A stretch of DNA of 64,000 nt. It comes from Pseudomonas sp. Tri1 (GTDB taxonomy: Bacteria > Pseudomonadota > Gammaproteobacteria > Pseudomonadales > Pseudomonadaceae). The notes below the pieces were generated by a model that was not told where the DNA came from, made no database searches, and saw only the letters and a list, made by a program, of their open reading frames with translations. The stretch covers positions 4,814,501 to 4,878,500 of the forward strand of contig NZ_CP072913.1 of assembly GCF_017968885.1 (NCBI RefSeq), in the 5' to 3' direction. The position numbers and the translations under genes are program-made. Shown in pieces: positions 1 to 64,000 of this stretch. The stretch's first letter is position 1; the number at the start of each line of letters is the position of its first letter.

Positions 1-904
1 CCGGGCCGGTGAGCATGATCGTCGGGTCGGTGCTGGTGACGGCGGTGGCGACGATCCGCGCCCGGGGTCGCAAGCCCAATGCGCGCCCCTTGGCTTCGGA
101 ACCGATCAACATCAGCGCCGCACCATCGACGATGCCGGAACTGTTACCCGGCGTGTGCACATGGTTGATTCGTTCAACGTGGCTATAGACCCGCAGCGCC
201 GTACCGTCGAAGCCCATCTGGCCCATGGCTTCGAAACTTGGCTTGAGCTTGCCCAGGCCTTCGAGCGTCGAGTCGGCGCGGATGAATTCGTCGTGGTCCA
301 GCAGCACGATGCCATTCCGGTCCCGCACCGCCACCAGCGATTTGTCGAACGAGCCGTCAGCCCGGGCCCGCGCCGCTTTTTGCTGGGAATGCAACGCGTA
401 GGCATCGACATCCGCGCGACTGAAGCCTTCCAGAGTAGCGATCAGGTCGGCGCCGATGCCCTGAGGGGTGAAGTGGCCATGCAGGTTGGATTGCGGGTCA
501 AGCGCCCACGCACCACCATCGCTGCCCATAGGCACCCGGGACATGGATTCGACGCCGCCAGCCACGACCAGGTCCTCGAACCCGGATCGCACTTTCATGG
601 CCGCCAGGTTCACCGCTTCCAGACCCGAGGCGCAAAACCGATTGAGCTGCACACCTGCCACGCTGACGTCCCAGTCGGCGATCAGAGCGGCGGTCTTGGC
701 GATGTCGGCGCCCTGCTCGCCCACTGGCGTTACACAACCCAGCACGATGTCGTCGACCTGGCTGGTGTCCAGGCTCATGCGTTGGCGCAACGCAATGAGC
801 AGCCCCCCCACCAGGTTCACCGGCTTGACGCTGTGCAGCGCGCCATCGGCCTTGCCCTTGCCGCGAGGCGTGCGTAATGCATCGAAAATCAAAGCTTGGA
901 TCAT
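1..904 (-). CDS. Acetyl-CoA C-acyltransferase (thiolase), C-terminal part outside the window
   Basis: Thiolase-family enzyme that joins or cleaves acyl-CoA units, expected in the cytoplasm in fatty-acid or ketone metabolism. The ATG at 904 opens [20 protein letters not shown]. The acyl-accepting cysteine lies in the NRFCASG motif at about residue 91, and the substrate-loop sequence [10 protein letters not shown] follows. About 301 codons are present and the gene runs off the left edge, so the C-terminal catalytic His and Cys motifs are not visible. Typical members have about 390-430 residues. The family is certain; the choice between acetyl-CoA acetyltransferase and a longer-chain FadA/FadI role is not. 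Confidence 0.9.
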
Positions 905-1289
905 GACATCCTCGAACCACGGGGGTAGGCAATTGGCTTCAACCATAAGCCCAGCGGCGCGGGATTCAATGACCACAGTGCTCAATGGCGTTGACAGCCA
1001 CGCTCAGACGAACGGTAGCGAGCTATCGGGTTAACCGATTCAGGTGGGCAAGCTGTCTAGCAAAAGGGCCTTCAAGCAGGTGGCAATAGGCCTCATGCCG
1101 TTTTAATAGCGATACCCATTGAACTGATACGAATTGGATCTAAGCCAAGGCGGCTGCGGCCCCTAATGTAATCCTTGTACAAGAAGGTCGTCGGGTTTTG
1201 CCGAGACGCTTGTCAGACAGGAAGTGCACCGCCAGCCATCATGGATATGCAGGCTGGCCTCAGGAAATAACAAAAAAGGCGGGTCAGCC
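905..1289. other. Intergenic region upstream of the thiolase
   Basis: This gap of about 385 bp holds the divergent control regions of the thiolase (minus strand) and the small ORF at 1290 (plus strand). I see no convincing gene. An inverted repeat ATCGG-N5-CCGAT lies at 1025-1039, about 120 bp upstream of the thiolase start, and could be an operator. No clear -35/-10 pair was found. Confidence 0.4.
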
Positions 1290-1385
1290 ATGTTCAAACA
1301 TTCGAAAGTTCGTCAAGCCGGGCTCATTCTCTTCGCCACGACGCTGCTGTTGATTTTGCCGAATATCACCAAGGTGATCGGCTGA
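1290..1385 (+). CDS. 31-residue hydrophobic peptide
   Basis: A short ORF starting MFKHSKVRQAGLILF with a purine-rich GGCGGG ribosome site just upstream. A basic N-terminus of about nine residues is followed by one hydrophobic stretch (AGLILFATTLLLILP), which suggests a single-span inner-membrane peptide with its N-terminus inside. It lies 127 bp before the cytochrome c gene. I recognise no named family and assign no function. The clean start, ribosome site and amphipathic layout argue that it is real. Confidence 0.55.
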   Translation: MFKHSKVRQAGLILFATTLLLILPNITKVIG

Positions 1386-1512
1386 GTCCTGCGCGCGGGT
1401 GCCTGCACCATCAGCACGTTGTATCGCCAAGAAATGTGACGGGTTCGTTGTTCCGGCGACGGTGGCTGTGCCAACCTTTACGGCATTCTCCACGACATGG
1501 AAGGCGATCCAT

Positions 1513-2325
1513 TTGAAAGCTCTCATTGTGTTCGGGGCGTTGCTGCTCAGCACGCCCCTGTATGCCGCGCAGCTGGTGCTGGAGCTGGGCGCGAATGCGC
1601 GCACCTGGCAAACCGAAGAACTGCTCAAGCATCCTGAAGCCCAGACAGTCCAGATCACTGACGACGTTTCCTACAAGAAACCGATGAGTTATCGCGCCGT
1701 CCCGCTGACGGCATTGTTGGCTGGCGTCCAGTCGGACGAGCATCTGCAAGCCGTGGCGCTGGATGGTTTCGCCGCCGAAATGCCCGCCGCGCCACTACTC
1801 AATAAGAGCGGCGCCCGGGCCTGGTTGGCGATTGAGGACCCGGCCAAGCCCTGGCCTGCGCTGGGCGAAGGCAAGCACAGTGCCGGGCCTTTCTATCTGG
1901 TTTGGACGAACCCGCAGGCGGGCCATATCAGCCCTGAACAATGGCCGTACGCGCTGGCGAGCATCAAGCGTCTGTCCGCGGTGGCCGAACGCTTCCCGGC
2001 CCTGCTACCGTCACCCAGCCTGGCCAAGGACGATCCGGTCAATAAAGGCTTCGAGCTGTTCCAGAAGAACTGCCTGGCCTGCCATCGGCTCAATGGCGCG
2101 GGCGATGCGCAGTTCGGCCCGGACCTGAACATTCCCTTCAACCCGACCGAATACTTCTCGGGGGATTTCCTCAAACGCTATATCCGTGATCCACAGAATC
2201 TGCGTAGCTGGCCCCAGGGCAAGATGCCGGGGTTCTCGGAGGCGGTGCTACCGGACTCGGAGCTGGATTTGTTGGTGGGCTATTTGAAGCATATGGCGGG
2301 ACGCAAACAGCCGTTGAAGCAGTAA
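1513..2325 (+). CDS. Secreted class I cytochrome c domain protein
   Basis: A periplasmic electron-transfer protein of about 270 residues. A TTG at 1513, eight bases after GGAAGG, opens a signal peptide (LKALIVFGALLLSTPLYA); the frame is open further upstream but that part does not look like protein. The heme site CLACH is at residues 187-191 and the likely sixth ligand Met, in KMPGF, is at about residue 238. The first 170 residues have no heme motif and resemble the molybdopterin-domain-like front half of some oxidoreductase-linked cytochromes; that likeness is an inference. No partner enzyme lies next to it. Confidence 0.8.
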   Translation: MKALIVFGALLLSTPLYAAQLVLELGANARTWQTEELLKHPEAQTVQITDDVSYKKPMSYRAVPLTALLAGVQSDEHLQAVALDGFAAEMPAAPLLNKSGARAWLAIEDPAKPWPALGEGKHSAGPFYLVWTNPQAGHISPEQWPYALASIKRLSAVAERFPALLPSPSLAKDDPVNKGFELFQKNCLACHRLNGAGDAQFGPDLNIPFNPTEYFSGDFLKRYIRDPQNLRSWPQGKMPGFSEAVLPDSELDLLVGYLKHMAGRKQPLKQ

Positions 2326-2335
2326 ATTTGCTTGC

Positions 2336-2363
2336 GTGGCGAGGGAGCCTGCTTCCTTGCCAC
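2336..2363. repeat. REP-like hairpin after the cytochrome c gene
   Basis: An imperfect palindrome with arms GTGGCGAGGGAGC and GCTTCCTTGCCAC, starting 10 bp after the cytochrome stop codon. It resembles a second Pseudomonas REP class (GTGGCGAGGGAGC) and may help end or stabilise the transcript. Confidence 0.5.
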
Positions 2364-2384
2364 AAAAGCTCGCTCGCCAGACGG

Positions 2385-3188
2385 TTACTGTTGTTGCACC
2401 GAGATCACCGGCGCCGGTGTCACGACCACCTTGGCATGCATCTGCTCAAACCCACCCCCGCGACGCATGCCCCGCACCGGGCAGGCATCCAGGTAATCCA
2501 GGCCCACGGCCAGTTTCAGGTGTCGTTCCGGGCGGACCAGTTGGTTGGTCACATCGAAGCTGTACCAGGCGTCATCGAGCCAGGCCTCGGCCCAGGCGTG
2601 GCTGACCAGCTGTTCGCTGTTGTCGCTGAACAGATAGCCCGACACGTACCGCGCTGGCACGCCAAGACTGCGGGCACAGGCCAGGAATGCGTGGGCGTGG
2701 TCCTGACACACCCCGCTACCACCAGCAAAAGCCTGGGCTGCGCTGGTCTCGACCTCCGTGGCGCCGGGTGTGTAGGTCATGTGCTGGTTCAGCCCGTACA
2801 TCAAATCGATCAATGCCGTGCGATCACGACGCTGTTTGCATTGCTGCTGGGCAAACGCGCGAAGAGCTTCGTCCGCTTCAGTCAATCGGGTGAACCGCAG
2901 GAATGGCAGCGCCGACTGGCTCTCATGCTCGGCTTCGTGCAACGGATCGATGTCCACCTGTCCGCGCGCGCCGATGATGATCGTTTCGTGGGGTTCGTCG
3001 AGGGTGAGTACATGAAAGATGTTGCCGAACGGATCCAGCTGCGCCCGTACCGGCCGTGGCAAATCCAGTTGCCAGCTGAGCACATGCTGGCGTTCGCTGT
3101 CGTGGGGCGTCAGGCGCAGGTACTGGATGCTGGCACGAACCTGGTCTTCATAGTGGTAGGTCGTTTCGTGGCTGATTGAGAGTCTCAT
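2385..3188 (-). CDS. Transglutaminase-like cysteine protease family protein
   Basis: A 267-residue protein with an N-terminal beta-rich transglutaminase-associated region followed by the papain-like core. The catalytic triad can be read as Cys161 (GSGVCQDHAH), His197 (SHAWAEAW) and Asp212 (WYSFDVTN). There is no signal peptide, so it is probably cytoplasmic. It is the last gene of a three-gene operon and overlaps the alpha-E gene by 4 bp. Comparative genomics of such clusters suggests a peptide-ligase/peptidase pair acting on an unknown peptide or amide. Function in vivo is unknown. Confidence 0.88.
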   Translation of the reverse strand: MRLSISHETTYHYEDQVRASIQYLRLTPHDSERQHVLSWQLDLPRPVRAQLDPFGNIFHVLTLDEPHETIIIGARGQVDIDPLHEAEHESQSALPFLRFTRLTEADEALRAFAQQQCKQRRDRTALIDLMYGLNQHMTYTPGATEVETSAAQAFAGGSGVCQDHAHAFLACARSLGVPARYVSGYLFSDNSEQLVSHAWAEAWLDDAWYSFDVTNQLVRPERHLKLAVGLDYLDACPVRGMRRGGGFEQMHAKVVVTPAPVISVQQQ

Positions 3189-4135
3189 ATGACCTCCAGG
3201 TAGGAACTGTGAATGGCATTGCCCAGTTCACGGACCAGTGGGATGAATTCGGTGAGCCAGGCATGCAGGCCCCCGTCGAGGATTTCGTTGATACCGGTGT
3301 AGCGCAGACGCGCGTCCATCTCCGCACCCAGCCGTTGTGCCTGCCGGCCATTGGAGCCTGGCAGGCTCGCGAGGATCTGCTCGATTTCTTCGGTGCAGGC
3401 CCGCAGCGAACGCGGCACATCGGCGCGTAACAGCAACAGTTCAGCCACATGACGGGCACCCGGGGCGTCGCGGTAGATCTCGGTGTAGGCCTCGAAGGAA
3501 GACAAGGCCCGTAACAAGGCGCTCCACTGGTAATACGCGTGGGCGGTACCGTCGCTGACCGTGTCGGCCTGATCGCCGGCCATTTCGTAGCGGGCGTCGA
3601 GCAAGCGCAAAGTGTTATCAGCCCTTTCGATAAAGGTCCCCAGGCGAATGAACCTGAATGCGTCGTTACGCATGATGGTGCCGTAGGTTGCACCTCGGAA
3701 CAGGTGGGACCGCTCCTTGATCCACTCGCAGAAACGGCTCATGCCGTAGCGAGTCAAACCTTGCTCGGCAATCCCGCGAATTTCCAGCCAGGTGGCGTTG
3801 ATGTTTTCCCACATGTCGGCGGTGATTCGCCCACGTACCGCGTGGGCGCTGGCCCGCGCGGAGCCAAGACAGCTGTAGATGCTGGCCGGGTTGGCCGCGT
3901 CCAAGGCAAAGAAATGCAGCAGTCGTTCGGCATGCAGATCGCCGTGTCGCTCCCGGTAATCGTCCAGCGTTCCGGTGATCAGCAAGGGCATGGCCAATTC
4001 GTGCAGGCCATCGCCGCGCCCGTCCTGAGGCATCAGGGACAACGAGTAACTGACGTCGAGCATCCGCGCGAGGTTTTCCGCACGCTCCAGGTAACGCGAC
4101 ATCCAGTACAGGTCCGAGGCAGTTCTACTTAACAT
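3185..4135 (-). CDS. Alpha-E domain protein (DUF403)
   Basis: A 316-residue, largely helical protein opening MLSRTASDLYWMSRYLERAE, the signature of the alpha-E family. It is encoded between the ATP-grasp gene (10 bp gap) and the transglutaminase gene (4 bp overlap). The three families co-occur widely in bacteria. Alpha-E proteins have no established reaction; a scaffold or accessory role for the ATP-grasp ligase is the usual suggestion. No signal peptide or membrane segment is seen. Confidence 0.9.
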   Translation of the reverse strand: MLSRTASDLYWMSRYLERAENLARMLDVSYSLSLMPQDGRGDGLHELAMPLLITGTLDDYRERHGDLHAERLLHFFALDAANPASIYSCLGSARASAHAVRGRITADMWENINATWLEIRGIAEQGLTRYGMSRFCEWIKERSHLFRGATYGTIMRNDAFRFIRLGTFIERADNTLRLLDARYEMAGDQADTVSDGTAHAYYQWSALLRALSSFEAYTEIYRDAPGARHVAELLLLRADVPRSLRACTEEIEQILASLPGSNGRQAQRLGAEMDARLRYTGINEILDGGLHAWLTEFIPLVRELGNAIHSSYLEVI

Positions 4136-4145
4136 GGCAGCTTCC

Positions 4146-5555
4146 TCAATCCTCGACCACCCAGGTGTCCTTCGTGCCCCCGCCCTGGGACGAATTCACC
4201 ACCAGCGACCCTTCACGCAACGCCACCCGGGTCAGGCCGCCCGGGACCACACGGGTTTCCCGACCGGACAGCACAAACGGGCGCAAGTCGATGTGGCGCG
4301 GGGCGATGCCATTTTCGACAAAGGTCGGACACGTCGAGAGTGACAGCGTCGGCTGGGCGATGTAGGCGTGCGGCTTGGCCTTGATTCGCTCGCGGAAGGC
4401 ATCGATCTGCGCCGTCGTCGACGCCGGCCCCACCAGCATCCCGTAGCCACCGGAGCCCTGGGTTTCCTTGACCACCAGGTTCGGGAGATTCGCCAGCACA
4501 TGGGAAAGCTCAGCAGGATTACGACACTGCCACGTAGGAACGTTCTTCAGGATCGGTTCTTCGTCCAGGTAAAAACGGATCATGTCGGTAACGAACGGGT
4601 ACACCGACTTGTCGTCCGCCACGCCCGTGCCGATGGCGTTGGCCAACACCACGTTGCCGGAACGGTAGGACGACAACAGCCCCGGCACCCCAAGCATCGA
4701 ATCCGGATTGAAGGCCAGCGGGTCGAGGAACGCATCGTCGAGGCGACGATAGATCACATCCACCGCTTTCGGCCCGTCGGTGGTGCGCATGAATACCTTG
4801 TCATCGCGCACGAACAGGTCAGCGCCCTCTACCAGCTCCACCCCCATCTCCCGGGCCAGGAACGCGTGCTCGAAGAACGCACTGTTGAAGCGCCCCGGAG
4901 TGAGCACCACGACGCTGGGGTCATCCAGCGGACTGGCGCTTTTCAGGGTGTCGAGCAGTAGGTTGGGATAATGATCAATCGGAGCGATACGCTGGACAGC
5001 AAACAGTTCGGGAAACAGGCGCATCATCATCTTGCGATCTTCCAGCATGTAGCTGACGCCGCTGGGCGTACGAAGATTATCCTCAAGCACGTAGTACGTA
5101 CCGTCACCGTCGCGCACCAGGTCGACACCGCAAATGTGGGCATAGATATCGCGGTGCAGATCCAGACCTTGCATCGCCAATTGATATTGCTCGTTGGCCA
5201 GCACCTGCTCGGCCGGAATAATGCCGGCGCGGATGATGCGTTGCTCGTGGTAGAGGTCGGCCAGGAACATGTTCAGCGCCTTGACTCGCTGGATGCAGCC
5301 ACGTTCGACGACCCGCCATTCACTGGCAGGGATGCTGCGCGGGATGGTGTCGAAAGGGATCAGGCGCTCTGTCCCCTGCTCGTCCCCGTAGAGCGTGAAG
5401 GTAATCCCGGCGCGGTGAAACAACAGGTCGGCTTCGCGCCGCCGCTGTGCCAGAAGTTCGTCAGGCGTTTCGGCCAGCCACCGGGCAAATGCCCGATAAT
5501 GCGGGCGGACCTGGCCATCGGCGTCGTACATTTCGTCAAAACCAGTGCGAATCAT
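4146..5555 (-). CDS. Circularly permuted type 2 ATP-grasp protein
   Basis: A 469-residue protein starting MIRTGFDEMYDADGQVRPHY, the standard N-terminus of the DUF404/DUF407 circularly permuted ATP-grasp family. The nucleotide-binding segment NLVVKETQGSGGYGM lies in the C-terminal half. ATP-grasp enzymes join a carboxylate to an amine through an acyl-phosphate. The substrate here is not known. A strong ribosome site (AAGGAGT) precedes the start, and the gene leads the three-gene operon with alpha-E and transglutaminase. Confidence 0.9.
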   Translation of the reverse strand: MIRTGFDEMYDADGQVRPHYRAFARWLAETPDELLAQRRREADLLFHRAGITFTLYGDEQGTERLIPFDTIPRSIPASEWRVVERGCIQRVKALNMFLADLYHEQRIIRAGIIPAEQVLANEQYQLAMQGLDLHRDIYAHICGVDLVRDGDGTYYVLEDNLRTPSGVSYMLEDRKMMMRLFPELFAVQRIAPIDHYPNLLLDTLKSASPLDDPSVVVLTPGRFNSAFFEHAFLAREMGVELVEGADLFVRDDKVFMRTTDGPKAVDVIYRRLDDAFLDPLAFNPDSMLGVPGLLSSYRSGNVVLANAIGTGVADDKSVYPFVTDMIRFYLDEEPILKNVPTWQCRNPAELSHVLANLPNLVVKETQGSGGYGMLVGPASTTAQIDAFRERIKAKPHAYIAQPTLSLSTCPTFVENGIAPRHIDLRPFVLSGRETRVVPGGLTRVALREGSLVVNSSQGGGTKDTWVVED

Positions 5556-5943
5556 GCCGTACTCCTTGTCACCCTGGCATCAGGCTTCGCAAGGCCCGTG
5601 CCATCGGCATAAACGCTTTATGATCAATGGGTTGAATAAGCCTCCGACAGGCTGCGCACCCTTGTAGTGCAGCAAATGCCCTCGCCCCACTGCTCCCGCT
5701 CCATTGCGACGCAGGGGGCGCCGCTACCCAGAGCATAGACATGGAAAGAGCACGTGGCTTGATCTGGATACAGTTAGGTACAAAACCTGGGGGGAATGAT
5801 GGCGGTGGTCAGTTGGCAATAATGTGGGCCGCATGACCGCCCTCGTGCGCAAGCTCGCCCCAACAAGGAAATTGACTGGCTCGCACACATGAAAACGGCC
5901 GACACAAAGGTCAGCCGTTGCTCTGGTTGCGGTGAGTGAATTA
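5556..5943. other. Intergenic region between rraB and the ATP-grasp operon
   Basis: About 390 bp with no gene that I can support. It should contain the minus-strand promoter of the ATP-grasp operon near its left end, but I could not pick a convincing -35/-10 pair. The rraB terminator lies at its right end. A degenerate REP fragment (CAAGCTCGCCCC) sits near 5850. Confidence 0.5.
5891..5920 (-). terminator. Rho-independent terminator of rraB
   Basis: In the minus-strand direction the arms AACGGCTGAC and GTCGGCCGTT form a 10-bp stem (one wobble) with a six-base loop, followed by TTTTC. It begins 24 bp after the rraB stop codon. Confidence 0.75.
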
Positions 5944-6285
5944 TCAGGCCTGCAGGCGCCGAATCTCCTGCTTGACGCCCCAGCCTTCGATGATGCCGCC
6001 CAGCGGCTCGACCACGGCCTCAAAGTCCTGCTCGAAGTCTCCAATGTCATCGTAGGTGGCGTACATCACACGGCTCAGCTCCAATGACCAGGCCCCGTCA
6101 TCCCGTGCGCTGATCTGTGCATTCAATGACTCACCCCGAAATTGACCTGCCGCCCTGCGCGCCCGCTCCTCATCCGGGAAAATGGCGTAGAACTCGATGG
6201 GATGGAACTGTGAGAAATCGAAACCACCTTCTTTCATGCGGCGAAGCACGCTGGTGCTGATGTCTTCTTGATAGGCTGTGCTCAT
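5944..6285 (-). CDS. rraB: Ribonuclease E inhibitor RraB family protein
   Basis: A 113-residue acidic protein. RraB binds the C-terminal scaffold of RNase E and alters which RNAs are cut. The family match rests on overall length, acidity and motifs such as FYAIFPDEERAR and YDDIGDFEQDFE. It is transcribed alone, with its own terminator. Its presumed target, rne, is encoded about 45 kb away in this window. Whether it binds the Pseudomonas RNase E scaffold, which is diverged from the E. coli one, cannot be told from sequence. Confidence 0.85.
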   Translation of the reverse strand: MSTAYQEDISTSVLRRMKEGGFDFSQFHPIEFYAIFPDEERARRAAGQFRGESLNAQISARDDGAWSLELSRVMYATYDDIGDFEQDFEAVVEPLGGIIEGWGVKQEIRRLQA

Positions 6286-6487
6286 GAAACGTCCTCCTCA
6301 AACCGATGGATAGACTTTCCGTCTTCCCGTGCGTACAACCGGTAAGTTGCATGCGCTACGGCATCAAATTACCGTCGGGACACAAGCATGTAGCTGACAA
6401 GACCGGACCTAAGCGATCCTTTCGCTGATCTCACTTGCAGAGTAGCTGCAAGTCGCAGCCACTGCCAAGCGGGACCAGACAACGATT

Positions 6488-6724
6488 TCATGAAATCGGT
6501 GTGATGCTGATGATTTCGATGCTGTACTGGGACTTGAGATTCTTGACCGTCGGGTCCGCGGTACGCCCCTCCAGATCATTGAGGTCCAGCTCATTGGCCA
6601 CCGGAAGCAGCCTTTCGCGAATCAGCTGTGCAGCCTGTTCCATAGTAGGCTCCTGGTCATACTCGAACTCCTGGACGTTGGTTTCGCTGTGATCATCCAC
6701 GAAAGTGATTTCCCACTTTTGCAT
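6488..6724 (-). CDS. 78-residue hypothetical protein
   Basis: A small acidic protein starting MQKWEITFVDDHSETNVQEF. The start at 6724 follows GAGGAGA at good spacing; an in-frame upstream extension lacks a ribosome site. The alternating hydrophobic pattern near the ends (WEITFVDD and YSIEIISITPIS) suggests a small alpha/beta fold. No signal peptide or known motif was found. It lies between rraB and the START-domain gene, both on the same strand, but a terminator separates it from the latter. Confidence 0.65.
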   Translation of the reverse strand: MQKWEITFVDDHSETNVQEFEYDQEPTMEQAAQLIRERLLPVANELDLNDLEGRTADPTVKNLKSQYSIEIISITPIS

Positions 6725-6819
6725 CGGTGTCTCCTCGATCAATTCAGGGCCTGGCTTACCTTTATCTCGACATTGAGGGTCGAACAATCGTTCCGCCGGG
6801 TCGTTGGACGGCACACATG

Positions 6820-6843
6820 AAAAGACCGCCTCATGGGCGGTCT
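6820..6843 (-). terminator. Terminator of the START-domain gene
   Basis: In the minus direction a stem of AGACCGCC and GGCGGTCT with a 4-5 base loop is followed by TTTTC, 21 bp after the stop codon of the START-domain gene. Confidence 0.75.
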
Positions 6844-6863
6844 CCAGATGCAACCATAGCCGA

Positions 6864-7472
6864 TTACTTTTCGGCGCGGTCCCTGAGGGCTTTCAAGGTG
6901 TTGAACGGTGCGTCGACGACAAACTTGTTGGCCAGCCAGGACGGTACGCTGCCACCCGGATCGGTGTGGACCTGATAGGTCACTTCGATCTGATTCGCGC
7001 CCTTGGGCGTGAACTTCCAGAAGCCCTCGACCTGGGTGACCCGCACAAACCCTTGCTCTTCAGGCAGGTACGTTGGCACGCCCTTGAGGTTACGCGTCAG
7101 GCTGCCATCGGCACCTTCGACAGTGGTGACTTCCAGCACCGAGTCCCGGGACGTGACCGGCCACGGCGTATTGAACTGGGTGTAGGTCCAGGACTTATTG
7201 CCCTCATGCTTGACCAGTTTCTGGCTCTTGCATTCGTGAATCCAGGCGCAAGCCCCAGCGACGTCTTCCTGCAGGGCCCGCAGCTTTTCCATGGTGGTGT
7301 TCATGACGGTAACGCCCTGGTAGGCCTTGTACTTGGAGCCGGCCACCTCACTGAGGGAAACCTTGATACCGTCCTGCTCCTTGGCCACTTTCCAGCTCTC
7401 TGCCTGGGCGGTTGCCGTCGCCAACAACACGGTCAACCCACACAACACAGCCATACGATGCAGCGAACCCAT
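6864..7472 (-). CDS. Secreted START-domain (lipid-binding fold) protein
   Basis: A 202-residue protein with a signal peptide (MGSLHRMAVLCGLTVLLA, cleavage after ATAQA) and then a START/SRPBCC-type domain. The segments WIHECKSQKLVK, PVTSRDSVLEV and VTYQVHTDPGG fit the family. The ATG at 7472 is preferred over an upstream one because AAGGAAAA precedes it and the signal peptide begins there. These proteins are thought to bind a hydrophobic ligand in the periplasm. The ligand is unknown. Confidence 0.85.
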   Translation of the reverse strand: MGSLHRMAVLCGLTVLLATATAQAESWKVAKEQDGIKVSLSEVAGSKYKAYQGVTVMNTTMEKLRALQEDVAGACAWIHECKSQKLVKHEGNKSWTYTQFNTPWPVTSRDSVLEVTTVEGADGSLTRNLKGVPTYLPEEQGFVRVTQVEGFWKFTPKGANQIEVTYQVHTDPGGSVPSWLANKFVVDAPFNTLKALRDRAEK

Positions 7473-7512
7473 AGTTTTTTTCCTTATTGTCCAAGTTCTG
7501 ATCATTGACCCA

Positions 7513-7767
7513 CTACGCTGCCGTGACTTGCTCCCACCAACCGATCAATCGGATGGCGTCTTCGCTGCTGCTGCCACAGACCTCGATGTCGGCTTCGAAC
7601 GCCGAGCACACCGCCGGGCGTTCCGGCTGGCCGAAGATCCGGCACAGATTATCGACCGACAATTGCACGCAACGTTCTCCCGCCGGCTTGCCATGGGGCA
7701 TACCAGGGATCGGCGAGCTGATGGACGGGGCGATGCAGCAGGCGCCACAGCCTTCACGGCACTTCAT
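7513..7767 (-). CDS. YkgJ family cysteine-cluster protein
   Basis: An 84-residue protein with cysteines at 3, 7, 10, 11, 33, 42, 54 and 64, the first group reading CREGCGACC. This is the zinc- or iron-sulphur-binding CxCC pattern of the YkgJ family (UPF0153). The bound metal and role are unknown. It lies 40 bp upstream of the START-domain gene on the same strand and could be cotranscribed with it. Confidence 0.85.
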   Translation of the reverse strand: MKCREGCGACCIAPSISSPIPGMPHGKPAGERCVQLSVDNLCRIFGQPERPAVCSAFEADIEVCGSSSEDAIRLIGWWEQVTAA

Positions 7768-7915
7768 GACGACAACATCCTCACGACAGGTAATGGTTGG
7801 TAACGGGTCACAGAGTAACGGCTAAAACACTCGTTTTAAATTACCGATCGCGTGTTTTTTCGGCCACGGTGAGATGACTGGGCAGTCAGCGACCAACTGC
7901 CTGCATGACGGAGGT

Positions 7916-8389
7916 TTATTGCTTGAATTCAAAATCCAGCGCCGCGCCTTCCACTTCATTGCGCTCTTGATTGCGCAGCGGCAGTTGCATTTCATTGCTC
8001 AGCAAACGGCCATTGAGTTGGAACGGCCCGGGTTTATCTCCAAACATGGACGGCAGCAGTGGTTGATGTTTGGTTGACTGCACCTGACCGGGCGGCTGCA
8101 GTTCCTCGACCATGTCATGGGGCAGGCTCAAATCCAGCTTGGCCGGCGGCAACGGGGTCTTGGCAACCTCGTGGGCAGATTTGCTCTTGGAGGCGATGGG
8201 AGCACGTTTCTTCTTTGCAGGAGCCACTTTTTTCACGGGCGCCTTTTTGACCGCAGCCGGTTTTTTCGACACATTTTTCGTGGCGCTGGCGGCGGGTTTC
8301 TCCGCTGCCGACGCGGCCATCACGCCTCCCATGTGGAAGGCAGTCAACAGGCCGATCAAAACCCACACGGCAGGAACAATGGCTTTCAT
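7916..8389 (-). CDS. Secreted Lys/Ala-rich hypothetical protein
   Basis: A protein of about 157 residues. A signal peptide (MKAIVPAVWVLIGLLTAFHM) is followed by a Lys/Ala/Pro-rich stretch at about residues 30-75 (KKPAAVKKAPVKK), then a more ordinary C-terminal region. The basic, low-complexity middle resembles histone-like tails and often draws misleading automatic names. The start at 8389 is chosen for the signal peptide; an ATG at 8422 is also open and neither has a strong ribosome site. Function unknown. Confidence 0.6.
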   Translation of the reverse strand: MKAIVPAVWVLIGLLTAFHMGGVMAASAAEKPAASATKNVSKKPAAVKKAPVKKVAPAKKKRAPIASKSKSAHEVAKTPLPPAKLDLSLPHDMVEELQPPGQVQSTKHQPLLPSMFGDKPGPFQLNGRLLSNEMQLPLRNQERNEVEGAALDFEFKQ

Positions 8390-8474
8390 AAACACAACGG
8401 CACTTACGGCAGGGAACCCCATGCTCGCCTGATAATGAGACGCTGACAAGCACATCAGGCTAAACCGCTGATTC

Positions 8475-9917
8475 CTATAAAAATCCGTTGGCGGTCTCTT
8501 GGCACAGTTGAGTCGCCAACAGCCCCAGCGTCATCAAGGCCCGCTCTGCCTCGCGGTTCCAGGGCGTGCCACAGTTGAGGCGGATACAATGATTGAACTG
8601 CTCGGTGTTACTGAAAATCAGCCCTGGCGCGATACTGATACCTTGCTGCAGCGCCCGCACATGCAACTCTTGAGTATTGACCCGCCCCGGCAGGCTGACC
8701 CACAAAATGAAACCTCCGGTAGGCCGGCTCATTTGCGTGCCTTCGGGGAAGTACTGCTGCACCGCCAGTTGAAAAGCGCTGAGGTTCTTGCGGTACTCCT
8801 GGCGGATATAGCGCAGGTGCCGGTCGTAGCCGCCATTTTCCAGATACGCCGCGATGCCCATCTGCGTGACGCTGCACGCCGAGTGAGTACTGAAAGTCTG
8901 GAGTCGCTGGATTTCCTGCTGGAATTTTCCAGCAATCATCCAGCCGATGCGCACGCCCGGCGACAAGGTCTTGGAAAAACTCGAACAGTAGATGACCCGG
9001 TCCAACCGGTCGTAGGCCTTGAGCGCCTTGGTACGCCCCTGCTCGAACATGAGTTCGCCATAGATATCGTCCTCGACGACCTGAATGTCGAAGTCCGACG
9101 CCAGGCGCAGCAGTTGCTTTTGTCGCTCCTCTGGCATAGTGCCGCCAAGGGGATTGCTCAGGCGCGTGGTCAACACCAGTGCCTTGATCGACCATTGGTT
9201 GGCCGCCAGCTGCAAAGCCTCGAGGCTCATGCCGGTAACCGGATCACTAGGGATCTCGATGACCTTGAGCCCCAACAGATCCGCCAGTTGGAGCAAGCCG
9301 TAATAGGTGGGTGATTCGGCGGCGATCAGATCCCCTGGCCGGGTCAGCACGCGCAAGGACATTTGCAGCGCATCGACACAGCCGTGGGTAATCACTACTT
9401 CAGAAGGATCCACCACGACGCCAGCGTCGCGCATACGAATCGCCACCTGACGCCGCAACGGCTCGAAGCCCGGGCTGAACATGTAGCTGAACGCCCGCGG
9501 GCTATGGAAACGCGTGACCTTGGCCAATTGCTGGTGCAGCGCCCGCACAGGCAGGTAATCGACGCTCGGCACCGCCGCCCCCAATGGGAACACCCCTTCA
9601 CGGCGCGACTCGACCAAAACTTGCTGGATGATACTGCTGCGCGTCACCAGCCCCGGGCGCTCGACCCGGGCGATGTCCGGCGTCGGCGCGGTGAGGGCCG
9701 GCGTCTGGTGCACGTAGTAACCCGATTGCGGCCGCGCGCGGATCAGCCCCTGGTCTTCAAGGTTGGCGTAGGCCTGCAGCACCGTGGCATGGCTGACGTT
9801 GAGCTGGGAACTCATCTTGCGCACCGACGGCACGCGTTCGCCAGGCTGATACACACCGCGCCGGATGTCTTCAGCCAGTTGCTGAGCAATACGTTGATAG
9901 AGCAGAAGGTTGGTCAT
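8475..9917 (-). CDS. MocR-type GntR regulator with aminotransferase domain
   Basis: A 480-residue fusion. Residues 1-70 form a GntR winged helix (YQPGERVPSVRKMSSQLNVS), and about 95-480 a class I aminotransferase fold with the PLP lysine K316 in SSFSKTLSPG. MocR proteins use bound PLP, or its adduct with an amino acid, to switch a target gene, often in vitamin B6, GABA or taurine metabolism. Three AACTGT-type repeats lie just upstream of this gene. No divergent enzyme gene flanks it, so the target cannot be inferred from context. Confidence 0.9.
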   Translation of the reverse strand: MTNLLLYQRIAQQLAEDIRRGVYQPGERVPSVRKMSSQLNVSHATVLQAYANLEDQGLIRARPQSGYYVHQTPALTAPTPDIARVERPGLVTRSSIIQQVLVESRREGVFPLGAAVPSVDYLPVRALHQQLAKVTRFHSPRAFSYMFSPGFEPLRRQVAIRMRDAGVVVDPSEVVITHGCVDALQMSLRVLTRPGDLIAAESPTYYGLLQLADLLGLKVIEIPSDPVTGMSLEALQLAANQWSIKALVLTTRLSNPLGGTMPEERQKQLLRLASDFDIQVVEDDIYGELMFEQGRTKALKAYDRLDRVIYCSSFSKTLSPGVRIGWMIAGKFQQEIQRLQTFSTHSACSVTQMGIAAYLENGGYDRHLRYIRQEYRKNLSAFQLAVQQYFPEGTQMSRPTGGFILWVSLPGRVNTQELHVRALQQGISIAPGLIFSNTEQFNHCIRLNCGTPWNREAERALMTLGLLATQLCQETANGFL

Positions 9918-9963
9918 GACGCAGCACTCGATTTCACGGGCATTTTATTCTTGTCGGAAACGA

Positions 9964-10045
9964 TACCGGAACAGTTTAGAAGTGTACGGGGACAGTTGCC
10001 AGATTACTCGACAGTACAGTGGAGTGACAGCGCTAACTGTACCCC
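9964..10045. promoter_or_regulatory. Candidate MocR operators (two direct repeats plus one inverted copy)
   Basis: On the plus strand TACCGGAACAGTT (9964-9976) and TACGGGGACAGTT (9985-9997) match at 11 of 13 bases with a 21-bp period, two helical turns. A third AACTGTACCCC copy, in inverted orientation, is at 10035-10045. MocR family members such as PdxR and GabR bind direct repeats. A possible -10 (TAAAAT) of the MocR gene lies just downstream, near 9945, so autoregulation is likely. Confidence 0.55.
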
Positions 10046-10065
10046 TGGGAGGATAATCTGCGAGC

Positions 10066-10102
10066 CAAAAAAACCCGGCGCCGTGGAAGGGGCCGGGTTT
10101 TC
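10066..10102 (-). terminator. Terminator of the OmpA/DUF4398/solute-binding operon
   Basis: The arms AACCCGGC and GCCGGGTT form a stem, followed in the minus direction by seven T residues. It begins 15 bp after the OmpA-family stop codon. Confidence 0.8.
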
Positions 10103-10116
10103 CAGTGACGCCGCCC

Positions 10117-10926
10117 TCAGCGGGCGGCGCCGAGCTGGCCTTTCTCGTCGGAGAACACAATTTCAACACGGCGGTTCTGGGCCCGCCCCCGCTCCGAGGC
10201 GTTGACGTCCACCGGATACTCGTCACCGTAGCCTTCGACCTGGATACGTTTTTCGTCAATCCCCAAGTCCACCAGCACGTCCGCCACCGACTGTGCACGG
10301 TCCCGAGACAGCTTGAGATTTTCCTGCTTGCCGCCGGTGCTATCGGTATAGCCCTCGATGCGCACGACACGCTTGGGATTGAGCTGCAAGAACTGCACGA
10401 TCTTGAGCACCACGCGGTTGGCCGAATTCTTCAGTTCTGCCTCGCCGGTGTCGAACAGGACATCACCCAGCGTCATCACCAGGCCGCGATCGGTCTGGGT
10501 GGTCGCCATCGCCATGATCTGTTCTTCCAGCCATTTGCCCTGCTGCTGCACGCTCAGCAACTTGGACTCACGCAGGGCCAACTGCAGGCGCTGGCGCTCC
10601 AGTTCGAGCTTTGCCGCACGCTCTTCGTTCAGCACCTGATTACTGTGCTCCCGGGCAATCGCACTGTAGCGCTGGCTCAGGTAGGCGTAATGCTGAACAT
10701 CCTCACCACTGCCCCAGTAGCTGGACAAGCGATCAGCCCGGGCCAGGGATTCACCGGCACGGATCACGTCCCTGGGCGCGGCGCGCAATACGTTGGCGTC
10801 TTCCTTGACCTTCTGGAAGTCGGTGCTGGCCTGTTCGAGCGCTGCTTCGCTGCGCTGGCCGGCACAGCCATACAAACTGGCCAGGCCCGCGAGGACCAGC
10901 CCGCCAAATACATGGGACTGCTTCAT
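10117..10926 (-). CDS. OmpA-family lipoprotein with DUF4398-like helical region
   Basis: A 269-residue lipoprotein with lipobox LYGC (Cys21). Residues 25-130 are helical and coiled-coil-like (AAPRDVIRAGESLARADRL), similar to the DUF4398 protein encoded next door. Residues 145-260 form an OmpA peptidoglycan-binding domain (GYTDSTGGKQENLKLSRDRA). It probably sits in the outer membrane and holds peptidoglycan. The gene overlaps the upstream DUF4398 gene by 4 bp, so the two are translationally coupled. Confidence 0.9.
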   Translation of the reverse strand: MKQSHVFGGLVLAGLASLYGCAGQRSEAALEQASTDFQKVKEDANVLRAAPRDVIRAGESLARADRLSSYWGSGEDVQHYAYLSQRYSAIAREHSNQVLNEERAAKLELERQRLQLALRESKLLSVQQQGKWLEEQIMAMATTQTDRGLVMTLGDVLFDTGEAELKNSANRVVLKIVQFLQLNPKRVVRIEGYTDSTGGKQENLKLSRDRAQSVADVLVDLGIDEKRIQVEGYGDEYPVDVNASERGRAQNRRVEIVFSDEKGQLGAAR

Positions 10927-11282
10927 TGGGCATCATCCCTCAGCTGTTTGCGCAAACGCTTGATGCGGGTGTCGAGCACGTTCAGTTGCTCCTGGCTCTT
11001 GAGGGTCAGCACCTTGGCTTCGGCCAGACGTGCATCCAGCTCGGCCTGTTCAGCCCGCATGCGTGCCTTCTTGTACGATTCGTCGGCCATGTTGGATTTG
11101 GCCCGAGCGAACTTTTCCTCGGCCAGTTTCAATTCGGGCACTTCGTCGGCATTGGCGCCCACGGCCCGAGCTTGCTCCAGTGCCTGTTCGGTCAGGCGGA
11201 TCTGTTCATTCGGCGCCGGATCGGCTGCGCAGCCCGCCAGAGCCAGAACGGCCAGGGCAGCGAAAAGAGGTCGAATAGTCAC
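10923..11282 (-). CDS. DUF4398 lipoprotein
   Basis: A 119-residue lipoprotein with lipobox LAGC (Cys18). The rest is helical with heptad-like spacing and high Ala, Glu, Lys and Arg (KLAEEKFARAKSNMADESYK). It is translationally coupled to the OmpA-family gene and starts 9 bp after the solute-binding gene ends. A structural partnership of the two lipoproteins is likely from the coupling and the shared helical domain, but not proven. Confidence 0.85.
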   Translation of the reverse strand: MTIRPLFAALAVLALAGCAADPAPNEQIRLTEQALEQARAVGANADEVPELKLAEEKFARAKSNMADESYKKARMRAEQAELDARLAEAKVLTLKSQEQLNVLDTRIKRLRKQLRDDAQ

Positions 11283-11291
11283 TAATGTTCC

Positions 11292-12116
11292 CTACTGTTT
11301 TGGGGCACCGACAGGTGGCTGCAACTGTGTGTTCCAACGCTCAAGATTGCGCTGCAACACAGCCTCTGTCAGGCCGGACGCGGCCAATTCTGTCATCTTT
11401 TGCGCCAGCTGTCCGCGTAACCATGGGTCATTGCAGGCGGAGTTATGGGAAACCGCGAGGAACAGCCCCGGTTTATCCACCGGTTGCGGCGCAGCCTGCA
11501 GGTCGTTCGCCATGCCCAGTGTCTGCGCCATTGCCAGGCCCGAGTAGCGCCCCGCCAGGACATATTCCACCTCACCCAACAGCAATTTCTGAAAGGCCTG
11601 GGTCAGGTTGGGTGTGCGGACCAAGGACAATTTCTGCTCGGCGAAGATGCCGAATCCCTGGGTCATACGGGCCTTTTCCGACAAGGCTCCGGGATGACCA
11701 TGTAGGTCCTCAGGCTGGTTGATGACCAGCGTCGAATCCTTGCGGGTCCAGACCAGGTAATCGTTTTCCAGCAAAGGTGGATGGACGTAGTCCAACGCTT
11801 CGAGGCCAGTGCTGGTCAGTGGAGCATCGGTGAGCAGATCCATGCGCCCGCTGCGCACTTCATCCAGCGCCTGGGCGCGCTTGCCGGCATAAAGCAGTTC
11901 GATCTTGATACCCAGCTCCCCTGCCACTTGCGTCAGCAGGTCGGCGCCGGCGCCAATCAGATGCTTGGGGTCCTGGGGGTCTTGCCAAAGGTAGGGCGGC
12001 GCATCCGGGCTGCCGGTGGCGATCAGTCGCTCACACTTGCCGGCGGCAGTGGCCAGGCCTGGCACACCCGCCAACGCCCACAACAATGACCAACCAGCCA
12101 AACGGCGAAGATCCAT
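11292..12116 (-). CDS. Periplasmic solute-binding protein, amino-acid type (SBP_bac_3)
   Basis: A 274-residue protein with a signal peptide (MDLRRLAGWSLLWALAGV, cleavage near ATA-AG) and a solute-binding fold of the family 3 kind (GADLLTQVAGELGIKIELLY). The start at 12116 follows GGGGAG. No permease or ATPase genes are nearby; such orphan proteins can act as sensors or as parts of distant transporters. It leads an operon with the two lipoprotein genes. Ligand unknown. Confidence 0.8.
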   Translation of the reverse strand: MDLRRLAGWSLLWALAGVPGLATAAGKCERLIATGSPDAPPYLWQDPQDPKHLIGAGADLLTQVAGELGIKIELLYAGKRAQALDEVRSGRMDLLTDAPLTSTGLEALDYVHPPLLENDYLVWTRKDSTLVINQPEDLHGHPGALSEKARMTQGFGIFAEQKLSLVRTPNLTQAFQKLLLGEVEYVLAGRYSGLAMAQTLGMANDLQAAPQPVDKPGLFLAVSHNSACNDPWLRGQLAQKMTELAASGLTEAVLQRNLERWNTQLQPPVGAPKQ

Positions 12117-12156
12117 GGCAATACGCTCCCCTTGCAGCGAAAACAGATAGTGCACA

Positions 12157-12186
12157 AATAAAAAACCCGGCCAAAGGGCCGGGCTC
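12157..12186 (-). terminator. Terminator of etfBA
   Basis: In the minus direction the arms AGCCCGGCC and GGCCGGGTT, with a short CTTT loop, are followed by TTTTTT. It lies 22 bp after the etfA stop codon. Confidence 0.9.
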
Positions 12187-12207
12187 TTTATAAGTGAAGA
12201 CGCCGGA

Positions 12208-13137
12208 TTAGACCAGCTTCTCCAGCTCAGGGATGGCTTCGAACAGGTCGGCTACCAGGCCATAATCGGCCACCTGGAAGATCGGCGCTTCTTCGTCCTT
12301 GTTGATCGCAACGATCACCTTGGAGTCTTTCATGCCGGCCAGGTGCTGGATCGCGCCGGAGATACCGACGGCGATGTACAGCTGCGGCGCAACGATCTTG
12401 CCGGTCTGGCCGACCTGCATGTCGTTGGGTACGAAACCTGCGTCGACCGCCGCGCGGGAAGCGCCGACGGCAGCGCCCAGCTTGTCGGCCAGGGCGTACA
12501 GGTGCTTGAAGTTGTCACCGTTCTGCATGCCACGCCCGCCGGAAACGACGATCTTGGCAGCGGTCAGTTCCGGACGATCGGACTTGGCCAGTTCTTCGTT
12601 GACGAAGCTGGAGATGCCGGCGTCGTGGGCAGCGCCTACGGCTTCAACGGCAGCCGAACCACCTTCGGCGGCAACCGGGTCGAAACCGGTGGCGCGGACG
12701 GTGATGACCTTGACCGCAGCGTTCGATTGAACGGTTGCGATCGCGTTACCGGCGTAGATCGGACGCTTGAAGGTGTCGGCGCTTTCCACCGAGATAATCT
12801 CGGAGATCTGGTCGACATCCAGGGCAGCGGCAACGCGCGGCAGGATGTTTTTGCCATTGGAAGTAGCGGCAGCCAGGATGTGGCTGTAGCCCTTGCCCAA
12901 CTCTGCAACCAGAGGAGCAACGTTTTCCGGCAGTTGGTGCGCGTAGGCGGCGTTGTCGGCCACCAGCACTTTTGCCACGCCAGCGATTTTCGCAGCAGCT
13001 TCGGCAACGGCGCCAGCGCCCTGCCCGGCTACCAGGACGTGGACATCGCCACCGATTTTGGCAGCGGCAGCAACGGTGTTCAGCGTGGCCGGAGCCAGCG
13101 CCTTGTTATCGTGTTCGGCGATTACCAAGATAGTCAT
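12208..13137 (-). CDS. etfA: Electron transfer flavoprotein subunit alpha
   Basis: The 309-residue FAD-carrying subunit of ETF, which takes electrons from acyl-CoA and related dehydrogenases and passes them to ETF-quinone oxidoreductase. The C-terminal FAD domain shows [32 protein letters not shown] and [11 protein letters not shown]. It follows etfB by 2 bp on the same strand. Full length for the family. Confidence 0.97.
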
Positions 13138-13139
13138 GA

Positions 13140-13889
13140 TCAGATTACCTTCGCTTCGTTTTTCAGTTTCTCGACCAGTTCAGCCACCGACTTGACCTTG
13201 ATGCCCGCGCTGCGTGCAGCCGGCGCTTCGACTTTTACGGTCTTGTTGGTGGAGGCGGTGGAAACGCCCAAAGCGTCAGGCGTCAGCACTTCAAGCGGCT
13301 TCTTCTTGGCTTTCATGATGTTTGGCAGGGACGCGTAGCGCGGCTCGTTCAAACGCAGGTCGGTGGTGACGATAGCCGGCAGTTTCAAGGAAACCGTCTG
13401 CGCGCCGCCGTCGATTTCGCGGGTCACGGCAACGCTGTCGCCGGACACTTCAACCTTGGACGCAAACGTGCCCTGACCATAGCCGCTCAATGCCGCGAGC
13501 ATCTGGCCGGTCTGGTTGTTGTCGCTGTCGATGGCTTGCTTGCCGAGGATCACCAGCGATGGCTGTTCCTTGTCGACAACGGCCTTGAGCAGCTTGGCCA
13601 CGGCCAGGGAAGTCAGGTCTTCGGCGGATTCGACGAGGATGGCGCGATCGGCACCCAGTGCCAGCGCGGTGCGCAGTTGTTCCTGGGCGGTGGTCGGGCC
13701 GATGGAGACGACGACGATCTCAGTCGCCACGCCTTTTTCTTTCAGGCGTACGGCTTCTTCTACGGCGATTTCGCAGAAAGGGTTCATCGACATCTTGACG
13801 TTGGCGAGGTCGACGCCGGAGTTGTCCGCCTTGACGCGAACCTTGACGTTATAGTCGACCACTCGTTTGACAGCTACAAGAACCTTCAT
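13140..13889 (-). CDS. etfB: Electron transfer flavoprotein subunit beta
   Basis: The 249-residue partner of EtfA, which holds structural AMP and docks onto dehydrogenases. It starts [20 protein letters not shown] and shows the family signature [16 protein letters not shown]. It is the first gene of etfBA and divergent from the ETF-quinone oxidoreductase gene 546 bp away. All three products work in one chain. Confidence 0.97.
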
Positions 13890-14435
13890 GGATTCCTCGT
13901 TACTCTCCGGTGAAAAGAAAGTCGCCTAGGCGAACCTGGCGGTTGATGCTCATGGGCGCAAGGGCACCTCTAAAAACGCCGGCATGAACCACACATGACC
14001 TTGCTCACGGGAGTGAAGACCGTTCGTCAGTGATGACTGATGAGTCATTCATTATCGCGGCGTGTAAACTGCGCGTCCGAACCACGCAATACGTCACTTT
14101 GTGCTGCCTTCGCCCTGTCTTTAGAGGTGCTCTTGAAACCAACAGTCAGCCTACGGCGAGCGCAAAACCGCCCGTATCTTGACCGGAACACCTATTCCGG
14201 TCAATACGGCAAAATGGTCAGTCATAAGCCGCACGTCAGTGATTTATCTGGCCTGCGGCAATTTCAAACAAACGTTTGTATTGGACCCTGAGAGTGGTGT
14301 AGATATAATGCGCCGCTTAAGAGAGCACCGCGTGCCATTCCGTGTCACTTTCGTCGCTTTTAGCAAAGAAACGACGGATGCCACGCCCAACCTCCAATTA
14401 GAAAAAACTGTAGAGCCTTGAGTAGGAGATAGCCT
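13890..14435. other. Divergent control region of etfBA and ETF-quinone oxidoreductase
   Basis: 546 bp without a supported gene. It carries a 16-bp inverted repeat pair (13959-13974 and 14120-14135, CAAGGGCACCTCTAAA against its near complement) and the plus-strand promoter with a PsrA-type box (listed separately). An open frame across 14179-14421 has no ribosome site and runs through the promoter, so I do not call it a gene. Confidence 0.6.
14265..14309 (+). promoter_or_regulatory. Sigma-70 promoter with PsrA-type box for ETF-quinone oxidoreductase
   Basis: A -35 TTGGAC (14281-14286), a 17-bp spacer and a consensus -10 TATAAT (14304-14309). Directly upstream, CAAACAAACGTTTG (14265-14278) fits the PsrA pattern G/CAAAC-N2..4-GTTTG/C. 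PsrA is a TetR-family repressor released by long-chain fatty acids and has been reported to control the etf genes in P. aeruginosa. The transcript leader would be about 120 nt. Confidence 0.75.
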
Positions 14436-16100
14436 GTGGAACGCGAATACATGGAATTCGACGTGGTCATCGTCGGTGCCGGCCCCGCTGGCCTGTCTGC
14501 CGCTTGCCGACTGAAACAGAAGGCCGCCGAAGCCGGTAAGGAAATCAGCGTCTGCGTGGTCGAAAAAGGCTCCGAGGTCGGTGCGCACATCCTCTCCGGT
14601 GCGGTGTTCGAACCCCGCGCCCTGAACGAACTGTTCCCGGACTGGAAAGAACTGGGCGCCCCGCTCAACACCCCGGTGGTGCGCGACGACATCTATGTAC
14701 TACGCAGCAGCGATACCTCCACCAAGGTGCCCGACTTCTTTGTGCCCAAGACCATGCACAACGAAGGCAACTACATCATCTCCCTGGGCAACCTGTGCCG
14801 CTGGCTGGCCCAGCAGGCCGAGAACCTGGGCGTGGAAATCTACCCGGGCTTCGCCGCCCAGGAAGCGCTGTTCGACGAGAATGGCGTGGTCCGCGGGATC
14901 ATCACCGGCGACCTGGGTGTCGACCGTGAAGGTCAGCCGAAGGAAGGCCTCTACACTCCCGGCATGGAACTGCGCGGCAAGTACACGCTGTTCGCCGAAG
15001 GCTGCCGTGGTCACATCGGCAAGCAACTGATCAAGCGCTTCAACCTTGACAGCGATGCCGACGCCCAGCACTACGGCATCGGCCTGAAGGAAATCTGGGA
15101 AATCGACCCGGCCAAGCATCAACCGGGCCTGGTGGTGCACACCGCCGGCTGGCCGCTGGACATCATGAGCGCCGAAAACACCGGTGGCTCGTTCCTGTAT
15201 CACTTGGAAAACAATCAGGTCGTAGTCGGCCTGATCGTTGACCTGTCCTACAGCAACACCTTCCTGTCGCCGTTCGATGAGTTCCAGCGCCTCAAGCATC
15301 ACCCGGTCCTCAAGCAGTACCTGGAAGGCGGCAAGCGCATCAGCTACGGCGCCCGCGCCATCTGCAAGGGCGGTCTGAATTCGCTGCCGAAAATGGTTTT
15401 CAAGGGCGGTGCGCTGATCGGTTGCGACCTCGGCACCCTCAACTTCGCCAAGATCAAAGGCAGCCACACTGCCATGAAGTCCGGCATGCTCGCGGCCGAC
15501 GCCGTGGCCGATCGCTTGTTCGCCGAATCCGAAGGCGGCGATGAACTGACTGCCTACGTCGACAGCTTCAAGAACAGCTGGCTCTACGAAGAACTGTTCG
15601 CCACCCGCAACTTCGGCCCGGCGATGCACAAATTCGGTCCGATCATTGGCGCTGGCTTCAACTGGTTCGACCAGAACATCATGGGCGGCAAAATGCCGTT
15701 CACCCTGCACGACACCAAGCCGGACTACGCCTGCCTCAAACTGGCCAAGGACAGCCAGAAGATCGACTACCCCAAACCTGACGGCAAGTTGAGCTTCGAC
15801 AAACTCAGCTCGGTGTTCATCTCCGGTACCAACCATGAAGAAGAACAACCCTGCCACCTGAAGCTGACCGACCCGAGCATCCCGATCAGCAAGAACCTGC
15901 CACTGTACGACGAACCGGCACAACGCTACTGCCCGGCCGGCGTGTACGAAGTGGTGACCAAGGAAGACGGCGAGAAGCGCTTCCAGATCAACGCCCAGAA
16001 CTGTGTGCACTGCAAGACCTGCGACATCAAGGATCCTTCGCAGAACATCACCTGGGTTTCGCCGGAAGGCGCCGGTGGGCCGACTTACCCGAACATGTAA
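14436..16100 (+). CDS. Electron transfer flavoprotein-ubiquinone oxidoreductase
   Basis: A 554-residue enzyme that moves electrons from reduced ETF to ubiquinone at the inner membrane. The FAD-binding GAGPAG motif is at residues 14-19. The 4Fe-4S ligands are Cys499, Cys523, Cys526 and Cys529 (CVHCKTC). The GTG start at 14436 follows AGGAGA at ideal spacing. Length fits the family. It is divergent from etfBA, as in P. aeruginosa, and has its own terminator. Confidence 0.96.
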   Translation: MEREYMEFDVVIVGAGPAGLSAACRLKQKAAEAGKEISVCVVEKGSEVGAHILSGAVFEPRALNELFPDWKELGAPLNTPVVRDDIYVLRSSDTSTKVPDFFVPKTMHNEGNYIISLGNLCRWLAQQAENLGVEIYPGFAAQEALFDENGVVRGIITGDLGVDREGQPKEGLYTPGMELRGKYTLFAEGCRGHIGKQLIKRFNLDSDADAQHYGIGLKEIWEIDPAKHQPGLVVHTAGWPLDIMSAENTGGSFLYHLENNQVVVGLIVDLSYSNTFLSPFDEFQRLKHHPVLKQYLEGGKRISYGARAICKGGLNSLPKMVFKGGALIGCDLGTLNFAKIKGSHTAMKSGMLAADAVADRLFAESEGGDELTAYVDSFKNSWLYEELFATRNFGPAMHKFGPIIGAGFNWFDQNIMGGKMPFTLHDTKPDYACLKLAKDSQKIDYPKPDGKLSFDKLSSVFISGTNHEEEQPCHLKLTDPSIPISKNLPLYDEPAQRYCPAGVYEVVTKEDGEKRFQINAQNCVHCKTCDIKDPSQNITWVSPEGAGGPTYPNM

Positions 16101-16118
16101 GCCGATTCGCTGAACATC

Positions 16119-16144
16119 AAGGCTCCCGAAAGGGGGCCTTTTTG
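16119..16144 (+). terminator. Terminator of ETF-quinone oxidoreductase
   Basis: A stem of AAGGCTCCC and GGGGGCCTT with a GAAA loop, then TTTTT, 19 bp after the stop codon. Confidence 0.9.
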
Positions 16145-16177
16145 TTGCCTGCCATTCAAGGAACACCGCAACCCAAT

Positions 16178-16264
16178 GTGTGCGAGCTTGCTCGCGATAA
16201 CGATTTTTCATTCAACACAGATGTCGACTGACATACCGCTATCGCGAGCAAGCTCGCTCCCACA
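16178..16264. repeat. REP pair (inverted)
   Basis: Two inverted copies of the Pseudomonas REP core (GAGCTTGCTCGCGAT and ATCGCGAGCAAGCTC) 40 bp apart, between the ETF-quinone oxidoreductase terminator and the AraC gene. Confidence 0.9.
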
Positions 16265-16280
16265 AGGGAACATCACGGGA

Positions 16281-17171
16281 TCAGGCGGCGCGCTCTTCCC
16301 CGGGATTGCGCTCGAAGTAACGTTTGTACTCCCGGCTGAACTGCGACGAACTCTGATACCCCACCTGATGCGCGACCTGGGCCACGCCCAAGCCTTCGCT
16401 AAGCAGCAATCGCTGAGCCTTGAGCAGACGCAAGCGCTTGAGGTACTGCACCGGCGACAATAGGGTGCTGCGCTTGAAATGCTCATGAAAGGTCGAGGCG
16501 CTCATGTTCGCGCAACTGGCCAACGTCTCGACGTTCAGCGGCTCGGTAAAGTGTGCATGCAGATGGCTCAGGGCAGCGGCAATCCGGGCGAACTGCCCTT
16601 GCTGTTCCACCAGTGCCCGCAATACATCGGCCTGGGGCCCACGCAAGGCGACGAACAGCAATTCCCGCAGCCGCGCCTGGCCCATGACCTGGCACTCCAG
16701 CGGATCGTGCAGGCAGTGCAACAAGCGCTCGACGCACCCGCGCATCGCGTCATCGAGCACGGCACAGGTCATGGACTCCGGCGTCTGCGGCGCCAGGCTC
16801 CGCCCCGCCACCAGCCCCATGGCCAGCACCAGCTCCCCCAGCATCACCCGATCGATCGCCACAGAAACCCCTAGCAGCGGGGCATTGGGCATGGCATAGG
16901 TTTCGCACTCGAACGGCACCGGCAATGCCTGGATCAGATAATGCCCGGCACCATATTCCAATGTGCGAGGTCCCAGGTAGGCCAGCTTGCTGCCCTGGGC
17001 AATGATCACCAGGCTCGGCTCGTAAAGCTGCGGACCGCGGGCAACATCCTGGCAGGCCCTGAGCACATGCACGCCGGGCAGCCGCGTGGGAACGAAACCA
17101 TCGCGGATCGCCAAGGGCTCGATCAGCGAGACCAAAGAGGCATTGGCATCAAGATGACGGGTCAACAACAT
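16281..17171 (-). CDS. AraC-family transcriptional regulator
   Basis: A 296-residue regulator with an N-terminal AraC-type effector domain and a C-terminal double helix-turn-helix (AQVAHQVGYQSSSQFSREYK). It is divergent from the alcohol dehydrogenase gene, with a 176-bp gap. In Pseudomonas this pairing usually means the regulator controls its neighbour; that is inference. The inducer is unknown. Confidence 0.9.
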   Translation of the reverse strand: MLLTRHLDANASLVSLIEPLAIRDGFVPTRLPGVHVLRACQDVARGPQLYEPSLVIIAQGSKLAYLGPRTLEYGAGHYLIQALPVPFECETYAMPNAPLLGVSVAIDRVMLGELVLAMGLVAGRSLAPQTPESMTCAVLDDAMRGCVERLLHCLHDPLECQVMGQARLRELLFVALRGPQADVLRALVEQQGQFARIAAALSHLHAHFTEPLNVETLASCANMSASTFHEHFKRSTLLSPVQYLKRLRLLKAQRLLLSEGLGVAQVAHQVGYQSSSQFSREYKRYFERNPGEERAA

Positions 17172-17347
17172 AGGAAAACTTCACGAAAAAAGATGAGGGC
17201 ATCATCGCAGGTCTGCGTCTCGTAGAGATCAAATCATAGCCAGCGCCGGAGAAATAGGCATGACATACGTAGGAATCACCATCGCCTCAATCCGGCAAGA
17301 CTCCCAGAATGGATCGTCTCACTGTTCACTGCTTAGCGAGGTCCACT

Positions 17348-18400
17348 ATGTACACTGCCATCGGATATGCCGCCCAGTCGGCCACCACTCCCCTCGCCCC
17401 CATGAAATTCGAACGCCGCAGCCCGCGAGCCGACGATGTGGCGATCGACATTCTCTACTGCGGCGTCTGCCATTCCGACATCCACCAGGCCCGTAATGAA
17501 TGGGGCATCGCCGTTTATCCGCTGATGCCCGGCCATGAGATCGTCGGCAAAGTTACCGCCGTCGGTGCGAATGTCACCCGCTATAAGATCGGCGACCTGG
17601 TGGGCGTTGGCTGCATGGTCGACTCCTGCCGCGAGTGCGAAGCCTGTCGCGCGGACCTGGAGCAATACTGCTACCAGGGCATGACCCAGACCTACGCCAG
17701 CCCGGACCGTATCAGCGGCGGCCACACCATGGGCGGTTACTCCAACAGCATCGTGGTCAGCGAGCACTTCGTGCTGCGCATCCCGGAAACCCTCGATCCG
17801 GCCGGTGCCGCGCCGATTCTCTGCGCCGGCATCACCACCTACTCGCCCCTCAAGCACTATGGCGTGAAGGCTGGCGACAAGGTTGGCGTACTGGGCATGG
17901 GCGGCCTCGGGCACATGGGTATCAAGTTCGCCAAGGCCATGGGCGCGGAAGTGACGCTGTTCACCCGCTCGGCGAGCAAGGCTGAGGAAGCCCGTCGCCA
18001 AGGTGCGGACCATGTGATCGTGTCTACCGACGCCGAGCAGATGGCCGCTGCCGCCGGACGTTTCAACTTCCTGCTGGACACCATTCCAGTGCAGCACGAC
18101 CTCAATCCCTACCTCGACACCTTGCGTTTTGATGGTGTGCACATCCTGGTGGGTCTGGTCGAACCGATTGATCCGCCGGTCCATGCCGCAAAACTGATCA
18201 TGGGCCGTCGGGTCCTGGCCGGTTCGCTGATCGGCGGTATCGCAGAAACCCAGGAAGTGCTGGATTTCTGCGCCGAACACAACATCAGCTGCGACATTGA
18301 AATGCTCGACATCCGTCAGATCAACGAGGCCTATAGCCGCATGATCGCCGGGGATGTGAAGTACCGCTTCGTCATCGACATGGCGACACTCAAGGCCTGA
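17348..18400 (+). CDS. Zinc-dependent NAD(P) alcohol dehydrogenase (YahK/CAD type)
   Basis: A 350-residue medium-chain dehydrogenase that reduces aldehydes, probably with NADPH. Catalytic zinc ligands include Cys41 (YCGVCHSDIH) and His63-Glu64 (GHE). Structural zinc is held by Cys94, 97, 100 and 108. The nucleotide site is GMGGLGHMG. The ATG at 17348 follows GAGG and starts the typical MYTAIGYAAQ; a longer frame upstream has no ribosome site. The gene converges with the IclR gene, 3 bp away. Confidence 0.93.
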   Translation: MYTAIGYAAQSATTPLAPMKFERRSPRADDVAIDILYCGVCHSDIHQARNEWGIAVYPLMPGHEIVGKVTAVGANVTRYKIGDLVGVGCMVDSCRECEACRADLEQYCYQGMTQTYASPDRISGGHTMGGYSNSIVVSEHFVLRIPETLDPAGAAPILCAGITTYSPLKHYGVKAGDKVGVLGMGGLGHMGIKFAKAMGAEVTLFTRSASKAEEARRQGADHVIVSTDAEQMAAAAGRFNFLLDTIPVQHDLNPYLDTLRFDGVHILVGLVEPIDPPVHAAKLIMGRRVLAGSLIGGIAETQEVLDFCAEHNISCDIEMLDIRQINEAYSRMIAGDVKYRFVIDMATLKA

Positions 18401-18403
18401 TCC

Positions 18404-19207
18404 TCAAACCTTGGCGCCAAGCTCCGCCGACAGCCGGGCTGTGACCCCTTTGACCAGGGGAATCAGCTCGGCCATTTTTTCCAGCGGCATGTATGGCACG
18501 GTGCTGGCGATACTGATACCGGCGACGATGCGCTTGCCGGCGTCACGGATCGGCGCCGCCACGCAACGAATCGACGGTTCGTTGTCTTCCAGATCGAAGG
18601 CATAGCCCCCCGCCACGTATTCCACCATCCGTTGCTGGAACTGTTCCCAGGATTGCTCCTGATGCTGGGGCCAGAACTGATTCTTCCCGCCGGCCGGCAG
18701 GCTGATTTCATACAGCCGCTTCCATTGTTCCTGCGTGTCATCGAGCATCAGCGCCTTGCCGATCCCGGTGCGCGCCAACGGCATGCGGTGGCCTACGCGC
18801 GAGCGCATCTCCGGGCCATTACGCCCCGGATTTTTCAGCAGGTACAAGACTTCGTCACCCTCGCGAATCGCCAGGTGAACGGTATCGCCGGTGAGTGCCG
18901 ACAGCTCGTCCAGATACGGCCCCGCCAGGCTCACCAGCGGCAGTTCTTCCCGGGCCTGGAAACCCAGTTCGATCAGCTTGGGCCCCAGCAGGTAACCCAC
19001 TTGCGGCACGACGCGCAGGTAACGTTCGTCCACCAGGCAACTGGCCAGGCGATGGGTAGTGCTGCGGGTGGTGCCGATCAACCGGGCAATTTCCTTCAAG
19101 TCACGGGCGCCGCTGGCGACCGCCTGGACCACACCCAGGCCACGCAGCAATGTCTGGGTGCCTGTGGGCGCTGCATCCTTGGAGATTTTGGGATCGTCTT
19201 GCTGCAT
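18404..19207 (-). CDS. IclR-family regulator of the galactonate operon
   Basis: A 267-residue IclR protein: N-terminal winged helix at about residues 20-80 (LKEIARLIGTTRSTTHRLAS) and a C-terminal effector domain. It is the last gene of dgoK-dgoA-dgoD-MFS-iclR, 59 bp after the transporter. It is a fair candidate for the protein that binds the TCCCA-N5-TGGGA operators before dgoK and before the SDR gene. That link is inference. Confidence 0.9.
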   Translation of the reverse strand: MQQDDPKISKDAAPTGTQTLLRGLGVVQAVASGARDLKEIARLIGTTRSTTHRLASCLVDERYLRVVPQVGYLLGPKLIELGFQAREELPLVSLAGPYLDELSALTGDTVHLAIREGDEVLYLLKNPGRNGPEMRSRVGHRMPLARTGIGKALMLDDTQEQWKRLYEISLPAGGKNQFWPQHQEQSWEQFQQRMVEYVAGGYAFDLEDNEPSIRCVAAPIRDAGKRIVAGISIASTVPYMPLEKMAELIPLVKGVTARLSAELGAKV

Positions 19208-19266
19208 AACCGGCCTTCAACAGTGAGCGGGGAACGGGCGGCATTATGGTCGCCCGCCCCGTCGGA

Positions 19267-20577
19267 CTACAACTCGATGCGCTCGACCTTCCCCACCAGC
19301 AGGATGTAGGACAGCGCGCCAATCAATGCCAGAACGGCGATATAAGTGATGGCTGGGGCAAACGAATCGCCGCTGGCGAGAAAGCCGATGACGATAGGCG
19401 TGGCGATGGCCGCCAGGTTACCGATGAAGTTGAACACCCCACCCGTCAATCCGAGCAGCCGTGCCGGTGCCAGGGTCGAAACCAATGACCAGGTGATCGA
19501 CGCCAGGCCATTGCCGAAGAACGCCAGGGCCAGGAAAGCGATCACCAACGGTGTCGATTCGACAAAGTTGGCACCGATGATCGACGTGGAAATCAACAGG
19601 CCACCAATGATCGGTAGCTTGCGAGCGAACCCCACCGTGGCACCGCGACGGATCAACCAGTCGGAGAAGAATCCGGAACACAACACGCCGACGAACGCTG
19701 CGAGAAACGGCAACGATGCCAACAGGCCGGACTTGATGAAGTCCATGCCGCGATATTTCACCAGGTAGGTCGGGAACCACGTCAGAAAAAACCACAGCGT
19801 GGAGTTGAGGCAGAATTGGCCGAGGTAAATGCCCCACAACTTGCGTTGAGTCAGGACGATCCCCAAGTCGGCCCAGCTGAATTTTGCCTTGGCCTTCGCG
19901 GTATCGGCCTGGATATCGACCAATCCGCCACCTTCGCGGATCAGTTCGATTTCAGCCGCATTGGCCCCTTTGAAGTCCCGTGGTTCGCGATACACCGCGT
20001 ACCAGATCAACGCCCAGATAATGCCTACCGCGCCCGTGGCGACAAACACCATGTGCCAGCCGAAGGCGTGTTGCAGCCAGGCCAATACCGGCGTCAGGAA
20101 GGCCAACCCGACGAACTGCCCGGAGGTGTAGAAACCGATGGCCGTGGCCCGCTCGCGCTCGGGAAACCAGGTGGTGACCACGCGGCTGTTGATCGGATAA
20201 GCCGGCGCTTCCAGGGCACCCACCGCCATGCGCAGCACGAACAGCGCGATGAAACTGGCGGCGAAGCCAAGCATCACCGTGGCCACCGACCACAGCAGCA
20301 GCGCCACGCTGTAAAGAATGCGCGGAGGCACCCGGTCCACCAACCAGCCACCAGGAATCTGCATGGCCGCGTAGGTCCAGCCGAACGCCGAGAAAATCAG
20401 CCCGACGTGGATCGGGTCGATGCCCAGGTCGCTGGTCAGCGCGGGGGCGGCAATCGAGAGGTTGCTGCGGTCCAGGTAATTGATCACCACGGTGATGAAC
20501 AGCAGGACCATGATGAAAAAACGCTTGCGGCTGGGCGTCACCAACGACGCTTGCGCGCTCAGGGTGTGCGCTTGCAT
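19267..20577 (-). CDS. MFS transporter, anion:cation symporter family (probable D-galactonate)
   Basis: A 436-residue major facilitator with about twelve membrane spans, opening with a cytoplasmic tail and VVINYLDRSNLSIAAPAL, the first helix pattern of the ACS family (DgoT, GudP, ExuT). The ACS family moves sugar acids with protons. Position beside dgoD, dgoA and dgoK points to galactonate. A REP pair separates it from dgoD. Confidence 0.9.
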   Translation of the reverse strand: MQAHTLSAQASLVTPSRKRFFIMVLLFITVVINYLDRSNLSIAAPALTSDLGIDPIHVGLIFSAFGWTYAAMQIPGGWLVDRVPPRILYSVALLLWSVATVMLGFAASFIALFVLRMAVGALEAPAYPINSRVVTTWFPERERATAIGFYTSGQFVGLAFLTPVLAWLQHAFGWHMVFVATGAVGIIWALIWYAVYREPRDFKGANAAEIELIREGGGLVDIQADTAKAKAKFSWADLGIVLTQRKLWGIYLGQFCLNSTLWFFLTWFPTYLVKYRGMDFIKSGLLASLPFLAAFVGVLCSGFFSDWLIRRGATVGFARKLPIIGGLLISTSIIGANFVESTPLVIAFLALAFFGNGLASITWSLVSTLAPARLLGLTGGVFNFIGNLAAIATPIVIGFLASGDSFAPAITYIAVLALIGALSYILLVGKVERIEL

Positions 20578-20651
20578 GTGAGGTGCCTCTTTTTATGTTT
20601 ATTGAGGAAACGGGCGCATCGAAGAAGATCTCCCTGCTTGCGAAGATCAGA

Positions 20652-20743
20652 CTGTGGGAGCGAGCTTGCTCGCGATGACGGCGTGTCAGTTGGCGCATGT
20701 GTGACTGATGCACTGCCATCGCGAGCAAGCTCGCTCCCACAGG
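20652..20743. repeat. REP pair between dgoD and the MFS gene
   Basis: Two inverted REP cores (GAGCGAGCTTGCTCGC type) about 36 bp apart inside the 178-bp intergenic gap. In the transcript they can form two hairpins or one long one, and might set different levels for the upstream and downstream genes. Confidence 0.9.
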
Positions 20744-20755
20744 GTCAGGCGTGAC

Positions 20756-21904
20756 TCACCACTCGGCAAAACTACCATCGGCATGCCGCCAGATAGGGTT
20801 GCGCCAGCGATGGCCGATAGCCGCGCGTTCGATGACGTATTCCTCGTTGATCTCGATGCCCAGGCCCGGCCCATTGGGGATCTTCACGAAGCCTTTGTCG
20901 TAGTCGAACACCTGCGGATCCTTGATGTAATCCAGCAGGTCGTTGCTCTCGTTGTAGTGGATGCCCAGGCTCTGCTCCTGGATGAAGGCGTTGTAGCAGA
21001 CCGCATCCAGTTGCAGGCACGCTGCCAGGGCGATGGGGCCCAGTGGGCAGTGCAGCGCCAGCGCCACGTCGTAGGCCTCGGCCATGTTGGCGATCTTGCG
21101 GGTTTCGGTGATGCCACCGGCATGGGACGCATCCGGCTGGATGATGTCCACGTAACCTTCGCTGAGTACACGCTTGAAGTCCCAGCGCGAGAACAACCGC
21201 TCGCCCAGGGCAATCGGGGTGCTGGTCAGCGGCGCCAATTCCTTGAGGGCTTCGTAGTTTTCGCTGAGCACCGGTTCTTCGATGAACATCAGCTTGTAGG
21301 GGTCGAGTTCCTTCATCAACACCTTGGCCATCGGCTTGTGCACGCGGCCGTGGAAATCCACGCCAATGCCGACGTTCGGCCCCACCGCATCGCGCACCGC
21401 CGCGACGTTGGCCAGGGCCAGGTCGACCTTTTCAAAGGTGTCGAGAAATTGCAGCTCTTCGGTGCCGTTCATTTTCACTGCCGTGAAACCCCGCGCCACC
21501 GCCTCTTTCGCCGCCCGTGCGGTGTCCGCCGGCCGGTCGCCGCCGATCCACGAATACACTCGGATCTTGTCGCGCACCTGGCCACCGAGCAAATCGCTGA
21601 CCGACACACCCAAGGCCTTGCCCTTGATGTCCCACAACGCCTGGTCGATACCGGCCAGGGCACTCATGTGGATCGCCCCGCCCCGGTAGAAGCCGCCGCG
21701 ATACAACACCGTCCAGATATCTTCGATGTTGCGTGGGTCTTTGCCGATCAGGTAGTCGGACAGTTCCTCGACGGCCGCCGCCACCGTGTGGGCACGGCCT
21801 TCGACCACGGGTTCGCCCCAGCCGGTGACACCTTCGTCGGTTTCGACCTTGAGGAAGCACCAGCGCGGCGGAACGATAAACGTGGTCAGTTTGGTGATTT
21901 TCAT
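20756..21904 (-). CDS. dgoD: D-galactonate dehydratase
   Basis: A 382-residue enolase-superfamily enzyme that removes water from D-galactonate to give 2-keto-3-deoxygalactonate. Metal ligands Asp183 (VDFHG), Glu209 (FIEEP) and Glu235 (LGERL), and catalytic His185, fall at the same numbers as in E. coli DgoD. It is cytoplasmic and Mg-dependent. It follows dgoA by 49 bp. Confidence 0.95.
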
Positions 21905-21953
21905 CTTGTTGTCTCTCTTATCAGATGCAGCGCACGGGGCGCTGGAAAAGTCT

Positions 21954-22574
21954 TCAGTTCAAGGCATTCCACGCGGCCACGTAGGCCTTGGCGCGCACCG
22001 CCACCTCATCTGCCCTCAGGCCTGGCTTGAACAGCCCGGAACCGAGGCCGAAGCCCTTGACGCCAGCCTCGACGAACACCGCCATGTTGTCCGGGGTAAT
22101 CCCGCCCACCGGCACCAGCACGGTCCCGGCCGGCAGCACCGCGAGCCAGGCCTTGACCACCGCCGGGCCCATTTGCTCGGCCGGGAACATCTTCAGCACA
22201 TGGGCGCCTTCGGCCAGGGCGGCAAAAGCCTCGGTGGGCGTGGCGACGCCAGGGGACAGGTACAGCCCTGCCGCTTTCGCTGCCCGCAACACCTTCGGAT
22301 CGCTGTGGGGCATGACGATCACTTGTCCGCCAGCGGCTTTCACCTGCTCGACCTGTTCCGGCGTCAGCACGGTGCCGGCACCGATCAGGCAATCGGCGGG
22401 CAACGTACTGCGCAGGATGCGGATACTTTCGTACGGCTCGGGGGAATTGAGCGGTACTTCGATGACGCGAAATCCGGCGCTATAAAGGACTTCGCCGATA
22501 GCGGCGGCCTCTTCCGGGCGCAGACCACGCAAAATTGCGATCAGCCCATTGTGCGCCAGTGCTTGTGTGAGCAT
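21954..22574 (-). CDS. dgoA: 2-dehydro-3-deoxy-6-phosphogalactonate aldolase
   Basis: A 206-residue class I aldolase splitting 2-keto-3-deoxy-6-phosphogalactonate into pyruvate and glyceraldehyde-3-phosphate. The Schiff-base lysine is K128 in HVLKMFPAE. Other family motifs are GAGTVL and PVGGI. The ATG at 22574 follows GGAGG; an upstream extension overlapping dgoK is not used. It lies between dgoK and dgoD in the operon. Confidence 0.94.
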
Positions 22575-22593
22575 GTCAGACCTCCAGTCAGGT

Positions 22594-23577
22594 TTAACGC
22601 GATGCGGTGGAATCGAGCAGCCCGGCCGCCACGGCCAGTTGCCACAAACCACGTTCAGTGGCCTGTTCGACCATGGTCACCCGGGCGAAACCGCAGGCGT
22701 CGAGAGCCCGTTGATAACGGGCACAGAGTTGGGAATTGCCAATCAGCACCACTGCGGGCAAGTGGATGCTGTCGCGCCGCCGACGTTGCACGGTAGCCAG
22801 CGCTGTCAGCTCATGGCCGATCAACAGGCCAGAGAGGTAGTCAGCCTGGGCGCTGGCAGCCAGTTCGCCGGTCAAGCCCAGGCTGCGGGCGCTGAACACG
22901 GTGGACAACGGACCGATCTCGCCGCCCACCGACAACGCCACCTGCACGCCGCGATCGAAGGCCTGGCCGTCGAACGTCGCGCCGCGCTGCTGGGTGCGAC
23001 CGAGAATGCTGTGGTCACTGAGCACGGCGAAGATCTCGCCGGTCATGAAGGTGTCGAAATGCACGATGCAGCCGTCGGTCACTTCCACCCATTTCGAGTG
23101 GCTGCCGGGCAGGCCGATCAGCACCGCTCCGTCCGGCAGGTCGTGCAACGCACCGAGCACCTGGGTCTCTTCGCCGCGCATGACGTTGGGCAGCCGTGAA
23201 CGCTGGATTACGCCAGGCACGATGTGCACATCAACACCGCGAAGGCTGCGAACGGTTTGTAGGGAATGTCCGAGATCGGCGACGTTGGCGGGTGTGTCGC
23301 AGTAAGGCGCTTCGCGCCAGCCCTGGGCGCTGCCGACCATCCCGCAGGCTATGACGGGCAGGCCCGGCTGAGCATCGAGCCAATCGCCACAGGCCTCATC
23401 GAAGGCCAATTCGAAGCCGTCGATGCACACCTGGCCAGCCAGTGTTCGTGGCCCGGAGGGCAACTGCATGATCCCCGATGACAGCGAGCGCTGTTCGAGC
23501 ACCTCGCCCCCGGCGGCGAGTTTGTAAGCCCGTAATGAGGTGGTCCCCCAATCGAGCGCAATCAATTGCGCCTGCAT
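22594..23577 (-). CDS. dgoK: 2-dehydro-3-deoxygalactonokinase
   Basis: A 327-residue sugar kinase that phosphorylates 2-keto-3-deoxygalactonate with ATP. The N-terminal phosphate motif ALDWGTTSLRAY and IGLPGSHSKWVEV fit the family. The ATG at 23577 follows AGGTGA; a GTG nine bases upstream is also open. It is the first gene of the operon and is driven by the promoter at 23619-23676. Confidence 0.94.
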   Translation of the reverse strand: MQAQLIALDWGTTSLRAYKLAAGGEVLEQRSLSSGIMQLPSGPRTLAGQVCIDGFELAFDEACGDWLDAQPGLPVIACGMVGSAQGWREAPYCDTPANVADLGHSLQTVRSLRGVDVHIVPGVIQRSRLPNVMRGEETQVLGALHDLPDGAVLIGLPGSHSKWVEVTDGCIVHFDTFMTGEIFAVLSDHSILGRTQQRGATFDGQAFDRGVQVALSVGGEIGPLSTVFSARSLGLTGELAASAQADYLSGLLIGHELTALATVQRRRRDSIHLPAVVLIGNSQLCARYQRALDACGFARVTMVEQATERGLWQLAVAAGLLDSTASR

Positions 23578-23618
23578 CCGTTTCACCTGTTTTGTTTTTT
23601 GGCAGTGAGTGAGACGGA

Positions 23619-23676
23619 CTATAAACCCGGGCGCAGCATAATCTCAATATATAAATATGACTCCCATATATTGGGA
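23619..23676 (-). promoter_or_regulatory. dgoK promoter with TCCCA-N5-TGGGA operator
   Basis: Read on the minus strand: -35 TTGAGA (23642-23647), a 17-bp spacer, -10 TTATAG (23619-23624). A perfect inverted repeat TCCCATATATTGGGA (23662-23676) sits 14 bp upstream of the -35. A further half-site TCTCA overlaps the -35, exactly 20 bp from the first TCCCA arm. The same layout recurs before the SDR gene at 31541-31598. Confidence 0.75.
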
Positions 23677-23766
23677 TTTTATAACCTGATTGCAAAGCCC
23701 ATCGCCATTCATCCACGACCCTGCTACGTTTTCTGTCCGGACGTCTTAGAACTCAAGGAAACGTTT

Positions 23767-24399
23767 ATGGGACAACTGCTGAAAATCCTCGGTCGTACTT
23801 CTTCTATCAATGTCAGAAAAGTGCTGTGGACCTGCCAGGAACTGGAAATCCCCTACGAACGCGAAGACTGGGGCATCGGTTTTGCGTCGACCCATGACCC
23901 GAAGTTCCTGGCTCTCAACCCCAACGCCCAAGTGCCGGTGATCATCGATGAGAATGGCGTGCTCTGGGAGTCGAACACCATCTGTCGTTACCTGGTGGGC
24001 AAGCATGGGCGCAGCGATCTGCTGCCCGTCGAACCCGCCGCCCGGGCGCGCATCGAGCAGTGGATGGACTGGCAAGCCACGGAACTCAACCCGTCATGGG
24101 GTTACGCGTTCCACGCGCTGGTGCGCAAGAATCCGGATTTCCAGGACCCGCAGCGCATTGCCGCCGGCATCAAAGGCTGGAACGAGAAGATGGGTTTGCT
24201 GGAGCAGCAGTTGAACCGCACCGGCGCCTACGTGGCCGGTACGCAATTTTCCCTCGCCGATGTACTGATCGGCCTGTCCGTACACCGCTGGCGCCAGACG
24301 CCCATGGAGCGCCCGGACTATCCAGCGGTGGCCGCTTATTGCAAGCGGCTCGAACAGCGCCCCGGATTTATCGAGTACGCATCCAACGCATACTCATGA
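23767..24399 (+). CDS. Glutathione S-transferase
   Basis: A 210-residue GST. The N-terminal thioredoxin-like domain has GRTSSINVRKVLW, NPNAQVPVI and the glutathione-binding ESNTICRYL. The helical C-terminal domain ends FSLADVLIGLSVHRW. The ATG at 23767 follows AAGGAAA. The substrate is unknown; it has no obvious tie to the galactose genes around it. Confidence 0.9.
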   Translation: MGQLLKILGRTSSINVRKVLWTCQELEIPYEREDWGIGFASTHDPKFLALNPNAQVPVIIDENGVLWESNTICRYLVGKHGRSDLLPVEPAARARIEQWMDWQATELNPSWGYAFHALVRKNPDFQDPQRIAAGIKGWNEKMGLLEQQLNRTGAYVAGTQFSLADVLIGLSVHRWRQTPMERPDYPAVAAYCKRLEQRPGFIEYASNAYS

Positions 24400-24402
24400 A
24401 TT

Positions 24403-24885
24403 TCAATTGCCGTTAGCGAAATCCCGTAGCACCTTGCCGTCCATTCGGTAGCGCACCCACTCTTCCTGTGGTTGCGCGCCAAGGGATTTGTAGAACTCGA
24501 TCGCCGGCGTGTTCCAATCCAGCACGCTCCACTCGAAGCGACCGCAGTCGTTGTCGCAGGCGATCTTCGCCAGGTGGCGCAGCAGCGTCTTGCCTGCCCC
24601 GCCACCGCGCTGTTCAGGCGTGATGTACAGGTCTTCGAGGTACAGGCAGTTGCTGCCCAGCCAGGTGGAATAGCTGAAGAAAAACACTGCGAAACCGATC
24701 GGCACGCCATCACGCAGGCAGATCAGCCCGTGGGCGGTCGCGCCCTCGCTGAACAGGCTGCGCTCGATGTCGGCCACACTGGCGATGACTTCGTGGCGGG
24801 CCTTTTCGTAATCGGCCAACTCGGTGATGAAGGCAAGGATTTGAGGCGCATCGCTCGGTTGCGCAGGACGGATCTCGATGGACAT
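24403..24885 (-). CDS. GNAT-family N-acetyltransferase (diamine acetyltransferase-like)
   Basis: A 160-residue acetyltransferase with the acetyl-CoA loop YITPEQRGGGAGKTLL and the motif LYLEDLYI. The sequence resembles spermidine/spermine-type or other small-amine acetyltransferases, but the substrate cannot be fixed. It converges with the GST gene, 3 bp apart. Confidence 0.85.
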   Translation of the reverse strand: MSIEIRPAQPSDAPQILAFITELADYEKARHEVIASVADIERSLFSEGATAHGLICLRDGVPIGFAVFFFSYSTWLGSNCLYLEDLYITPEQRGGGAGKTLLRHLAKIACDNDCGRFEWSVLDWNTPAIEFYKSLGAQPQEEWVRYRMDGKVLRDFANGN

Positions 24886-24994
24886 GAACAGGCCTTGTAG
24901 CCAATTGAAAGCGCCATACTAAGCCGCCACAGGGCGCTCGTCACACATGAAAACGAACATCTCCATCGAAGTACCTGCAAACAAAGGATCTGTC

Positions 24995-25648
24995 ATGACC
25001 GCCGCCTTTGCGCCACTACAACCCGTCGCCGCTCAATTGTTACCCCATGCACTGGAGCCTTCGGAAGACGGCGCGCACGATCTTTCGCACCTGCAACGGG
25101 TCTGGCACAACGTGCGCACCCTCCAGGGTCATGAGGGCGGTGATCTGTCTATCCTGCTGGCGGCGACGTTGCTGCATGACTGCGTGGCAGTGGAAAAGAA
25201 CTCCCCCCTGCGCGCCCAGGCCTCTCGACTGGCGGCAGACAAGGCATCGACCCTGTTGTCGACGCTGAACTGGCCAGACGAAAAAATCAGTGCCGTCGCC
25301 CATGCCATCGAAGCTCACAGTTTCTCGGCCAACATTCCTGCCGTCACGCTCGAAGCAAAAATCCTCCAGGACGCCGACCGCCTCGACTCACTGGGCTTGC
25401 TCGGGGTGGCGCGGACATTCTACGTTGCCGGACGCATGGGCAGTGCGCTCTACGATCCCGAGGATCCGCAAGCCAAGTCGCGAGATTATGATGATCGTCG
25501 TTTCTGCCTCGATCATTTCCAGACCAAGTTGTTGCACCTGGCCGACGGTTTCCAGACCGTCACCGGGCAACACATGGCGCAGGTCCGTCACGAAAAGCTA
25601 AAAGGCTTCATGGAGCAATTCATCGAAGAAGCCGGACTCGACGCCTAG
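24995..25648 (+). CDS. HD-domain phosphohydrolase (YedJ-like)
   Basis: A 217-residue HD hydrolase. Metal residues include His32 (DLSHLQRV), His61-Asp62 (LLHDCVAV) and the Asp in LQDADRLDSLG. The ATG at 24995 follows AAGGA; an earlier in-frame start lacks one. These proteins hydrolyse phosphate esters, probably nucleotides. It is divergent from the GNAT gene. Confidence 0.88.
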   Translation: MTAAFAPLQPVAAQLLPHALEPSEDGAHDLSHLQRVWHNVRTLQGHEGGDLSILLAATLLHDCVAVEKNSPLRAQASRLAADKASTLLSTLNWPDEKISAVAHAIEAHSFSANIPAVTLEAKILQDADRLDSLGLLGVARTFYVAGRMGSALYDPEDPQAKSRDYDDRRFCLDHFQTKLLHLADGFQTVTGQHMAQVRHEKLKGFMEQFIEEAGLDA

Positions 25649-25731
25649 ACCATTCGTCGCGCCCGAGGCACCAACGCAAATCCAGCGCAGCCCAAGATCA
25701 GGCAAGCATTCTGAAAAATGGAGGCGACACC

Positions 25732-26073
25732 ATGATCACTTCAAGGCTGACTGCATTCACATTCGCCACGCTGCTGTCCTCGGTCGCTTTCGCGGCGTCT
25801 ACCGCTGGCACCGGGCCGACCGATCCGGTGCAGGCGCCCAACTCCCCCGCGCCCCAAGGCATGCCCAAGTTGAACACCGACGGTACCGGCGGCGGGCCGG
25901 ACAATAGCCAGCCACCTGCCACCGGCACTGATCCGCGTGTGCAAGGCAACGACATGGGTCGCCAGGGCGGAATGAATACGCCGGACTCCACGGCCCCCGA
26001 TAACGCCGACACCGGCGTGGGTTCGAAAACCACGACCGGTGGTTCGGGTTCGGAAGGTAACGCCAGCCAGTAA
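25732..26073 (+). CDS. Secreted Gly/Pro/Thr-rich hypothetical protein
   Basis: A 113-residue protein with a signal peptide (MITSRLTAFTFATLLSSVAFA). The mature part is low in hydrophobic residues and rich in Gly, Pro, Thr, Asp and Asn (GTGGGPDNSQPPATGTD), so probably disordered in the periplasm. GGAGG precedes the start. Function unknown. The next gene follows by 32 bp, so they may form an operon. Confidence 0.75.
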   Translation: MITSRLTAFTFATLLSSVAFAASTAGTGPTDPVQAPNSPAPQGMPKLNTDGTGGGPDNSQPPATGTDPRVQGNDMGRQGGMNTPDSTAPDNADTGVGSKTTTGGSGSEGNASQ

Positions 26074-26105
26074 CCGCTGCTCAGACACTTGAGGAGGAAG
26101 ATCCC

Positions 26106-26486
26106 ATGCCTCGTGGAAGCAAAGACAAATACACCACCGAGCAAAAGCGCAAAGCCCAACACATCGAAGAGAGTTACGAGAAGAAGGGCCTGTCCGAGGA
26201 CAAGGCCGAGGCTCGCGCGTGGGCCACGGTGAACAAGCAATCCGGCGGCGGTGAGCGCTCCGGCGGTTCGGGAAAGGCAAAACCGGCCGCAGAGAAGAAA
26301 ACCGACCGCAAGGAATCGGCCCGCCGCGCAGCCAAGACCCGTGAGGGTCATCCGCGCACCAGCAAGGCCTCCCATGGGGCCCAGACCGTGGACAGCCTGA
26401 TGAAGGAGGCCCGGGCGAAAAATATTCCCGGGCGCTCGAAGATGCGCAAGCAGGAGTTGGTCGAAGCGTTGCGCAAGGCGGGGTGA
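26106..26486 (+). CDS. Basic protein with Rho-N/SAP-like C-terminal motif
   Basis: A 126-residue, strongly basic protein. The N-terminal part (YTTEQKRKAQHIEESYEKKG) resembles small stress-related ChaB/KGG-like or plasmid-stabilisation proteins. A Gly/Lys-rich linker follows. The C-terminus (SLMKEARAKNIPGRSKMRKQ) matches the helix-extended-helix of Rho N-terminal domains, which bind nucleic acid. GAGGAGG precedes the start. Its role is not known. Confidence 0.75.
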   Translation: MPRGSKDKYTTEQKRKAQHIEESYEKKGLSEDKAEARAWATVNKQSGGGERSGGSGKAKPAAEKKTDRKESARRAAKTREGHPRTSKASHGAQTVDSLMKEARAKNIPGRSKMRKQELVEALRKAG

Positions 26487-26506
26487 TCGTTGGCGTCAGG
26501 GAGGAC

Positions 26507-26737
26507 GCCATCGCGAGCAAGCTCGCTCCCACATGGGTCTGTGCTGTGTCGAGGTTCTGGACTCTGACACAAAGACCTGTGGGAGCGAGCTTGCTCGCGA
26601 TGGCGGTGGGTCAGGTTAGAAGGTATTGAATGCACTGACGCCTCGCGAGCAGGCTCGCTCCCACAGTGGATCTTCGGTGTGCCGAAATTTTGCGGCTGAC
26701 ACAAAAACCTGTGGGAGCGAGCCTGCTCGCGATGGCG
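26507..26737. repeat. Cluster of four REP elements
   Basis: Four REP cores in alternating orientation at about 26507-26532, 26576-26604, 26641-26666 and 26708-26737. The first pair carries GAGCAAGCTC and the second GAGCAGGCTC, so they are two paired insertions rather than one expansion. They lie between the plus-strand Rho-N gene and the convergent araH gene. Confidence 0.92.
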
Positions 26738-26765
26738 GTAGATCAGTCGCCAGCGATCTCGGTTT

Positions 26766-27734
26766 TCAGCGTTGTTTCAAGCGGTCGATCACCACCGCCA
26801 GCAGCAGGATCGAGCCGCGAATGACGTATTGGTAGAAGGTGTCGATGTTCTTCAGGTTCATCGCATTTTCGATGATCGCCAGAATCAGCACGCCCGCAAT
26901 GACATGACGAATCATGCCGATGCCACCGCTCAACGACACCCCGCCCAGCACACAGGCCGAGATCACGGTCAGCTCAAAGCCCTGGCCGATCATCGGCTGG
27001 CCCGAGGTCATGCGTGACGCCAGGATGACCCCGGCCAAGGCGCCGATCAAGCCATGCACGGCGAAGATGATGATCTTGGTGCGATCAACGTTCACGCCTG
27101 CCAACAACGCCGCTTCCTGGTTGCCACCGATGGCCATGGTGTTGCGCCCGTAGGTGGTGTAGTTCAGCAGCCAGCCGAAAAACAGAAAGCAAACGATGGT
27201 GATCAGAATCGGTACCGGCACGCCAAACAATTGGCCGTTGCCGAACACGAAGAACGATTCCTGCGACACCCCCACCGCCTTGCCGTTGGCAAAGATGTAG
27301 GCCAGGCCCCGGACGATCTGCATCGTCGCCAGGGTGGTGATCAAGGCGTTGACCCGCAGCTTGGCGATGACGATGCCGTTGATCAGGCCGACGATCAGCC
27401 CCATCGCCAGCGCCGCGCTGACGCCGAGGAATACGCTGTTGGTGTCGCGCATCACCACCGCCGCGACCACGCCGGCACAGGCAATCACCGAACCGACCGA
27501 CAAGTCGAAGTGCCCGGACGCCAGGCAATACAACATGGTGCACGCGGCGATGCCGGTGGTGGAAATCGCCAGGCCCAGGCCGCGCATGTTCAACGGCGAC
27601 AGGAAGTTGTCGATCATCAAGGTGCAGAGCACGAAGATACCGATGGCCGCCAACAGCATGACCCAGTCATCCAGGAAACGGCGCAGGTCCAGGGGTTTGC
27701 GTGCCGTTGGCAGTGCATTGTTTTGAATGGTCAT
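26766..27734 (-). CDS. araH: L-arabinose/D-galactose ABC transporter permease
   Basis: A 322-residue inner-membrane permease of the ribose/arabinose (CUT2) family, with about eight to ten hydrophobic spans. ASRMTSGQPMIGQGFEL and SACVLGGVSLSGGIG are the conserved coupling and permease motifs. It ends the araF-araG-araH set, 10 bp after araG. Confidence 0.92.
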   Translation of the reverse strand: MTIQNNALPTARKPLDLRRFLDDWVMLLAAIGIFVLCTLMIDNFLSPLNMRGLGLAISTTGIAACTMLYCLASGHFDLSVGSVIACAGVVAAVVMRDTNSVFLGVSAALAMGLIVGLINGIVIAKLRVNALITTLATMQIVRGLAYIFANGKAVGVSQESFFVFGNGQLFGVPVPILITIVCFLFFGWLLNYTTYGRNTMAIGGNQEAALLAGVNVDRTKIIIFAVHGLIGALAGVILASRMTSGQPMIGQGFELTVISACVLGGVSLSGGIGMIRHVIAGVLILAIIENAMNLKNIDTFYQYVIRGSILLLAVVIDRLKQR

Positions 27735-27744
27735 GATTTACCTC

Positions 27745-29289
27745 TCAGTTCGCCGCGTCGGCAACGCGTTGGCGCGGTAGCGCCAGTTGCAGCAGGTTGG
27801 ATTCGTTGGCCTGGTCGCGCGGCAACTCGCCGCGCATGGCCCCTTCGCACAGCACCAGGATTCGGTCGGAAATGCCCATCACTTCCATCAGGTCGCTGGA
27901 CACCACAATCACCGCGATGCCGTCGGCCGCCAGGTTGTGGATAATCTGGTAGATCTCGGCCTTGGCGCCGATGTCGATGCCACGGGTCGGTTCGTCCAGC
28001 AGCAGGACTTTCATCGGCATCGACAGCCAGCGACCGAGAATCGCCTTCTGCTGATTGCCGCCGGACAGGTACATGATTTTCTGGCTGGCCGCCGGGGTCT
28101 TCACTTTCAGCGACTTGATCTGCTTGTCGGCATTGCCCCGCTCCCAGTCGCCGCGCAGCAGGCAGCCGAGCGCGGAATGAGCCGGACGGGCACTGATGTT
28201 GATGTTCTCGCCCACGCTGCCCAACGGGATGATGCCTTCCTTCTTGCGATCTTCCGGGCAGAGCAGCACGCCAGCGGCGATGGCATCCCGTGGCGAACGC
28301 AGTTTCAGTTCCTTACCGTGCAGCACGAGGCTTCCCTCGCTCTGGCGCTCCAGACCACTGAGCAAGCGAAACAACTCGGTACGACCGGCACCGACCAGCC
28401 CGAACAAACCGAGGATCTCGCCCTTGTGCACCTGGAAACTCACCGGCTCGCGCAAGCCCGGTCCCAGCAGGCCCTTCACTTGCAGCGCCACATCACCGCG
28501 CTCCCGAGGGCGGTAATCATAGATGTCCTGGATATCGCGACCGACCATGCACGTGACCAACTGATCGTGGGTCAGCTCGCTCATGTTCTCGAAGGTCCGG
28601 ACATAACGACCGTCCTTGAATACCGTCACCGCGTTACAGATACGGAACACTTCTTCCATGCGGTGGCTGACGTACAGCACCACTTTGCCCTCGTCTCGCA
28701 AGCGGGCAATGATCGCCATCAAGCGGTCAATTTCCCGGGCCGACAGACTACTGGTGGGTTCGTCGAAAGCAATGACGTGGGCGCCACGGGACAAAGCCTT
28801 GGCGATTTCCACCAATTGGCGCTGGCCGAGGGACAGGCGACCGACTTTTTCCTGCGGGTCGATTTCGTCGGCCAGGCCTTTGAGCAGTGTCAGCGCCTGC
28901 TGGCGCAGCACGCCACGATTGACCAGGCCGAAACGTGCCGGCAAATGGCCGAGAAACAGGTTTTCCGCGACGGTCATTTCCGGCACCAGGTGCAGCTCCT
29001 GGTGAATCACCGCGACACCGCTGGCGATGCTATCAGCGGTGCCTTTGAACGCCATCGTCTGCTCGCCGATCTGCAAGTCGCCGCTGCTCGGGATGTAGGC
29101 GCCACCCAATATCTTGAGCAGCGTAGACTTGCCGGCGCCGTTTTCACCCATCAAGGCATGGACCTGCCCCGGATGGGCAACGAAACTGATATTGGCCAGC
29201 GCCTGCACGCCGGGAAAGGACTTGCCGATCCCGTTGAATCGCAAGCTGCCACCGATGTTGTGTTGCCGTGTCGCTGTTTGCGCTTGCAT
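27745..29289 (-). CDS. araG: L-arabinose/D-galactose ABC transporter ATPase
   Basis: A 514-residue protein with two fused nucleotide-binding domains. The first has Walker A GENGAGKST and signature LSLGQRQ. The second has the degenerate Walker A GLVGAGRTE usual in CUT2 ATPases, with signature LSGGNQQK. The ATG at 29289 follows GAGG at good spacing; a GTG at 29295 is also open. It couples ATP hydrolysis to sugar import with AraH and AraF. Confidence 0.93.
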   Translation of the reverse strand: MQAQTATRQHNIGGSLRFNGIGKSFPGVQALANISFVAHPGQVHALMGENGAGKSTLLKILGGAYIPSSGDLQIGEQTMAFKGTADSIASGVAVIHQELHLVPEMTVAENLFLGHLPARFGLVNRGVLRQQALTLLKGLADEIDPQEKVGRLSLGQRQLVEIAKALSRGAHVIAFDEPTSSLSAREIDRLMAIIARLRDEGKVVLYVSHRMEEVFRICNAVTVFKDGRYVRTFENMSELTHDQLVTCMVGRDIQDIYDYRPRERGDVALQVKGLLGPGLREPVSFQVHKGEILGLFGLVGAGRTELFRLLSGLERQSEGSLVLHGKELKLRSPRDAIAAGVLLCPEDRKKEGIIPLGSVGENINISARPAHSALGCLLRGDWERGNADKQIKSLKVKTPAASQKIMYLSGGNQQKAILGRWLSMPMKVLLLDEPTRGIDIGAKAEIYQIIHNLAADGIAVIVVSSDLMEVMGISDRILVLCEGAMRGELPRDQANESNLLQLALPRQRVADAAN

Positions 29290-29365
29290 AACCACCTCGA
29301 ACTCACAGAGATCAAGCGATCCCGGTCACTCAACTGACCGGGGCCGCTCTTGAATCAACCGACCG

Positions 29366-30370
29366 TCAATTCCACAGGCCGATCTTTTCCAGCTCCTGCT
29401 TGAAGTTCTCCCGGGTGATCAGCGTCACCTCGTCCATGGCGGTGTACTTCGGCGGTTCCTTGCCGGTGGTGATCCACTCGTACATCATTTCGGCGGTCTT
29501 GTAGCCTTCGATGTGCGGGCTTGGCAGCATCGAACCGAAGAAGCCGCTTTTCGGCTTTTTCAGCTCACCGATGGCGTCGGTACCGTTGATACCAATGCCG
29601 ATCACGTTGTCGGCCTTGAAGCCGGCCGCTTCGGTGGCACGTACGCCGCCCAGCACGGTGTTGTCATTCATGCCGCCGATGATCAGGTTTTTCGCGGTGC
29701 TTGGCAGTTTCACCAAAGCCGAGTTGGTGGAGTCCATGCTGCCGGGTACGTCGAGGGTCTTCAGGGCCGCGAAGAGGATGTGGTCTTTCGGGATGCCGGC
29801 CTCCTCAAGGGACTTGACCGAACCATCCGTGCGCTTCTTGCCAGTGTCCAGTTCGTTGTAGGTGTTGATCACCGCATAGGTTTCTTTCCAATCCCAGTTA
29901 CGCTTCTTCGCTTCAGCAGCCATGGCAGCGCCCTGCTTCTGGCCTACCTCGAAAGCGGCCATGCCCAGGTACGGTACGTCTTCCATGAACTTGCCGTTGG
30001 CGTCGACGAAACGGTCGTCCACGGCAATCACCTTGAGATCGTTGAGCTTGGCCTTGGCCATGATGGCCGGGCCGAGGGACACGTCTGGCGGGCAGATCAC
30101 AAAGCCCTTGGCACCGTTGGCGGCAAGGCTGTCGATGGCCGAGAGGGTTTTCTCGCCGTCGGGCACGGCGATCTTGATCAATTCGAAGCCTTTGTCCTTG
30201 CTCGCCTTCTCGGCGAACGCCCATTCGGTCTGGAACCAGGGCTCCTCGGCCTGCTTGACCAGGAAACCGATTTTTACGGGAGCAGCCGCCAGCAAGCTGC
30301 TGCTGAGGCTGACCGCGGTAACCGCCAGGGCGGCACGGCACAGGGAACGGATCCCACGACGATGATTCAT
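29366..30370 (-). CDS. araF: L-arabinose/D-galactose-binding periplasmic protein
   Basis: A 334-residue periplasmic binding protein. The signal peptide ends near SSSLLAA. The mature start VKIGFLVKQAEEPWFQTEW and later MNDNTVLGGVRATE and GSMLPSPH closely follow E. coli AraF, which binds L-arabinose, D-galactose and D-fucose. The ATG at 30370 follows AAGGAGT. It leads araFGH; a GntR-type operator lies about 120 bp upstream. Confidence 0.93.
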   Translation of the reverse strand: MNHRRGIRSLCRAALAVTAVSLSSSLLAAAPVKIGFLVKQAEEPWFQTEWAFAEKASKDKGFELIKIAVPDGEKTLSAIDSLAANGAKGFVICPPDVSLGPAIMAKAKLNDLKVIAVDDRFVDANGKFMEDVPYLGMAAFEVGQKQGAAMAAEAKKRNWDWKETYAVINTYNELDTGKKRTDGSVKSLEEAGIPKDHILFAALKTLDVPGSMDSTNSALVKLPSTAKNLIIGGMNDNTVLGGVRATEAAGFKADNVIGIGINGTDAIGELKKPKSGFFGSMLPSPHIEGYKTAEMMYEWITTGKEPPKYTAMDEVTLITRENFKQELEKIGLWN

Positions 30371-30491
30371 AGTTGACTCCTTGTTTTTTTTATTGAAAGC
30401 CAAACGTCCAGGGTCTGCTCCACCATCGGTGGAAATGCGCAGGCTGGGCGGTCAAATCAAGTTGCTACACAGCATAGGCTCAAATAGTCAT

Positions 30492-30505
30492 ATCGTATGA
30501 TGATT
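30492..30505. promoter_or_regulatory. Candidate GntR operator upstream of araF
   Basis: The sequence ATCGTATGATGATT, with partial dyad symmetry (TCAT-ATCGT-ATGA), lies between the SDR gene and araF. The same 14 bases occur inverted before the GntR regulator gene (33256-33269). A shared regulator is likely; the binding protein is inferred, not shown. Confidence 0.55.
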
Positions 30506-30544
30506 GGATTACAGGCGAAGTTTCCGACTGTAATCCAGGAATAT

Positions 30545-31363
30545 TCAGTCGTGGTACATGACCGAACGTCCCCCATCGATGGTGATGCATGAGGCATTGA
30601 TAAACGGTGCTTCGTCGCTGGCCAGGAACACGGCCGTCATTGCCACTTCGATCGGTTGCCCGATACGCCGTGGCGGGTGCATATCCAGCGCACGCTGGCG
30701 TTCGGCATGCGGATCGGCAAAGCCGTTCCAGTAGTCGACGTTCAGTTGGGTTTCGATATAGCCCGGCGCGATGGCGTTTACCCGCACCCCCTTGGGCGCG
30801 TATTCGATGCCCAAGGCGCGGGTCAGGCCGAGCAGGCCATGCTTGGCCACCGGGTAAGGGAAACAGCCGGGAATAATGTGGGAAGAGTGAACCGACGCGA
30901 TATTGATGATGCTGCCCACGCCCTGCTCGATCATCTGCGGTAATACAGCCTTGCAACCGTACCAGGCGCCATCCAGGTCGATGGCGAAACAGCGACGCCA
31001 GTCTTCTTCGGACATTTCCAGCGGGTCACGGAACACGTTGACGCCGGCGCAATTCACCAGCACATCGATCCGACCGTGCAATTCGATGGCATGACGAGCC
31101 ATGGCGTGCAGGTCCTGCTGCTTCGACACATCGGTTTTCAGCGCTTGTACATCCGCCCCGCGTTCACGCCAGTGGGCAGCGACGGCTTCGACCTTCTGGG
31201 CCTGAATGTCACTGATCACCAGCCGTGCCTGTTGCGAAGCGAACGCGGCGACGATGGCCTCGCCAATGCCCTGGGCTGCACCGGTCAACAGCACGACCTT
31301 GTTTTTCAGCCGTTCGCCCTTCGGTGGCTCGGGCACCGGCGGCAAGACAAGAGGTTCAGCCAT
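30545..31363 (-). CDS. Short-chain dehydrogenase, probable aldose 1-dehydrogenase
   Basis: A 272-residue SDR oxidoreductase. The cofactor motif TGAAQGIG is at residues 27-34, NCAGVN at about 104-109, and the catalytic Tyr170-Lys174 (YPVAK) follows a Ser-rich strand (NIASVHSS). It lies between an AraF-type transporter and a lactonase gene, so the likely step is D-galactose (or L-arabinose) to the aldonolactone with NAD(P). The context drives this call; other SDR substrates are possible. AGGAGT precedes the start. Confidence 0.82.
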   Translation of the reverse strand: MAEPLVLPPVPEPPKGERLKNKVVLLTGAAQGIGEAIVAAFASQQARLVISDIQAQKVEAVAAHWRERGADVQALKTDVSKQQDLHAMARHAIELHGRIDVLVNCAGVNVFRDPLEMSEEDWRRCFAIDLDGAWYGCKAVLPQMIEQGVGSIINIASVHSSHIIPGCFPYPVAKHGLLGLTRALGIEYAPKGVRVNAIAPGYIETQLNVDYWNGFADPHAERQRALDMHPPRRIGQPIEVAMTAVFLASDEAPFINASCITIDGGRSVMYHD

Positions 31364-31487
31364 GGATCAGGACTCCTGTTCGCAGGCACGGCAAAAACCG
31401 GGCATCCAGGGAAGCCCGGCCAAAAGGCGCTGCAGAAAACAGTGAGTCGCGTACGCCACCGGGGCGTACGGAGGAGGATCGTTGCAT
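31356..31487 (-). other. Leader ORF (43 codons) with a dgoK-like start site
   Basis: The sequence before this ATG, CAGGTGAAGCG, nearly equals the dgoK ribosome site (CAGGTGAAACGG), and the whole promoter upstream matches that of dgoK. The frame runs 43 codons, opening MQRSSSVRPGG, and ends 8 bp inside the SDR gene, whose own start lies within it. It is either a relic of a duplicated promoter plus start codon or a short upstream ORF that tunes SDR translation. Confidence 0.4.
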
Positions 31488-31540
31488 CGCTTCACCTGTT
31501 TTGTTTTTTTAGTGTGAGTGCGTATTGCTGATGGAGCCGA

Positions 31541-31598
31541 CTATAAACCCGACCGCCGAACAATCTCAATATATATATTTACATCCCATATTTTGGGA
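31541..31598 (-). promoter_or_regulatory. SDR-operon promoter with TCCCA-N5-TGGGA operator
   Basis: Read on the minus strand: -35 TTGAGA (31564-31569), a 17-bp spacer, -10 TTATAG (31541-31546). The operator TCCCATATTTTGGGA (31584-31598) is 14 bp upstream of the -35, with an extra TCTCA half-site overlapping the -35. Every spacing equals that of the dgoK promoter. The operator starts 2 bp after the SMP-30 stop codon. Confidence 0.75.
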
Positions 31599-31599
31599 T

Positions 31600-32475
31600 T
31601 TAGCCAGCGAATCGAGTACAAGCCACACCGGGCACGTCGACCCGCATTGACAGCACTGCACCGTCCAGCGGATGGCCCAGCGGACTCGCCGCGCTGGTGA
31701 TGTACAGCGTCCTGAGGTCTTCACCGCCGAACACACAGCTGGTCGGGCGGCTGACAGGTAACTCGATCACCCGGTCAACATGGCCGTCCGGATGCAACCG
31801 CAGCAGGCAACTGCCATCCCAGCGCGCGTTCCAGATGTAACCCCGGGCATCCATCGCTGAACCGTCCGGTCCACCGCGCAGATGAGGGCCAAACCAGACT
31901 TCCGCGGGAGCCAGGCTGCCATCAGCGTGAATGAAGTGCCGATACAGCGTCCCATCGAGGCTGTCGCCGAAGTACACCTGGGTGTTATCGGGGCTCCACA
32001 ACAGCGTGTTGGGAATGCCCAACTCACGCAGCAACGGCATGACCCGACCATCGGCGCCAACGCGAAACAGACCACCGGAGCGCCGCTCGATGGGCAAGTC
32101 TTCTGCGTTTTCACCAATATTGTTCTGCATGGTGCCAAGCCAGAGCTGACCCAAGGCATCGCAACGGGCCTCGTTGGGGCGATTGCCTGGCTGGGGATCG
32201 GCCATGCAGAACAGCGTCAGCCGCGGTTCCAGGCCCGGTGAATCCAGATCCAGCCGGTACACGCCACTGCTCAGGGTCACCAGCGCGTCGCCACGCTGAG
32301 TCGGGATAAAGGCGGAAACGTGCTCGGGCATCTGCCAGATATCCACGTTGGCGCCGATCAGCCGCAGTGCCTGCCGGCCGGCGATATCAACCCAATACAA
32401 TGCCTGGGTCGGCTCGTCCCAGAAGGGCCCCTCGCCCAATTTCGCCCGGTGTTCCGTCACAGCCGTCCACTTCAT
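31600..32475 (-). CDS. SMP-30/gluconolactonase-family lactonase
   Basis: A 291-residue six-bladed propeller enzyme. The metal-binding glutamate lies in KLGEGPFWDEP (about residue 15), and later PNEARCDALGQLWLGTM, SPDNTQVYFGDSLDG and SAMDARGYIWNARW match the family. It should open the sugar lactone made by the neighbouring SDR enzyme (galactonolactone or arabinonolactone). It overlaps the GntR gene by 4 bp, so the two are translationally coupled. Confidence 0.9.
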   Translation of the reverse strand: MKWTAVTEHRAKLGEGPFWDEPTQALYWVDIAGRQALRLIGANVDIWQMPEHVSAFIPTQRGDALVTLSSGVYRLDLDSPGLEPRLTLFCMADPQPGNRPNEARCDALGQLWLGTMQNNIGENAEDLPIERRSGGLFRVGADGRVMPLLRELGIPNTLLWSPDNTQVYFGDSLDGTLYRHFIHADGSLAPAEVWFGPHLRGGPDGSAMDARGYIWNARWDGSCLLRLHPDGHVDRVIELPVSRPTSCVFGGEDLRTLYITSAASPLGHPLDGAVLSMRVDVPGVACTRFAG

Positions 32476-33218
32476 TGAAACCTCCTGTTCCCGGCTTGCC
32501 CGGCAGCGTCTGTTCGACCGGCCATGACATCGGGGTAAAAGCGTTTGATCGCCAGGTCGGCGTTATCGATCAGGGTCATGCAGGCCCAGACACCCCGCGC
32601 CGCGTCGCGGGCAGCGATGGCGTCGGCGATATCCTTGTGGATCGGCAAGGTGCGGCGCAGTTCATCCGGATCGGCGGCCGACACCTCGAACGACACCGCC
32701 AGCAGTGCGCCCAGGGCCGGAACCATTTGTTCGATGAATTGATTATGGCTGGCGGCAAGGATGCACTCGTGGAAAAACTGATCGGCACGGTTGTAATCGG
32801 TGCCGCTGTCCACGGCCCGTTCCAGTGCATGGTAGGCCAGGCGGATCGCCTGCACCTGATCAGCCGTGGCCCGCTCACAGGCCCAGCGCACCGCCATCGG
32901 TTCGATGGTGCGACGCAGGTCCAGCAGGTCATCGACAAAGTTTTCCGGCAGGCCACTGCGCGACAGCCAGCCAACGACCTGGGGGTCGAACAGATTCCAG
33001 CGTCGCACCGGCAATACTCGCGTACCGACTTTCGGCCCGACTTCCAGCATGCCCTTGGCGACCAGCGTCTTGATCGCCTCGCGAATCACCGTGCGGCTGA
33101 CCCCCAGTTGCTCACCCAAGTCGGCCTCGACCTTGATGGTCTGCCCAGGCTTGACCTGGCCGGCGGCAATCCAGCCCCCCAGCCAATCGACGGTCGACGC
33201 ATGAAAACTGCTGGACAT
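32472..33218 (-). CDS. GntR-family regulator, FadR subfamily (DgoR-like)
   Basis: A 248-residue regulator: winged helix at about residues 10-75 (EADLGEQLGVSRTVIREAIK) and a helical FCD effector domain. The linker RRWNLFDPQVVGW parallels the WNYLD region of E. coli DgoR, the galactonate repressor. It probably senses an intermediate of galactose or arabinose breakdown. A repeat shared with the araF upstream region (33256-33269) suggests it represses itself and araFGH. The ATG at 33218 is preferred; a GTG at 33224 is also open. Confidence 0.9.
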   Translation of the reverse strand: MSSSFHASTVDWLGGWIAAGQVKPGQTIKVEADLGEQLGVSRTVIREAIKTLVAKGMLEVGPKVGTRVLPVRRWNLFDPQVVGWLSRSGLPENFVDDLLDLRRTIEPMAVRWACERATADQVQAIRLAYHALERAVDSGTDYNRADQFFHECILAASHNQFIEQMVPALGALLAVSFEVSAADPDELRRTLPIHKDIADAIAARDAARGVWACMTLIDNADLAIKRFYPDVMAGRTDAAGQAGNRRFQ

Positions 33219-33255
33219 GAACACCCCGGGGCCACTCTTATTGGAGGCCCACGCT

Positions 33256-33269
33256 AATCATCATACGAT
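33256..33269. promoter_or_regulatory. Candidate GntR operator upstream of its own gene
   Basis: AATCATCATACGAT, the exact reverse complement of the 14-mer upstream of araF, lies 38 bp before the GntR start codon. This is the expected place for autoregulation. Confidence 0.55.
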
Positions 33270-33301
33270 TGAGTGTCAATTTGAATTTTTCAGCATCACC
33301 C

Positions 33302-33393
33302 CTGTGGGAGCGAGCTTGCTCGCGATAGCGGTGGGTCAGCTTAGGAGATGCTGATAATGATGCCGTCATCGCGAGCAAGCTCGCTCCCACAGG
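33302..33393. repeat. REP pair between the GntR and DUF1285 genes
   Basis: Two inverted REP cores (GAGCGAGCTTGCTCGC type) about 37 bp apart, filling most of the gap between the GntR regulator and the DUF1285 gene. Confidence 0.9.
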
Positions 33394-33396
33394 GAA

Positions 33397-33957
33397 TCAG
33401 GGTTCCAGGCCTATGGGGAAGAACTTGCCACCACTCCACACCCCCAGCCACTTCTGCCCGTCGATCTCGCGAATGACCGCCAGCTCCACCAGTTGGTAGA
33501 ACACATTGCGGTGGATCAGCGCTTCGAGGTTACTGCGCACATGTACGTACGGCGCAGGCTCCTGGGTCTGGGGATCGATCACCACGCGCAGTGGATGTTC
33601 GTCGCCGGCCTCAGTGGTTTCCTCGACATTGGTGGTGAAGCGCAACAACTGCCCTTCCCCCTGGCCTTCAACCTCGAGGGTCACGGCCACGAACGGCGCA
33701 TCGTCGACCTTGATGCCGACTTTTTCCACGGGGGTGATCAGGAAGTAATCATCGCCATCGCGGCGGATGATGGTGGAGAACAGCTTGACCATCGGCTTGC
33801 GCCCGATCGGCGTGCCCAGGTAGTACCAGGTGCCATCACGGGCGATGCGCATGTCGATATCGCCGCAGAAGTCAGGGTTCCATAAGTGGACCGGCGGCAG
33901 GCCTTTGGTCTTGGGGATCTGCCCCAGCAAATCATTGGCTTTTTGCGGTCCGCTCAT
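33397..33957 (-). CDS. DUF1285 domain protein
   Basis: A 186-residue protein of the DUF1285 family, which folds as two small domains of unknown role. Motifs include GTWYYLGTPIGRKPMVKLF and PYVHVRSNLEALIHRNVFYQL. No signal peptide. AAGGAGT precedes the start. It follows the DUF4823 lipoprotein gene by 15 bp and is probably cotranscribed with it. Confidence 0.9.
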   Translation of the reverse strand: MSGPQKANDLLGQIPKTKGLPPVHLWNPDFCGDIDMRIARDGTWYYLGTPIGRKPMVKLFSTIIRRDGDDYFLITPVEKVGIKVDDAPFVAVTLEVEGQGEGQLLRFTTNVEETTEAGDEHPLRVVIDPQTQEPAPYVHVRSNLEALIHRNVFYQLVELAVIREIDGQKWLGVWSGGKFFPIGLEP

Positions 33958-33972
33958 GGTGACTCCTTGTGT

Positions 33973-34578
33973 TTACTCGTCGCTCATCCCCAGCAGGCTG
34001 CGGGCATATTCACGCAACGGCGTGGCGATGAGGTCTTGTGGCTGCTTGTCGTGCAACGTCAGTAAACCGCCACGACTCTTGATACGCGCAGTATCAATCA
34101 AATACTGGGTGCTGGTCTCGATCAACATGATCTGAATCACGCTGGTATCCACACCCAGGCGATCCACGGCTTCTTCATCCTGCCATTCGTCGGTGTTGCC
34201 GATACGGTTATCGGCCTTGGCGAAGCGGGTGTAGAGCAAGTAGTGGGCACCGGCGGCACGGGCCTCGCCCATGGCTTGGTCGAGACCTTCGGGAACCCGG
34301 GCGCGACGGACCATGGGGAAATATTCGATGAAACCGTTAAAGGCTTCTTCGGCCACGACGTTGGGACGTGGATAGGCGCTGCCTGGTGGAGCGAAGGCCC
34401 CCTGAGCGATGTAGATGAACGAGTCTGGCTGAATACGCAGGTTGTTTATACGACGGCTGTCGCTATGATCCAGCAGACCGGCGTCGCTCATGTGATAACG
34501 AACGCCCTCTCCCATGTCACTGACATTCATGCAGCCACCAAGCGCCAAAACGGCCAGCAGCAAAACCAGGCTACGCAT
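33973..34578 (-). CDS. DUF4823 lipoprotein
   Basis: A 201-residue lipoprotein starting MRSLVLLLAVLALGGC, with the lipid-bearing Cys16. The mature protein matches the DUF4823 family of Pseudomonas outer-membrane or periplasmic lipoproteins of unknown role. The ATG at 34578 follows GGAGGGT. It lies upstream of DUF1285 in a likely two-gene operon. Confidence 0.88.
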   Translation of the reverse strand: MRSLVLLLAVLALGGCMNVSDMGEGVRYHMSDAGLLDHSDSRRINNLRIQPDSFIYIAQGAFAPPGSAYPRPNVVAEEAFNGFIEYFPMVRRARVPEGLDQAMGEARAAGAHYLLYTRFAKADNRIGNTDEWQDEEAVDRLGVDTSVIQIMLIETSTQYLIDTARIKSRGGLLTLHDKQPQDLIATPLREYARSLLGMSDE

Positions 34579-34712
34579 CCTACCCTCCAAAAACCGGTGA
34601 CGGAAAACCGGCGAATGGCCAGTGAATGCAGCTTTTGCGCCAGCTCATCGAAATACGGGGGTCAGACGGTTCCAAGTTGAATGAAAAATGGCTATCGCGG
34701 GCAAGCCTTCGG

Positions 34713-35681
34713 TCAGCCGCCGATGATTTTCATGATGGTCGCGCCGCCAGAGAACGCTACTTCCTGCTTATCCCCCAAGGCCTTGACCAGCAAGCGCTGT
34801 AGCGCCGGCAATGCCTGATGGCGAGGTTTATCCAAAAGGTCGCCGACGAAATGCCGGTTACTCGACGACAGGCAGCCATGCAACCAACCTGTAGAGGACA
34901 GCCGCAGCCGGGAGCAGGTACGGCAAAACGGCACGCTTTCGTTGGCGATCACGCCAAAGTGCCCAAGCCCAGGGATCTCGTAGCGTACCGCCGTGGCATC
35001 CACCGGCGCGTCGGCCTGCAGGTATTCGTATTGTTCGCCAATCAGGCTCAGCAGTTGTTGAAGACTGACGAACTGCTGCAAGAACGCGTTGGAGTCGCTG
35101 GCCAGGTGGCCCATGCGCATCAACTCGATAAAGCGCAACTCATAGCCGCGCGCCATGCAGTATTCGAGCAATGGCATTACCTGATCAAGGTTCTGCCCGC
35201 GCAACGGCACCATGTTGACCTTGATCTTCAGCCCCGCCGCCCGGGCCTGGTCCATGCCATCAAGCACCGTCGCCAAATCACCGCCGCGGGCGATGCTGCG
35301 AAAGGCAGCGGGGTCCAAGGTGTCGAGGGAAACGTTGATCCGGCGGATACCGGCGTTTACCAGCAATGGCAGTTTTTTCGCCAGCAACTGACCGTTGGTG
35401 GTCAGGCTGATGTCTTCCAGGCCCATCTGCCCAACCGCCGTCATGAAGCTTTCAAGCTTGGGACTGACCAGTGGCTCGCCACCGGTGATGCGCAACCGCT
35501 CGATGCCAGCGGCTTCAATCAGATAAGCCACACCCCGCGCCATGGCCTCGGCCGACAGTTCATCCTGCGCAGCCACCAGCCGCTTGCCGTTGGGCACGCA
35601 ATAAGTACAGGCGTAATTGCAGGCGGAAGTCAGGCTGATCCGCAAATTGCGGAAACGCCTGCCTTGACGGTCAACGATCAT
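34713..35681 (-). CDS. moaA: GTP 3',8-cyclase MoaA
   Basis: A 322-residue radical-SAM enzyme that starts molybdenum cofactor synthesis by turning GTP into 3',8-cyclo-GTP. The N-terminal cluster is Cys21, Cys25 and Cys28 (CNYACTYC), the C-terminal cluster Cys253, Cys256 and Cys270, and the chain ends in the conserved Gly-Gly. No other moa or moe genes are adjacent, so it may be one of two MoaA paralogues, as in P. aeruginosa. It could serve the molybdo-hydroxylase encoded near 56 kb. Confidence 0.93.
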   Translation of the reverse strand: MIVDRQGRRFRNLRISLTSACNYACTYCVPNGKRLVAAQDELSAEAMARGVAYLIEAAGIERLRITGGEPLVSPKLESFMTAVGQMGLEDISLTTNGQLLAKKLPLLVNAGIRRINVSLDTLDPAAFRSIARGGDLATVLDGMDQARAAGLKIKVNMVPLRGQNLDQVMPLLEYCMARGYELRFIELMRMGHLASDSNAFLQQFVSLQQLLSLIGEQYEYLQADAPVDATAVRYEIPGLGHFGVIANESVPFCRTCSRLRLSSTGWLHGCLSSSNRHFVGDLLDKPRHQALPALQRLLVKALGDKQEVAFSGGATIMKIIGG

Positions 35682-35715
35682 GGATCACTCCGGCGAAAGA
35701 AGAATCGGGCCCATG

Positions 35716-35739
35716 AAACTTGACCTTTAAATCAAGTTT
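35716..35739. promoter_or_regulatory. Inverted repeat upstream of moaA
   Basis: A perfect 8-bp inverted repeat, AAACTTGA and TCAAGTTT, separated by 8 bp and lying 34 bp upstream of the moaA start. It is a candidate operator. It differs from an Anr/Fnr box (TTGAT-N4-ATCAA) because the half-sites are two bases too far apart. Confidence 0.45.
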
Positions 35740-35775
35740 TCGCAAGACCCAAGCCTGAGTATATTCCTGGGGCAC

Positions 35776-35801
35776 TGCGCCATGTAAGCGGACATGGCGC
35801 A
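35776..35801. repeat. Perfect hairpin after the TetR gene
   Basis: TGCGCCATG and CATGGCGCA form a 9-bp perfect stem with an 8-base loop, 17 bp after the TetR stop codon. No T-run follows, so it may stabilise the transcript end rather than terminate it. Confidence 0.5.
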
Positions 35802-35817
35802 ATAAGGCATCTGAATG

Positions 35818-36456
35818 TCAGTTACTGGGGACGTCGGTATCGCGCTTGCGCTTGTTGCCCATGCGCACGCCAATGTCCATCAGGAACTGGAAGAAGCCTT
35901 CCTGATCTTCCAGCACGTTACTCCAGAAGGGCGAGTGATACAGCGCCACCGCGCCGTGCACCAACGCCCAGGCCGCGCAGTAATGGAAGTAAGGCGGCAC
36001 ATCTTCGAGCTTGCCTTCGCTGATCCGGCCCTTGATCAGCAGGGTCAGGCGTTCGAAGTTCGAGGCACGGATCTTGTGCAACTCCTCGACCATCTCCGGC
36101 ACCTGGTTGCCCTTGACCACCTTCTCTTCCAGGCGATCGAACAAGCGGTAACGCTGCGGGTCGCGCATGCGGAACTCGAAGTAGGCCCGAGACAGGGCTT
36201 CCTTGTCCTTGTCCACATCAGCCGAATGCAGCAGCTCGTTCAAATCGCGCTCGTAATCGAGCATCAGGCGCAGGTAGATCTCGGCCTTGGATTTGAAATG
36301 TTTATAGATCGTGCCTTTGCCGATACCCACGGCATCCGCAATCATCTCGACGGTGACACTGTCTTCACCTTGGTCGAGGAACAACTTGAGCGCGGTGTCG
36401 AGAATTTCCTGCTCGCGGCGACGAAACTCACGGACCTTACGGGGTTCTTTGTGCAT
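35818..36456 (-). CDS. TetR/AcrR-family transcriptional regulator
   Basis: A 212-residue regulator. The N-terminal helix-turn-helix is DSVTVEMIADAVGIGKGTIYKHF (about residues 32-54). The helical C-terminal half has no recognised ligand motif. It occupies the place of PA2957 in P. aeruginosa, beside the RgsA small RNA and tatD. Target genes are unknown. Confidence 0.92.
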   Translation of the reverse strand: MHKEPRKVREFRRREQEILDTALKLFLDQGEDSVTVEMIADAVGIGKGTIYKHFKSKAEIYLRLMLDYERDLNELLHSADVDKDKEALSRAYFEFRMRDPQRYRLFDRLEEKVVKGNQVPEMVEELHKIRASNFERLTLLIKGRISEGKLEDVPPYFHYCAAWALVHGAVALYHSPFWSNVLEDQEGFFQFLMDIGVRMGNKRKRDTDVPSN

Positions 36457-36713
36457 AAGAAAAAGGTCTGAAGGGTCAAAATTCGAAGCCGGGTATTATG
36501 CCTAACTTACGCAAAAATGCACGGATCATCCGTTCTCGGCCATCGTTCTTCGGAAAACCGTGCTGGCCCGGCTCCCCACTTTTCACACTATCACCCCGTA
36601 CCGGCAAGCTTTGGCGACAGTGAGAACTTATCCGAAGCGAGCGTATTCCAAATTTGTTTAAAAACCGTCCCGGCCAGACTGGACGCGTTGTGATACTGAT
36701 CAATACTTGAACT

Positions 36714-36831
36714 GTCGGGGCGACATCTCCCCCAAGTGACGCACCGATAAAGGTACCAACGGACCGCGTGCCTTTGTTTTACTCCTAATGGTCTTAACCC
36801 GGATTCACCCCCCAGAACCCGGGTTTTTTTT
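36714..36831 (+). ncRNA. rgsA: Small RNA RgsA (P16)
   Basis: The gap upstream of tatD has no ORF but ends in a clean plus-strand terminator: AACCCGG (36796-36802) pairs with CCGGGTT (36819-36825) and runs into eight T residues. A -10-like CAATACT at 36701-36707 puts the 5' end near 36714, giving about 118 nt. The first bases can form a GTCG-GGG-CGAC hairpin. Position between a TetR gene and tatD matches rgsA (PA2958.1) in PAO1, a GacA/RpoS-dependent RNA linked to oxidative-stress tolerance. The exact 5' end is estimated. Confidence 0.75.
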
Positions 36832-36840
36832 GCGTGGAAT

Positions 36841-37635
36841 TCAGGCCTGCATCGGCCGCACATGGGCCAGCGGAAACAATTGCTTAAAATTTTCCGTGGT
36901 CTGTTCGGCGAACCGCCCGTAAGACTCACCGCGCAACATCGCCAGAAACTCCGCTACCTCCCGGACGTATTGCGGAAGGTTCGGCTTGCCGCGATACGGA
37001 ATCGGCGCCAGGTACGGTGAGTCGGTTTCCACCAGCAGGCGATCGGCGGGCACTTTACTGGCCACGTCCCGCAGCGCGTCGGCATTGCGGAACGTGACAA
37101 TGCCGGAAAGGGAAATGTAATAACCCATGTCCAGCGCAGCCTTGGCCATGTCCCAGTCTTCGGTGAAGCAATGCAGCACACCGGCCTGGGGCAGCGCAGC
37201 GTCACGCAGCAAGGCCAAGGTATCGGCCCGGGCGCCCCGGGTGTGGATGATCACCGGTTTACCGGTCTGTTGCGCGGCCTCCAGGTGCAGCCGGAACGAG
37301 GCCTGCTGCACTTCGGCGGCTTGCGGCTCGTAGTGATAGTCCAGGCCGGTTTCGCCGATGGCGACCACCCGTGGGTGGTCCAGCTCACGCAACAGCCAGT
37401 CGAGGGCCGGTGTGGCATCGGGCTGGACATCCAGCGGATGGATACCGACCGAACAATCGACATCTTCATAGCGCTCGGCCAGCGCCTTGACGTCGGCGGC
37501 GTTGTCGGCACTGACCCCGATGCACAGGAAGTGCCCGACACCCCGTTGGCGGGCAGCGTCCAGCGCAGCATCCAGGGAGCCGTCATGGGCGGCGAGGTCG
37601 AGGCGGTCAAGGTGGCAATGGGAATCTACAAGCAT
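36841..37635 (-). CDS. TatD-family metal-dependent hydrolase
   Basis: A 264-residue TIM-barrel DNase/hydrolase. Metal ligands are in VDSHCHLD (His6, His8), and GETGLDYHY, IHTRGA, HCFTED and ETDSPYLAP are the other family motifs. It probably acts as a 3'-5' exonuclease or D-aminoacyl/peptide hydrolase in the cytoplasm. It is last in the tmk-holB-pilZ-tatD series, and its stop lies 10 bp from the end of convergent rgsA. Confidence 0.92.
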   Translation of the reverse strand: MLVDSHCHLDRLDLAAHDGSLDAALDAARQRGVGHFLCIGVSADNAADVKALAERYEDVDCSVGIHPLDVQPDATPALDWLLRELDHPRVVAIGETGLDYHYEPQAAEVQQASFRLHLEAAQQTGKPVIIHTRGARADTLALLRDAALPQAGVLHCFTEDWDMAKAALDMGYYISLSGIVTFRNADALRDVASKVPADRLLVETDSPYLAPIPYRGKPNLPQYVREVAEFLAMLRGESYGRFAEQTTENFKQLFPLAHVRPMQA

Positions 37636-37647
37636 AAAGGGCCGGGG

Positions 37648-38004
37648 CTACATCGTATGGGTGGGACGGTCGGACTTCAGGGTTCCGGCCAGGTGGGTTT
37701 CGATCTGATTGCGGGCCACATTGTCGCCGTCATTGAACTGCACGCCAACGCCAGCGGCACGGTTGCCCTGGGCACCTTTGGGGGTCATCCAGATCACCTT
37801 GCCGGCAACCGGGATCTTCTCCGGCTCATCCATCAGGCTCAACAGCATGAACACCTCATCGCCCAGGCGATAATTCTTGTTGGTGGGAATGAACAGGCCG
37901 CCGTTCTTGATGAAGGGCATGTAGGCGGCGTAAAGCACCGACTTATCCTTGATCGTCAGGGACAGGATGCCATTGCGTGGCCCAGGACTGACAGGTTCGT
38001 TCAT
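37648..38004 (-). CDS. pilZ: Type IV pilus assembly protein PilZ
   Basis: A 118-residue PilZ-domain protein of the founding PilZ kind, needed for type IV pilus assembly. It lacks the RxxxR and D/NxSxxG c-di-GMP contacts of other PilZ domains and is thought to work with PilB and FimX. Motifs include NGGLFIPTNKNYRLGDEVFML. It sits between holB and tatD, the usual order. Confidence 0.93.
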   Translation of the reverse strand: MNEPVSPGPRNGILSLTIKDKSVLYAAYMPFIKNGGLFIPTNKNYRLGDEVFMLLSLMDEPEKIPVAGKVIWMTPKGAQGNRAAGVGVQFNDGDNVARNQIETHLAGTLKSDRPTHTM

Positions 38005-38046
38005 GCTGATCTCCGCTGCAATTGAGCTGAGTTTAGGCCGTGTCTG

Positions 38047-39667
<1,621 letters not shown>

Positions 39668-39677
39668 TTAATCAAAG

Positions 39678-40838
39678 TCATTGCGCGCTCGGCGGCTCGC
39701 TGGCATTCGGTTCCGGGGCAGGTTGCTCTGCAGGTACCTGGGGCACAGCCTCGGGCGCGGTATCGGGCGATGCGGCGGGAATCGGCGCCTGCTCGTCCGG
39801 CGTGGCCGGAGCCGGGCTGGAGCGATAGTCAGCGCGACGCTTGAGTTGGAATTCACGCACGGCGTTGTTGTGCGCGTCCAGGTCATCGGAGAACACGTGG
39901 CTGCCATCACCGCGGGCGACAAAGTAAAGGCTGTTCCCCGACGCGGGGTTCAACGCCGCGTGAATCGCCTCGCGCCCCACCATCGCAATCGGCGTTGGTG
40001 GCAGGCCCGGAATCAAATAGGTGTTGTACGGATTTTCTTCTTTGAGATGGGCACGGGTGAGCTTGCCCGTGTAGCGCTCGCCCAAGCCGTAGATCACCGT
40101 AGGGTCGGTTTGCAGCAGCATGCCCAGGCGCATGCGCCGCACGAACACGCCGGCAATCTGCCCACGCTCCTGGGGCACACCGGTTTCCTTTTCCACCAAG
40201 GACGCCATGATCAGGGCCTGATAGGGTTGGGTATAAGGTACATCGGCGGCACGCTGCTCCCATTCTCTGGCCAGCACATCTTCCAGTCGGTCATAGGCTT
40301 TTTTCAGCAGGTCGGCATCCGATGTACCGCGCACAAAGCGATAGGTGTCCGGAAAAAACCGGCCCTCGGGAAATACCCCAGAATGACCAAGACGCTCCAT
40401 CACCTGGCTGTCGCTCAGGCCGGTGAGGGTCTGCTGGAGTTTTTCATCCTTGGCCAGCGCCGCACGAACCTGACGGAAGTTCCAGCCTTCCACCAGCGTC
40501 ACGCTGTACTGCACCACATCCCCGCGTTTCCAGACACCGATCAGGCCTTCCATCGTCATGCCTGGGACCATCCGATATTCACCGGAGTGCAATGGCTGGT
40601 CGGCGAGATTGAAGCGCCAATAGACCCGCAACCAGAAGGCGTCCTTGATCAGGCCGTCGGCTTCGAGGCGCTTGAGGGTTCCGGTCGGGGTGGTCCCGTT
40701 GGGTACGTCCAGCAGTTCTTCCTGGGTGATGTTCAGCGGCTGTAGCAGCGCCGAATGGATTTTCCAGGCCGAAGCGCCCAACAACAGCCCTGCCAGAACC
40801 AGTCCGGTTTCCAGCAGCAGCAAGAATTTACGTCTCAC
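39678..40838 (-). CDS. mltG: Endolytic peptidoglycan transglycosylase MltG
   Basis: A 386-residue YceG-family enzyme that cuts nascent peptidoglycan and ends glycan chains. An N-terminal membrane anchor spans residues 5-24. The catalytic Glu216 lies in ASLVEKETG. PTVIYGLG and NPYNTYLIPGLPPTPI are family motifs. The last 45 or so residues are Pro/Ala/Glu-rich and probably disordered, an extension beyond the E. coli protein. It follows pabC by 3 bp. Confidence 0.95.
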   Translation of the reverse strand: MRRKFLLLLETGLVLAGLLLGASAWKIHSALLQPLNITQEELLDVPNGTTPTGTLKRLEADGLIKDAFWLRVYWRFNLADQPLHSGEYRMVPGMTMEGLIGVWKRGDVVQYSVTLVEGWNFRQVRAALAKDEKLQQTLTGLSDSQVMERLGHSGVFPEGRFFPDTYRFVRGTSDADLLKKAYDRLEDVLAREWEQRAADVPYTQPYQALIMASLVEKETGVPQERGQIAGVFVRRMRLGMLLQTDPTVIYGLGERYTGKLTRAHLKEENPYNTYLIPGLPPTPIAMVGREAIHAALNPASGNSLYFVARGDGSHVFSDDLDAHNNAVREFQLKRRADYRSSPAPATPDEQAPIPAASPDTAPEAVPQVPAEQPAPEPNASEPPSAQ

Positions 40839-40841
40839 GAA

Positions 40842-41657
40842 TCAAACATCCAATAGCGCGCGGGCAAGGGTCTGCAGTTTACGGGTGAGCGGCCCAACCG
40901 ACCAGCGCGTCGAACCACATGCGAACACTGGCCACACGCCATAAACGCTGTTGCAGACGAAGACTTCATCGGCCTGTTGCAGTTGTTCGAGGCTAATGTC
41001 AGTGATTTGCGTGGCAATGCCTTGAGACTCGGCTTGAAACAATAATTCTGCACGCATCACGCCGGCCACGCCGCAACGGCTCAGATCCGCCGTGACCAAC
41101 ACACCGTCGCGCACCAGGAACAGGTTGCTGAAGACACCTTCGATCACCCGTCCGGACGTATCCAGCATCAAGCCTTCGGCATGTTCCGAGTCGGCCCATT
41201 CAGCACGGGCCAGCACTTGTTCAAGGCGATTGAGATGTTTCAGGCCGGCGAGCAAGGGCTGCTCGGACAAGCGCACGGTGCAAGGAAACAGGCGAATGCC
41301 TTGTTCGGCGTGGGCCGCGGGATAAGCGGCCGACGGGCTCCCTTGCAGGATGCGCCGGGCCGTGGCCGAGGGATCAGCGGCATAACCGCGCAAGCTGTCC
41401 CCACGGGTCACGATCAGCTTCAGCACGCCGTCGCCCAGGCACCGGGCGTAGGCACCCAGCTCAGTACTCAACGCGGTCATGTCGACCTTGAGCGCCAAGC
41501 GCCGGCAACCTGTTTCCAGGCGTTGCAGATGACGGTCCAGCAACACTGGCCCGCCCTTGCGCACAGCGATGGTTTCAAACAACCCATCGCCGTAAGCCAG
41601 GCCGCGATCTTTCAGCGACAGGACGTCGGCCGGTTGACCGTCGACCCAGCTTTCCAT
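40842..41657 (-). CDS. pabC: Aminodeoxychorismate lyase
   Basis: A 271-residue PLP enzyme of fold type IV that makes p-aminobenzoate for folate. DRGLAYGDGLFETIAV and LKLIVTRGDSLRGYA are family motifs; the second holds the expected PLP lysine. The ATG at 41657 shares a base with the fabF stop (TGATG), so translation is coupled. The fabF-pabC-mltG-tmk-holB order is conserved in gammaproteobacteria. Confidence 0.93.
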   Translation of the reverse strand: MESWVDGQPADVLSLKDRGLAYGDGLFETIAVRKGGPVLLDRHLQRLETGCRRLALKVDMTALSTELGAYARCLGDGVLKLIVTRGDSLRGYAADPSATARRILQGSPSAAYPAAHAEQGIRLFPCTVRLSEQPLLAGLKHLNRLEQVLARAEWADSEHAEGLMLDTSGRVIEGVFSNLFLVRDGVLVTADLSRCGVAGVMRAELLFQAESQGIATQITDISLEQLQQADEVFVCNSVYGVWPVFACGSTRWSVGPLTRKLQTLARALLDV

Positions 41658-42901
41658 CAACCGGCGAACCGGCGGAACACCAGCGAGCCGTTGGTCCCAC
41701 CAAAGCCGAAGGAGTTGGACAACACCACATCGATGTCCATGCCGCGGGCGGTGTGCGGCACGAAGTCCAGGTCGCAGCCTTCGTCCGGCTCATCGAGGTT
41801 GATGGTCGGCGGCGCGGTCTGGCTGTTGATCGCCAGGACGCTGAAGATCGCTTCCACCGCCCCTGCCGCACCCAGCAGGTGGCCGGTCATGGACTTGGTC
41901 GAGCTGACCGCCAGCTTGTAGGCGTGCTCGCCGAACACGGTCTTGATCGCCTGGGCTTCGGCCAAATCGCCAGCCGGGGTCGAAGTGCCGTGGGCATTGA
42001 TGTACTGGACCTGCTCACCGTTGATTTTCGCGTCACGCAAGGCGTTGGCGATACAACGGGCAGCACCGGCACCGTCGGCCGGTGGCGACGTCATGTGGTA
42101 GGCGTCGCCACTGGTACCAAAGCCGATCAGTTCGGCATAGATGGTCGCACCACGTGCCTTGGCATGTTCCAGCTCTTCGAGTACCAACGCACCGGCACCG
42201 TCGGACAGCACAAAGCCATCGCGCCCCTTGTCCCACGGGCGGCTCGCCCGGGCCGGTTCATCGTTGCGGGTGGACAACGCACGGGAGGCACCGAAGCCAC
42301 CCATGCCCAAGCCGCAAGCTGCCATTTCGGCGCCGCCGGCAATCATCACGTCGGCTTCGTCGTACATGATGTTGCGCGCGGCCATGCCGATGCAGTGGGT
42401 CCCGGTGGTGCACGCCGTGGCAATGGCGTAGTTAGGTCCCTGGGCACCCAGGTGGATGGACAGGAAACCGGAAATCATGTTGATGATCGAGCCCGGTACA
42501 AAGAACGGAGAAATCCGTCGCGGCCCCGACTCGTGCAGCGTGCGGCTGGTTTCCTCGATATTGGTCAGACCGCCAATACCCGAGCCCATGGCCACGCCGA
42601 TGCGTTCACGGTTGGCATCGGTGACTTCCAGGCCAGCGTTACGCACCGCCTGGAAACCGGCTGCCAGGCCGTATTGAATGAACAGGTCAAGTTTGCGGGC
42701 TTCCTTGACCGACAGGTATTCCTCGACATTGAAGCCCTTTACCGAGCCGCCAAAACGGGTGGAATAGGCAGAAAGGTCGGTGTGTTCGATCAGACCAATG
42801 CCACTGCGGCCAGCCAGAATGCCCTGCCAGCTGCTTGGCACATCCGTGCCCAGTGGCGACAACATACCCATACCGGTGACTACGACGCGTCTACGCGACA
42901 C
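41657..42901 (-). CDS. fabF: 3-oxoacyl-ACP synthase II
   Basis: A 414-residue condensing enzyme that lengthens acyl-ACP, and is needed for cis-vaccenate. The catalytic Cys164 lies in TACTTGTHC, with His304 (NAHGTST), Lys336 and His341 ([12 protein letters not shown]). A terminator separates it from acpP upstream, so only part of its transcription comes from the acpP promoter. Confidence 0.97.
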
Positions 42902-42945
42902 AGCACTCTCCTTTTTCTAATGACGACTTTGCATCAGGCCTAAAG

Positions 42946-42980
42946 AAAAAACCGCACGCCGTGATGGCAGTGCGGTTTTT
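42946..42980. terminator. Bidirectional terminator between acpP and fabF
   Basis: AAAAACCGCAC and GTGCGGTTTTT form an 11-bp stem with a 12-13 base loop and U-tracts on both strands. It lies 29 bp after the acpP stop and is likely to cut off part of the abundant acpP transcript. Confidence 0.88.
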
Positions 42981-43009
42981 CCATGACAGCTAGCGACGAC
43001 TAAAAACAA

Positions 43010-43246
43010 TTACGCCTGGTGGCTGGTAACGTAGTCGATAGCAGCTTGTACAGTAGTGATCTTCTCAGCTTCTTCGTCAGGGATTTCGGTCTCGAATTCC
43101 TCTTCCAGAGCCATCACCAGCTCAACGGTGTCAAGGGAGTCGGCACCCAGGTCTTCAACGAAGGAAGCGGTGTTCACAACTTCTTCTTCTTTAACGCCCA
43201 GTTGCTCGGCAACGATTTTCTTGACGCGCTCTTCGATGGTGCTCAT
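43010..43246 (-). CDS. acpP: Acyl carrier protein
   Basis: The 78-residue acidic carrier of growing acyl chains. The phosphopantetheine serine is Ser37 in [10 protein letters not shown]. It has its own promoter (43299-43326) and a downstream terminator, in keeping with its need for high expression. Confidence 0.98.
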
Positions 43247-43298
43247 ACCTTGTTTTCACTCCTAATGGACAAATTCAGGCAGCTGGCCGGTGGGTAAG

Positions 43299-43326
43299 TG
43301 TATAGAAGAACTTTTCGGTTTTTCAA
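43299..43326 (-). promoter_or_regulatory. acpP promoter
   Basis: On the minus strand, -35 TTGAAA (43321-43326), a 16-bp spacer and -10 TATACA (43299-43304). The -35 lies inside a hairpin with arms TTTCGGTT and AACCGAAA, which may also act as a weak end signal for upstream fabG transcripts. The predicted leader is about 45 nt. Confidence 0.6.
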
Positions 43327-43437
43327 CCGAAAGCTTCACTCCTCAAACCCCGCGGCCCGCCGTCTATAAATTGATTGCAGCTTTATAACGGATTTTAGAC
43401 AGCTCGTATGACATTTTTTTGAAGCAATCCGTCACAT

Positions 43438-44181
43438 TTAACTCATGTACATCCCGCCGTTTACCGGGATTGTAGCCCCGGTCACGTATGCCGCACCGTC
43501 CGATGCAAGAAAAGCGACCACAGACGCGATTTCTTGAGCTTGCCCCAGACGACCCAGCGGAATTTGTGTCTGCAACGCTTCACGCTGTGCTTCCGGCAGT
43601 TCACGGGTCATGTCGGTGTCGATAAAACCCGGGGCTACCGAGTTTACCGTAATCGAGCGCGAACCCACTTCACGCGCCAGTGCACGGCTGAAACCTTCCA
43701 GACCGGCCTTCGCCGCAGCATAGTTTACTTGGCCTGCGTTGCCCATGGCACCCACAACCGAACCAATACTGATAATTCGCCCCCAACGAGCCTTGGTCAT
43801 GCCGCGCAGAACCCCCTTGGACAGCCGGTACAGGCTGTTCAGGTTGGTGTCGATCACGTCGAACCATTCGTCATCTTTCATGCGCATCATCAAGTTATCG
43901 CGGGTGATACCGGCATTATTGACCAGGATCGCCGGCGCGCCGAACTGCTCCTGAATGCTTGCCAACACCGCCGCAACAGATTCGTCGCTGGTGACATTCA
44001 GTTCCAGGCCGGCGCCTTGAATATCGTTTTCCTTCAGGGTCGCGGCGATGCGCTCGGCGCCCGAAGCGGAAGTCGCGGTGCCCACGACGATGGCGCCTTG
44101 ACGACCCAGTTCCAGGGCAATGGCCTGGCCGATGCCACGGCTTGCACCGGTCACCAGTGCAACTTTACCTTGCAGACTCAT
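43438..44181 (-). CDS. fabG: 3-oxoacyl-ACP reductase
   Basis: The 247-residue NADPH-dependent reductase of fatty-acid synthesis. TGASRGIG is at residues 11-18, NNAG at about 88-91, and the catalytic Ser141, Tyr154 and Lys158 (YAAAK) are intact. It follows fabD by 15 bp and precedes acpP, the standard order. Confidence 0.97.
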   Translation of the reverse strand: MSLQGKVALVTGASRGIGQAIALELGRQGAIVVGTATSASGAERIAATLKENDIQGAGLELNVTSDESVAAVLASIQEQFGAPAILVNNAGITRDNLMMRMKDDEWFDVIDTNLNSLYRLSKGVLRGMTKARWGRIISIGSVVGAMGNAGQVNYAAAKAGLEGFSRALAREVGSRSITVNSVAPGFIDTDMTRELPEAQREALQTQIPLGRLGQAQEIASVVAFLASDGAAYVTGATIPVNGGMYMS

Positions 44182-44196
44182 GCAAGCTTCTCCTGT

Positions 44197-45135
44197 TCAG
44201 GCTTGTGCTGCACGGGTGGCAGCGAAAGCGTCTGGGGTATTGAGGTTGGAAGTCGATACGCCTTCGGCGCAGCGTTTGTTCAGACCGGCCAGCACTTTGC
44301 CAGGGCCGCACTCGACCAGTTCGGTCGCGCCCTTGGCTGCCAGGGTCTGCACCGATTCGACCCAACGAACCGGTTTGTAGAGTTGTTCCAGCAGGTCGCG
44401 CTTGAGGGTCTCGAGATCCGCCGCGACATTGGCGCTGACGTTCTGCACCACGGGAATCTGTGGCGCCTGCCAATCGATGGCGGCGATGGACTCGGCAAAA
44501 CGCTCAGCGGCCGGGCGCATCAGTTCACAGTGCGACGGCACGCTGACCGGTAGCGGCATGGCGCGCTTGGCACCACGAGCCTTGCAACCTTCGATGGCGC
44601 GCTCGACAGCAGCCTTGGCACCGGCGATCACCACCTGGCCCGGCGAGTTGAAGTTGACCGCGCTGACCACATCACCTTGAGCGGCTTCGGCACAGGCTGC
44701 CAGCACATCGGCATCTTCCAGGCCGAGGATCGCGGCCATGCCGCCCTGCCCGGCCGGAACAGCCTCCTGCATCAGTTGGCCACGACGCTCCACCAGCTTC
44801 ACCGCATCGCCCAGGCTCAGGCTGCCGGCTGCCACGAGGGCGCTGTATTCGCCCAGGCTGTGACCGGCGACAAACGCCGGGCGCGCGCCACCCTCAGCCA
44901 GCCACAGACGCCAGAGCGCGATCGAGGCGGTCAGGATGGCCGGCTGGGTTTTATCGGTTTGATTGAGTTGCTCTTCCGGCCCTTGCTGGGTCAGCGCCCA
45001 CAGGTCGTAGCCGAGTGCATCGGAAGCTTCTTTGAATGTTTCGAGGATCAGCGGGTATTGCGCGCCCAGCTCGGCCAGCATGCCGAGGGACTGCGAACCC
45101 TGTCCTGGAAAGACGAATGCGAGGGAAGCAGACAT
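44197..45135 (-). CDS. fabD: Malonyl-CoA:ACP transacylase
   Basis: A 312-residue enzyme loading malonate onto ACP. The active Ser93 lies in GHSLGEYSAL, and the partner His in SVPSHCELM. The 123-bp gap to plsX has a hairpin with a T-tract, so fabD may also have its own promoter. No fabH gene stands between plsX and fabD, unlike E. coli. Confidence 0.97.
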   Translation of the reverse strand: MSASLAFVFPGQGSQSLGMLAELGAQYPLILETFKEASDALGYDLWALTQQGPEEQLNQTDKTQPAILTASIALWRLWLAEGGARPAFVAGHSLGEYSALVAAGSLSLGDAVKLVERRGQLMQEAVPAGQGGMAAILGLEDADVLAACAEAAQGDVVSAVNFNSPGQVVIAGAKAAVERAIEGCKARGAKRAMPLPVSVPSHCELMRPAAERFAESIAAIDWQAPQIPVVQNVSANVAADLETLKRDLLEQLYKPVRWVESVQTLAAKGATELVECGPGKVLAGLNKRCAEGVSTSNLNTPDAFAATRAAQA

Positions 45136-45164
45136 GAAAACAAAGCCCCTAATGATCTTGTCGT

Positions 45165-45189
45165 CAAAAATTGACGCCCCTGGGGGCGC
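45165..45189 (-). terminator. Hairpin with T-tract between plsX and fabD
   Basis: The gap between plsX and fabD carries CGCCCC (45175-45180) opposite GGGGCG (45183-45188), with TTTTT on the minus strand next to it. The loop would be small. It lies just upstream of fabD in the plsX-fabD gap only if transcription is read toward fabG; its role as attenuator or terminator is uncertain. Confidence 0.3.
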
Positions 45190-45258
45190 TAGGAAACTGA
45201 CAGTTGGATGGCCGGTTGAACCGACCGGTCACATTTAAGCATTGTCGGACGAAAACGC

Positions 45259-46269
45259 CTAAGTTAACAAATCTTCGAGGCGACCATGCAGGCGCTCGGG
45301 CAGGTTTTCCTGGATCTCGATCACCGCCCGGTTAATCGCGCTTTGAAAGCCCTGCACGCCTGCCGAACCGTGGCTCTTGATCACAATGCCCTGCAACCCA
45401 AGGAAACTGGCGCCGTTGTGTCGAGCCGGCGCCAGATCCGCCTGCAGTCGCCGCATCAACGGCAGCGCCAATGCGCCGACCACCCGCGATGCCAGGCTCT
45501 GGCGAAACAACGTCTCGATTCGCTCAGCGATCATGGTCGCCAGGCCTTCGCTGGACTTGAGCAGGATGTTGCCGACGAAACCATCACACACCACCACATC
45601 CGCCTCGCCGCGATACAAGCCATCGCCCTCGACGAAACCGATGTAGTTGATACCGCGCGCGCCCTGCAACAACGTGGCAGCCAGCTTGACCTGCTGGTTG
45701 CCCTTGATGTCCTCGGTGCCGATATTGAGCAACGCCACGCGAGGGCGCACGACGCCCAGGGTTTCGGCCGCCACCGAACCCATCACGGCGAACTGCAGCA
45801 GATGTTCGGCGCTGCAATCGACGTTGGCACCCAGATCGAGCAATTGACAAAAACCGCGCTGGGTCGGGATTGCCGCAACCATCGCCGGCCGATCGATCCC
45901 TGGCAACGTCTTGAGCACATAGCGAGACAGCGCCATCAGCGCACCGGTATTGCCCGCACTGACACACGCCTGGACCTTGCCATCTCGCAGCAGCTCGAGG
46001 GCCACCCGCATCGACGCATCAGGCTTGCTGCGCAGGGCCTGGGCAGGCTTTTCGTCCATGGCAATCACTTCGGACGCTGGCGCAATCGTCAGGCGCGAGC
46101 GATCCACAGCCGATTGGCCATTGAGCATTTCTTCCAGGAGGGAGGGTTGACCGACAAGGGTCAGGTGCAGCGAGGGCGTAGCATTCAGACAAGCAAGGCT
46201 GGCCTGAACAATGCTGCGGGGACCGAAGTCCCCGCCCATTGCGTCAATCGCGATGACTTGAGCAGACAA
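45259..46269 (-). CDS. plsX: Phosphate acyltransferase PlsX
   Basis: A 336-residue enzyme making acyl-phosphate from acyl-ACP for phospholipid synthesis. [24 protein letters not shown] and [13 protein letters not shown] are family motifs. It follows rpmF by 3 bp, the classic yceD-rpmF-plsX order that ties membrane synthesis to ribosome production. Confidence 0.96.
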
Positions 46270-46272
46270 GGA

Positions 46273-46455
46273 TTACTCGTCAGCGCCCTTGTCGATCACT
46301 TTGCGACCACGGTATACGCCTTCTGGCGATACGTGGTGACGCAGGTGAACTTCACCGGTGGTTTTTTCTACGGACAGGGTGCTAGCCTCGAGAGCGTCGT
46401 GCGAACGGCGCATGTCACGGGCAGAGCGGGATTTTTTGTTCTGCTGAACAGCCAT
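46273..46455 (-). CDS. rpmF: Ribosomal protein L32
   Basis: A 60-residue basic large-subunit protein, [20 protein letters not shown]. It has no cysteines, so it is the zinc-free form. It lies 13 bp after yceD and 3 bp before plsX. Confidence 0.97.
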
Positions 46456-46468
46456 AATTGATTAACTC

Positions 46469-46996
46469 CTAAACGTTTGGGTCACGCTTTAACTGCGCCA
46501 ATACACTGAACGGGTTGGACCGCGTTACCTCGTCCTCGCTCGGTTCGGGCTCATCTGCTCCCGCCGGCTGCTGGCATTCTTCCGGATGATGAGCAGGCAC
46601 AATGGGCAAGGCGAGCAGAAGCTCCTCCTCGATCAGTGACTGCAGATCCAATGGATCTTCGCCCAGTTCCAGCACGTCATAACCTTTCGGCAACGACTGG
46701 GTATTCGCACCCTCCTTCACCACGGCGTAACTGCATTCGCTGTGGATCGGCAGGGTGACCAGCTCAAGACAACGCTGGCAAACCATTTTGACTTCAGTGT
46801 CGATAAAGCTGTGGATCACCACAGATTTACGTTCATCTCGTTCAAAAACGAATTTGGCCTGGACCGTACCGACATCGTCGGAAAGCGGGTCGCAGAGTCT
46901 CTTCAAATCGGCCAGCAGCAGTTCACCTTGGAGGGTGGTGCCACGATCAGCCAATTTGCGCGGGTCAACGTGAGGTGGAATCGGGTCATTCAACAT
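46469..46996 (-). CDS. yceD: YceD/DUF177 large-ribosomal-RNA accumulation protein
   Basis: A 175-residue protein needed in E. coli for normal 23S rRNA accumulation. The cysteines in VCQRCLELV and the acidic tail fit the DUF177 family. The ATG at 46996 (MLNDPIPPHVDPRK) is chosen because a strong promoter ends only about 10 bp before it; an earlier in-frame ATG at 47020 would lie upstream of the -10. There is no room for a ribosome site, so the message is probably leaderless. Confidence 0.9.
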   Translation of the reverse strand: MLNDPIPPHVDPRKLADRGTTLQGELLLADLKRLCDPLSDDVGTVQAKFVFERDERKSVVIHSFIDTEVKMVCQRCLELVTLPIHSECSYAVVKEGANTQSLPKGYDVLELGEDPLDLQSLIEEELLLALPIVPAHHPEECQQPAGADEPEPSEDEVTRSNPFSVLAQLKRDPNV

Positions 46997-47005
46997 AGGC
47001 GCAGC

Positions 47006-47033
47006 ATTATAGGGATGCACCCGGCCATGTCAA
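47006..47033 (-). promoter_or_regulatory. yceD-rpmF-plsX promoter giving a leaderless message
   Basis: On the minus strand, a perfect -35 TTGACA (47028-47033), a 16-bp spacer and a perfect -10 TATAAT (47006-47011). The start codon's A is only 10 bases past the -10, so transcription should begin at or within a few bases of the AUG. Confidence 0.85.
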
Positions 47034-47101
47034 AGGAAATTCAGCCCTGTCCGTTACTTGCGCGCCTCGCTAGAATTCCCCCCTGCCTTTTGGAGATGCC
47101 C

Positions 47102-47680
47102 ATGCTGCCTTTATTACTTGCCTCCAGCTCGGTCTATCGGCGCGAATTACTCGCCCGCCTGAGACTACCGTTCGTCTGCAGCTCGCCGGATATCGACGAA
47201 AGCCACCGCCCCGGCGAGCCCGCCATCGAACTGGTAAAACGCCTGGCCCGGGAAAAAGCCTTGGCACTGGCAGGCAGCCACCCGGCGCACCTGATCATCG
47301 GTTCAGACCAGGTAGCCGTGCTCGGCGAACGCATCCTGGGCAAGCCCCATACCTTCGAGAATGCTCGCGAACAACTGCTGGCCGCCAGCGGCGCCAAGGT
47401 GACCTTCCTGACCGGCCTGGCACTGCTCAACAGCCAGACCGGCGCCTGCCAGGTCGATTGCGTTCCGTTTACCGTGAATATGCGCTCGCTGGACCCAGAA
47501 CGGGTCGAACGCTACCTGCGGGCCGAGCAACCGTATGACTGCGCGGGCAGCTTCAAGGCCGAGGGGCTTGGCGTGAGCCTGTTCCAGAGCACCGAAGGCC
47601 CGGACGCCACCAGTCTGGTTGGCCTGCCGCTGATTCGCCTTGTGGATATGTTGCTGGCCGAGAACGTACTGGTGCCTTGA
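47102..47680 (+). CDS. Maf/YceF-family nucleotide pyrophosphatase (probably 7-methyl-GTP)
   Basis: A 192-residue Maf protein. LASSSVYRRELL, IIGSDQVAV and YDCAGSFKAEGLG match the YceF branch, which in E. coli hydrolyses 7-methyl-GTP. The start at 47102 follows GGAG at good spacing. It is divergent from yceD and converges with sppA. Confidence 0.92.
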   Translation: MLPLLLASSSVYRRELLARLRLPFVCSSPDIDESHRPGEPAIELVKRLAREKALALAGSHPAHLIIGSDQVAVLGERILGKPHTFENAREQLLAASGAKVTFLTGLALLNSQTGACQVDCVPFTVNMRSLDPERVERYLRAEQPYDCAGSFKAEGLGVSLFQSTEGPDATSLVGLPLIRLVDMLLAENVLVP

Positions 47681-47740
47681 GGCAGAACCTCGTCACAGGG
47701 GACGGCATCAGCCCTCCCCTGCACTCAAGCCCCAAAGCAA

Positions 47741-48730
47741 TCAGCGCAACGCTGGCCCCTGGAAGCCCATCCACATTGCCAGGTGCTCGGCGATGCTGGC
47801 GCCCAGCTTTTTCGAGAAGCGGTCAATCGGCGACTCTTCGATAGTGAAATCCACCAATTCCTTCTCGCCGATCACATCCCGAGCCACCGAACTGGCACTG
47901 CCCAATCCGTCGATCAGCCCAAGCGGCAATGCCTGCTCGCCAGACCAGACCAGACCGGAGAACAATTCCGGATGCTCCTTGTCTTTCAGCCGCTCGCCCC
48001 TGCCCTTCTTGACGCTGGCGATGAACTGCTTGTGGGTAGTGTCGAGCACACCCTGCCAGAACGCCGTTTCCTCAGGCTTCTGCGGCTGGAACGGATCAAG
48101 GAAGGATTTGTGCTCGCCTGCGGTGTAGACCCTGCGCTCCACCCCGAGCTTGCCCAGCGTCTCGACAAAGCCATAACCGGCCGCAGTCACACCAATGGAG
48201 CCCACCAGACTGGCCTTATCGGCATAGATCTGATCCGCCGCACTGGCGATGTAATAGGCACCGGAGGCGCCAAGATCGGAAATCACCGCGTAGACCTTGA
48301 TATCCGGATGCGCGGCACGCAAGCGGACGATTTCGTCATAGACGTAGCCAGCCTGCACCGGGCTGCCACCCGGACTGTTGATGCGCAGCACCACCCCTTT
48401 GACTTTCGAATCTTCGAACGCAGCTCGCAGGCTGCCGATGATGTTGTCCGCGCTGGCCGCTTCCTTGTCGGCAATCATGCCCTCGATGTCGATGACCGCC
48501 GTATAGGCCGCACCACCTCCTGGACTCTTCTTCCCGTCAAGCGCCTGGAAAATCATCGCCAAGCCGAAAAACAGATAAATGAAGACCAGGCACTTGAAGA
48601 AGATCCCCCAGCGGCGCGCACGACGCTGCTCCTCCACCCCGGCCAACAAGGTTTTTTCCAGTAATTTCCAGCTTTTATCGTCACCGTTGTCAGCGCTCGC
48701 CTTGGCCGGTGCCTTCCATTCATCGGTCAT
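47741..48730 (-). CDS. sppA: Signal peptide peptidase SppA (short form)
   Basis: A 329-residue S49 peptidase with one membrane span at about residues 43-62. The catalytic dyad is Ser156 (GASGAYY) and Lys208 (GEHKSF), 52 apart as in the Bacillus enzyme. The RINSPGGSP motif is present. It is half the length of E. coli SppA because there is a single domain. It should degrade cleaved signal peptides at the inner membrane. It is followed by no clear terminator. Confidence 0.92.
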   Translation of the reverse strand: MTDEWKAPAKASADNGDDKSWKLLEKTLLAGVEEQRRARRWGIFFKCLVFIYLFFGLAMIFQALDGKKSPGGGAAYTAVIDIEGMIADKEAASADNIIGSLRAAFEDSKVKGVVLRINSPGGSPVQAGYVYDEIVRLRAAHPDIKVYAVISDLGASGAYYIASAADQIYADKASLVGSIGVTAAGYGFVETLGKLGVERRVYTAGEHKSFLDPFQPQKPEETAFWQGVLDTTHKQFIASVKKGRGERLKDKEHPELFSGLVWSGEQALPLGLIDGLGSASSVARDVIGEKELVDFTIEESPIDRFSKKLGASIAEHLAMWMGFQGPALR

Positions 48731-48750
48731 ACATGCATCCTCAACAGACT

Positions 48751-49413
48751 TTAATCGGTGCGCCGGCTCAGCCAGGCGTGCAATTCAGGAAAATGATCGA
48801 TCGCCAGTCGCGGCTCGAATGCCCGGAGCGCCTCGATGGACTGCGCGCCATAGCTGACAGCCACCGACCCCATGCCGGCGTTGCGTGCCATTTGCAGATC
48901 GAACGACGAGTCCCCCACCATCAATGCCTGCTCCGGCCGCACCTCGCAATGCGCAAGTATCTGCTCAAGCATCAGCGGATGCGGCTTGCTGGCGGTTTCA
49001 TCCGCTGCACGGGTGACATCGAAATAATCATCCCAACCATGGGATTTCAATACCCGATCCAACCCGCGACGGGCCTTGCCGGTCGCGACAGCCAAGTGAT
49101 AACCCTCGGCTCGCAGGACTTCAAGGGTGTTGACCACACCATCGAACAAAGGCGAAGGCTCGGCCTCCAAAGCAATGTAGTGATCGGCGTAATGCTGGCG
49201 AAAAACCACCAACTCATCGTCACCAATCTCCGGATACAGGCTACGAATGGCTTCTGGCAAACCCAGGCCAATGATGCCTTTGACCGCAAAATCATCACGC
49301 CGGGCAAAACCCGTACGATCCGACGCGACATGCATCGACTCCACGATCCGACCAATGGAGTTGGCCAGAGTGCCATCCCAATCGAAAATCAACAGCTTGT
49401 AGTCAGGATGCAC
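48751..49413 (-). CDS. HAD-superfamily phosphatase (phosphoglycolate-phosphatase-like)
   Basis: A 220-residue HAD-IA hydrolase. The nucleophile is Asp11 in [10 protein letters not shown], with AVATGK, KPHP and [11 protein letters not shown] as motifs II-IV. It is coupled to rluC by an 11-bp overlap and precedes sppA by 20 bp. The substrate is unknown. Confidence 0.9.
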
Positions 49414-50359
49414 TCAACCGCTCCACGGTCTTGGCCCACATGTCATCCACGGGAGCCTGCAGTTTCAGCTCGCCACCGTCAGGCAGCGGCACGGTAAGCA
49501 TGTAGGCATGGAGGAACAGGCGCTTGCCGCCCAGGTCACGGATTTCCTTGGTGAAATCGTCATCGCCATATTTGCTGTCACCGGCGATGCAATGCCCGGC
49601 GTGCAGGGTATGGACACGGATCTGGTGGGTACGCCCCGTCACCGGCTTGGCCTCGACCAGAGTGGCGAAGTCACCGAAGCGGCGCAGTACCTTGAACACC
49701 GTCAACGCCTCCTTGCCCTCCTCGTTGACCTCCACCATGCGTTCGCCGGAACGCAGGTTGCTCTTGAGCAGCGGCGCACGGACTTGCTTGATGGACGTAT
49801 CCCAGCGACCACGCACCAATGCCATGTAGCGCTTGTCGACGCCATCACCGCGCAACTGTTCGTGCAAGTGGCGCAACATGCTGCGCTTCTTGGCGATCAT
49901 CAACAGGCCGGAGGTGTCGCGGTCCAGGCGATGGACCAGCTCCAACTCCTTGGCGTCGGGACGCAACTGACGAAAGGCTTCGATCACGCCGAAATTCAGG
50001 CCGCTACCGCCGTGAACCGCAATGCCCGCGGGCTTGTTGATCACGATCAGGGCCTTGTCTTCAAAGACGATCGAAGCCTCGAGGCGCTGCAGCAGGCCCT
50101 GGGCCAGGGGCACCGGTTCATCGCGCTCGGGCACGCGTACCGGCGGCACGCGCACGATATCGCCGGCCTGGAGCTTGTATTCGGGCTTGATCCGGCCTTT
50201 GTTCACCCGCACTTCGCCTTTGCGCAAAATGCGGTAAATCAAAGTCTTGGGCACGCCTTTGAGCCGGGCCAGCAGGAAATTATCGATTCGTTGGCCGGCA
50301 TATTCCGGCGAGACCTCGAGCAGTTGAACGCCAGGGGTCGAAGGGGCAATAGTTGTCAT
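49403..50359 (-). CDS. rluC: 23S rRNA pseudouridine synthase RluC
   Basis: A 318-residue enzyme that makes pseudouridine in 23S rRNA (positions 955, 2504 and 2580 in E. coli). It has an N-terminal S4 RNA-binding domain (about residues 20-75) and the catalytic Asp146 in HRLDRDTSG. The ATG at 50359 ([10 protein letters not shown]) has no ribosome site, and a -10-like TATGAT ends 7 bases before it, so its message may also be nearly leaderless. It is divergent from rne. Confidence 0.95.
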
Positions 50360-50388
50360 GGCGGCGATCATAACAATTTTTTATGGAA

Positions 50389-50417
50389 TTGAAGCACTTA
50401 ATCATTGCTGCTATAGT
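50389..50417 (+). promoter_or_regulatory. rne promoter
   Basis: A -35 TTGAAG (50389-50394), a 17-bp spacer and -10 TATAGT (50412-50417). Transcription should start near 50424, about 636 nt before the rne AUG. Confidence 0.65.
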
Positions 50418-50423
50418 CGCGAA

Positions 50424-51059
50424 CGCCGCCAAAAGTGGCTGGACAGCGGACTAACGGTCAAAAACCGGCCCTGACCAACGCAATTCACGAGGACGAGAGG
50501 CCGTCCTACGGGGCTTTCGCGACGTAACGGTAGAGTTTGCAGGTGTAACGAGCGCAGGTGACATGAGGCCTGAAATACGCGGCAAAGCAGAGTTTTGACT
50601 CGCCTTGCGCGCCATATTCACGGCCAGTTCACAAAGTGCAGTCAGCTACGAACGACCCCGAGCGAGAGCTTCGGAAACAACGCCTAAATTAGCCATGATG
50701 CGTGACCTCCCCTTCCGGAGCTCACGGTAAATGCCAACCCGCTGCGGATTCTGCGCGCGGCAGCACCCGATTATCAGGGATACGTGTAGGGTGGAGATGT
50801 ACAACCGTCGGACTGTGTAGCACTAGGCTTATATTTAGACGCTTCATCTCGTCCACAGGCGCCGGTTGATTCCTCCTCCTGACTGAGTGCTTGAATTAGC
50901 CAGCAAGCAGGACGCGTCCGTCGCGACTTCGCCATCATTGGGTCGAACTCGCTGGACACTGGAGTGGCCCGGCCACTTCCATGACGCACCTGACACCGAC
51001 CGTGAGAAGTCGTGTGTGCCGAACGCCGTTTCCGGCAGCCCGGAAACCGACGGTACTAC
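50424..51059 (+). promoter_or_regulatory. Long 5' leader of rne
   Basis: About 636 nt without a supported gene between the rne promoter and its AUG. Hairpins include GGACG...CGTCC near 50491 and an 8-bp stem GTTTCCGG / CCGGAAAC with a CAGC loop at 51028-51047, just upstream of the start codon. In E. coli the rne leader binds RNase E and lets it cut its own message. No clear ribosome site is seen before the AUG. Confidence 0.6.
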
Positions 51060-54000
51060 ATGAAAAGAATGCTGATTAACGCAACTCAACCCGAAGAGTT
51101 GCGTGTTGCACTGGTAGATGGCCAGCGCCTCTACGACCTGGATATCGAATCCGGTGCACGCGAGCAGAAGAAGGCCAACATCTATAAAGGCCGGATTACT
51201 CGCATCGAACCAAGCCTTGAGGCTGCCTTTGTCGATTTCGGCTCCGAGCGCCACGGCTTCCTGCCCCTCAAAGAAATCTCCCGCGAATACTTCAAGAAAG
51301 CCCCTGAAGGCCGCGTCAACATCAAGGACGTACTGAGCGAAGGCCAGGAAGTCATCGTTCAGGTCGAGAAAGAAGAACGTGGCAACAAGGGCGCCGCCCT
51401 GACCACTTTCATCAGCCTGGCCGGCCGTTACCTGGTCCTGATGCCGAACAACCCGCGTGCCGGTGGCATCTCCCGCCGCATCGAAGGCGAAGAGCGCAAC
51501 GAATTGCGCGAAGCCCTGAACGGCCTGGTTGCCCCCGCCGACATGGGTCTGATCGTTCGCACCGCCGGCCTTGGCCGCAGCAGCGAAGAAATGCAGTGGG
51601 ACCTCGACTACCTGCTGCAACTGTGGACCGCCATCAAAGAAGCCTCGCTGGATCGCTCCGCGCCATTCCTGATCTACCAGGAAAGCAACGTGATCATCCG
51701 CGCCATCCGCGATTACCTGCGCCAGGACATCGGCGAAGTGCTGATCGACAGCGTCGAAGCCCAGGACGAAGCCCTGACCTTCATTCGCCAGGTGATGCCG
51801 CAGTACGCCAGCAAGATCAAGCTCTACGAAGACAGCGTTCCGCTGTTCAACCGTTTCCAGATCGAAAGCCAGATCGAAACCGCTTTCCAGCGTGTCGTCG
51901 AACTGCCGTCCGGCGGCTCCATCGTCATCGATCCGACCGAAGCCCTGGTGTCCATCGACATCAACTCGGCGCGTGCCACCAAAGGCAGCGACATCGAAGA
52001 AACCGCCCTGCAGACCAACCTTGAAGCCGCCGAAGAAATCGCCCGTCAGTTGCGCCTGCGCGACATCGGCGGCCTGATCGTCATCGACTTCATCGACATG
52101 ACCCCGGCCAAGAACCAGCGCGCCGTGGAAGAAAAAGTCCGCGAATGCCTGGAAGCCGACCGTGCCCGTGTACAGGTTGGCCGTATCTCGCGCTTCGGCC
52201 TGCTGGAAATGTCCCGTCAGCGCCTGCGTCCATCCCTGGGCGAAAGCAGCGGCATCGTCTGCCCACGCTGCAACGGCACCGGCATCATTCGTGATGTCGA
52301 ATCGCTGTCCCTGGCGATCCTGCGCCTGATCGAAGAAGAAGCCCTGAAAGACCGCACCGCCGAAGTTCGCGCCCAGGTGCCGATCCCAGTGGCCGCGTTC
52401 CTGCTCAACGAAAAACGCAATTCGATCACCAAGATCGAACTGCGCACCCGGGCCCGCATCGTCATCCTGCCGAACGATCACCTCGAGACGCCGCACTTCG
52501 AAGTGCAGCGCCTGCGCGATGACAGCCCGGAAGCCCACACCAACCAGTCCAGCTACGAAATCGCTGCTGCCGCTGCCGAAGTGGAAGAAGTCCAGCCAGC
52601 CGCCGCTACCCGCACCCTGGTGCGCCAGGAAGCCGCGGTCAAGACAGCCCCGGCCCGTGCCAACGCTCCGGTTCCGACCGAAGTGGCCGCTCCGGTTGCC
52701 ACACCGGCCGCCGCGCCTGAGCCAAGCCTGTTCAAAGGCCTGGTGAAGTCCCTGGTCAGCCTGTTCGCCACCAAGGAAGAGCCAACTGCGCCAGCCGTTG
52801 TTGCCAAGCCGGCCGCCAGCGAGCGTCCTGCCCGCAACGAGGAACGCCGTAACGGTCGCCAGCAGACCCGCAACCGTAACGGTCGCCGTGACGAAGAGCG
52901 CAAGCCCCGCGAAGAACGTGCACCGCGTGAAGAGCGCGCACCACGTGAGCCGCGTGAAGAACGCCAGCCACGCGAAGCCCGTGAGGAAGCACCTGCCGTA
53001 GCCCGCGAGGAGCGCGCACCGCGTCCGCCGCGTGAAGAGCGTCAGCCACGTGCCCCACGTGAAGATCGCAAGCCACGTGGTGAGCGTGAAGAACGTGTTC
53101 GCGAATTGCGCGAGCCACTGGATGCCGCCCCGGCCGCTGCTGCAGCCACCGCTGAAGAGCGTCCGGCTCGCCCGCCGCGTGAAGAGCGCGCACCGCGTCC
53201 GCCACGTGAAGAGCGTCAGCCTCGCGCCGAGCAGGCAGCCGCCGCTAGCGAAGAGGAAGTGCTGAACACCGAGGAACAACTGCAGGAAGACGGCCAGGAC
53301 ACCGCCGAAGGCGATCGTCCGCGCCGCCGCTCCCGCGGCCAGCGTCGTCGCAGCAACCGTCGTGAGCGTCAACGCGATGCCAACGGCAATGTGATCGAAG
53401 GTTCGGAAGAATCCGAATCCACCGAGAATGCCGAAGCGCCAAGCGCAGCGGATCTGGCTGCAGGCCTGGCCGTGACTGCGGCAGTTGCCAGCAGCACGAT
53501 TAGCGCCCCCGCCGAAGCCCAGGCTAATGAGCGGGCCGAACGCGCTACCGCCGTGGTGGAAAACGCGCCGGTTGAAGCGCCCGTGGTCGAAGCCACCACC
53601 CCGGTAGAAGCCACCGCTTCGCCAGAAGTGGAACTCGCCCCGGCACGTGAAGCCCAGCCCGAAGCCGAAACCGCCGCCGAGCCTGCACCGGTCGTCGAGC
53701 AGCCAGTGCTGGCCGCTGAGCCTGCATTCGAAGCACCGGCCGAGGAAAAGGCACCTGAGCCTGCCCGTGAAGAGCAGACTGCGTTCAACTGGACCGCGGA
53801 GCCAGCTGCACCGGCACCTGTCGTCGAGCCAGAACCGGCACCCGAGCCAGTGAAAGCGATCGAACCAGTAGTGGTCGAGCCTGCTCCAGTGGTCGAAGCG
53901 CCTGTGGTGGTTGAAGCACCGGCCCCAGTAGAAGAGCCTGCGCCTACCAGCGCCCTGACCCCGAACGGCCGTGCGCCGAACGATCCGCGCGAAGTACGCC

Positions 54001-54269
54001 GTCGCAAGCGTGAAGCCGAGCGTCTGCAGAAGGAAGCCGAACAAGCTGCCGCTGCCGCCGCTCAAGCGCCTGCCATCGTCGAGCCAGCTCCCGTCGTCGA
54101 AGCAGTCGAGGCAGCACCTGCCCCGGTCGCGCAAACCGCTGCCGAACCAGCTCCGGCCGAACCGGCGCCAGTGATCGACGAGCCTCAGCACTCCGCTGAA
54201 GCTGAAGAAGTCGCACCGCGTCACATTGAAGCCTTGGAAAAAGAGCACGAGCCTAAACCTCACGCCTGA
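51060..54269 (+). CDS. rne: Ribonuclease E
   Basis: The 1069-residue endonuclease that starts most mRNA decay and organises the degradosome at the inner membrane. The N-terminal catalytic half has an S1 domain (about residues 35-120), catalytic Asp300 (SIDINSA) and Asp343 (VIDFIDM), and zinc-link Cys401 and Cys404 (CPRC). The C-terminal half is disordered: Arg/Glu repeats at about 611-724 ([11 protein letters not shown] type), then Ala/Pro/Glu-rich segments, an NDPR segment near residue 976 and a basic helix after it. The start [13 protein letters not shown] is conserved. Confidence 0.97.
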
Positions 54270-54283
54270 TTCCATCGCCCAGT

Positions 54284-54320
54284 AAAAAGCCCCGCCTGGT
54301 CATGCCAGGCGGGGCTTTTT
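54284..54320 (+). terminator. Terminator of rne
   Basis: AAAAAGCCCCGCCTGG pairs with its complement in a long stem with a short loop, then TTTTT, 15 bp after the rne stop codon. Confidence 0.95.
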
Positions 54321-54388
54321 ATTGCCTCTGGACTTATCCACAACCCTGTGGGAGCGCTCATATGATCAATGTCCACCACAGATCAAAA

Positions 54389-54479
54389 TGTGGGAGCGAG
54401 CTTGCTCGCGATAGCGGTGGGTCAGCTTGCATCAATGCTGAATGCCTGATCGCTATCGCGAGCAAGCTCGCTCCCACAA
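54389..54479. repeat. REP pair downstream of rne
   Basis: Two inverted REP cores (GAGCGAGCTTGCTCGC type) about 40 bp apart, with a broken third copy (CTGTGGGAGCG) at 54347. They mark the boundary between rne and the molybdo-hydroxylase cluster. Confidence 0.9.
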
Positions 54480-54498
54480 GGGGATTTTGCAGCGGCTG

Positions 54499-55089
54499 TT
54501 ATTTGAAATTCAGAGCTTCAGGTACATCGACATCCCAAACAACACCAGGATCATCCACCGCCACCTCGACCACTCGTTCCCCGACGAACAACCCCTTGGC
54601 GCCGCGATCACCAGTCAATGCCATCAGTTTCGGCCCAAACGCACGGCCAAACCCCACTGGATGCCCATATTCACCGGCAAGAACCGGCACGCTGATGCCA
54701 TCCTCACGGATCGCCGCCACCACTTGCTCGATACTCGACGGCAGGATGAACGGCATGTCGCCCAGCACCATCAGCCAGCCATCAAGGTCCGGGCAAGCCC
54801 GGACGCCGGCGGCAATGCTGTCCCCCAAACCGGGCGAATCCAGCTCCACGAAATCGCAGCCGTAGGCCTGGGCCATCCGAATAGCCTGCGGGCGGTCCTT
54901 ACTGGTCACCAGTACGCGCTTTTCCAGGGCGGCGGGCAAATTCACCAGCACCTGCTCGATCACTGACCGGACAGCGCCGTCACGCCCCGTGCAATCGGCC
55001 AACAATTTATCCTTGTCCGGGCCCGCAACCTGACGGAAACGGCTGCCCGATCCGGCCGCGAGAATGATCACGCCAATCGACAGGGACAT
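54499..55089 (-). CDS. MobA-like nucleotidyltransferase (probable molybdenum cofactor cytidylyltransferase)
   Basis: A 196-residue NTP-transferase. The nucleotide loop is ILAAGSGSRF, followed by DKLLAD, LGDMPF and ST-type acceptor motifs. Next to XdhC and a molybdo-hydroxylase, it probably adds CMP to molybdopterin, as MocA does. It is the last gene of the iorA-iorB-xdhC set, 21 bp after xdhC. Confidence 0.87.
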   Translation of the reverse strand: MSLSIGVIILAAGSGSRFRQVAGPDKDKLLADCTGRDGAVRSVIEQVLVNLPAALEKRVLVTSKDRPQAIRMAQAYGCDFVELDSPGLGDSIAAGVRACPDLDGWLMVLGDMPFILPSSIEQVVAAIREDGISVPVLAGEYGHPVGFGRAFGPKLMALTGDRGAKGLFVGERVVEVAVDDPGVVWDVDVPEALNFK

Positions 55090-55110
55090 ACCCCCCTCCT
55101 CATCTGCGGC

Positions 55111-56082
55111 TCACAGCGGTTTTTTCTGCCGCAGTTCAACGCCATTCTTGATCGCCACGATTTCGGCCAGCAGCGACAAGGCGATTTCCGCCGGGGTGTG
55201 ACTGCCGATGTGCAAGCCGATCGGCCCATGCAAGCGTGCAATGGCCTCTGCAGACAAGCCTAGCTGAGCCAGATTTTCCCGGCGCTTTTGACTGTTGACC
55301 CGCGAGCCCAGGGCGCCGACATAAAAAGCCCTGGAGTCCAGGGCTGTGAGCAGCGCCATGTCGTCCAGGCGCGGATCATGGGTCAAGGCGACGATGGCCG
55401 TGCGCTCGTCGGTCTGGATACTCAACACGGCCTCGTCGGGCATCCCCGAGACGAAACGGCCATGCTGCTCTTCCCAACCGTAGACAAACTCCTTGCGCGG
55501 ATCGCAGATCAGCACTTCGAAGTCCAGCAGCCGGGCCATCTCCGCCACGTAGCGCGACAGTTGCCCCGCGCCGATCAGCAACAACCGCCAACGTGGGCCA
55601 TAAATGGCCCGCAGGACCTGCCCATCGAACACCAGGGCGTCGGTCTTGCTGGCCGGGGTCAGGACGACACGACCGCTGGCGACGGTCAGCTCACGGGCGA
55701 CGATTTCATGGGCTTCGCAGCGCTCCAACAGTTCAGCGACCCACTGTGGGTCGCCGACCCGCTCCTCTGTCAGGCGCAAGGTGCCACCGCACGGCAGGCC
55801 GAAGCGCGCCGCCTCTTCGCGAGTGACGCCATAGGTGATCAGTTGCACCGGCGGACCATCCGCCGGAATACGGCCGTCATGGAGCCGGGCGATGAGGTCA
55901 TCCTCGACACAACCGCCCGACACCGAACCAATCACCACGCCATCCTCACGCAGGGCGAGCATTGCACCTGGCGGCCTCGGCGCGGTACCCCATGTCTGGA
56001 CCACGGTGAACAGCACTACCCGCTGCCCTGCGCGGCGCCACTCGAGCACGCTGCGCAGGACATTCAGATCAACGCTGTCCAT
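55111..56082 (-). CDS. XdhC/CoxI-family molybdenum cofactor maturation protein
   Basis: A 323-residue protein of the XdhC family, which binds and sulphurates molybdenum cofactor and inserts it into hydroxylases. An N-terminal XdhC domain (GSVSGGCVEDDL, CGGTLRL) is followed by a Rossmann-like domain (LLIGAGQLSRYVAEMA). The ATG at 56082 shares a base with the stop of the large subunit (TGATG), so it is made with its client. Confidence 0.92.
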   Translation of the reverse strand: MDSVDLNVLRSVLEWRRAGQRVVLFTVVQTWGTAPRPPGAMLALREDGVVIGSVSGGCVEDDLIARLHDGRIPADGPPVQLITYGVTREEAARFGLPCGGTLRLTEERVGDPQWVAELLERCEAHEIVARELTVASGRVVLTPASKTDALVFDGQVLRAIYGPRWRLLLIGAGQLSRYVAEMARLLDFEVLICDPRKEFVYGWEEQHGRFVSGMPDEAVLSIQTDERTAIVALTHDPRLDDMALLTALDSRAFYVGALGSRVNSQKRRENLAQLGLSAEAIARLHGPIGLHIGSHTPAEIALSLLAEIVAIKNGVELRQKKPL

Positions 56083-58397
56083 CAGGCTTTGGCCTGTTGC
56101 CAGCCTTGCAGCTGATAGCGCACAGGCAGGTTGCGGATGCGCTTGCCGGTGGCGGCAAAAATCGCGTTGCACAACGCCGGCGCAATCGGCGGCACGCCCG
56201 GCTCACCGACACCGCCCAATGGCACTTCGCCCGGCGGCGTGACCAGATGCACTGCCACTTCCTTGGGCGCCAAGGACATGCGCGCCACTTCGTACATGTG
56301 GAAATTGTCCTGCTGCACTTTGCCGTCCTTGAAGCTGATTTCCCCCACCATCGCGTTACCCAGGCCCATGACACAGGCACCTTCGAACTGGGAGCGAATG
56401 CGCTCGGGGTTGATCTGTGGGCCGCAGTCCACGGCAATGTCCGCCTTGTGCACGATCACCGTGCCATCGTCCTTGACCTCCACCTCGATCACCGCCGCCA
56501 CGTAGGTCACAAAGCTGTAGTGCACCGCCAGTCCCAGGCCACGGCCCTTGGGCAGTTTTCGCCCCCAACCGGCAGCCTTCGCAGCGGTTTCCAGCACCGT
56601 GCGAATCCGCGCAGTATCGATGGGGTAACGTTCGGGGGATTCGCCGTAGTTCCATTCTTCGCTCAAGGTGCGCGGATCGATCTTACGGTCCGGCCCGAGC
56701 AATTTGACCTGGTACTTCAGCGGATCCTGGCCGGCCTTGTGGGCCAATTCGTCGATGAAACTCTGGATCGCAAAACCGTGGGGGATGTTCGACACCGAGC
56801 GATACCAGCCCACCCGGGCATGGGCCACCGCTTCGGGGTTTTCCAGGCGCAGGTTGGGAATGGCGTAGGCCATGTTGGTCACGCCCATGCCTATTTCGAA
56901 CGGTGCTTCATGGGTCATGCCCGGCGCAAACAACGCGGTGATGCTCGGGGCTACGGTGCGGTGCAGCCAGCCGGACGGCATGCCGTCCTGGTTCAGGCCG
57001 GCCTTCAGGTATTCGACCGACACCGTGTGGAAATACGAGTGATGGATGTCGTCCTCGCGGGTCCATTGCACTCGTATCGGCTGGCCTGGAAATTCCTTGG
57101 CGAGCACGGCCGCTTCGACGACGAAATCGGGCTTGGACTTGCGTCCGAAACCGCCACCGAGCAACGTGATGTTTACCGTGACCTTGTCGAAAGGAATTCC
57201 CAATCGTTCGGCGATACGCTCACGGGTCACTTGTGGGGCCTGGCTCGGTGCCCAGGCTTCGCACTGGCCATCCTTGAAACGGGCGACGGCGACCATCGGC
57301 TCCATCGGCGACTGAGACAGGTGCGGCAAGTAATACGAAGCTTCCAGGGTTGAATCGGCCTTGGCCAGCGCGTCGTCGAGGTCACCGGTGCTGCGTACGA
57401 CTTTTCCGGGATTGAGGGCAGCCGCTTCCAATTCCTTACGATAGGCGATGGAGTCATAACCGGCATTCGGTCCGTCGTCCCACTCGATCTTCAGCGCTTC
57501 ACGCCCCTTGATCGCCGCCCAGGTGTTTTTCGCCACCACCGCCACACCGCCCAGGGGCTGGAATTCCGAGGGCAACGGGCGGCCTTCGATCGGCACCACC
57601 TTGACCACGCCCGGTACTTTCAGCGCGGCGCTGCTGTCCACGGTCTTGACCTTGCCACCATAGACCGCTGGGCGAGCCACGACAGCGTAGAGCATGCCAT
57701 CGAAATGCACGTCGGCACCGTACACGGCACGGCCATTGACGATGTCTTCACCGTCGATGGCCCGGGTCGCTTCCTTGCCGATGTAGCGAAATTCCGCAGG
57801 CTGCTTGAGGCGCAAGCTGTCACGGGCCGGCACCGGCAAGGCACTGGCGGCGGCGGCCAAAGCGCCATAGCCCAATTCGCGACCGGAAGGTTGGTGCAAC
57901 ACTTTGTGCAATTGAGCGCGACATTCAGCCACCGGGACATTCCACTGCGCAGCGGCGGCCTGCTCCAGCATGGTCCGGGCGGCAGCGCCGCAACGGCGCA
58001 TCGGCTCATACCAGTGACGCATGCTGCGAGAGCCGTCGGTGTCCTGGTTGCCGAAGCGCGCTTCATCGGCCGGCGCCTGCTTGACCAGTACCCGCGCCCA
58101 GTCGGCCTCCAGCTCATCGGCCACTACCATGCTCAGGCTGGTGCGCACGCCCTGCCCCATTTCCGAACGGTTGCAGATCACCGTCACGCTGCCGTCGGCG
58201 GCAATGCTCACGTACACCTTGGGGTCGTCGACCGCACCATGGGGCATGCCCTCGGCGCCGAATTTCTTTTCCTCGGCAAAGGCCTCCGGCAGGCCCCAAC
58301 TGGCGGCCAGCACGAGCACACCGGTGGCGCTCGCACCTTTGAGGAAACCACGACGACTGAGATTGCTCAGCACAAAATCATTGGGCAAGCGGCTCAT
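56082..58397 (-). CDS. Molybdopterin-binding subunit of an isoquinoline 1-oxidoreductase-like hydroxylase (IorB type)
   Basis: A 771-residue catalytic subunit. The N-terminus has a Tat signal (SRRGFLKG, Arg15-Arg16) and a hydrophobic stretch, so the folded, cofactor-loaded enzyme is exported or membrane-anchored. The active-site glutamate lies in [10 protein letters not shown] near the C-terminus. Family members oxidise N-heterocycles or aldehydes and pass electrons to the 2Fe-2S subunit. The substrate here is not known. Confidence 0.92.
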
Positions 58398-58864
58398 GCC
58401 TTGGCCTCCTTCAGGTGAGTGGAGGCCTGGCGGATCGCGGTCTTGATCCGGTTATAGGTGCCACAGCGGCAGATGTTGCCGACCATGGCTTCTTCGATCT
58501 GCTCATCGCTCGGGTTGGGGTTGGTCTTGAGCAAGGCGGTCGCGGACATGATCTGCCCGCCCTGGCAGTAGCCGCACTGGGCCACGGCGCTATCGAGCCA
58601 GGCCTTCTGGACGATCTGCCCGACCGGATCGGCATGCAGCGCGTCGATGGTGCTGACATCTTGCCCATTCACAGAGCCGATCGGCGTAATGCAACTGCGC
58701 GCCGGGGCGCCATCGATGTGGATGGTGCACGCGCCGCACAGGCCCATGCCACAGCCGAATTTGGTGCCGTTGTAACCGGCCACGTCCCGAATGGCCCACA
58801 GCAGTGGCATGTCCTCGGTCACATCCAGTTGATGGTCTTTTCCATTGAGTTTCAGGGTAATCAT
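58394..58864 (-). CDS. (2Fe-2S) subunit of the molybdo-hydroxylase (IorA type)
   Basis: A 156-residue iron-sulphur protein with two clusters: plant-type at Cys38, 43, 46 and 58 (CGMGLCGAC) and the helical-domain cluster at Cys97, 100, 132 and 134 (CGYCQGG, CRC). It relays electrons from the molybdenum centre. It lacks its own signal and probably rides with the Tat-exported large subunit, which it overlaps by 4 bp. The ATG at 58864 is preferred. Confidence 0.94.
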   Translation of the reverse strand: MITLKLNGKDHQLDVTEDMPLLWAIRDVAGYNGTKFGCGMGLCGACTIHIDGAPARSCITPIGSVNGQDVSTIDALHADPVGQIVQKAWLDSAVAQCGYCQGGQIMSATALLKTNPNPSDEQIEEAMVGNICRCGTYNRIKTAIRQASTHLKEAKA

Positions 58865-59048
58865 GGGCACGCCCGCATAGTTATCGAGTTATGGGGTCGA
58901 GCAATCTGCCGTTTGGGTGACGGTTCGGTTGTCGCAGACTGGCTCAGGCTGATCGGGCTCTCTTACGCATACGCACGCAGGCGTCTGCATCGGGCCTTAA
59001 GGATGCAAGGATCGCATCGTCAGCGAGCTAAATTAACCCAGGATCAAG

Positions 59049-59108
59049 CAAAACGCCCTGCACAATCCTGCACAAATGATCGTGCGCAGGGTGTGCAGGG
59101 CGTTTTTT
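59049..59108. terminator. Terminator of the exbB-murB operon
   Basis: A 14-bp inverted repeat (AAACGCCCTGCACA and its complement) with an internal loop that itself repeats CCTGCACA, flanked by T-tracts. In the minus direction it lies 23 bp after the murB stop codon. It could work on both strands. Confidence 0.75.
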
Positions 59109-59130
59109 CAGGCGCTTGCGAAAGCCCGGC

Positions 59131-60150
59131 TCAATACCGATTGGGCTCCATTTCCAGCTCGACCTGGAAACGCTCGGCAATGTCTTTCTGGATACGCAGG
59201 GCCAGTTCCAACAGTTGCGGGCCCGTGGCCTTGCCGTAGTTGACCAGCACCAACGCCTGCAACTTATGCACCCCAGCGTCACCTTCGCGAAAGCCCTTCC
59301 AGCCGGCGTGCTCGATCAACCAGCCGGCGGCGATTTTCATCTGCCCTTCAGGCTGTGGATAAGCCACCAGGTCCGGGTATTTCACCTTGAGTTGAGCCAC
59401 GTGCGTGGCCGGCACCAGCGGGTTCTTGAAGAAACTGCCAGCGTTGCCCAGCACGGCCGGGTCCGGGAGTTTTTCGCTGCGGATGCTGCAAATGGCCCGA
59501 CTGACATCGGTGGGTGTAGCGTGCTCGATGCCCTGCTCGGTCAACCGTTGACGCACCGGACCGTACTCCAGGTGCAGGTGCGCGGCGCGACTGAGGGCAA
59601 AGCGCACCCGCAGGATCAGCCAACGTCCCACTTGCTGTTTGAACAGACTGTCGCGGTAGGCGAAACGGCATTCTTCAAGGGTGAAATCGCGCAGCTCACC
59701 GGTCTGGCGATCCAGCGCGGTAAGGCCGGCGAACACGTCCTTGATCTCTACGCCGTAGGCGCCGATGTTTTGCATCGGTGCCGCCCCGACCGTACCGGGA
59801 ATCAGGCTGAGGTTTTCCAATCCCGCCCAACCTTGCGCCAGTGTGTGCTGGACGAAAGGATGCCACGGCTCCCCTGCTTCGGCTTCGACCACCACGCGTT
59901 CGCCGTCATCGCTGAGCAGGCGAATGCCGTGGCTGGCCATGCGCAGCACCAGCGCATCGATATCGCCGGTCAGCAGCAGGTTGCTGCCGCCGCCGATCAC
60001 CAGCAACGGCACCTCATGCTCGGATGCATAGGCCAACGCCTCGCGAACATCGCCATCGCTGTGAGCTTCGGCAAACAACCGGGCAGTGACGTCCACCCCG
60101 AAACTGTTGAAAGGCTTGAGGCTGACGCCCGCCCGTACCTGCAAGGTCAT
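59131..60150 (-). CDS. murB: UDP-N-acetylenolpyruvoylglucosamine reductase
   Basis: The 339-residue flavoenzyme that makes UDP-MurNAc in peptidoglycan synthesis. VIGGGSNLLL and IPGTVGAAPMQNIGAYG form the FAD site, and the catalytic Ser lies in GNAGSFFKNP. It is the type I (E. coli) form. It overlaps the phosphatase gene by 4 bp at the end of a compact envelope operon. Confidence 0.96.
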   Translation of the reverse strand: MTLQVRAGVSLKPFNSFGVDVTARLFAEAHSDGDVREALAYASEHEVPLLVIGGGSNLLLTGDIDALVLRMASHGIRLLSDDGERVVVEAEAGEPWHPFVQHTLAQGWAGLENLSLIPGTVGAAPMQNIGAYGVEIKDVFAGLTALDRQTGELRDFTLEECRFAYRDSLFKQQVGRWLILRVRFALSRAAHLHLEYGPVRQRLTEQGIEHATPTDVSRAICSIRSEKLPDPAVLGNAGSFFKNPLVPATHVAQLKVKYPDLVAYPQPEGQMKIAAGWLIEHAGWKGFREGDAGVHKLQALVLVNYGKATGPQLLELALRIQKDIAERFQVELEMEPNRY

Positions 60151-60611
60151 AACCGCCCCTTCAATTCGATCACCAGGCGATCCGTGGCGCGTTCGATCAG
60201 GTCCAACACCTGCTCGAAGCCCTGCTCACCGTCGTAGTACGGGTCCGGCACATCATCGAGTTCAGCCTCGTAGCGACGCAGGAACAGGTCCAGCTCGGCC
60301 CTGGCATTGGCCGGTTGCAGGGCCTTGAGGTGGCGCAGGTTGCTGCTGTCCATCGCCAGGATCAGGTCGTAGGCGGCGAAGTCGGCACGGGTCACCTGTT
60401 GCGCGCGCTGGGCCGACAGGTCGTAGCCACGCCGCAGGGCCGCAGCCTGACTGCGCTTGTCCGGAGCCTTGCCGACGTGCCAGTCACCGGTGCCGGCGGA
60501 AGCCACTTCCACCTGCCCGGCCAACCCGGCTTCGCGCAGCTTATGCCGCAGGATGCCCTCGGCGGTGGGCGAGCGGCAGATGTTGCCGAGGCAGACGAAC
60601 AGAACCCGCAT
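60147..60611 (-). CDS. Low-molecular-weight protein tyrosine phosphatase
   Basis: A 154-residue phosphatase. The P-loop is VCLGNICRSP with nucleophile Cys7 and Arg13, and the general acid is in DVPDPYYDG. The ATG at 60611 overlaps the kdsB stop (TGATG). Bacterial members often control capsule or envelope kinases; the target here is unknown. Confidence 0.94.
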   Translation of the reverse strand: MRVLFVCLGNICRSPTAEGILRHKLREAGLAGQVEVASAGTGDWHVGKAPDKRSQAAALRRGYDLSAQRAQQVTRADFAAYDLILAMDSSNLRHLKALQPANARAELDLFLRRYEAELDDVPDPYYDGEQGFEQVLDLIERATDRLVIELKGRL

Positions 60612-61375
60612 CAGGCCTCCAGCAGGCGACGAACGCGCTCGAGGTCTTCGGCAGTGTCCACGCCGGTCGGCGGGGCGATCAGTGCATCGGCAACATGGAT
60701 CCGCACGCCATGCCACAGGGCACGCAGCTGTTCCAGGGATTCAGTGCTTTCCAGCCAGCATGGACCCCAGGCGACGAAGTCCTGGAGGAAACCGGCGCGG
60801 TAGGCATAGATACCAATGTGGCGGCGGTACGGCACGCCTTCGGGCAGCACATCGGGGTTCTGGGCAAACGCGTCCCGGGCCCAAGGCAGTATCGCGCGGC
60901 TGAAAGTCAGCGCCAGGCCGTTGATGTCACTGACAACCTTGACCACGCTGGGGTTGAACAGGGTCTGCACATCCTCGATCGGCTCGGCCAGGGTGGCCAT
61001 GCGCGCCTCGGTGTGGGCCGCCAGGTTCGCGGCGACCTGATCGATCACGCTGGGCGGGATCAACGGCTCGTCGCCCTGTACATTGACCACGATGGCGTCG
61101 GGCTCCAGCCCCAGTTTCTCGGCGACTTCCGCCAGGCGATCGGTGCCGGAACTGTGATCTTCGCGAGTCAGGACCACCTCGGCGCCAAAGCCCTTGCAGG
61201 CTTCCACGATGCGCGCATCGTCGGTCGCCACCACCACGCGCTGGGCGCTGCTCTTGCAGGCCTGTTCCCAGACATGCTGGATCATCGGCTTGCCTGCAAT
61301 CAACAGCAAGGGTTTGCCTGGCAGGCGCGTCGAGGCAAAACGCGACGGAATGACAACGGTAAAGGCAGCAGTCAT
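60611..61375 (-). CDS. kdsB: 3-deoxy-manno-octulosonate cytidylyltransferase
   Basis: A 254-residue enzyme that activates Kdo as CMP-Kdo for lipopolysaccharide inner core. [16 protein letters not shown] and [11 protein letters not shown] are the family motifs. It overlaps trm112 by 4 bp and shares its stop with the phosphatase start. Confidence 0.97.
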
Positions 61376-61557
61376 TTATCCAGACGCTCGTCGGTGGTCA
61401 GGGTGCGGGCTTCGCTTTCGAGCATCACCGGGATGCCATCGCGAATCGGGTAGGCCAGGCCAGCGCCCTTGCTGATCAGTTCGGTCTTGTCGGCGCTGAG
61501 CTTGAGCGGGCCTTTGCAGACCGGGCAGGCCAGAATGTCGAGCAATTTGGTGTCCAT
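61372..61557 (-). CDS. Trm112-family small zinc-binding-like protein
   Basis: A 61-residue protein, [18 protein letters not shown]. Only the first CPVC pair of cysteines is present, as in other bacterial Trm112 (YcaR) proteins. Its eukaryotic relatives activate methyltransferases; the bacterial role is unclear. It is always found between lpxK and kdsB. Confidence 0.93.
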
Positions 61558-61579
61558 GGAATTCCCCTGGATAAAAGGT

Positions 61580-62590
61580 TTAAGGCAAAAGCCGATCCGG
61601 CAACAGGCGCATCAACTGTGTGTCGAACCAGGCCGCGAAGGCCGGCGACGGCGCTGCGTCTACCGCCAGGTACCACCAGTCAGACGCGGCGAAGGCACGG
61701 CATTTGACCGCGTCCTTTTCCGTCATGACCACTGGCAACGAAGGCGTGAAATTCAACGCCTGGGCGCTGTATTCGGCATGGTCGGCAAACCCGTGCGGTA
61801 TTGGCCGCCAGTGTAGCGTTTCGAGGGTCTTGAAGAAACGCTGGGGGTTGCCGATGCCGGCCACGGCGTGCAGGGCCTGGCCGGGTGGAAAATGATCGAG
61901 CGGACGACGTTCGCCACTGGCCAGGTTCACCAGCGCGGTGGGCCGCAACTCGAAGGCGAAACCGTCTTCGCGGTCGGCACTGGCGCCGTTGTAAAGCACG
62001 GCGTCGACCGATTGCAGGCGCTCGACCGGTTCGCGCAACGGACCGGCAGGCAGACAACGCCGGTTACCCAGGCCACGGGCGTTGTCGATCAACACCAGTT
62101 CAAGGTCCCGGGCCATCCGATAATGCTGCATGCCGTCATCGGACAGGATCAGGTCCAGCGGCTCGGCTTGCAGCAGCGCCCGGACCGCGCGGCTGCGATC
62201 GGGATCGATCATCAACGGCACGCCAGTGCGCTGTACGATCAATAGCGGTTCGTCGCCCGCGAGGTTGGCGCCCTGCTCGGCCTCGACCCGCCACGGCAGT
62301 TGCGGCGGCTGGGCGCCGTAACCCCGGCTGACCACCCCGACCCGCAAGCCACTGCGCTGGCAGTGCTGGATCATCCACAGGATCAACGGCGTCTTGCCGG
62401 TGCCGCCGACCGTGATGTTGCCGACCACGATCAGTGGCACGGGCGGTTGGTAGATCTGGCCCTCTCCCGCCAGGAAGCGCTCACGCTTACCCACTACCAC
62501 CCGCCGGTACAGCCACTCCAGCGGCCGCAGCAATGTCAGGGCTGGGTGACCGTCGTACCACGCGGCAAGCAAGCGATCGGACATGGCCAT
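61580..62590 (-). CDS. lpxK: Tetraacyldisaccharide 4'-kinase
   Basis: A membrane-associated kinase of about 336 residues that adds the 4'-phosphate to lipid A. The P-loop VGGTGKT is at residues 61-67. An ATG at 62590 overlaps the exbD stop (TGATG); a second ATG two codons later is equally likely as the start. It links lipid A synthesis with the Kdo gene kdsB downstream. Confidence 0.95.
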
Positions 62591-63018
62591 CAGGGTGCAG
62601 GCGCCGCCTCGACCGTGGTCATGCGCAGATGGCTGAAGCCGAGCTTGCCGGCCGCGTCCATGGCGGTGATGACCGATTGATGAGGGGTCTTGCCATCGGC
62701 GCTGATGGACAGCGGCAGGTTGGTGTCGCCGCCGGACTCCTTCTGCAGGGCGTCGATCAGGCTCGCCAGGTCACTCTTTGGGAGCAACTGGTTGTTCACC
62801 GAGAACGCCCCTTCGGCGCTGATGGTGATTTCCAGGTTCTTGGTTTGCTGGTCTTCGGCCGGTGAGCCACTGACGGCTTGCGGCAATTCAACCTTGAGCT
62901 GGGTTTCCCGGGTGAAGGTGGTGGTCACGACGAAAAACAGCAGCAGGATGAACACCACGTCAATCAGCGACGCGAGGTTGATCTCGATGTTTTCCCGAGG
63001 CTTGCGGCGGAATTTCAC
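62590..63018 (-). CDS. exbD: ExbD-type biopolymer transport protein
   Basis: A 142-residue protein with one membrane span (about residues 16-36) carrying the proton-path Asp in [13 protein letters not shown], then a periplasmic domain. It forms a proton-driven motor with ExbB. The genes are not next to tonB; in this envelope operon position the pair could energise another partner. Confidence 0.93.
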
Positions 63019-63650
63019 TTCTTGCCCCCGGCCAGGTCCACGTCACGGTCGCCTTGCACCACCTCGACCAGCTTGATGGCTTCCTGCTCCATGCCCACCA
63101 CGAGCTCGTCGATGCGCCGTTGCAGGAACCGATGGAAAAATACCGAAGGGATCCCCACCATCAGGCCCGCGGCGGTGGTGATCAGGGCCTTGGAAATACC
63201 ACCGGCCAATACCGAGGCGTTGGTGGTCATGCCGGAGCCGGTGAACGCGCTGAAAATGTCGATCATGCCCAGCACCGTCCCCAGCAGGCCCAGCAACGGG
63301 GCCATGGCGGCGATGGTGCCCAGGGCGTTGATATAGCGCTCCAGTTCATGGATGACGCGAGCGGCGGCCTCCTCGATGCATTCCTTCATGATCTCGCGAC
63401 CATGCTTGGAATTGGCCAGGCCCGCGGCGAGGATTTCGCCCAGGGGCGAACTGGCCCGCAGCTCCTTGAGCTTGTCCTTGTTCAGTTGCTTGTCCTTGAT
63501 CCAGACCCACACCTGCCCCAGCAGATGCTCCGGGGTCACGCGGCTGGCCCGCAGGGTCCACAGGCGTTCGGCAACGATACCCAGTGCCGCGATGGAACTC
63601 AGAATGATCGGCAACATCATCCAGCCGCCGGATTTGACCAATTCCCACAC
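63015..63650 (-). CDS. exbB: MotA/TolQ/ExbB proton channel protein
   Basis: A 211-residue channel subunit with three membrane spans; AAMAPLLGLLGTVLGMIDIF is the conserved second-span motif. The GTG at 63650, after GAGGGGG, starts the usual MWELVKSGGWMMLP; an in-frame ATG at 63680 adds ten residues but has no ribosome site. It overlaps exbD by 4 bp and lies 96 bp after comEC. Confidence 0.92.
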   Translation of the reverse strand: MWELVKSGGWMMLPIILSSIAALGIVAERLWTLRASRVTPEHLLGQVWVWIKDKQLNKDKLKELRASSPLGEILAAGLANSKHGREIMKECIEEAAARVIHELERYINALGTIAAMAPLLGLLGTVLGMIDIFSAFTGSGMTTNASVLAGGISKALITTAAGLMVGIPSVFFHRFLQRRIDELVVGMEQEAIKLVEVVQGDRDVDLAGGKK

Positions 63651-63746
63651 AGTGACAGCCCCCTCGAAAAAGTGCGCCACTTTATCATACAGACTCGCCT
63701 TGGAGGCCCGACCTGCCGATAAGTCCGTCGCGGGAGCTGACCCCGG

Positions 63747-64000
63747 TCAATGTTCGGTCCGCAGCCCCGCAGACGGCGGATCCCGCCAATACCGCCGCTG
63801 CCCGGCCTGGGTGAATGGCGGCTCGAAGGCGCCCAGTTGCAGACGAATGGCGCCCTGTTCAGCACTGTCGTAGATCGCCATGCCCAGCCGTCGGTAACGG
63901 GCGATCACCCGGGGATGGGGATGACCGAACGCATTGCCTTGCCCCCGGGAGATCAGCACCGAATGCGGTTTGAGGCGCGACAACAACGTCATCGACGAGG
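63747..64000 (-). CDS. comEC: DNA internalisation competence protein ComEC/Rec2, C-terminal end
   Basis: The last 84 or so codons of a gene that enters from the right edge. LLSRLKPHSVLISRGQGN and FGHPHPRV match the end of the metallo-beta-lactamase domain of ComEC, the inner-membrane channel for DNA uptake. comEC before exbB matches the order in P. aeruginosa. The rest of the protein is outside the window. Confidence 0.88.
   Translation of the reverse strand, partial: SSMTLLSRLKPHSVLISRGQGNAFGHPHPRVIARYRRLGMAIYDSAEQGAIRLQLGAFEPPFTQAGQRRYWRDPPSAGLRTEH

Follow-up and report, generated by a model that had tools for sequence, protein, structure and literature searches.

A shared operator-promoter module and a predicted IclR-family regulator of two galactose-pathway operons in Pseudomonas

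Background

A stretch of 64,000 nucleotides from Pseudomonas sp. Tri1 (NZ_CP072913.1, positions 4,814,501 to 4,878,500; hereafter the window) contains two minus-strand operons of galactose metabolism, one beginning with dgoK and the other with an SDR dehydrogenase gene (Table 1), which are preceded by closely similar control regions. This similarity raises the question of whether one regulator controls both operons, which of the regulators encoded in the window it would be, and whether it would repress or activate. The SDR is proposed to be a galactose/arabinose dehydrogenase, with a presumed substrate; the protein in the araF position of its operon matched no equivalog of NCBIfam above the cut-off.

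Table 1. Features of the two operons and their control regions (coordinates of the window)
Feature	Coordinates	Strand	Evidence
IclR-family regulator, final gene of the dgoK operon; proposed binder of both modules	18404..19207	-	Pfam IclR_C, HTH_IclR; co-occurrence
MFS transporter, D-galactonate subfamily	19267..20577	-	TIGR00893 above cut-off
dgoD, galactonate dehydratase	20756..21904	-	NCBIfam NF010624 above cut-off
dgoA, KDPG/KHG-type aldolase	21954..22577	-	Pfam PF01081
dgoK, 2-keto-3-deoxygalactonokinase (ATG start at 23577)	22594..23577	-	Pfam DGOK
AGGTGA ribosome-binding site of dgoK	23583..23588	-	inside the shared AAACAAAACAGGTGAA stretch, 23582-23597
dgoK operon promoter (TTGAGA, 18 bp, TATAGT)	23618..23647	-	consensus scan 10/12; conservation
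dgoK operon operator (TCCCA-N5-TGGGA palindrome and third box TGAGA)	23642..23676	-	exact match, consensus fit
dgoK operator boxes	TCCCA 23676-23672; TGGGA 23666-23662; TGAGA 23646-23642	-	
araH, ABC transporter permease	26766..27734	-	NCBIfam NF008441 above cut-off
araG, ABC transporter ATPase	27745..29295	-	NCBIfam NF008442 above cut-off
Sugar-binding protein of ABC transporter (araF position)	29366..30403	-	Pfam Peripla_BP_1
SDR dehydrogenase (PRK07063 type)	30545..31363	-	NCBIfam NF005469 above cut-off
Putative upstream ORF, 43 codons, behind AGGTGA (31492-31497)	31356..31487	-	
Terminator-like hairpin and T5 tract, within the upstream ORF	31393..31419	-	
SDR operon promoter (TTGAGA, 18 bp, TATAGT)	31540..31569	-	consensus scan 10/12
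SDR operon operator (TCCCA-N5-TGGGA palindrome and third box TGAGA)	31564..31598	-	exact match
SDR operator boxes	TCCCA 31598-31594; TGGGA 31588-31584; TGAGA 31568-31564	-	
SGL-family lactonase-like gene	31600..32475	-	Pfam SGL
GntR-family (FCD) regulator, disfavoured as regulator of the modules	32472..33224	-	Pfam GntR, FCD

Two probable copies of one operator-promoter

A sequence-only reading of the window had described twin modules upstream of dgoK and the SDR gene, each with a palindrome 14 bp before the -35 element and a third box at an offset of 20 bp, overlapping the -35; every element was found in its place on the minus strand, with both spacings exact at both modules. The full pattern, TCCCA-N5-TGGGA-N15-TGAGA, has only these two exact matches in the 6.7-Mb genome, and one further match at up to 2 mismatches (a reversed control pattern also has 2 matches). 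The SDR operator starts 1 bp past the stop codon of the SGL gene.

The shared -35 TTGAGA of that reading was retained, but its -10 element, TTATAG with a 17-bp spacer, was replaced by TATAGT with an 18-bp spacer on the basis of conservation over 157 distinct sites: TATAGT is found in 142 of them, and the first T of TTATAG is T in 138 and C in 17. A consensus promoter scan of 9.7 kb returned exactly these two promoters, each matching 10/12, a count no higher than the 2.9 that chance alone would give in a region of this size.

The likeness extends past the -10 element into a common AAACAAAACAGGTGAA stretch that holds the ribosome-binding site and is followed by ATGCA; alignment of the dgoK and SDR regions beyond the -10 gave a score of 21, compared with a mean of 3.9 and a maximum of 14 in 2000 shuffles. 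Judging from these sequences, the two modules are most likely copies of one operator-promoter. It could be argued that such likeness is mere common descent of a duplicated promoter, with no present-day regulator recognising both copies, as the similarity continues through the ribosome-binding site up to the start codon, and the SDR gene of the SDR-araFGH-iclR operon group starts with ATGCAGGCACAACCG (MQAQP), resembling dgoK (MQAQL). Duplication is likely, yet it leaves unexplained why, across many species, the operator boxes hardly vary although the intervening and following spacers drift (the right arm and the third box belonged to the search pattern, the left arm did not), and descent alone is a very improbable account.

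Distribution of the module

Of 298 Pseudomonas genomes, 189 carry the operator-plus-promoter pattern, none of them more than twice; the reversed control was positive in one genome of the same scan. Among the 80 loci listed in a scan of named genomes, three of them cut off, the gene next to the module is dgoK (41 loci), the SDR gene (32) or iclR (4). This is not the random occurrence, detached from sugar genes, that the sequence-only reading had set against its own proposal. Of 180 distinct modules, 34 were not assigned by the classification of leaders, although many of these are visibly of the SDR or iclR kind. The module lies directly 5' of iclR in three P. oryzihabitans genomes and one uncultured Pseudomonas, and where the two operons are far apart (L114, L116) it is found at both, with iclR at the end of one operon. 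When 293 genomes of the order were searched for the module outside Pseudomonas, 7 gave a match; 5 of these are Pseudomonas and the other two have 3-mismatch matches, and three genomes matched the reversed control. Because near-identical control regions are found across the genus alongside one regulator gene of the IclR family, the operons most likely constitute one galactose regulon.

Identity of the regulator

Gene co-occurrence and operator sequence indicate that the regulator of both modules is very probably the IclR-family protein encoded at the end of the dgoK operon. Its scores for Pfam PF09339 and PF01614 exceed the gathering scores, placing it in the family, and it has relatives among solved IclR structures; the nearest named NCBIfam models, BhcR and KdgR, are far below their cut-offs. 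Its orthologue is present in 186 of the 189 genomes that possess the module. This co-occurrence argument is weakened by linkage, since dgoD also tracks the module (only 1 of the 109 module-negative genomes has it).

The operators themselves also fit the IclR family. Suvorova and Gelfand (2021, PMC8222616) give group 1 IclR operators as WTT-11-AAW (WTTYCRYW3RYGRAAW) and predict, for 94 orthologous groups, tandem sites whose centres are separated by 18-22 nt. Over 157 sites, which are not independent, site 1 (the palindrome) matches this consensus with a mean of 13.8/17 and the +20 site, despite a degenerate left arm, with 12.5/17, compared with 8.3 in each case for shuffles that preserve base composition only. 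The best fit falls at the site 1 offset in 146 of the 157. The distance of 20 bp between the tandem sites is within the range predicted in PMC8222616 and supports a tetramer-like arrangement.

The other candidate named by the sequence-only reading, the GntR (FCD) protein, is encoded by an operon directly upstream of the SDR module in the lineage of the window, and all 102 genomes with its orthologue possess the module. However, 87 of the 189 module genomes have no GntR orthologue, and two genomes with a more distant one (L124, L133) have GntR-SGL-araFGH without the module in that region. The consensus palindrome of FadR-type GntR proteins is TNGTNNNACNA, which the sites match at 3.5/7, no better than shuffles (4.0). 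Co-occurrence and consensus fit thus both disfavour the GntR protein, and its binding to both modules is extremely unlikely. The proposals of a single regulator and of galactose-pathway content are supported, and of the two candidates the IclR protein is favoured.

A proposed repressive switch

In the model that we favour, with a probability of roughly 0.6, the IclR protein acts as a tandem-dimer repressor of both operons and is released by a pathway intermediate. It would bind each module as two dimers whose sites lie in tandem at a distance of 20 bp. Site 1 would be the TCCCA/TGGGA palindrome, with its centre near -58, and site 2 would comprise the degenerate left arm and a right arm (TTGAGAT) on the -35. 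Without inducer, IclR would cover the -35 of a near-consensus promoter, repressing both operons and, by virtue of the location of iclR in the dgoK operon, itself. The inducer may be, from the logic of the pathway, 2-keto-3-deoxygalactonate most plausibly; release of IclR would jointly induce galactose uptake and oxidation (SDR-araFGH) and galactonate breakdown (dgoKAD and the transporter).

The same protein might instead bind both modules and activate from about -58, its contact at the -35 being part of an activating complex that includes RNA polymerase. An operator centre near -58 would alone also suit an activator, and IclR co-occurrence and consensus fit serve this reading equally. PobR, PcaU and MhpR are activators, and MhpR sits near -58. 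IclR-family activators with an extra half-site are also described in PMC8222616. Against activation, the promoter is near consensus unaided (10/12 matches), the third box overlaps the -35, and an activator encoded by the final gene of its own operon would require basal expression to start. Furthermore, growth of a P. putida KT2440 strain was carried by dgoKAD from its native promoter, slowly and after a 52-h lag, in a host that, according to the authors, does not natively use galactose and in which the pathway is presumably unregulated (PMC6927180). Owing to the near-consensus promoter, the position of the third box and the P. putida strain, we consider repression with induction reasonably probable and activation possible but rather unlikely; of the earlier suggestion of an activator or a tetramer, the tetramer-like part is kept and activation is not favoured.

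The leader of the SDR operon

The stop codon of the putative upstream ORF overlaps the SDR start, and the ORF ends on or just before that start in 42 of 43 leaders. A leader peptide under selection is not supported: no third-position excess was found in the ORF, and the +1 frame of the leader is open in 39 of 43, nearly as open as the ORF frame. The terminator-like hairpin recurs in the lineage of the window: of 44 distinct leaders, 37 have it, with its T-tract, as their best hairpin of this kind, and all 25 aligned leaders retain the CCGG core, without compensatory changes. The hairpin was not listed by a simple terminator scan, and it is not a genome repeat, being single-copy in the genome at up to 3 mismatches. 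The idea that the leader is a longer remnant of the dgoK coding sequence was rejected: the 156-nt class alone exceeded shuffles (P 0.018, 6 leaders), the 159-nt class did so marginally (P 0.05, 2 leaders), and the other five classes did not. A search for known RNA families gave just two weak microRNA-model matches, below gathering scores and off the modules.

It is conceivable, though we think it doubtful, that SDR-araFGH in the lineage of the window is gated twice, by the shared IclR operator and then by the leader hairpin, with ribosomes on the leader deciding transcription read-through. Translation of the upstream ORF would then start from a ribosome-binding site like that of dgoK and end on the SDR start codon. 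If so, the operons would share one switch and differ in a translation-dependent second step, acquired once the promoter had been copied.

Significance and comparison with known systems

Among the papers listed by literature searches, none had a title or displayed abstract dealing with an IclR regulator of Pseudomonas galactose genes; the supplementary regulogs of PMC8222616 may hold such a prediction. The present analysis proposes a specific regulator and operator, both amenable to testing, for the use of galactose across many Pseudomonas species, and possibly a galactose-responsive promoter for engineering. One operator-promoter has stayed almost the same even as, from lineage to lineage, its operons were united, separated or carried to distant places, and this constancy offers a useful example for studying the cohesion of regulons.

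In E. coli, the dgo genes are under DgoR, of the GntR family, and KdgR is an IclR-family repressor that responds to 2-keto-3-deoxygluconate. The Pseudomonas system resembles that of DgoR in controlling dgoKAD-type genes, but the regulator family differs, and the GntR protein of the window does not track the module. It resembles that of KdgR in its chemically similar pathway intermediate, and KdgR is among the best NCBIfam matches of the IclR protein; at 104 bits, far under the 275-bit cut-off of the KdgR equivalog, the protein is not KdgR itself. The module is like the group 1 tandem IclR operators of PMC8222616 in fitting most positions of WTTYCRYW3RYGRAAW, in its second site at +20 nt and in its sugar-gene targets, but departs from the consensus at two symmetric positions, 3 (C for T) and 15 (G for A), and in the degenerate left arm of the second site. 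It is also like the three-box operators of PcaU, PobR and HmgR described there, each a palindrome with an additional direct half-site; in the present module the third box falls on the -35, at a distance of 20 bp from the right arm, and the targets are sugar genes. Taken together, the module and the IclR protein add a clear new case to a kind of switch that is already known; they do not represent a new kind.

Layout and rarity of the shared module

Both operons open, on the minus strand of the window, with the same module: the palindrome TCCCA-N5-TGGGA, 15 bp, the sequence TGAGA (box 3) and a promoter. Operon A encodes DgoK, DgoA, DgoD, a D-galactonate-type transporter and an IclR-family regulator, and operon B encodes an SDR dehydrogenase, a proposed galactose/arabinose dehydrogenase, and an araFGH-type sugar ABC transporter, with an SGL lactonase-like gene immediately upstream. 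The two operons with SGL agree with the oxidative (De Ley-Doudoroff) route of galactose use that the accessible text of PMC6927180 describes in pseudomonads. A zinc-type alcohol dehydrogenase gene adjoins iclR in both operon arrangements found in relatives.

Positions of operators, genes and hairpins in the window
Feature	Position	Strand	Remark
Zinc-type alcohol dehydrogenase gene	17309-18400	+	convergent to iclR
iclR	18404-19207	-	
Operator of the module before dgoK	23642-23676	-	
Terminator-like hairpin with T-tract	31393-31419	-	between SDR promoter and SDR gene, inside upstream ORF; kept in relatives
Second hairpin	31450-31470	-	near upstream ORF start
Operator of the module before SDR	31564-31598	-	
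SGL	31600-32475	-	
GntR (FCD) gene	32472-33224	-	

The module pair noted in the sequence-only reading is real: a genome-wide search with the full operator pattern returned two exact matches in Pseudomonas sp. Tri1, namely these two modules. The exact operator pattern is present in 111 of 298 Pseudomonas genomes (0 for the reversed-pattern control in the genome table), and a pattern of right arm (TGGGA), box 3 and -10 was matched at up to 3 mismatches by 189 of the 298, no more than twice per genome, its control being positive in one genome (G200). Outside Pseudomonas, no occurrence above background was found: 7 of 293 genomes of the order matched, 5 of the 7 being Pseudomonas, and the control was positive in 3.

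Target genes and likely origin of the two copies

Among the 80 listed of the 120 matching stretches in the named-genome scan, which all carry Pseudomonas in their titles, the module is followed by dgoK in 41, SDR in 32 and iclR in 4; in the other 3 the sequence ends before the next gene. The module lies directly before the dgoK-dgoA-dgoD genes in all 20 regions chosen from single-match genomes, the dgoK match itself being below the cut-off in two (L106 and L112). At L112, in genome G080, iclR is matched in two separate frames and the MFS gene in two pieces, so there is damage here, either to the genes or to the assembly. Gene order varies among relatives: dgo, SDR and araFGH genes form a single long operon at L094, L098 and L110; two distant operons, with iclR closing the SDR-araFGH operon, whose module is 1-5 positions off the scanning consensus, are found at L114, L116, L118 and L121-L123; and the module directly precedes iclR in four genomes (L134, L170, L211, L208), three of P. 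oryzihabitans and one of an uncultured Pseudomonas.

The likeness of the two modules does not stop at the promoter: the 5' leader, ribosome-binding site and start codon align as well (score 21, against a maximum of 14 in 2000 shuffles), and SDR begins MQAQP in the genomes with SDR-araFGH-iclR operons, dgoK MQAQL. The simplest reading is that promoter and start region were copied when operons split or were duplicated, and that selection kept both copies.

The SDR leader

Between the copied start codon and the start of SDR lie 84-160 nt in the window's lineage (43 distinct leaders, excluding two further ones without a recognised ribosome-binding site). The upstream ORF from this codon overlaps the SDR start by 8 nt in 31 of the 43, ends 3 nt before it in 11 and ends earlier in one. 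The leader set has no third-codon-position excess in this ORF, and a second frame is also open in 39 of the 43, both of which argue against a regulatory leader peptide.

The T-tract hairpin is conserved: it is the best such hairpin in 37 of 44 distinct sequences, a set that includes some without such a leader (another hairpin is best in 2, the hairpin is absent in 2 and the T-tract in 3). All 25 aligned sequences, picked from the hairpin-bearing ones plus L075, retain its CCGG-CCGG core, with no two-sided compensatory changes among them. The window's SDR leader folds better than 200 of 200 shuffles (z -3.2); a simple terminator scan did not pick up the hairpin, a further result against a regulatory leader. 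We propose that it may act by attenuation. The perfect second hairpin, CGTACGCC-CCGGT-GGCGTACG, is not kept in relatives whose leader is shorter or of another kind.

Mode of regulation

The palindrome has its centre near -58 (near -57 in the sequence-only reading), a position from which that reading suggested an activator or a tetramer bridging the sites. Against activation, the promoter agrees with the consensus at 10 of 12 positions and box 3 is positioned on the -35. In two relatives that we take to be close to SBW25, P. rhodesiae (L184) and P. orientalis (L175), the fetched DNA contains no iclR match after the dgo genes. This indicates that the dgoKAD construct of PMC6927180 probably lacked iclR. 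According to the accessible text of that paper, P. putida KT2440 with the dgoKAD operon under its native promoter grew slowly on galactose, following a lag of 52 h, and reached 0.371 per hour once araAB had been put into the operon and a transporter supplied separately. Such growth suggests that the dgo promoter may work without a dedicated activator. Activation is the less likely mode, and we put the probability of repression at roughly two in three.

Identity of the regulator

The claim of one regulator for both operons is well supported, and of its two proposed candidates IclR is likely, rather than GntR. An IclR orthologue is present in 186 of the 189 module genomes, the other three being G080, which is 86% complete and has its iclR match broken across two frames, G206, which is in about 1150 contigs, and G223, which is 73% complete, whereas a GntR orthologue is present in 102 and missing from 87. 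Four genomes match IclR but not the module. In G001, G147 and G164 the IclR match is much weaker (E about 1e-75, versus 1e-109 or better for the other listed matches), and G259 (L015) has the exact operator and a shifted -10. The co-occurrence test is weakened by linkage, because dgoD tracks the module too: of the 109 module-negative genomes, 108 lack it (80 of 80 in a search without a positive control, 28 of 29 in a search with one). In several relatives (L087, L088, L089 and others) the GntR match is broken by a stop codon, perhaps just at a variable C-terminal end; in two genomes whose GntR orthologue is more distant (L124 and L133), araFGH directly follows GntR-SGL, with neither an SDR gene nor a module match.

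A comparison with operator consensus sequences is independent of linkage. It used 157 distinct sites, which are conserved in the right arm and box 3 by construction, having been found by these two elements. The palindrome scored 13.8 of 17 against the published IclR consensus WTT-11-AAW and the second site, 20 bp on, scored 12.5 of 17, versus 8.3 for shuffles preserving base composition; the fit to a FadR-type consensus was below its own shuffles. Tandem IclR sites 18-22 nt apart are described for 94 orthologous groups, and three-box sites for 32, in the accessible text of PMC8222616. The galactose system here is a well-defined new example of an already known kind of regulon.
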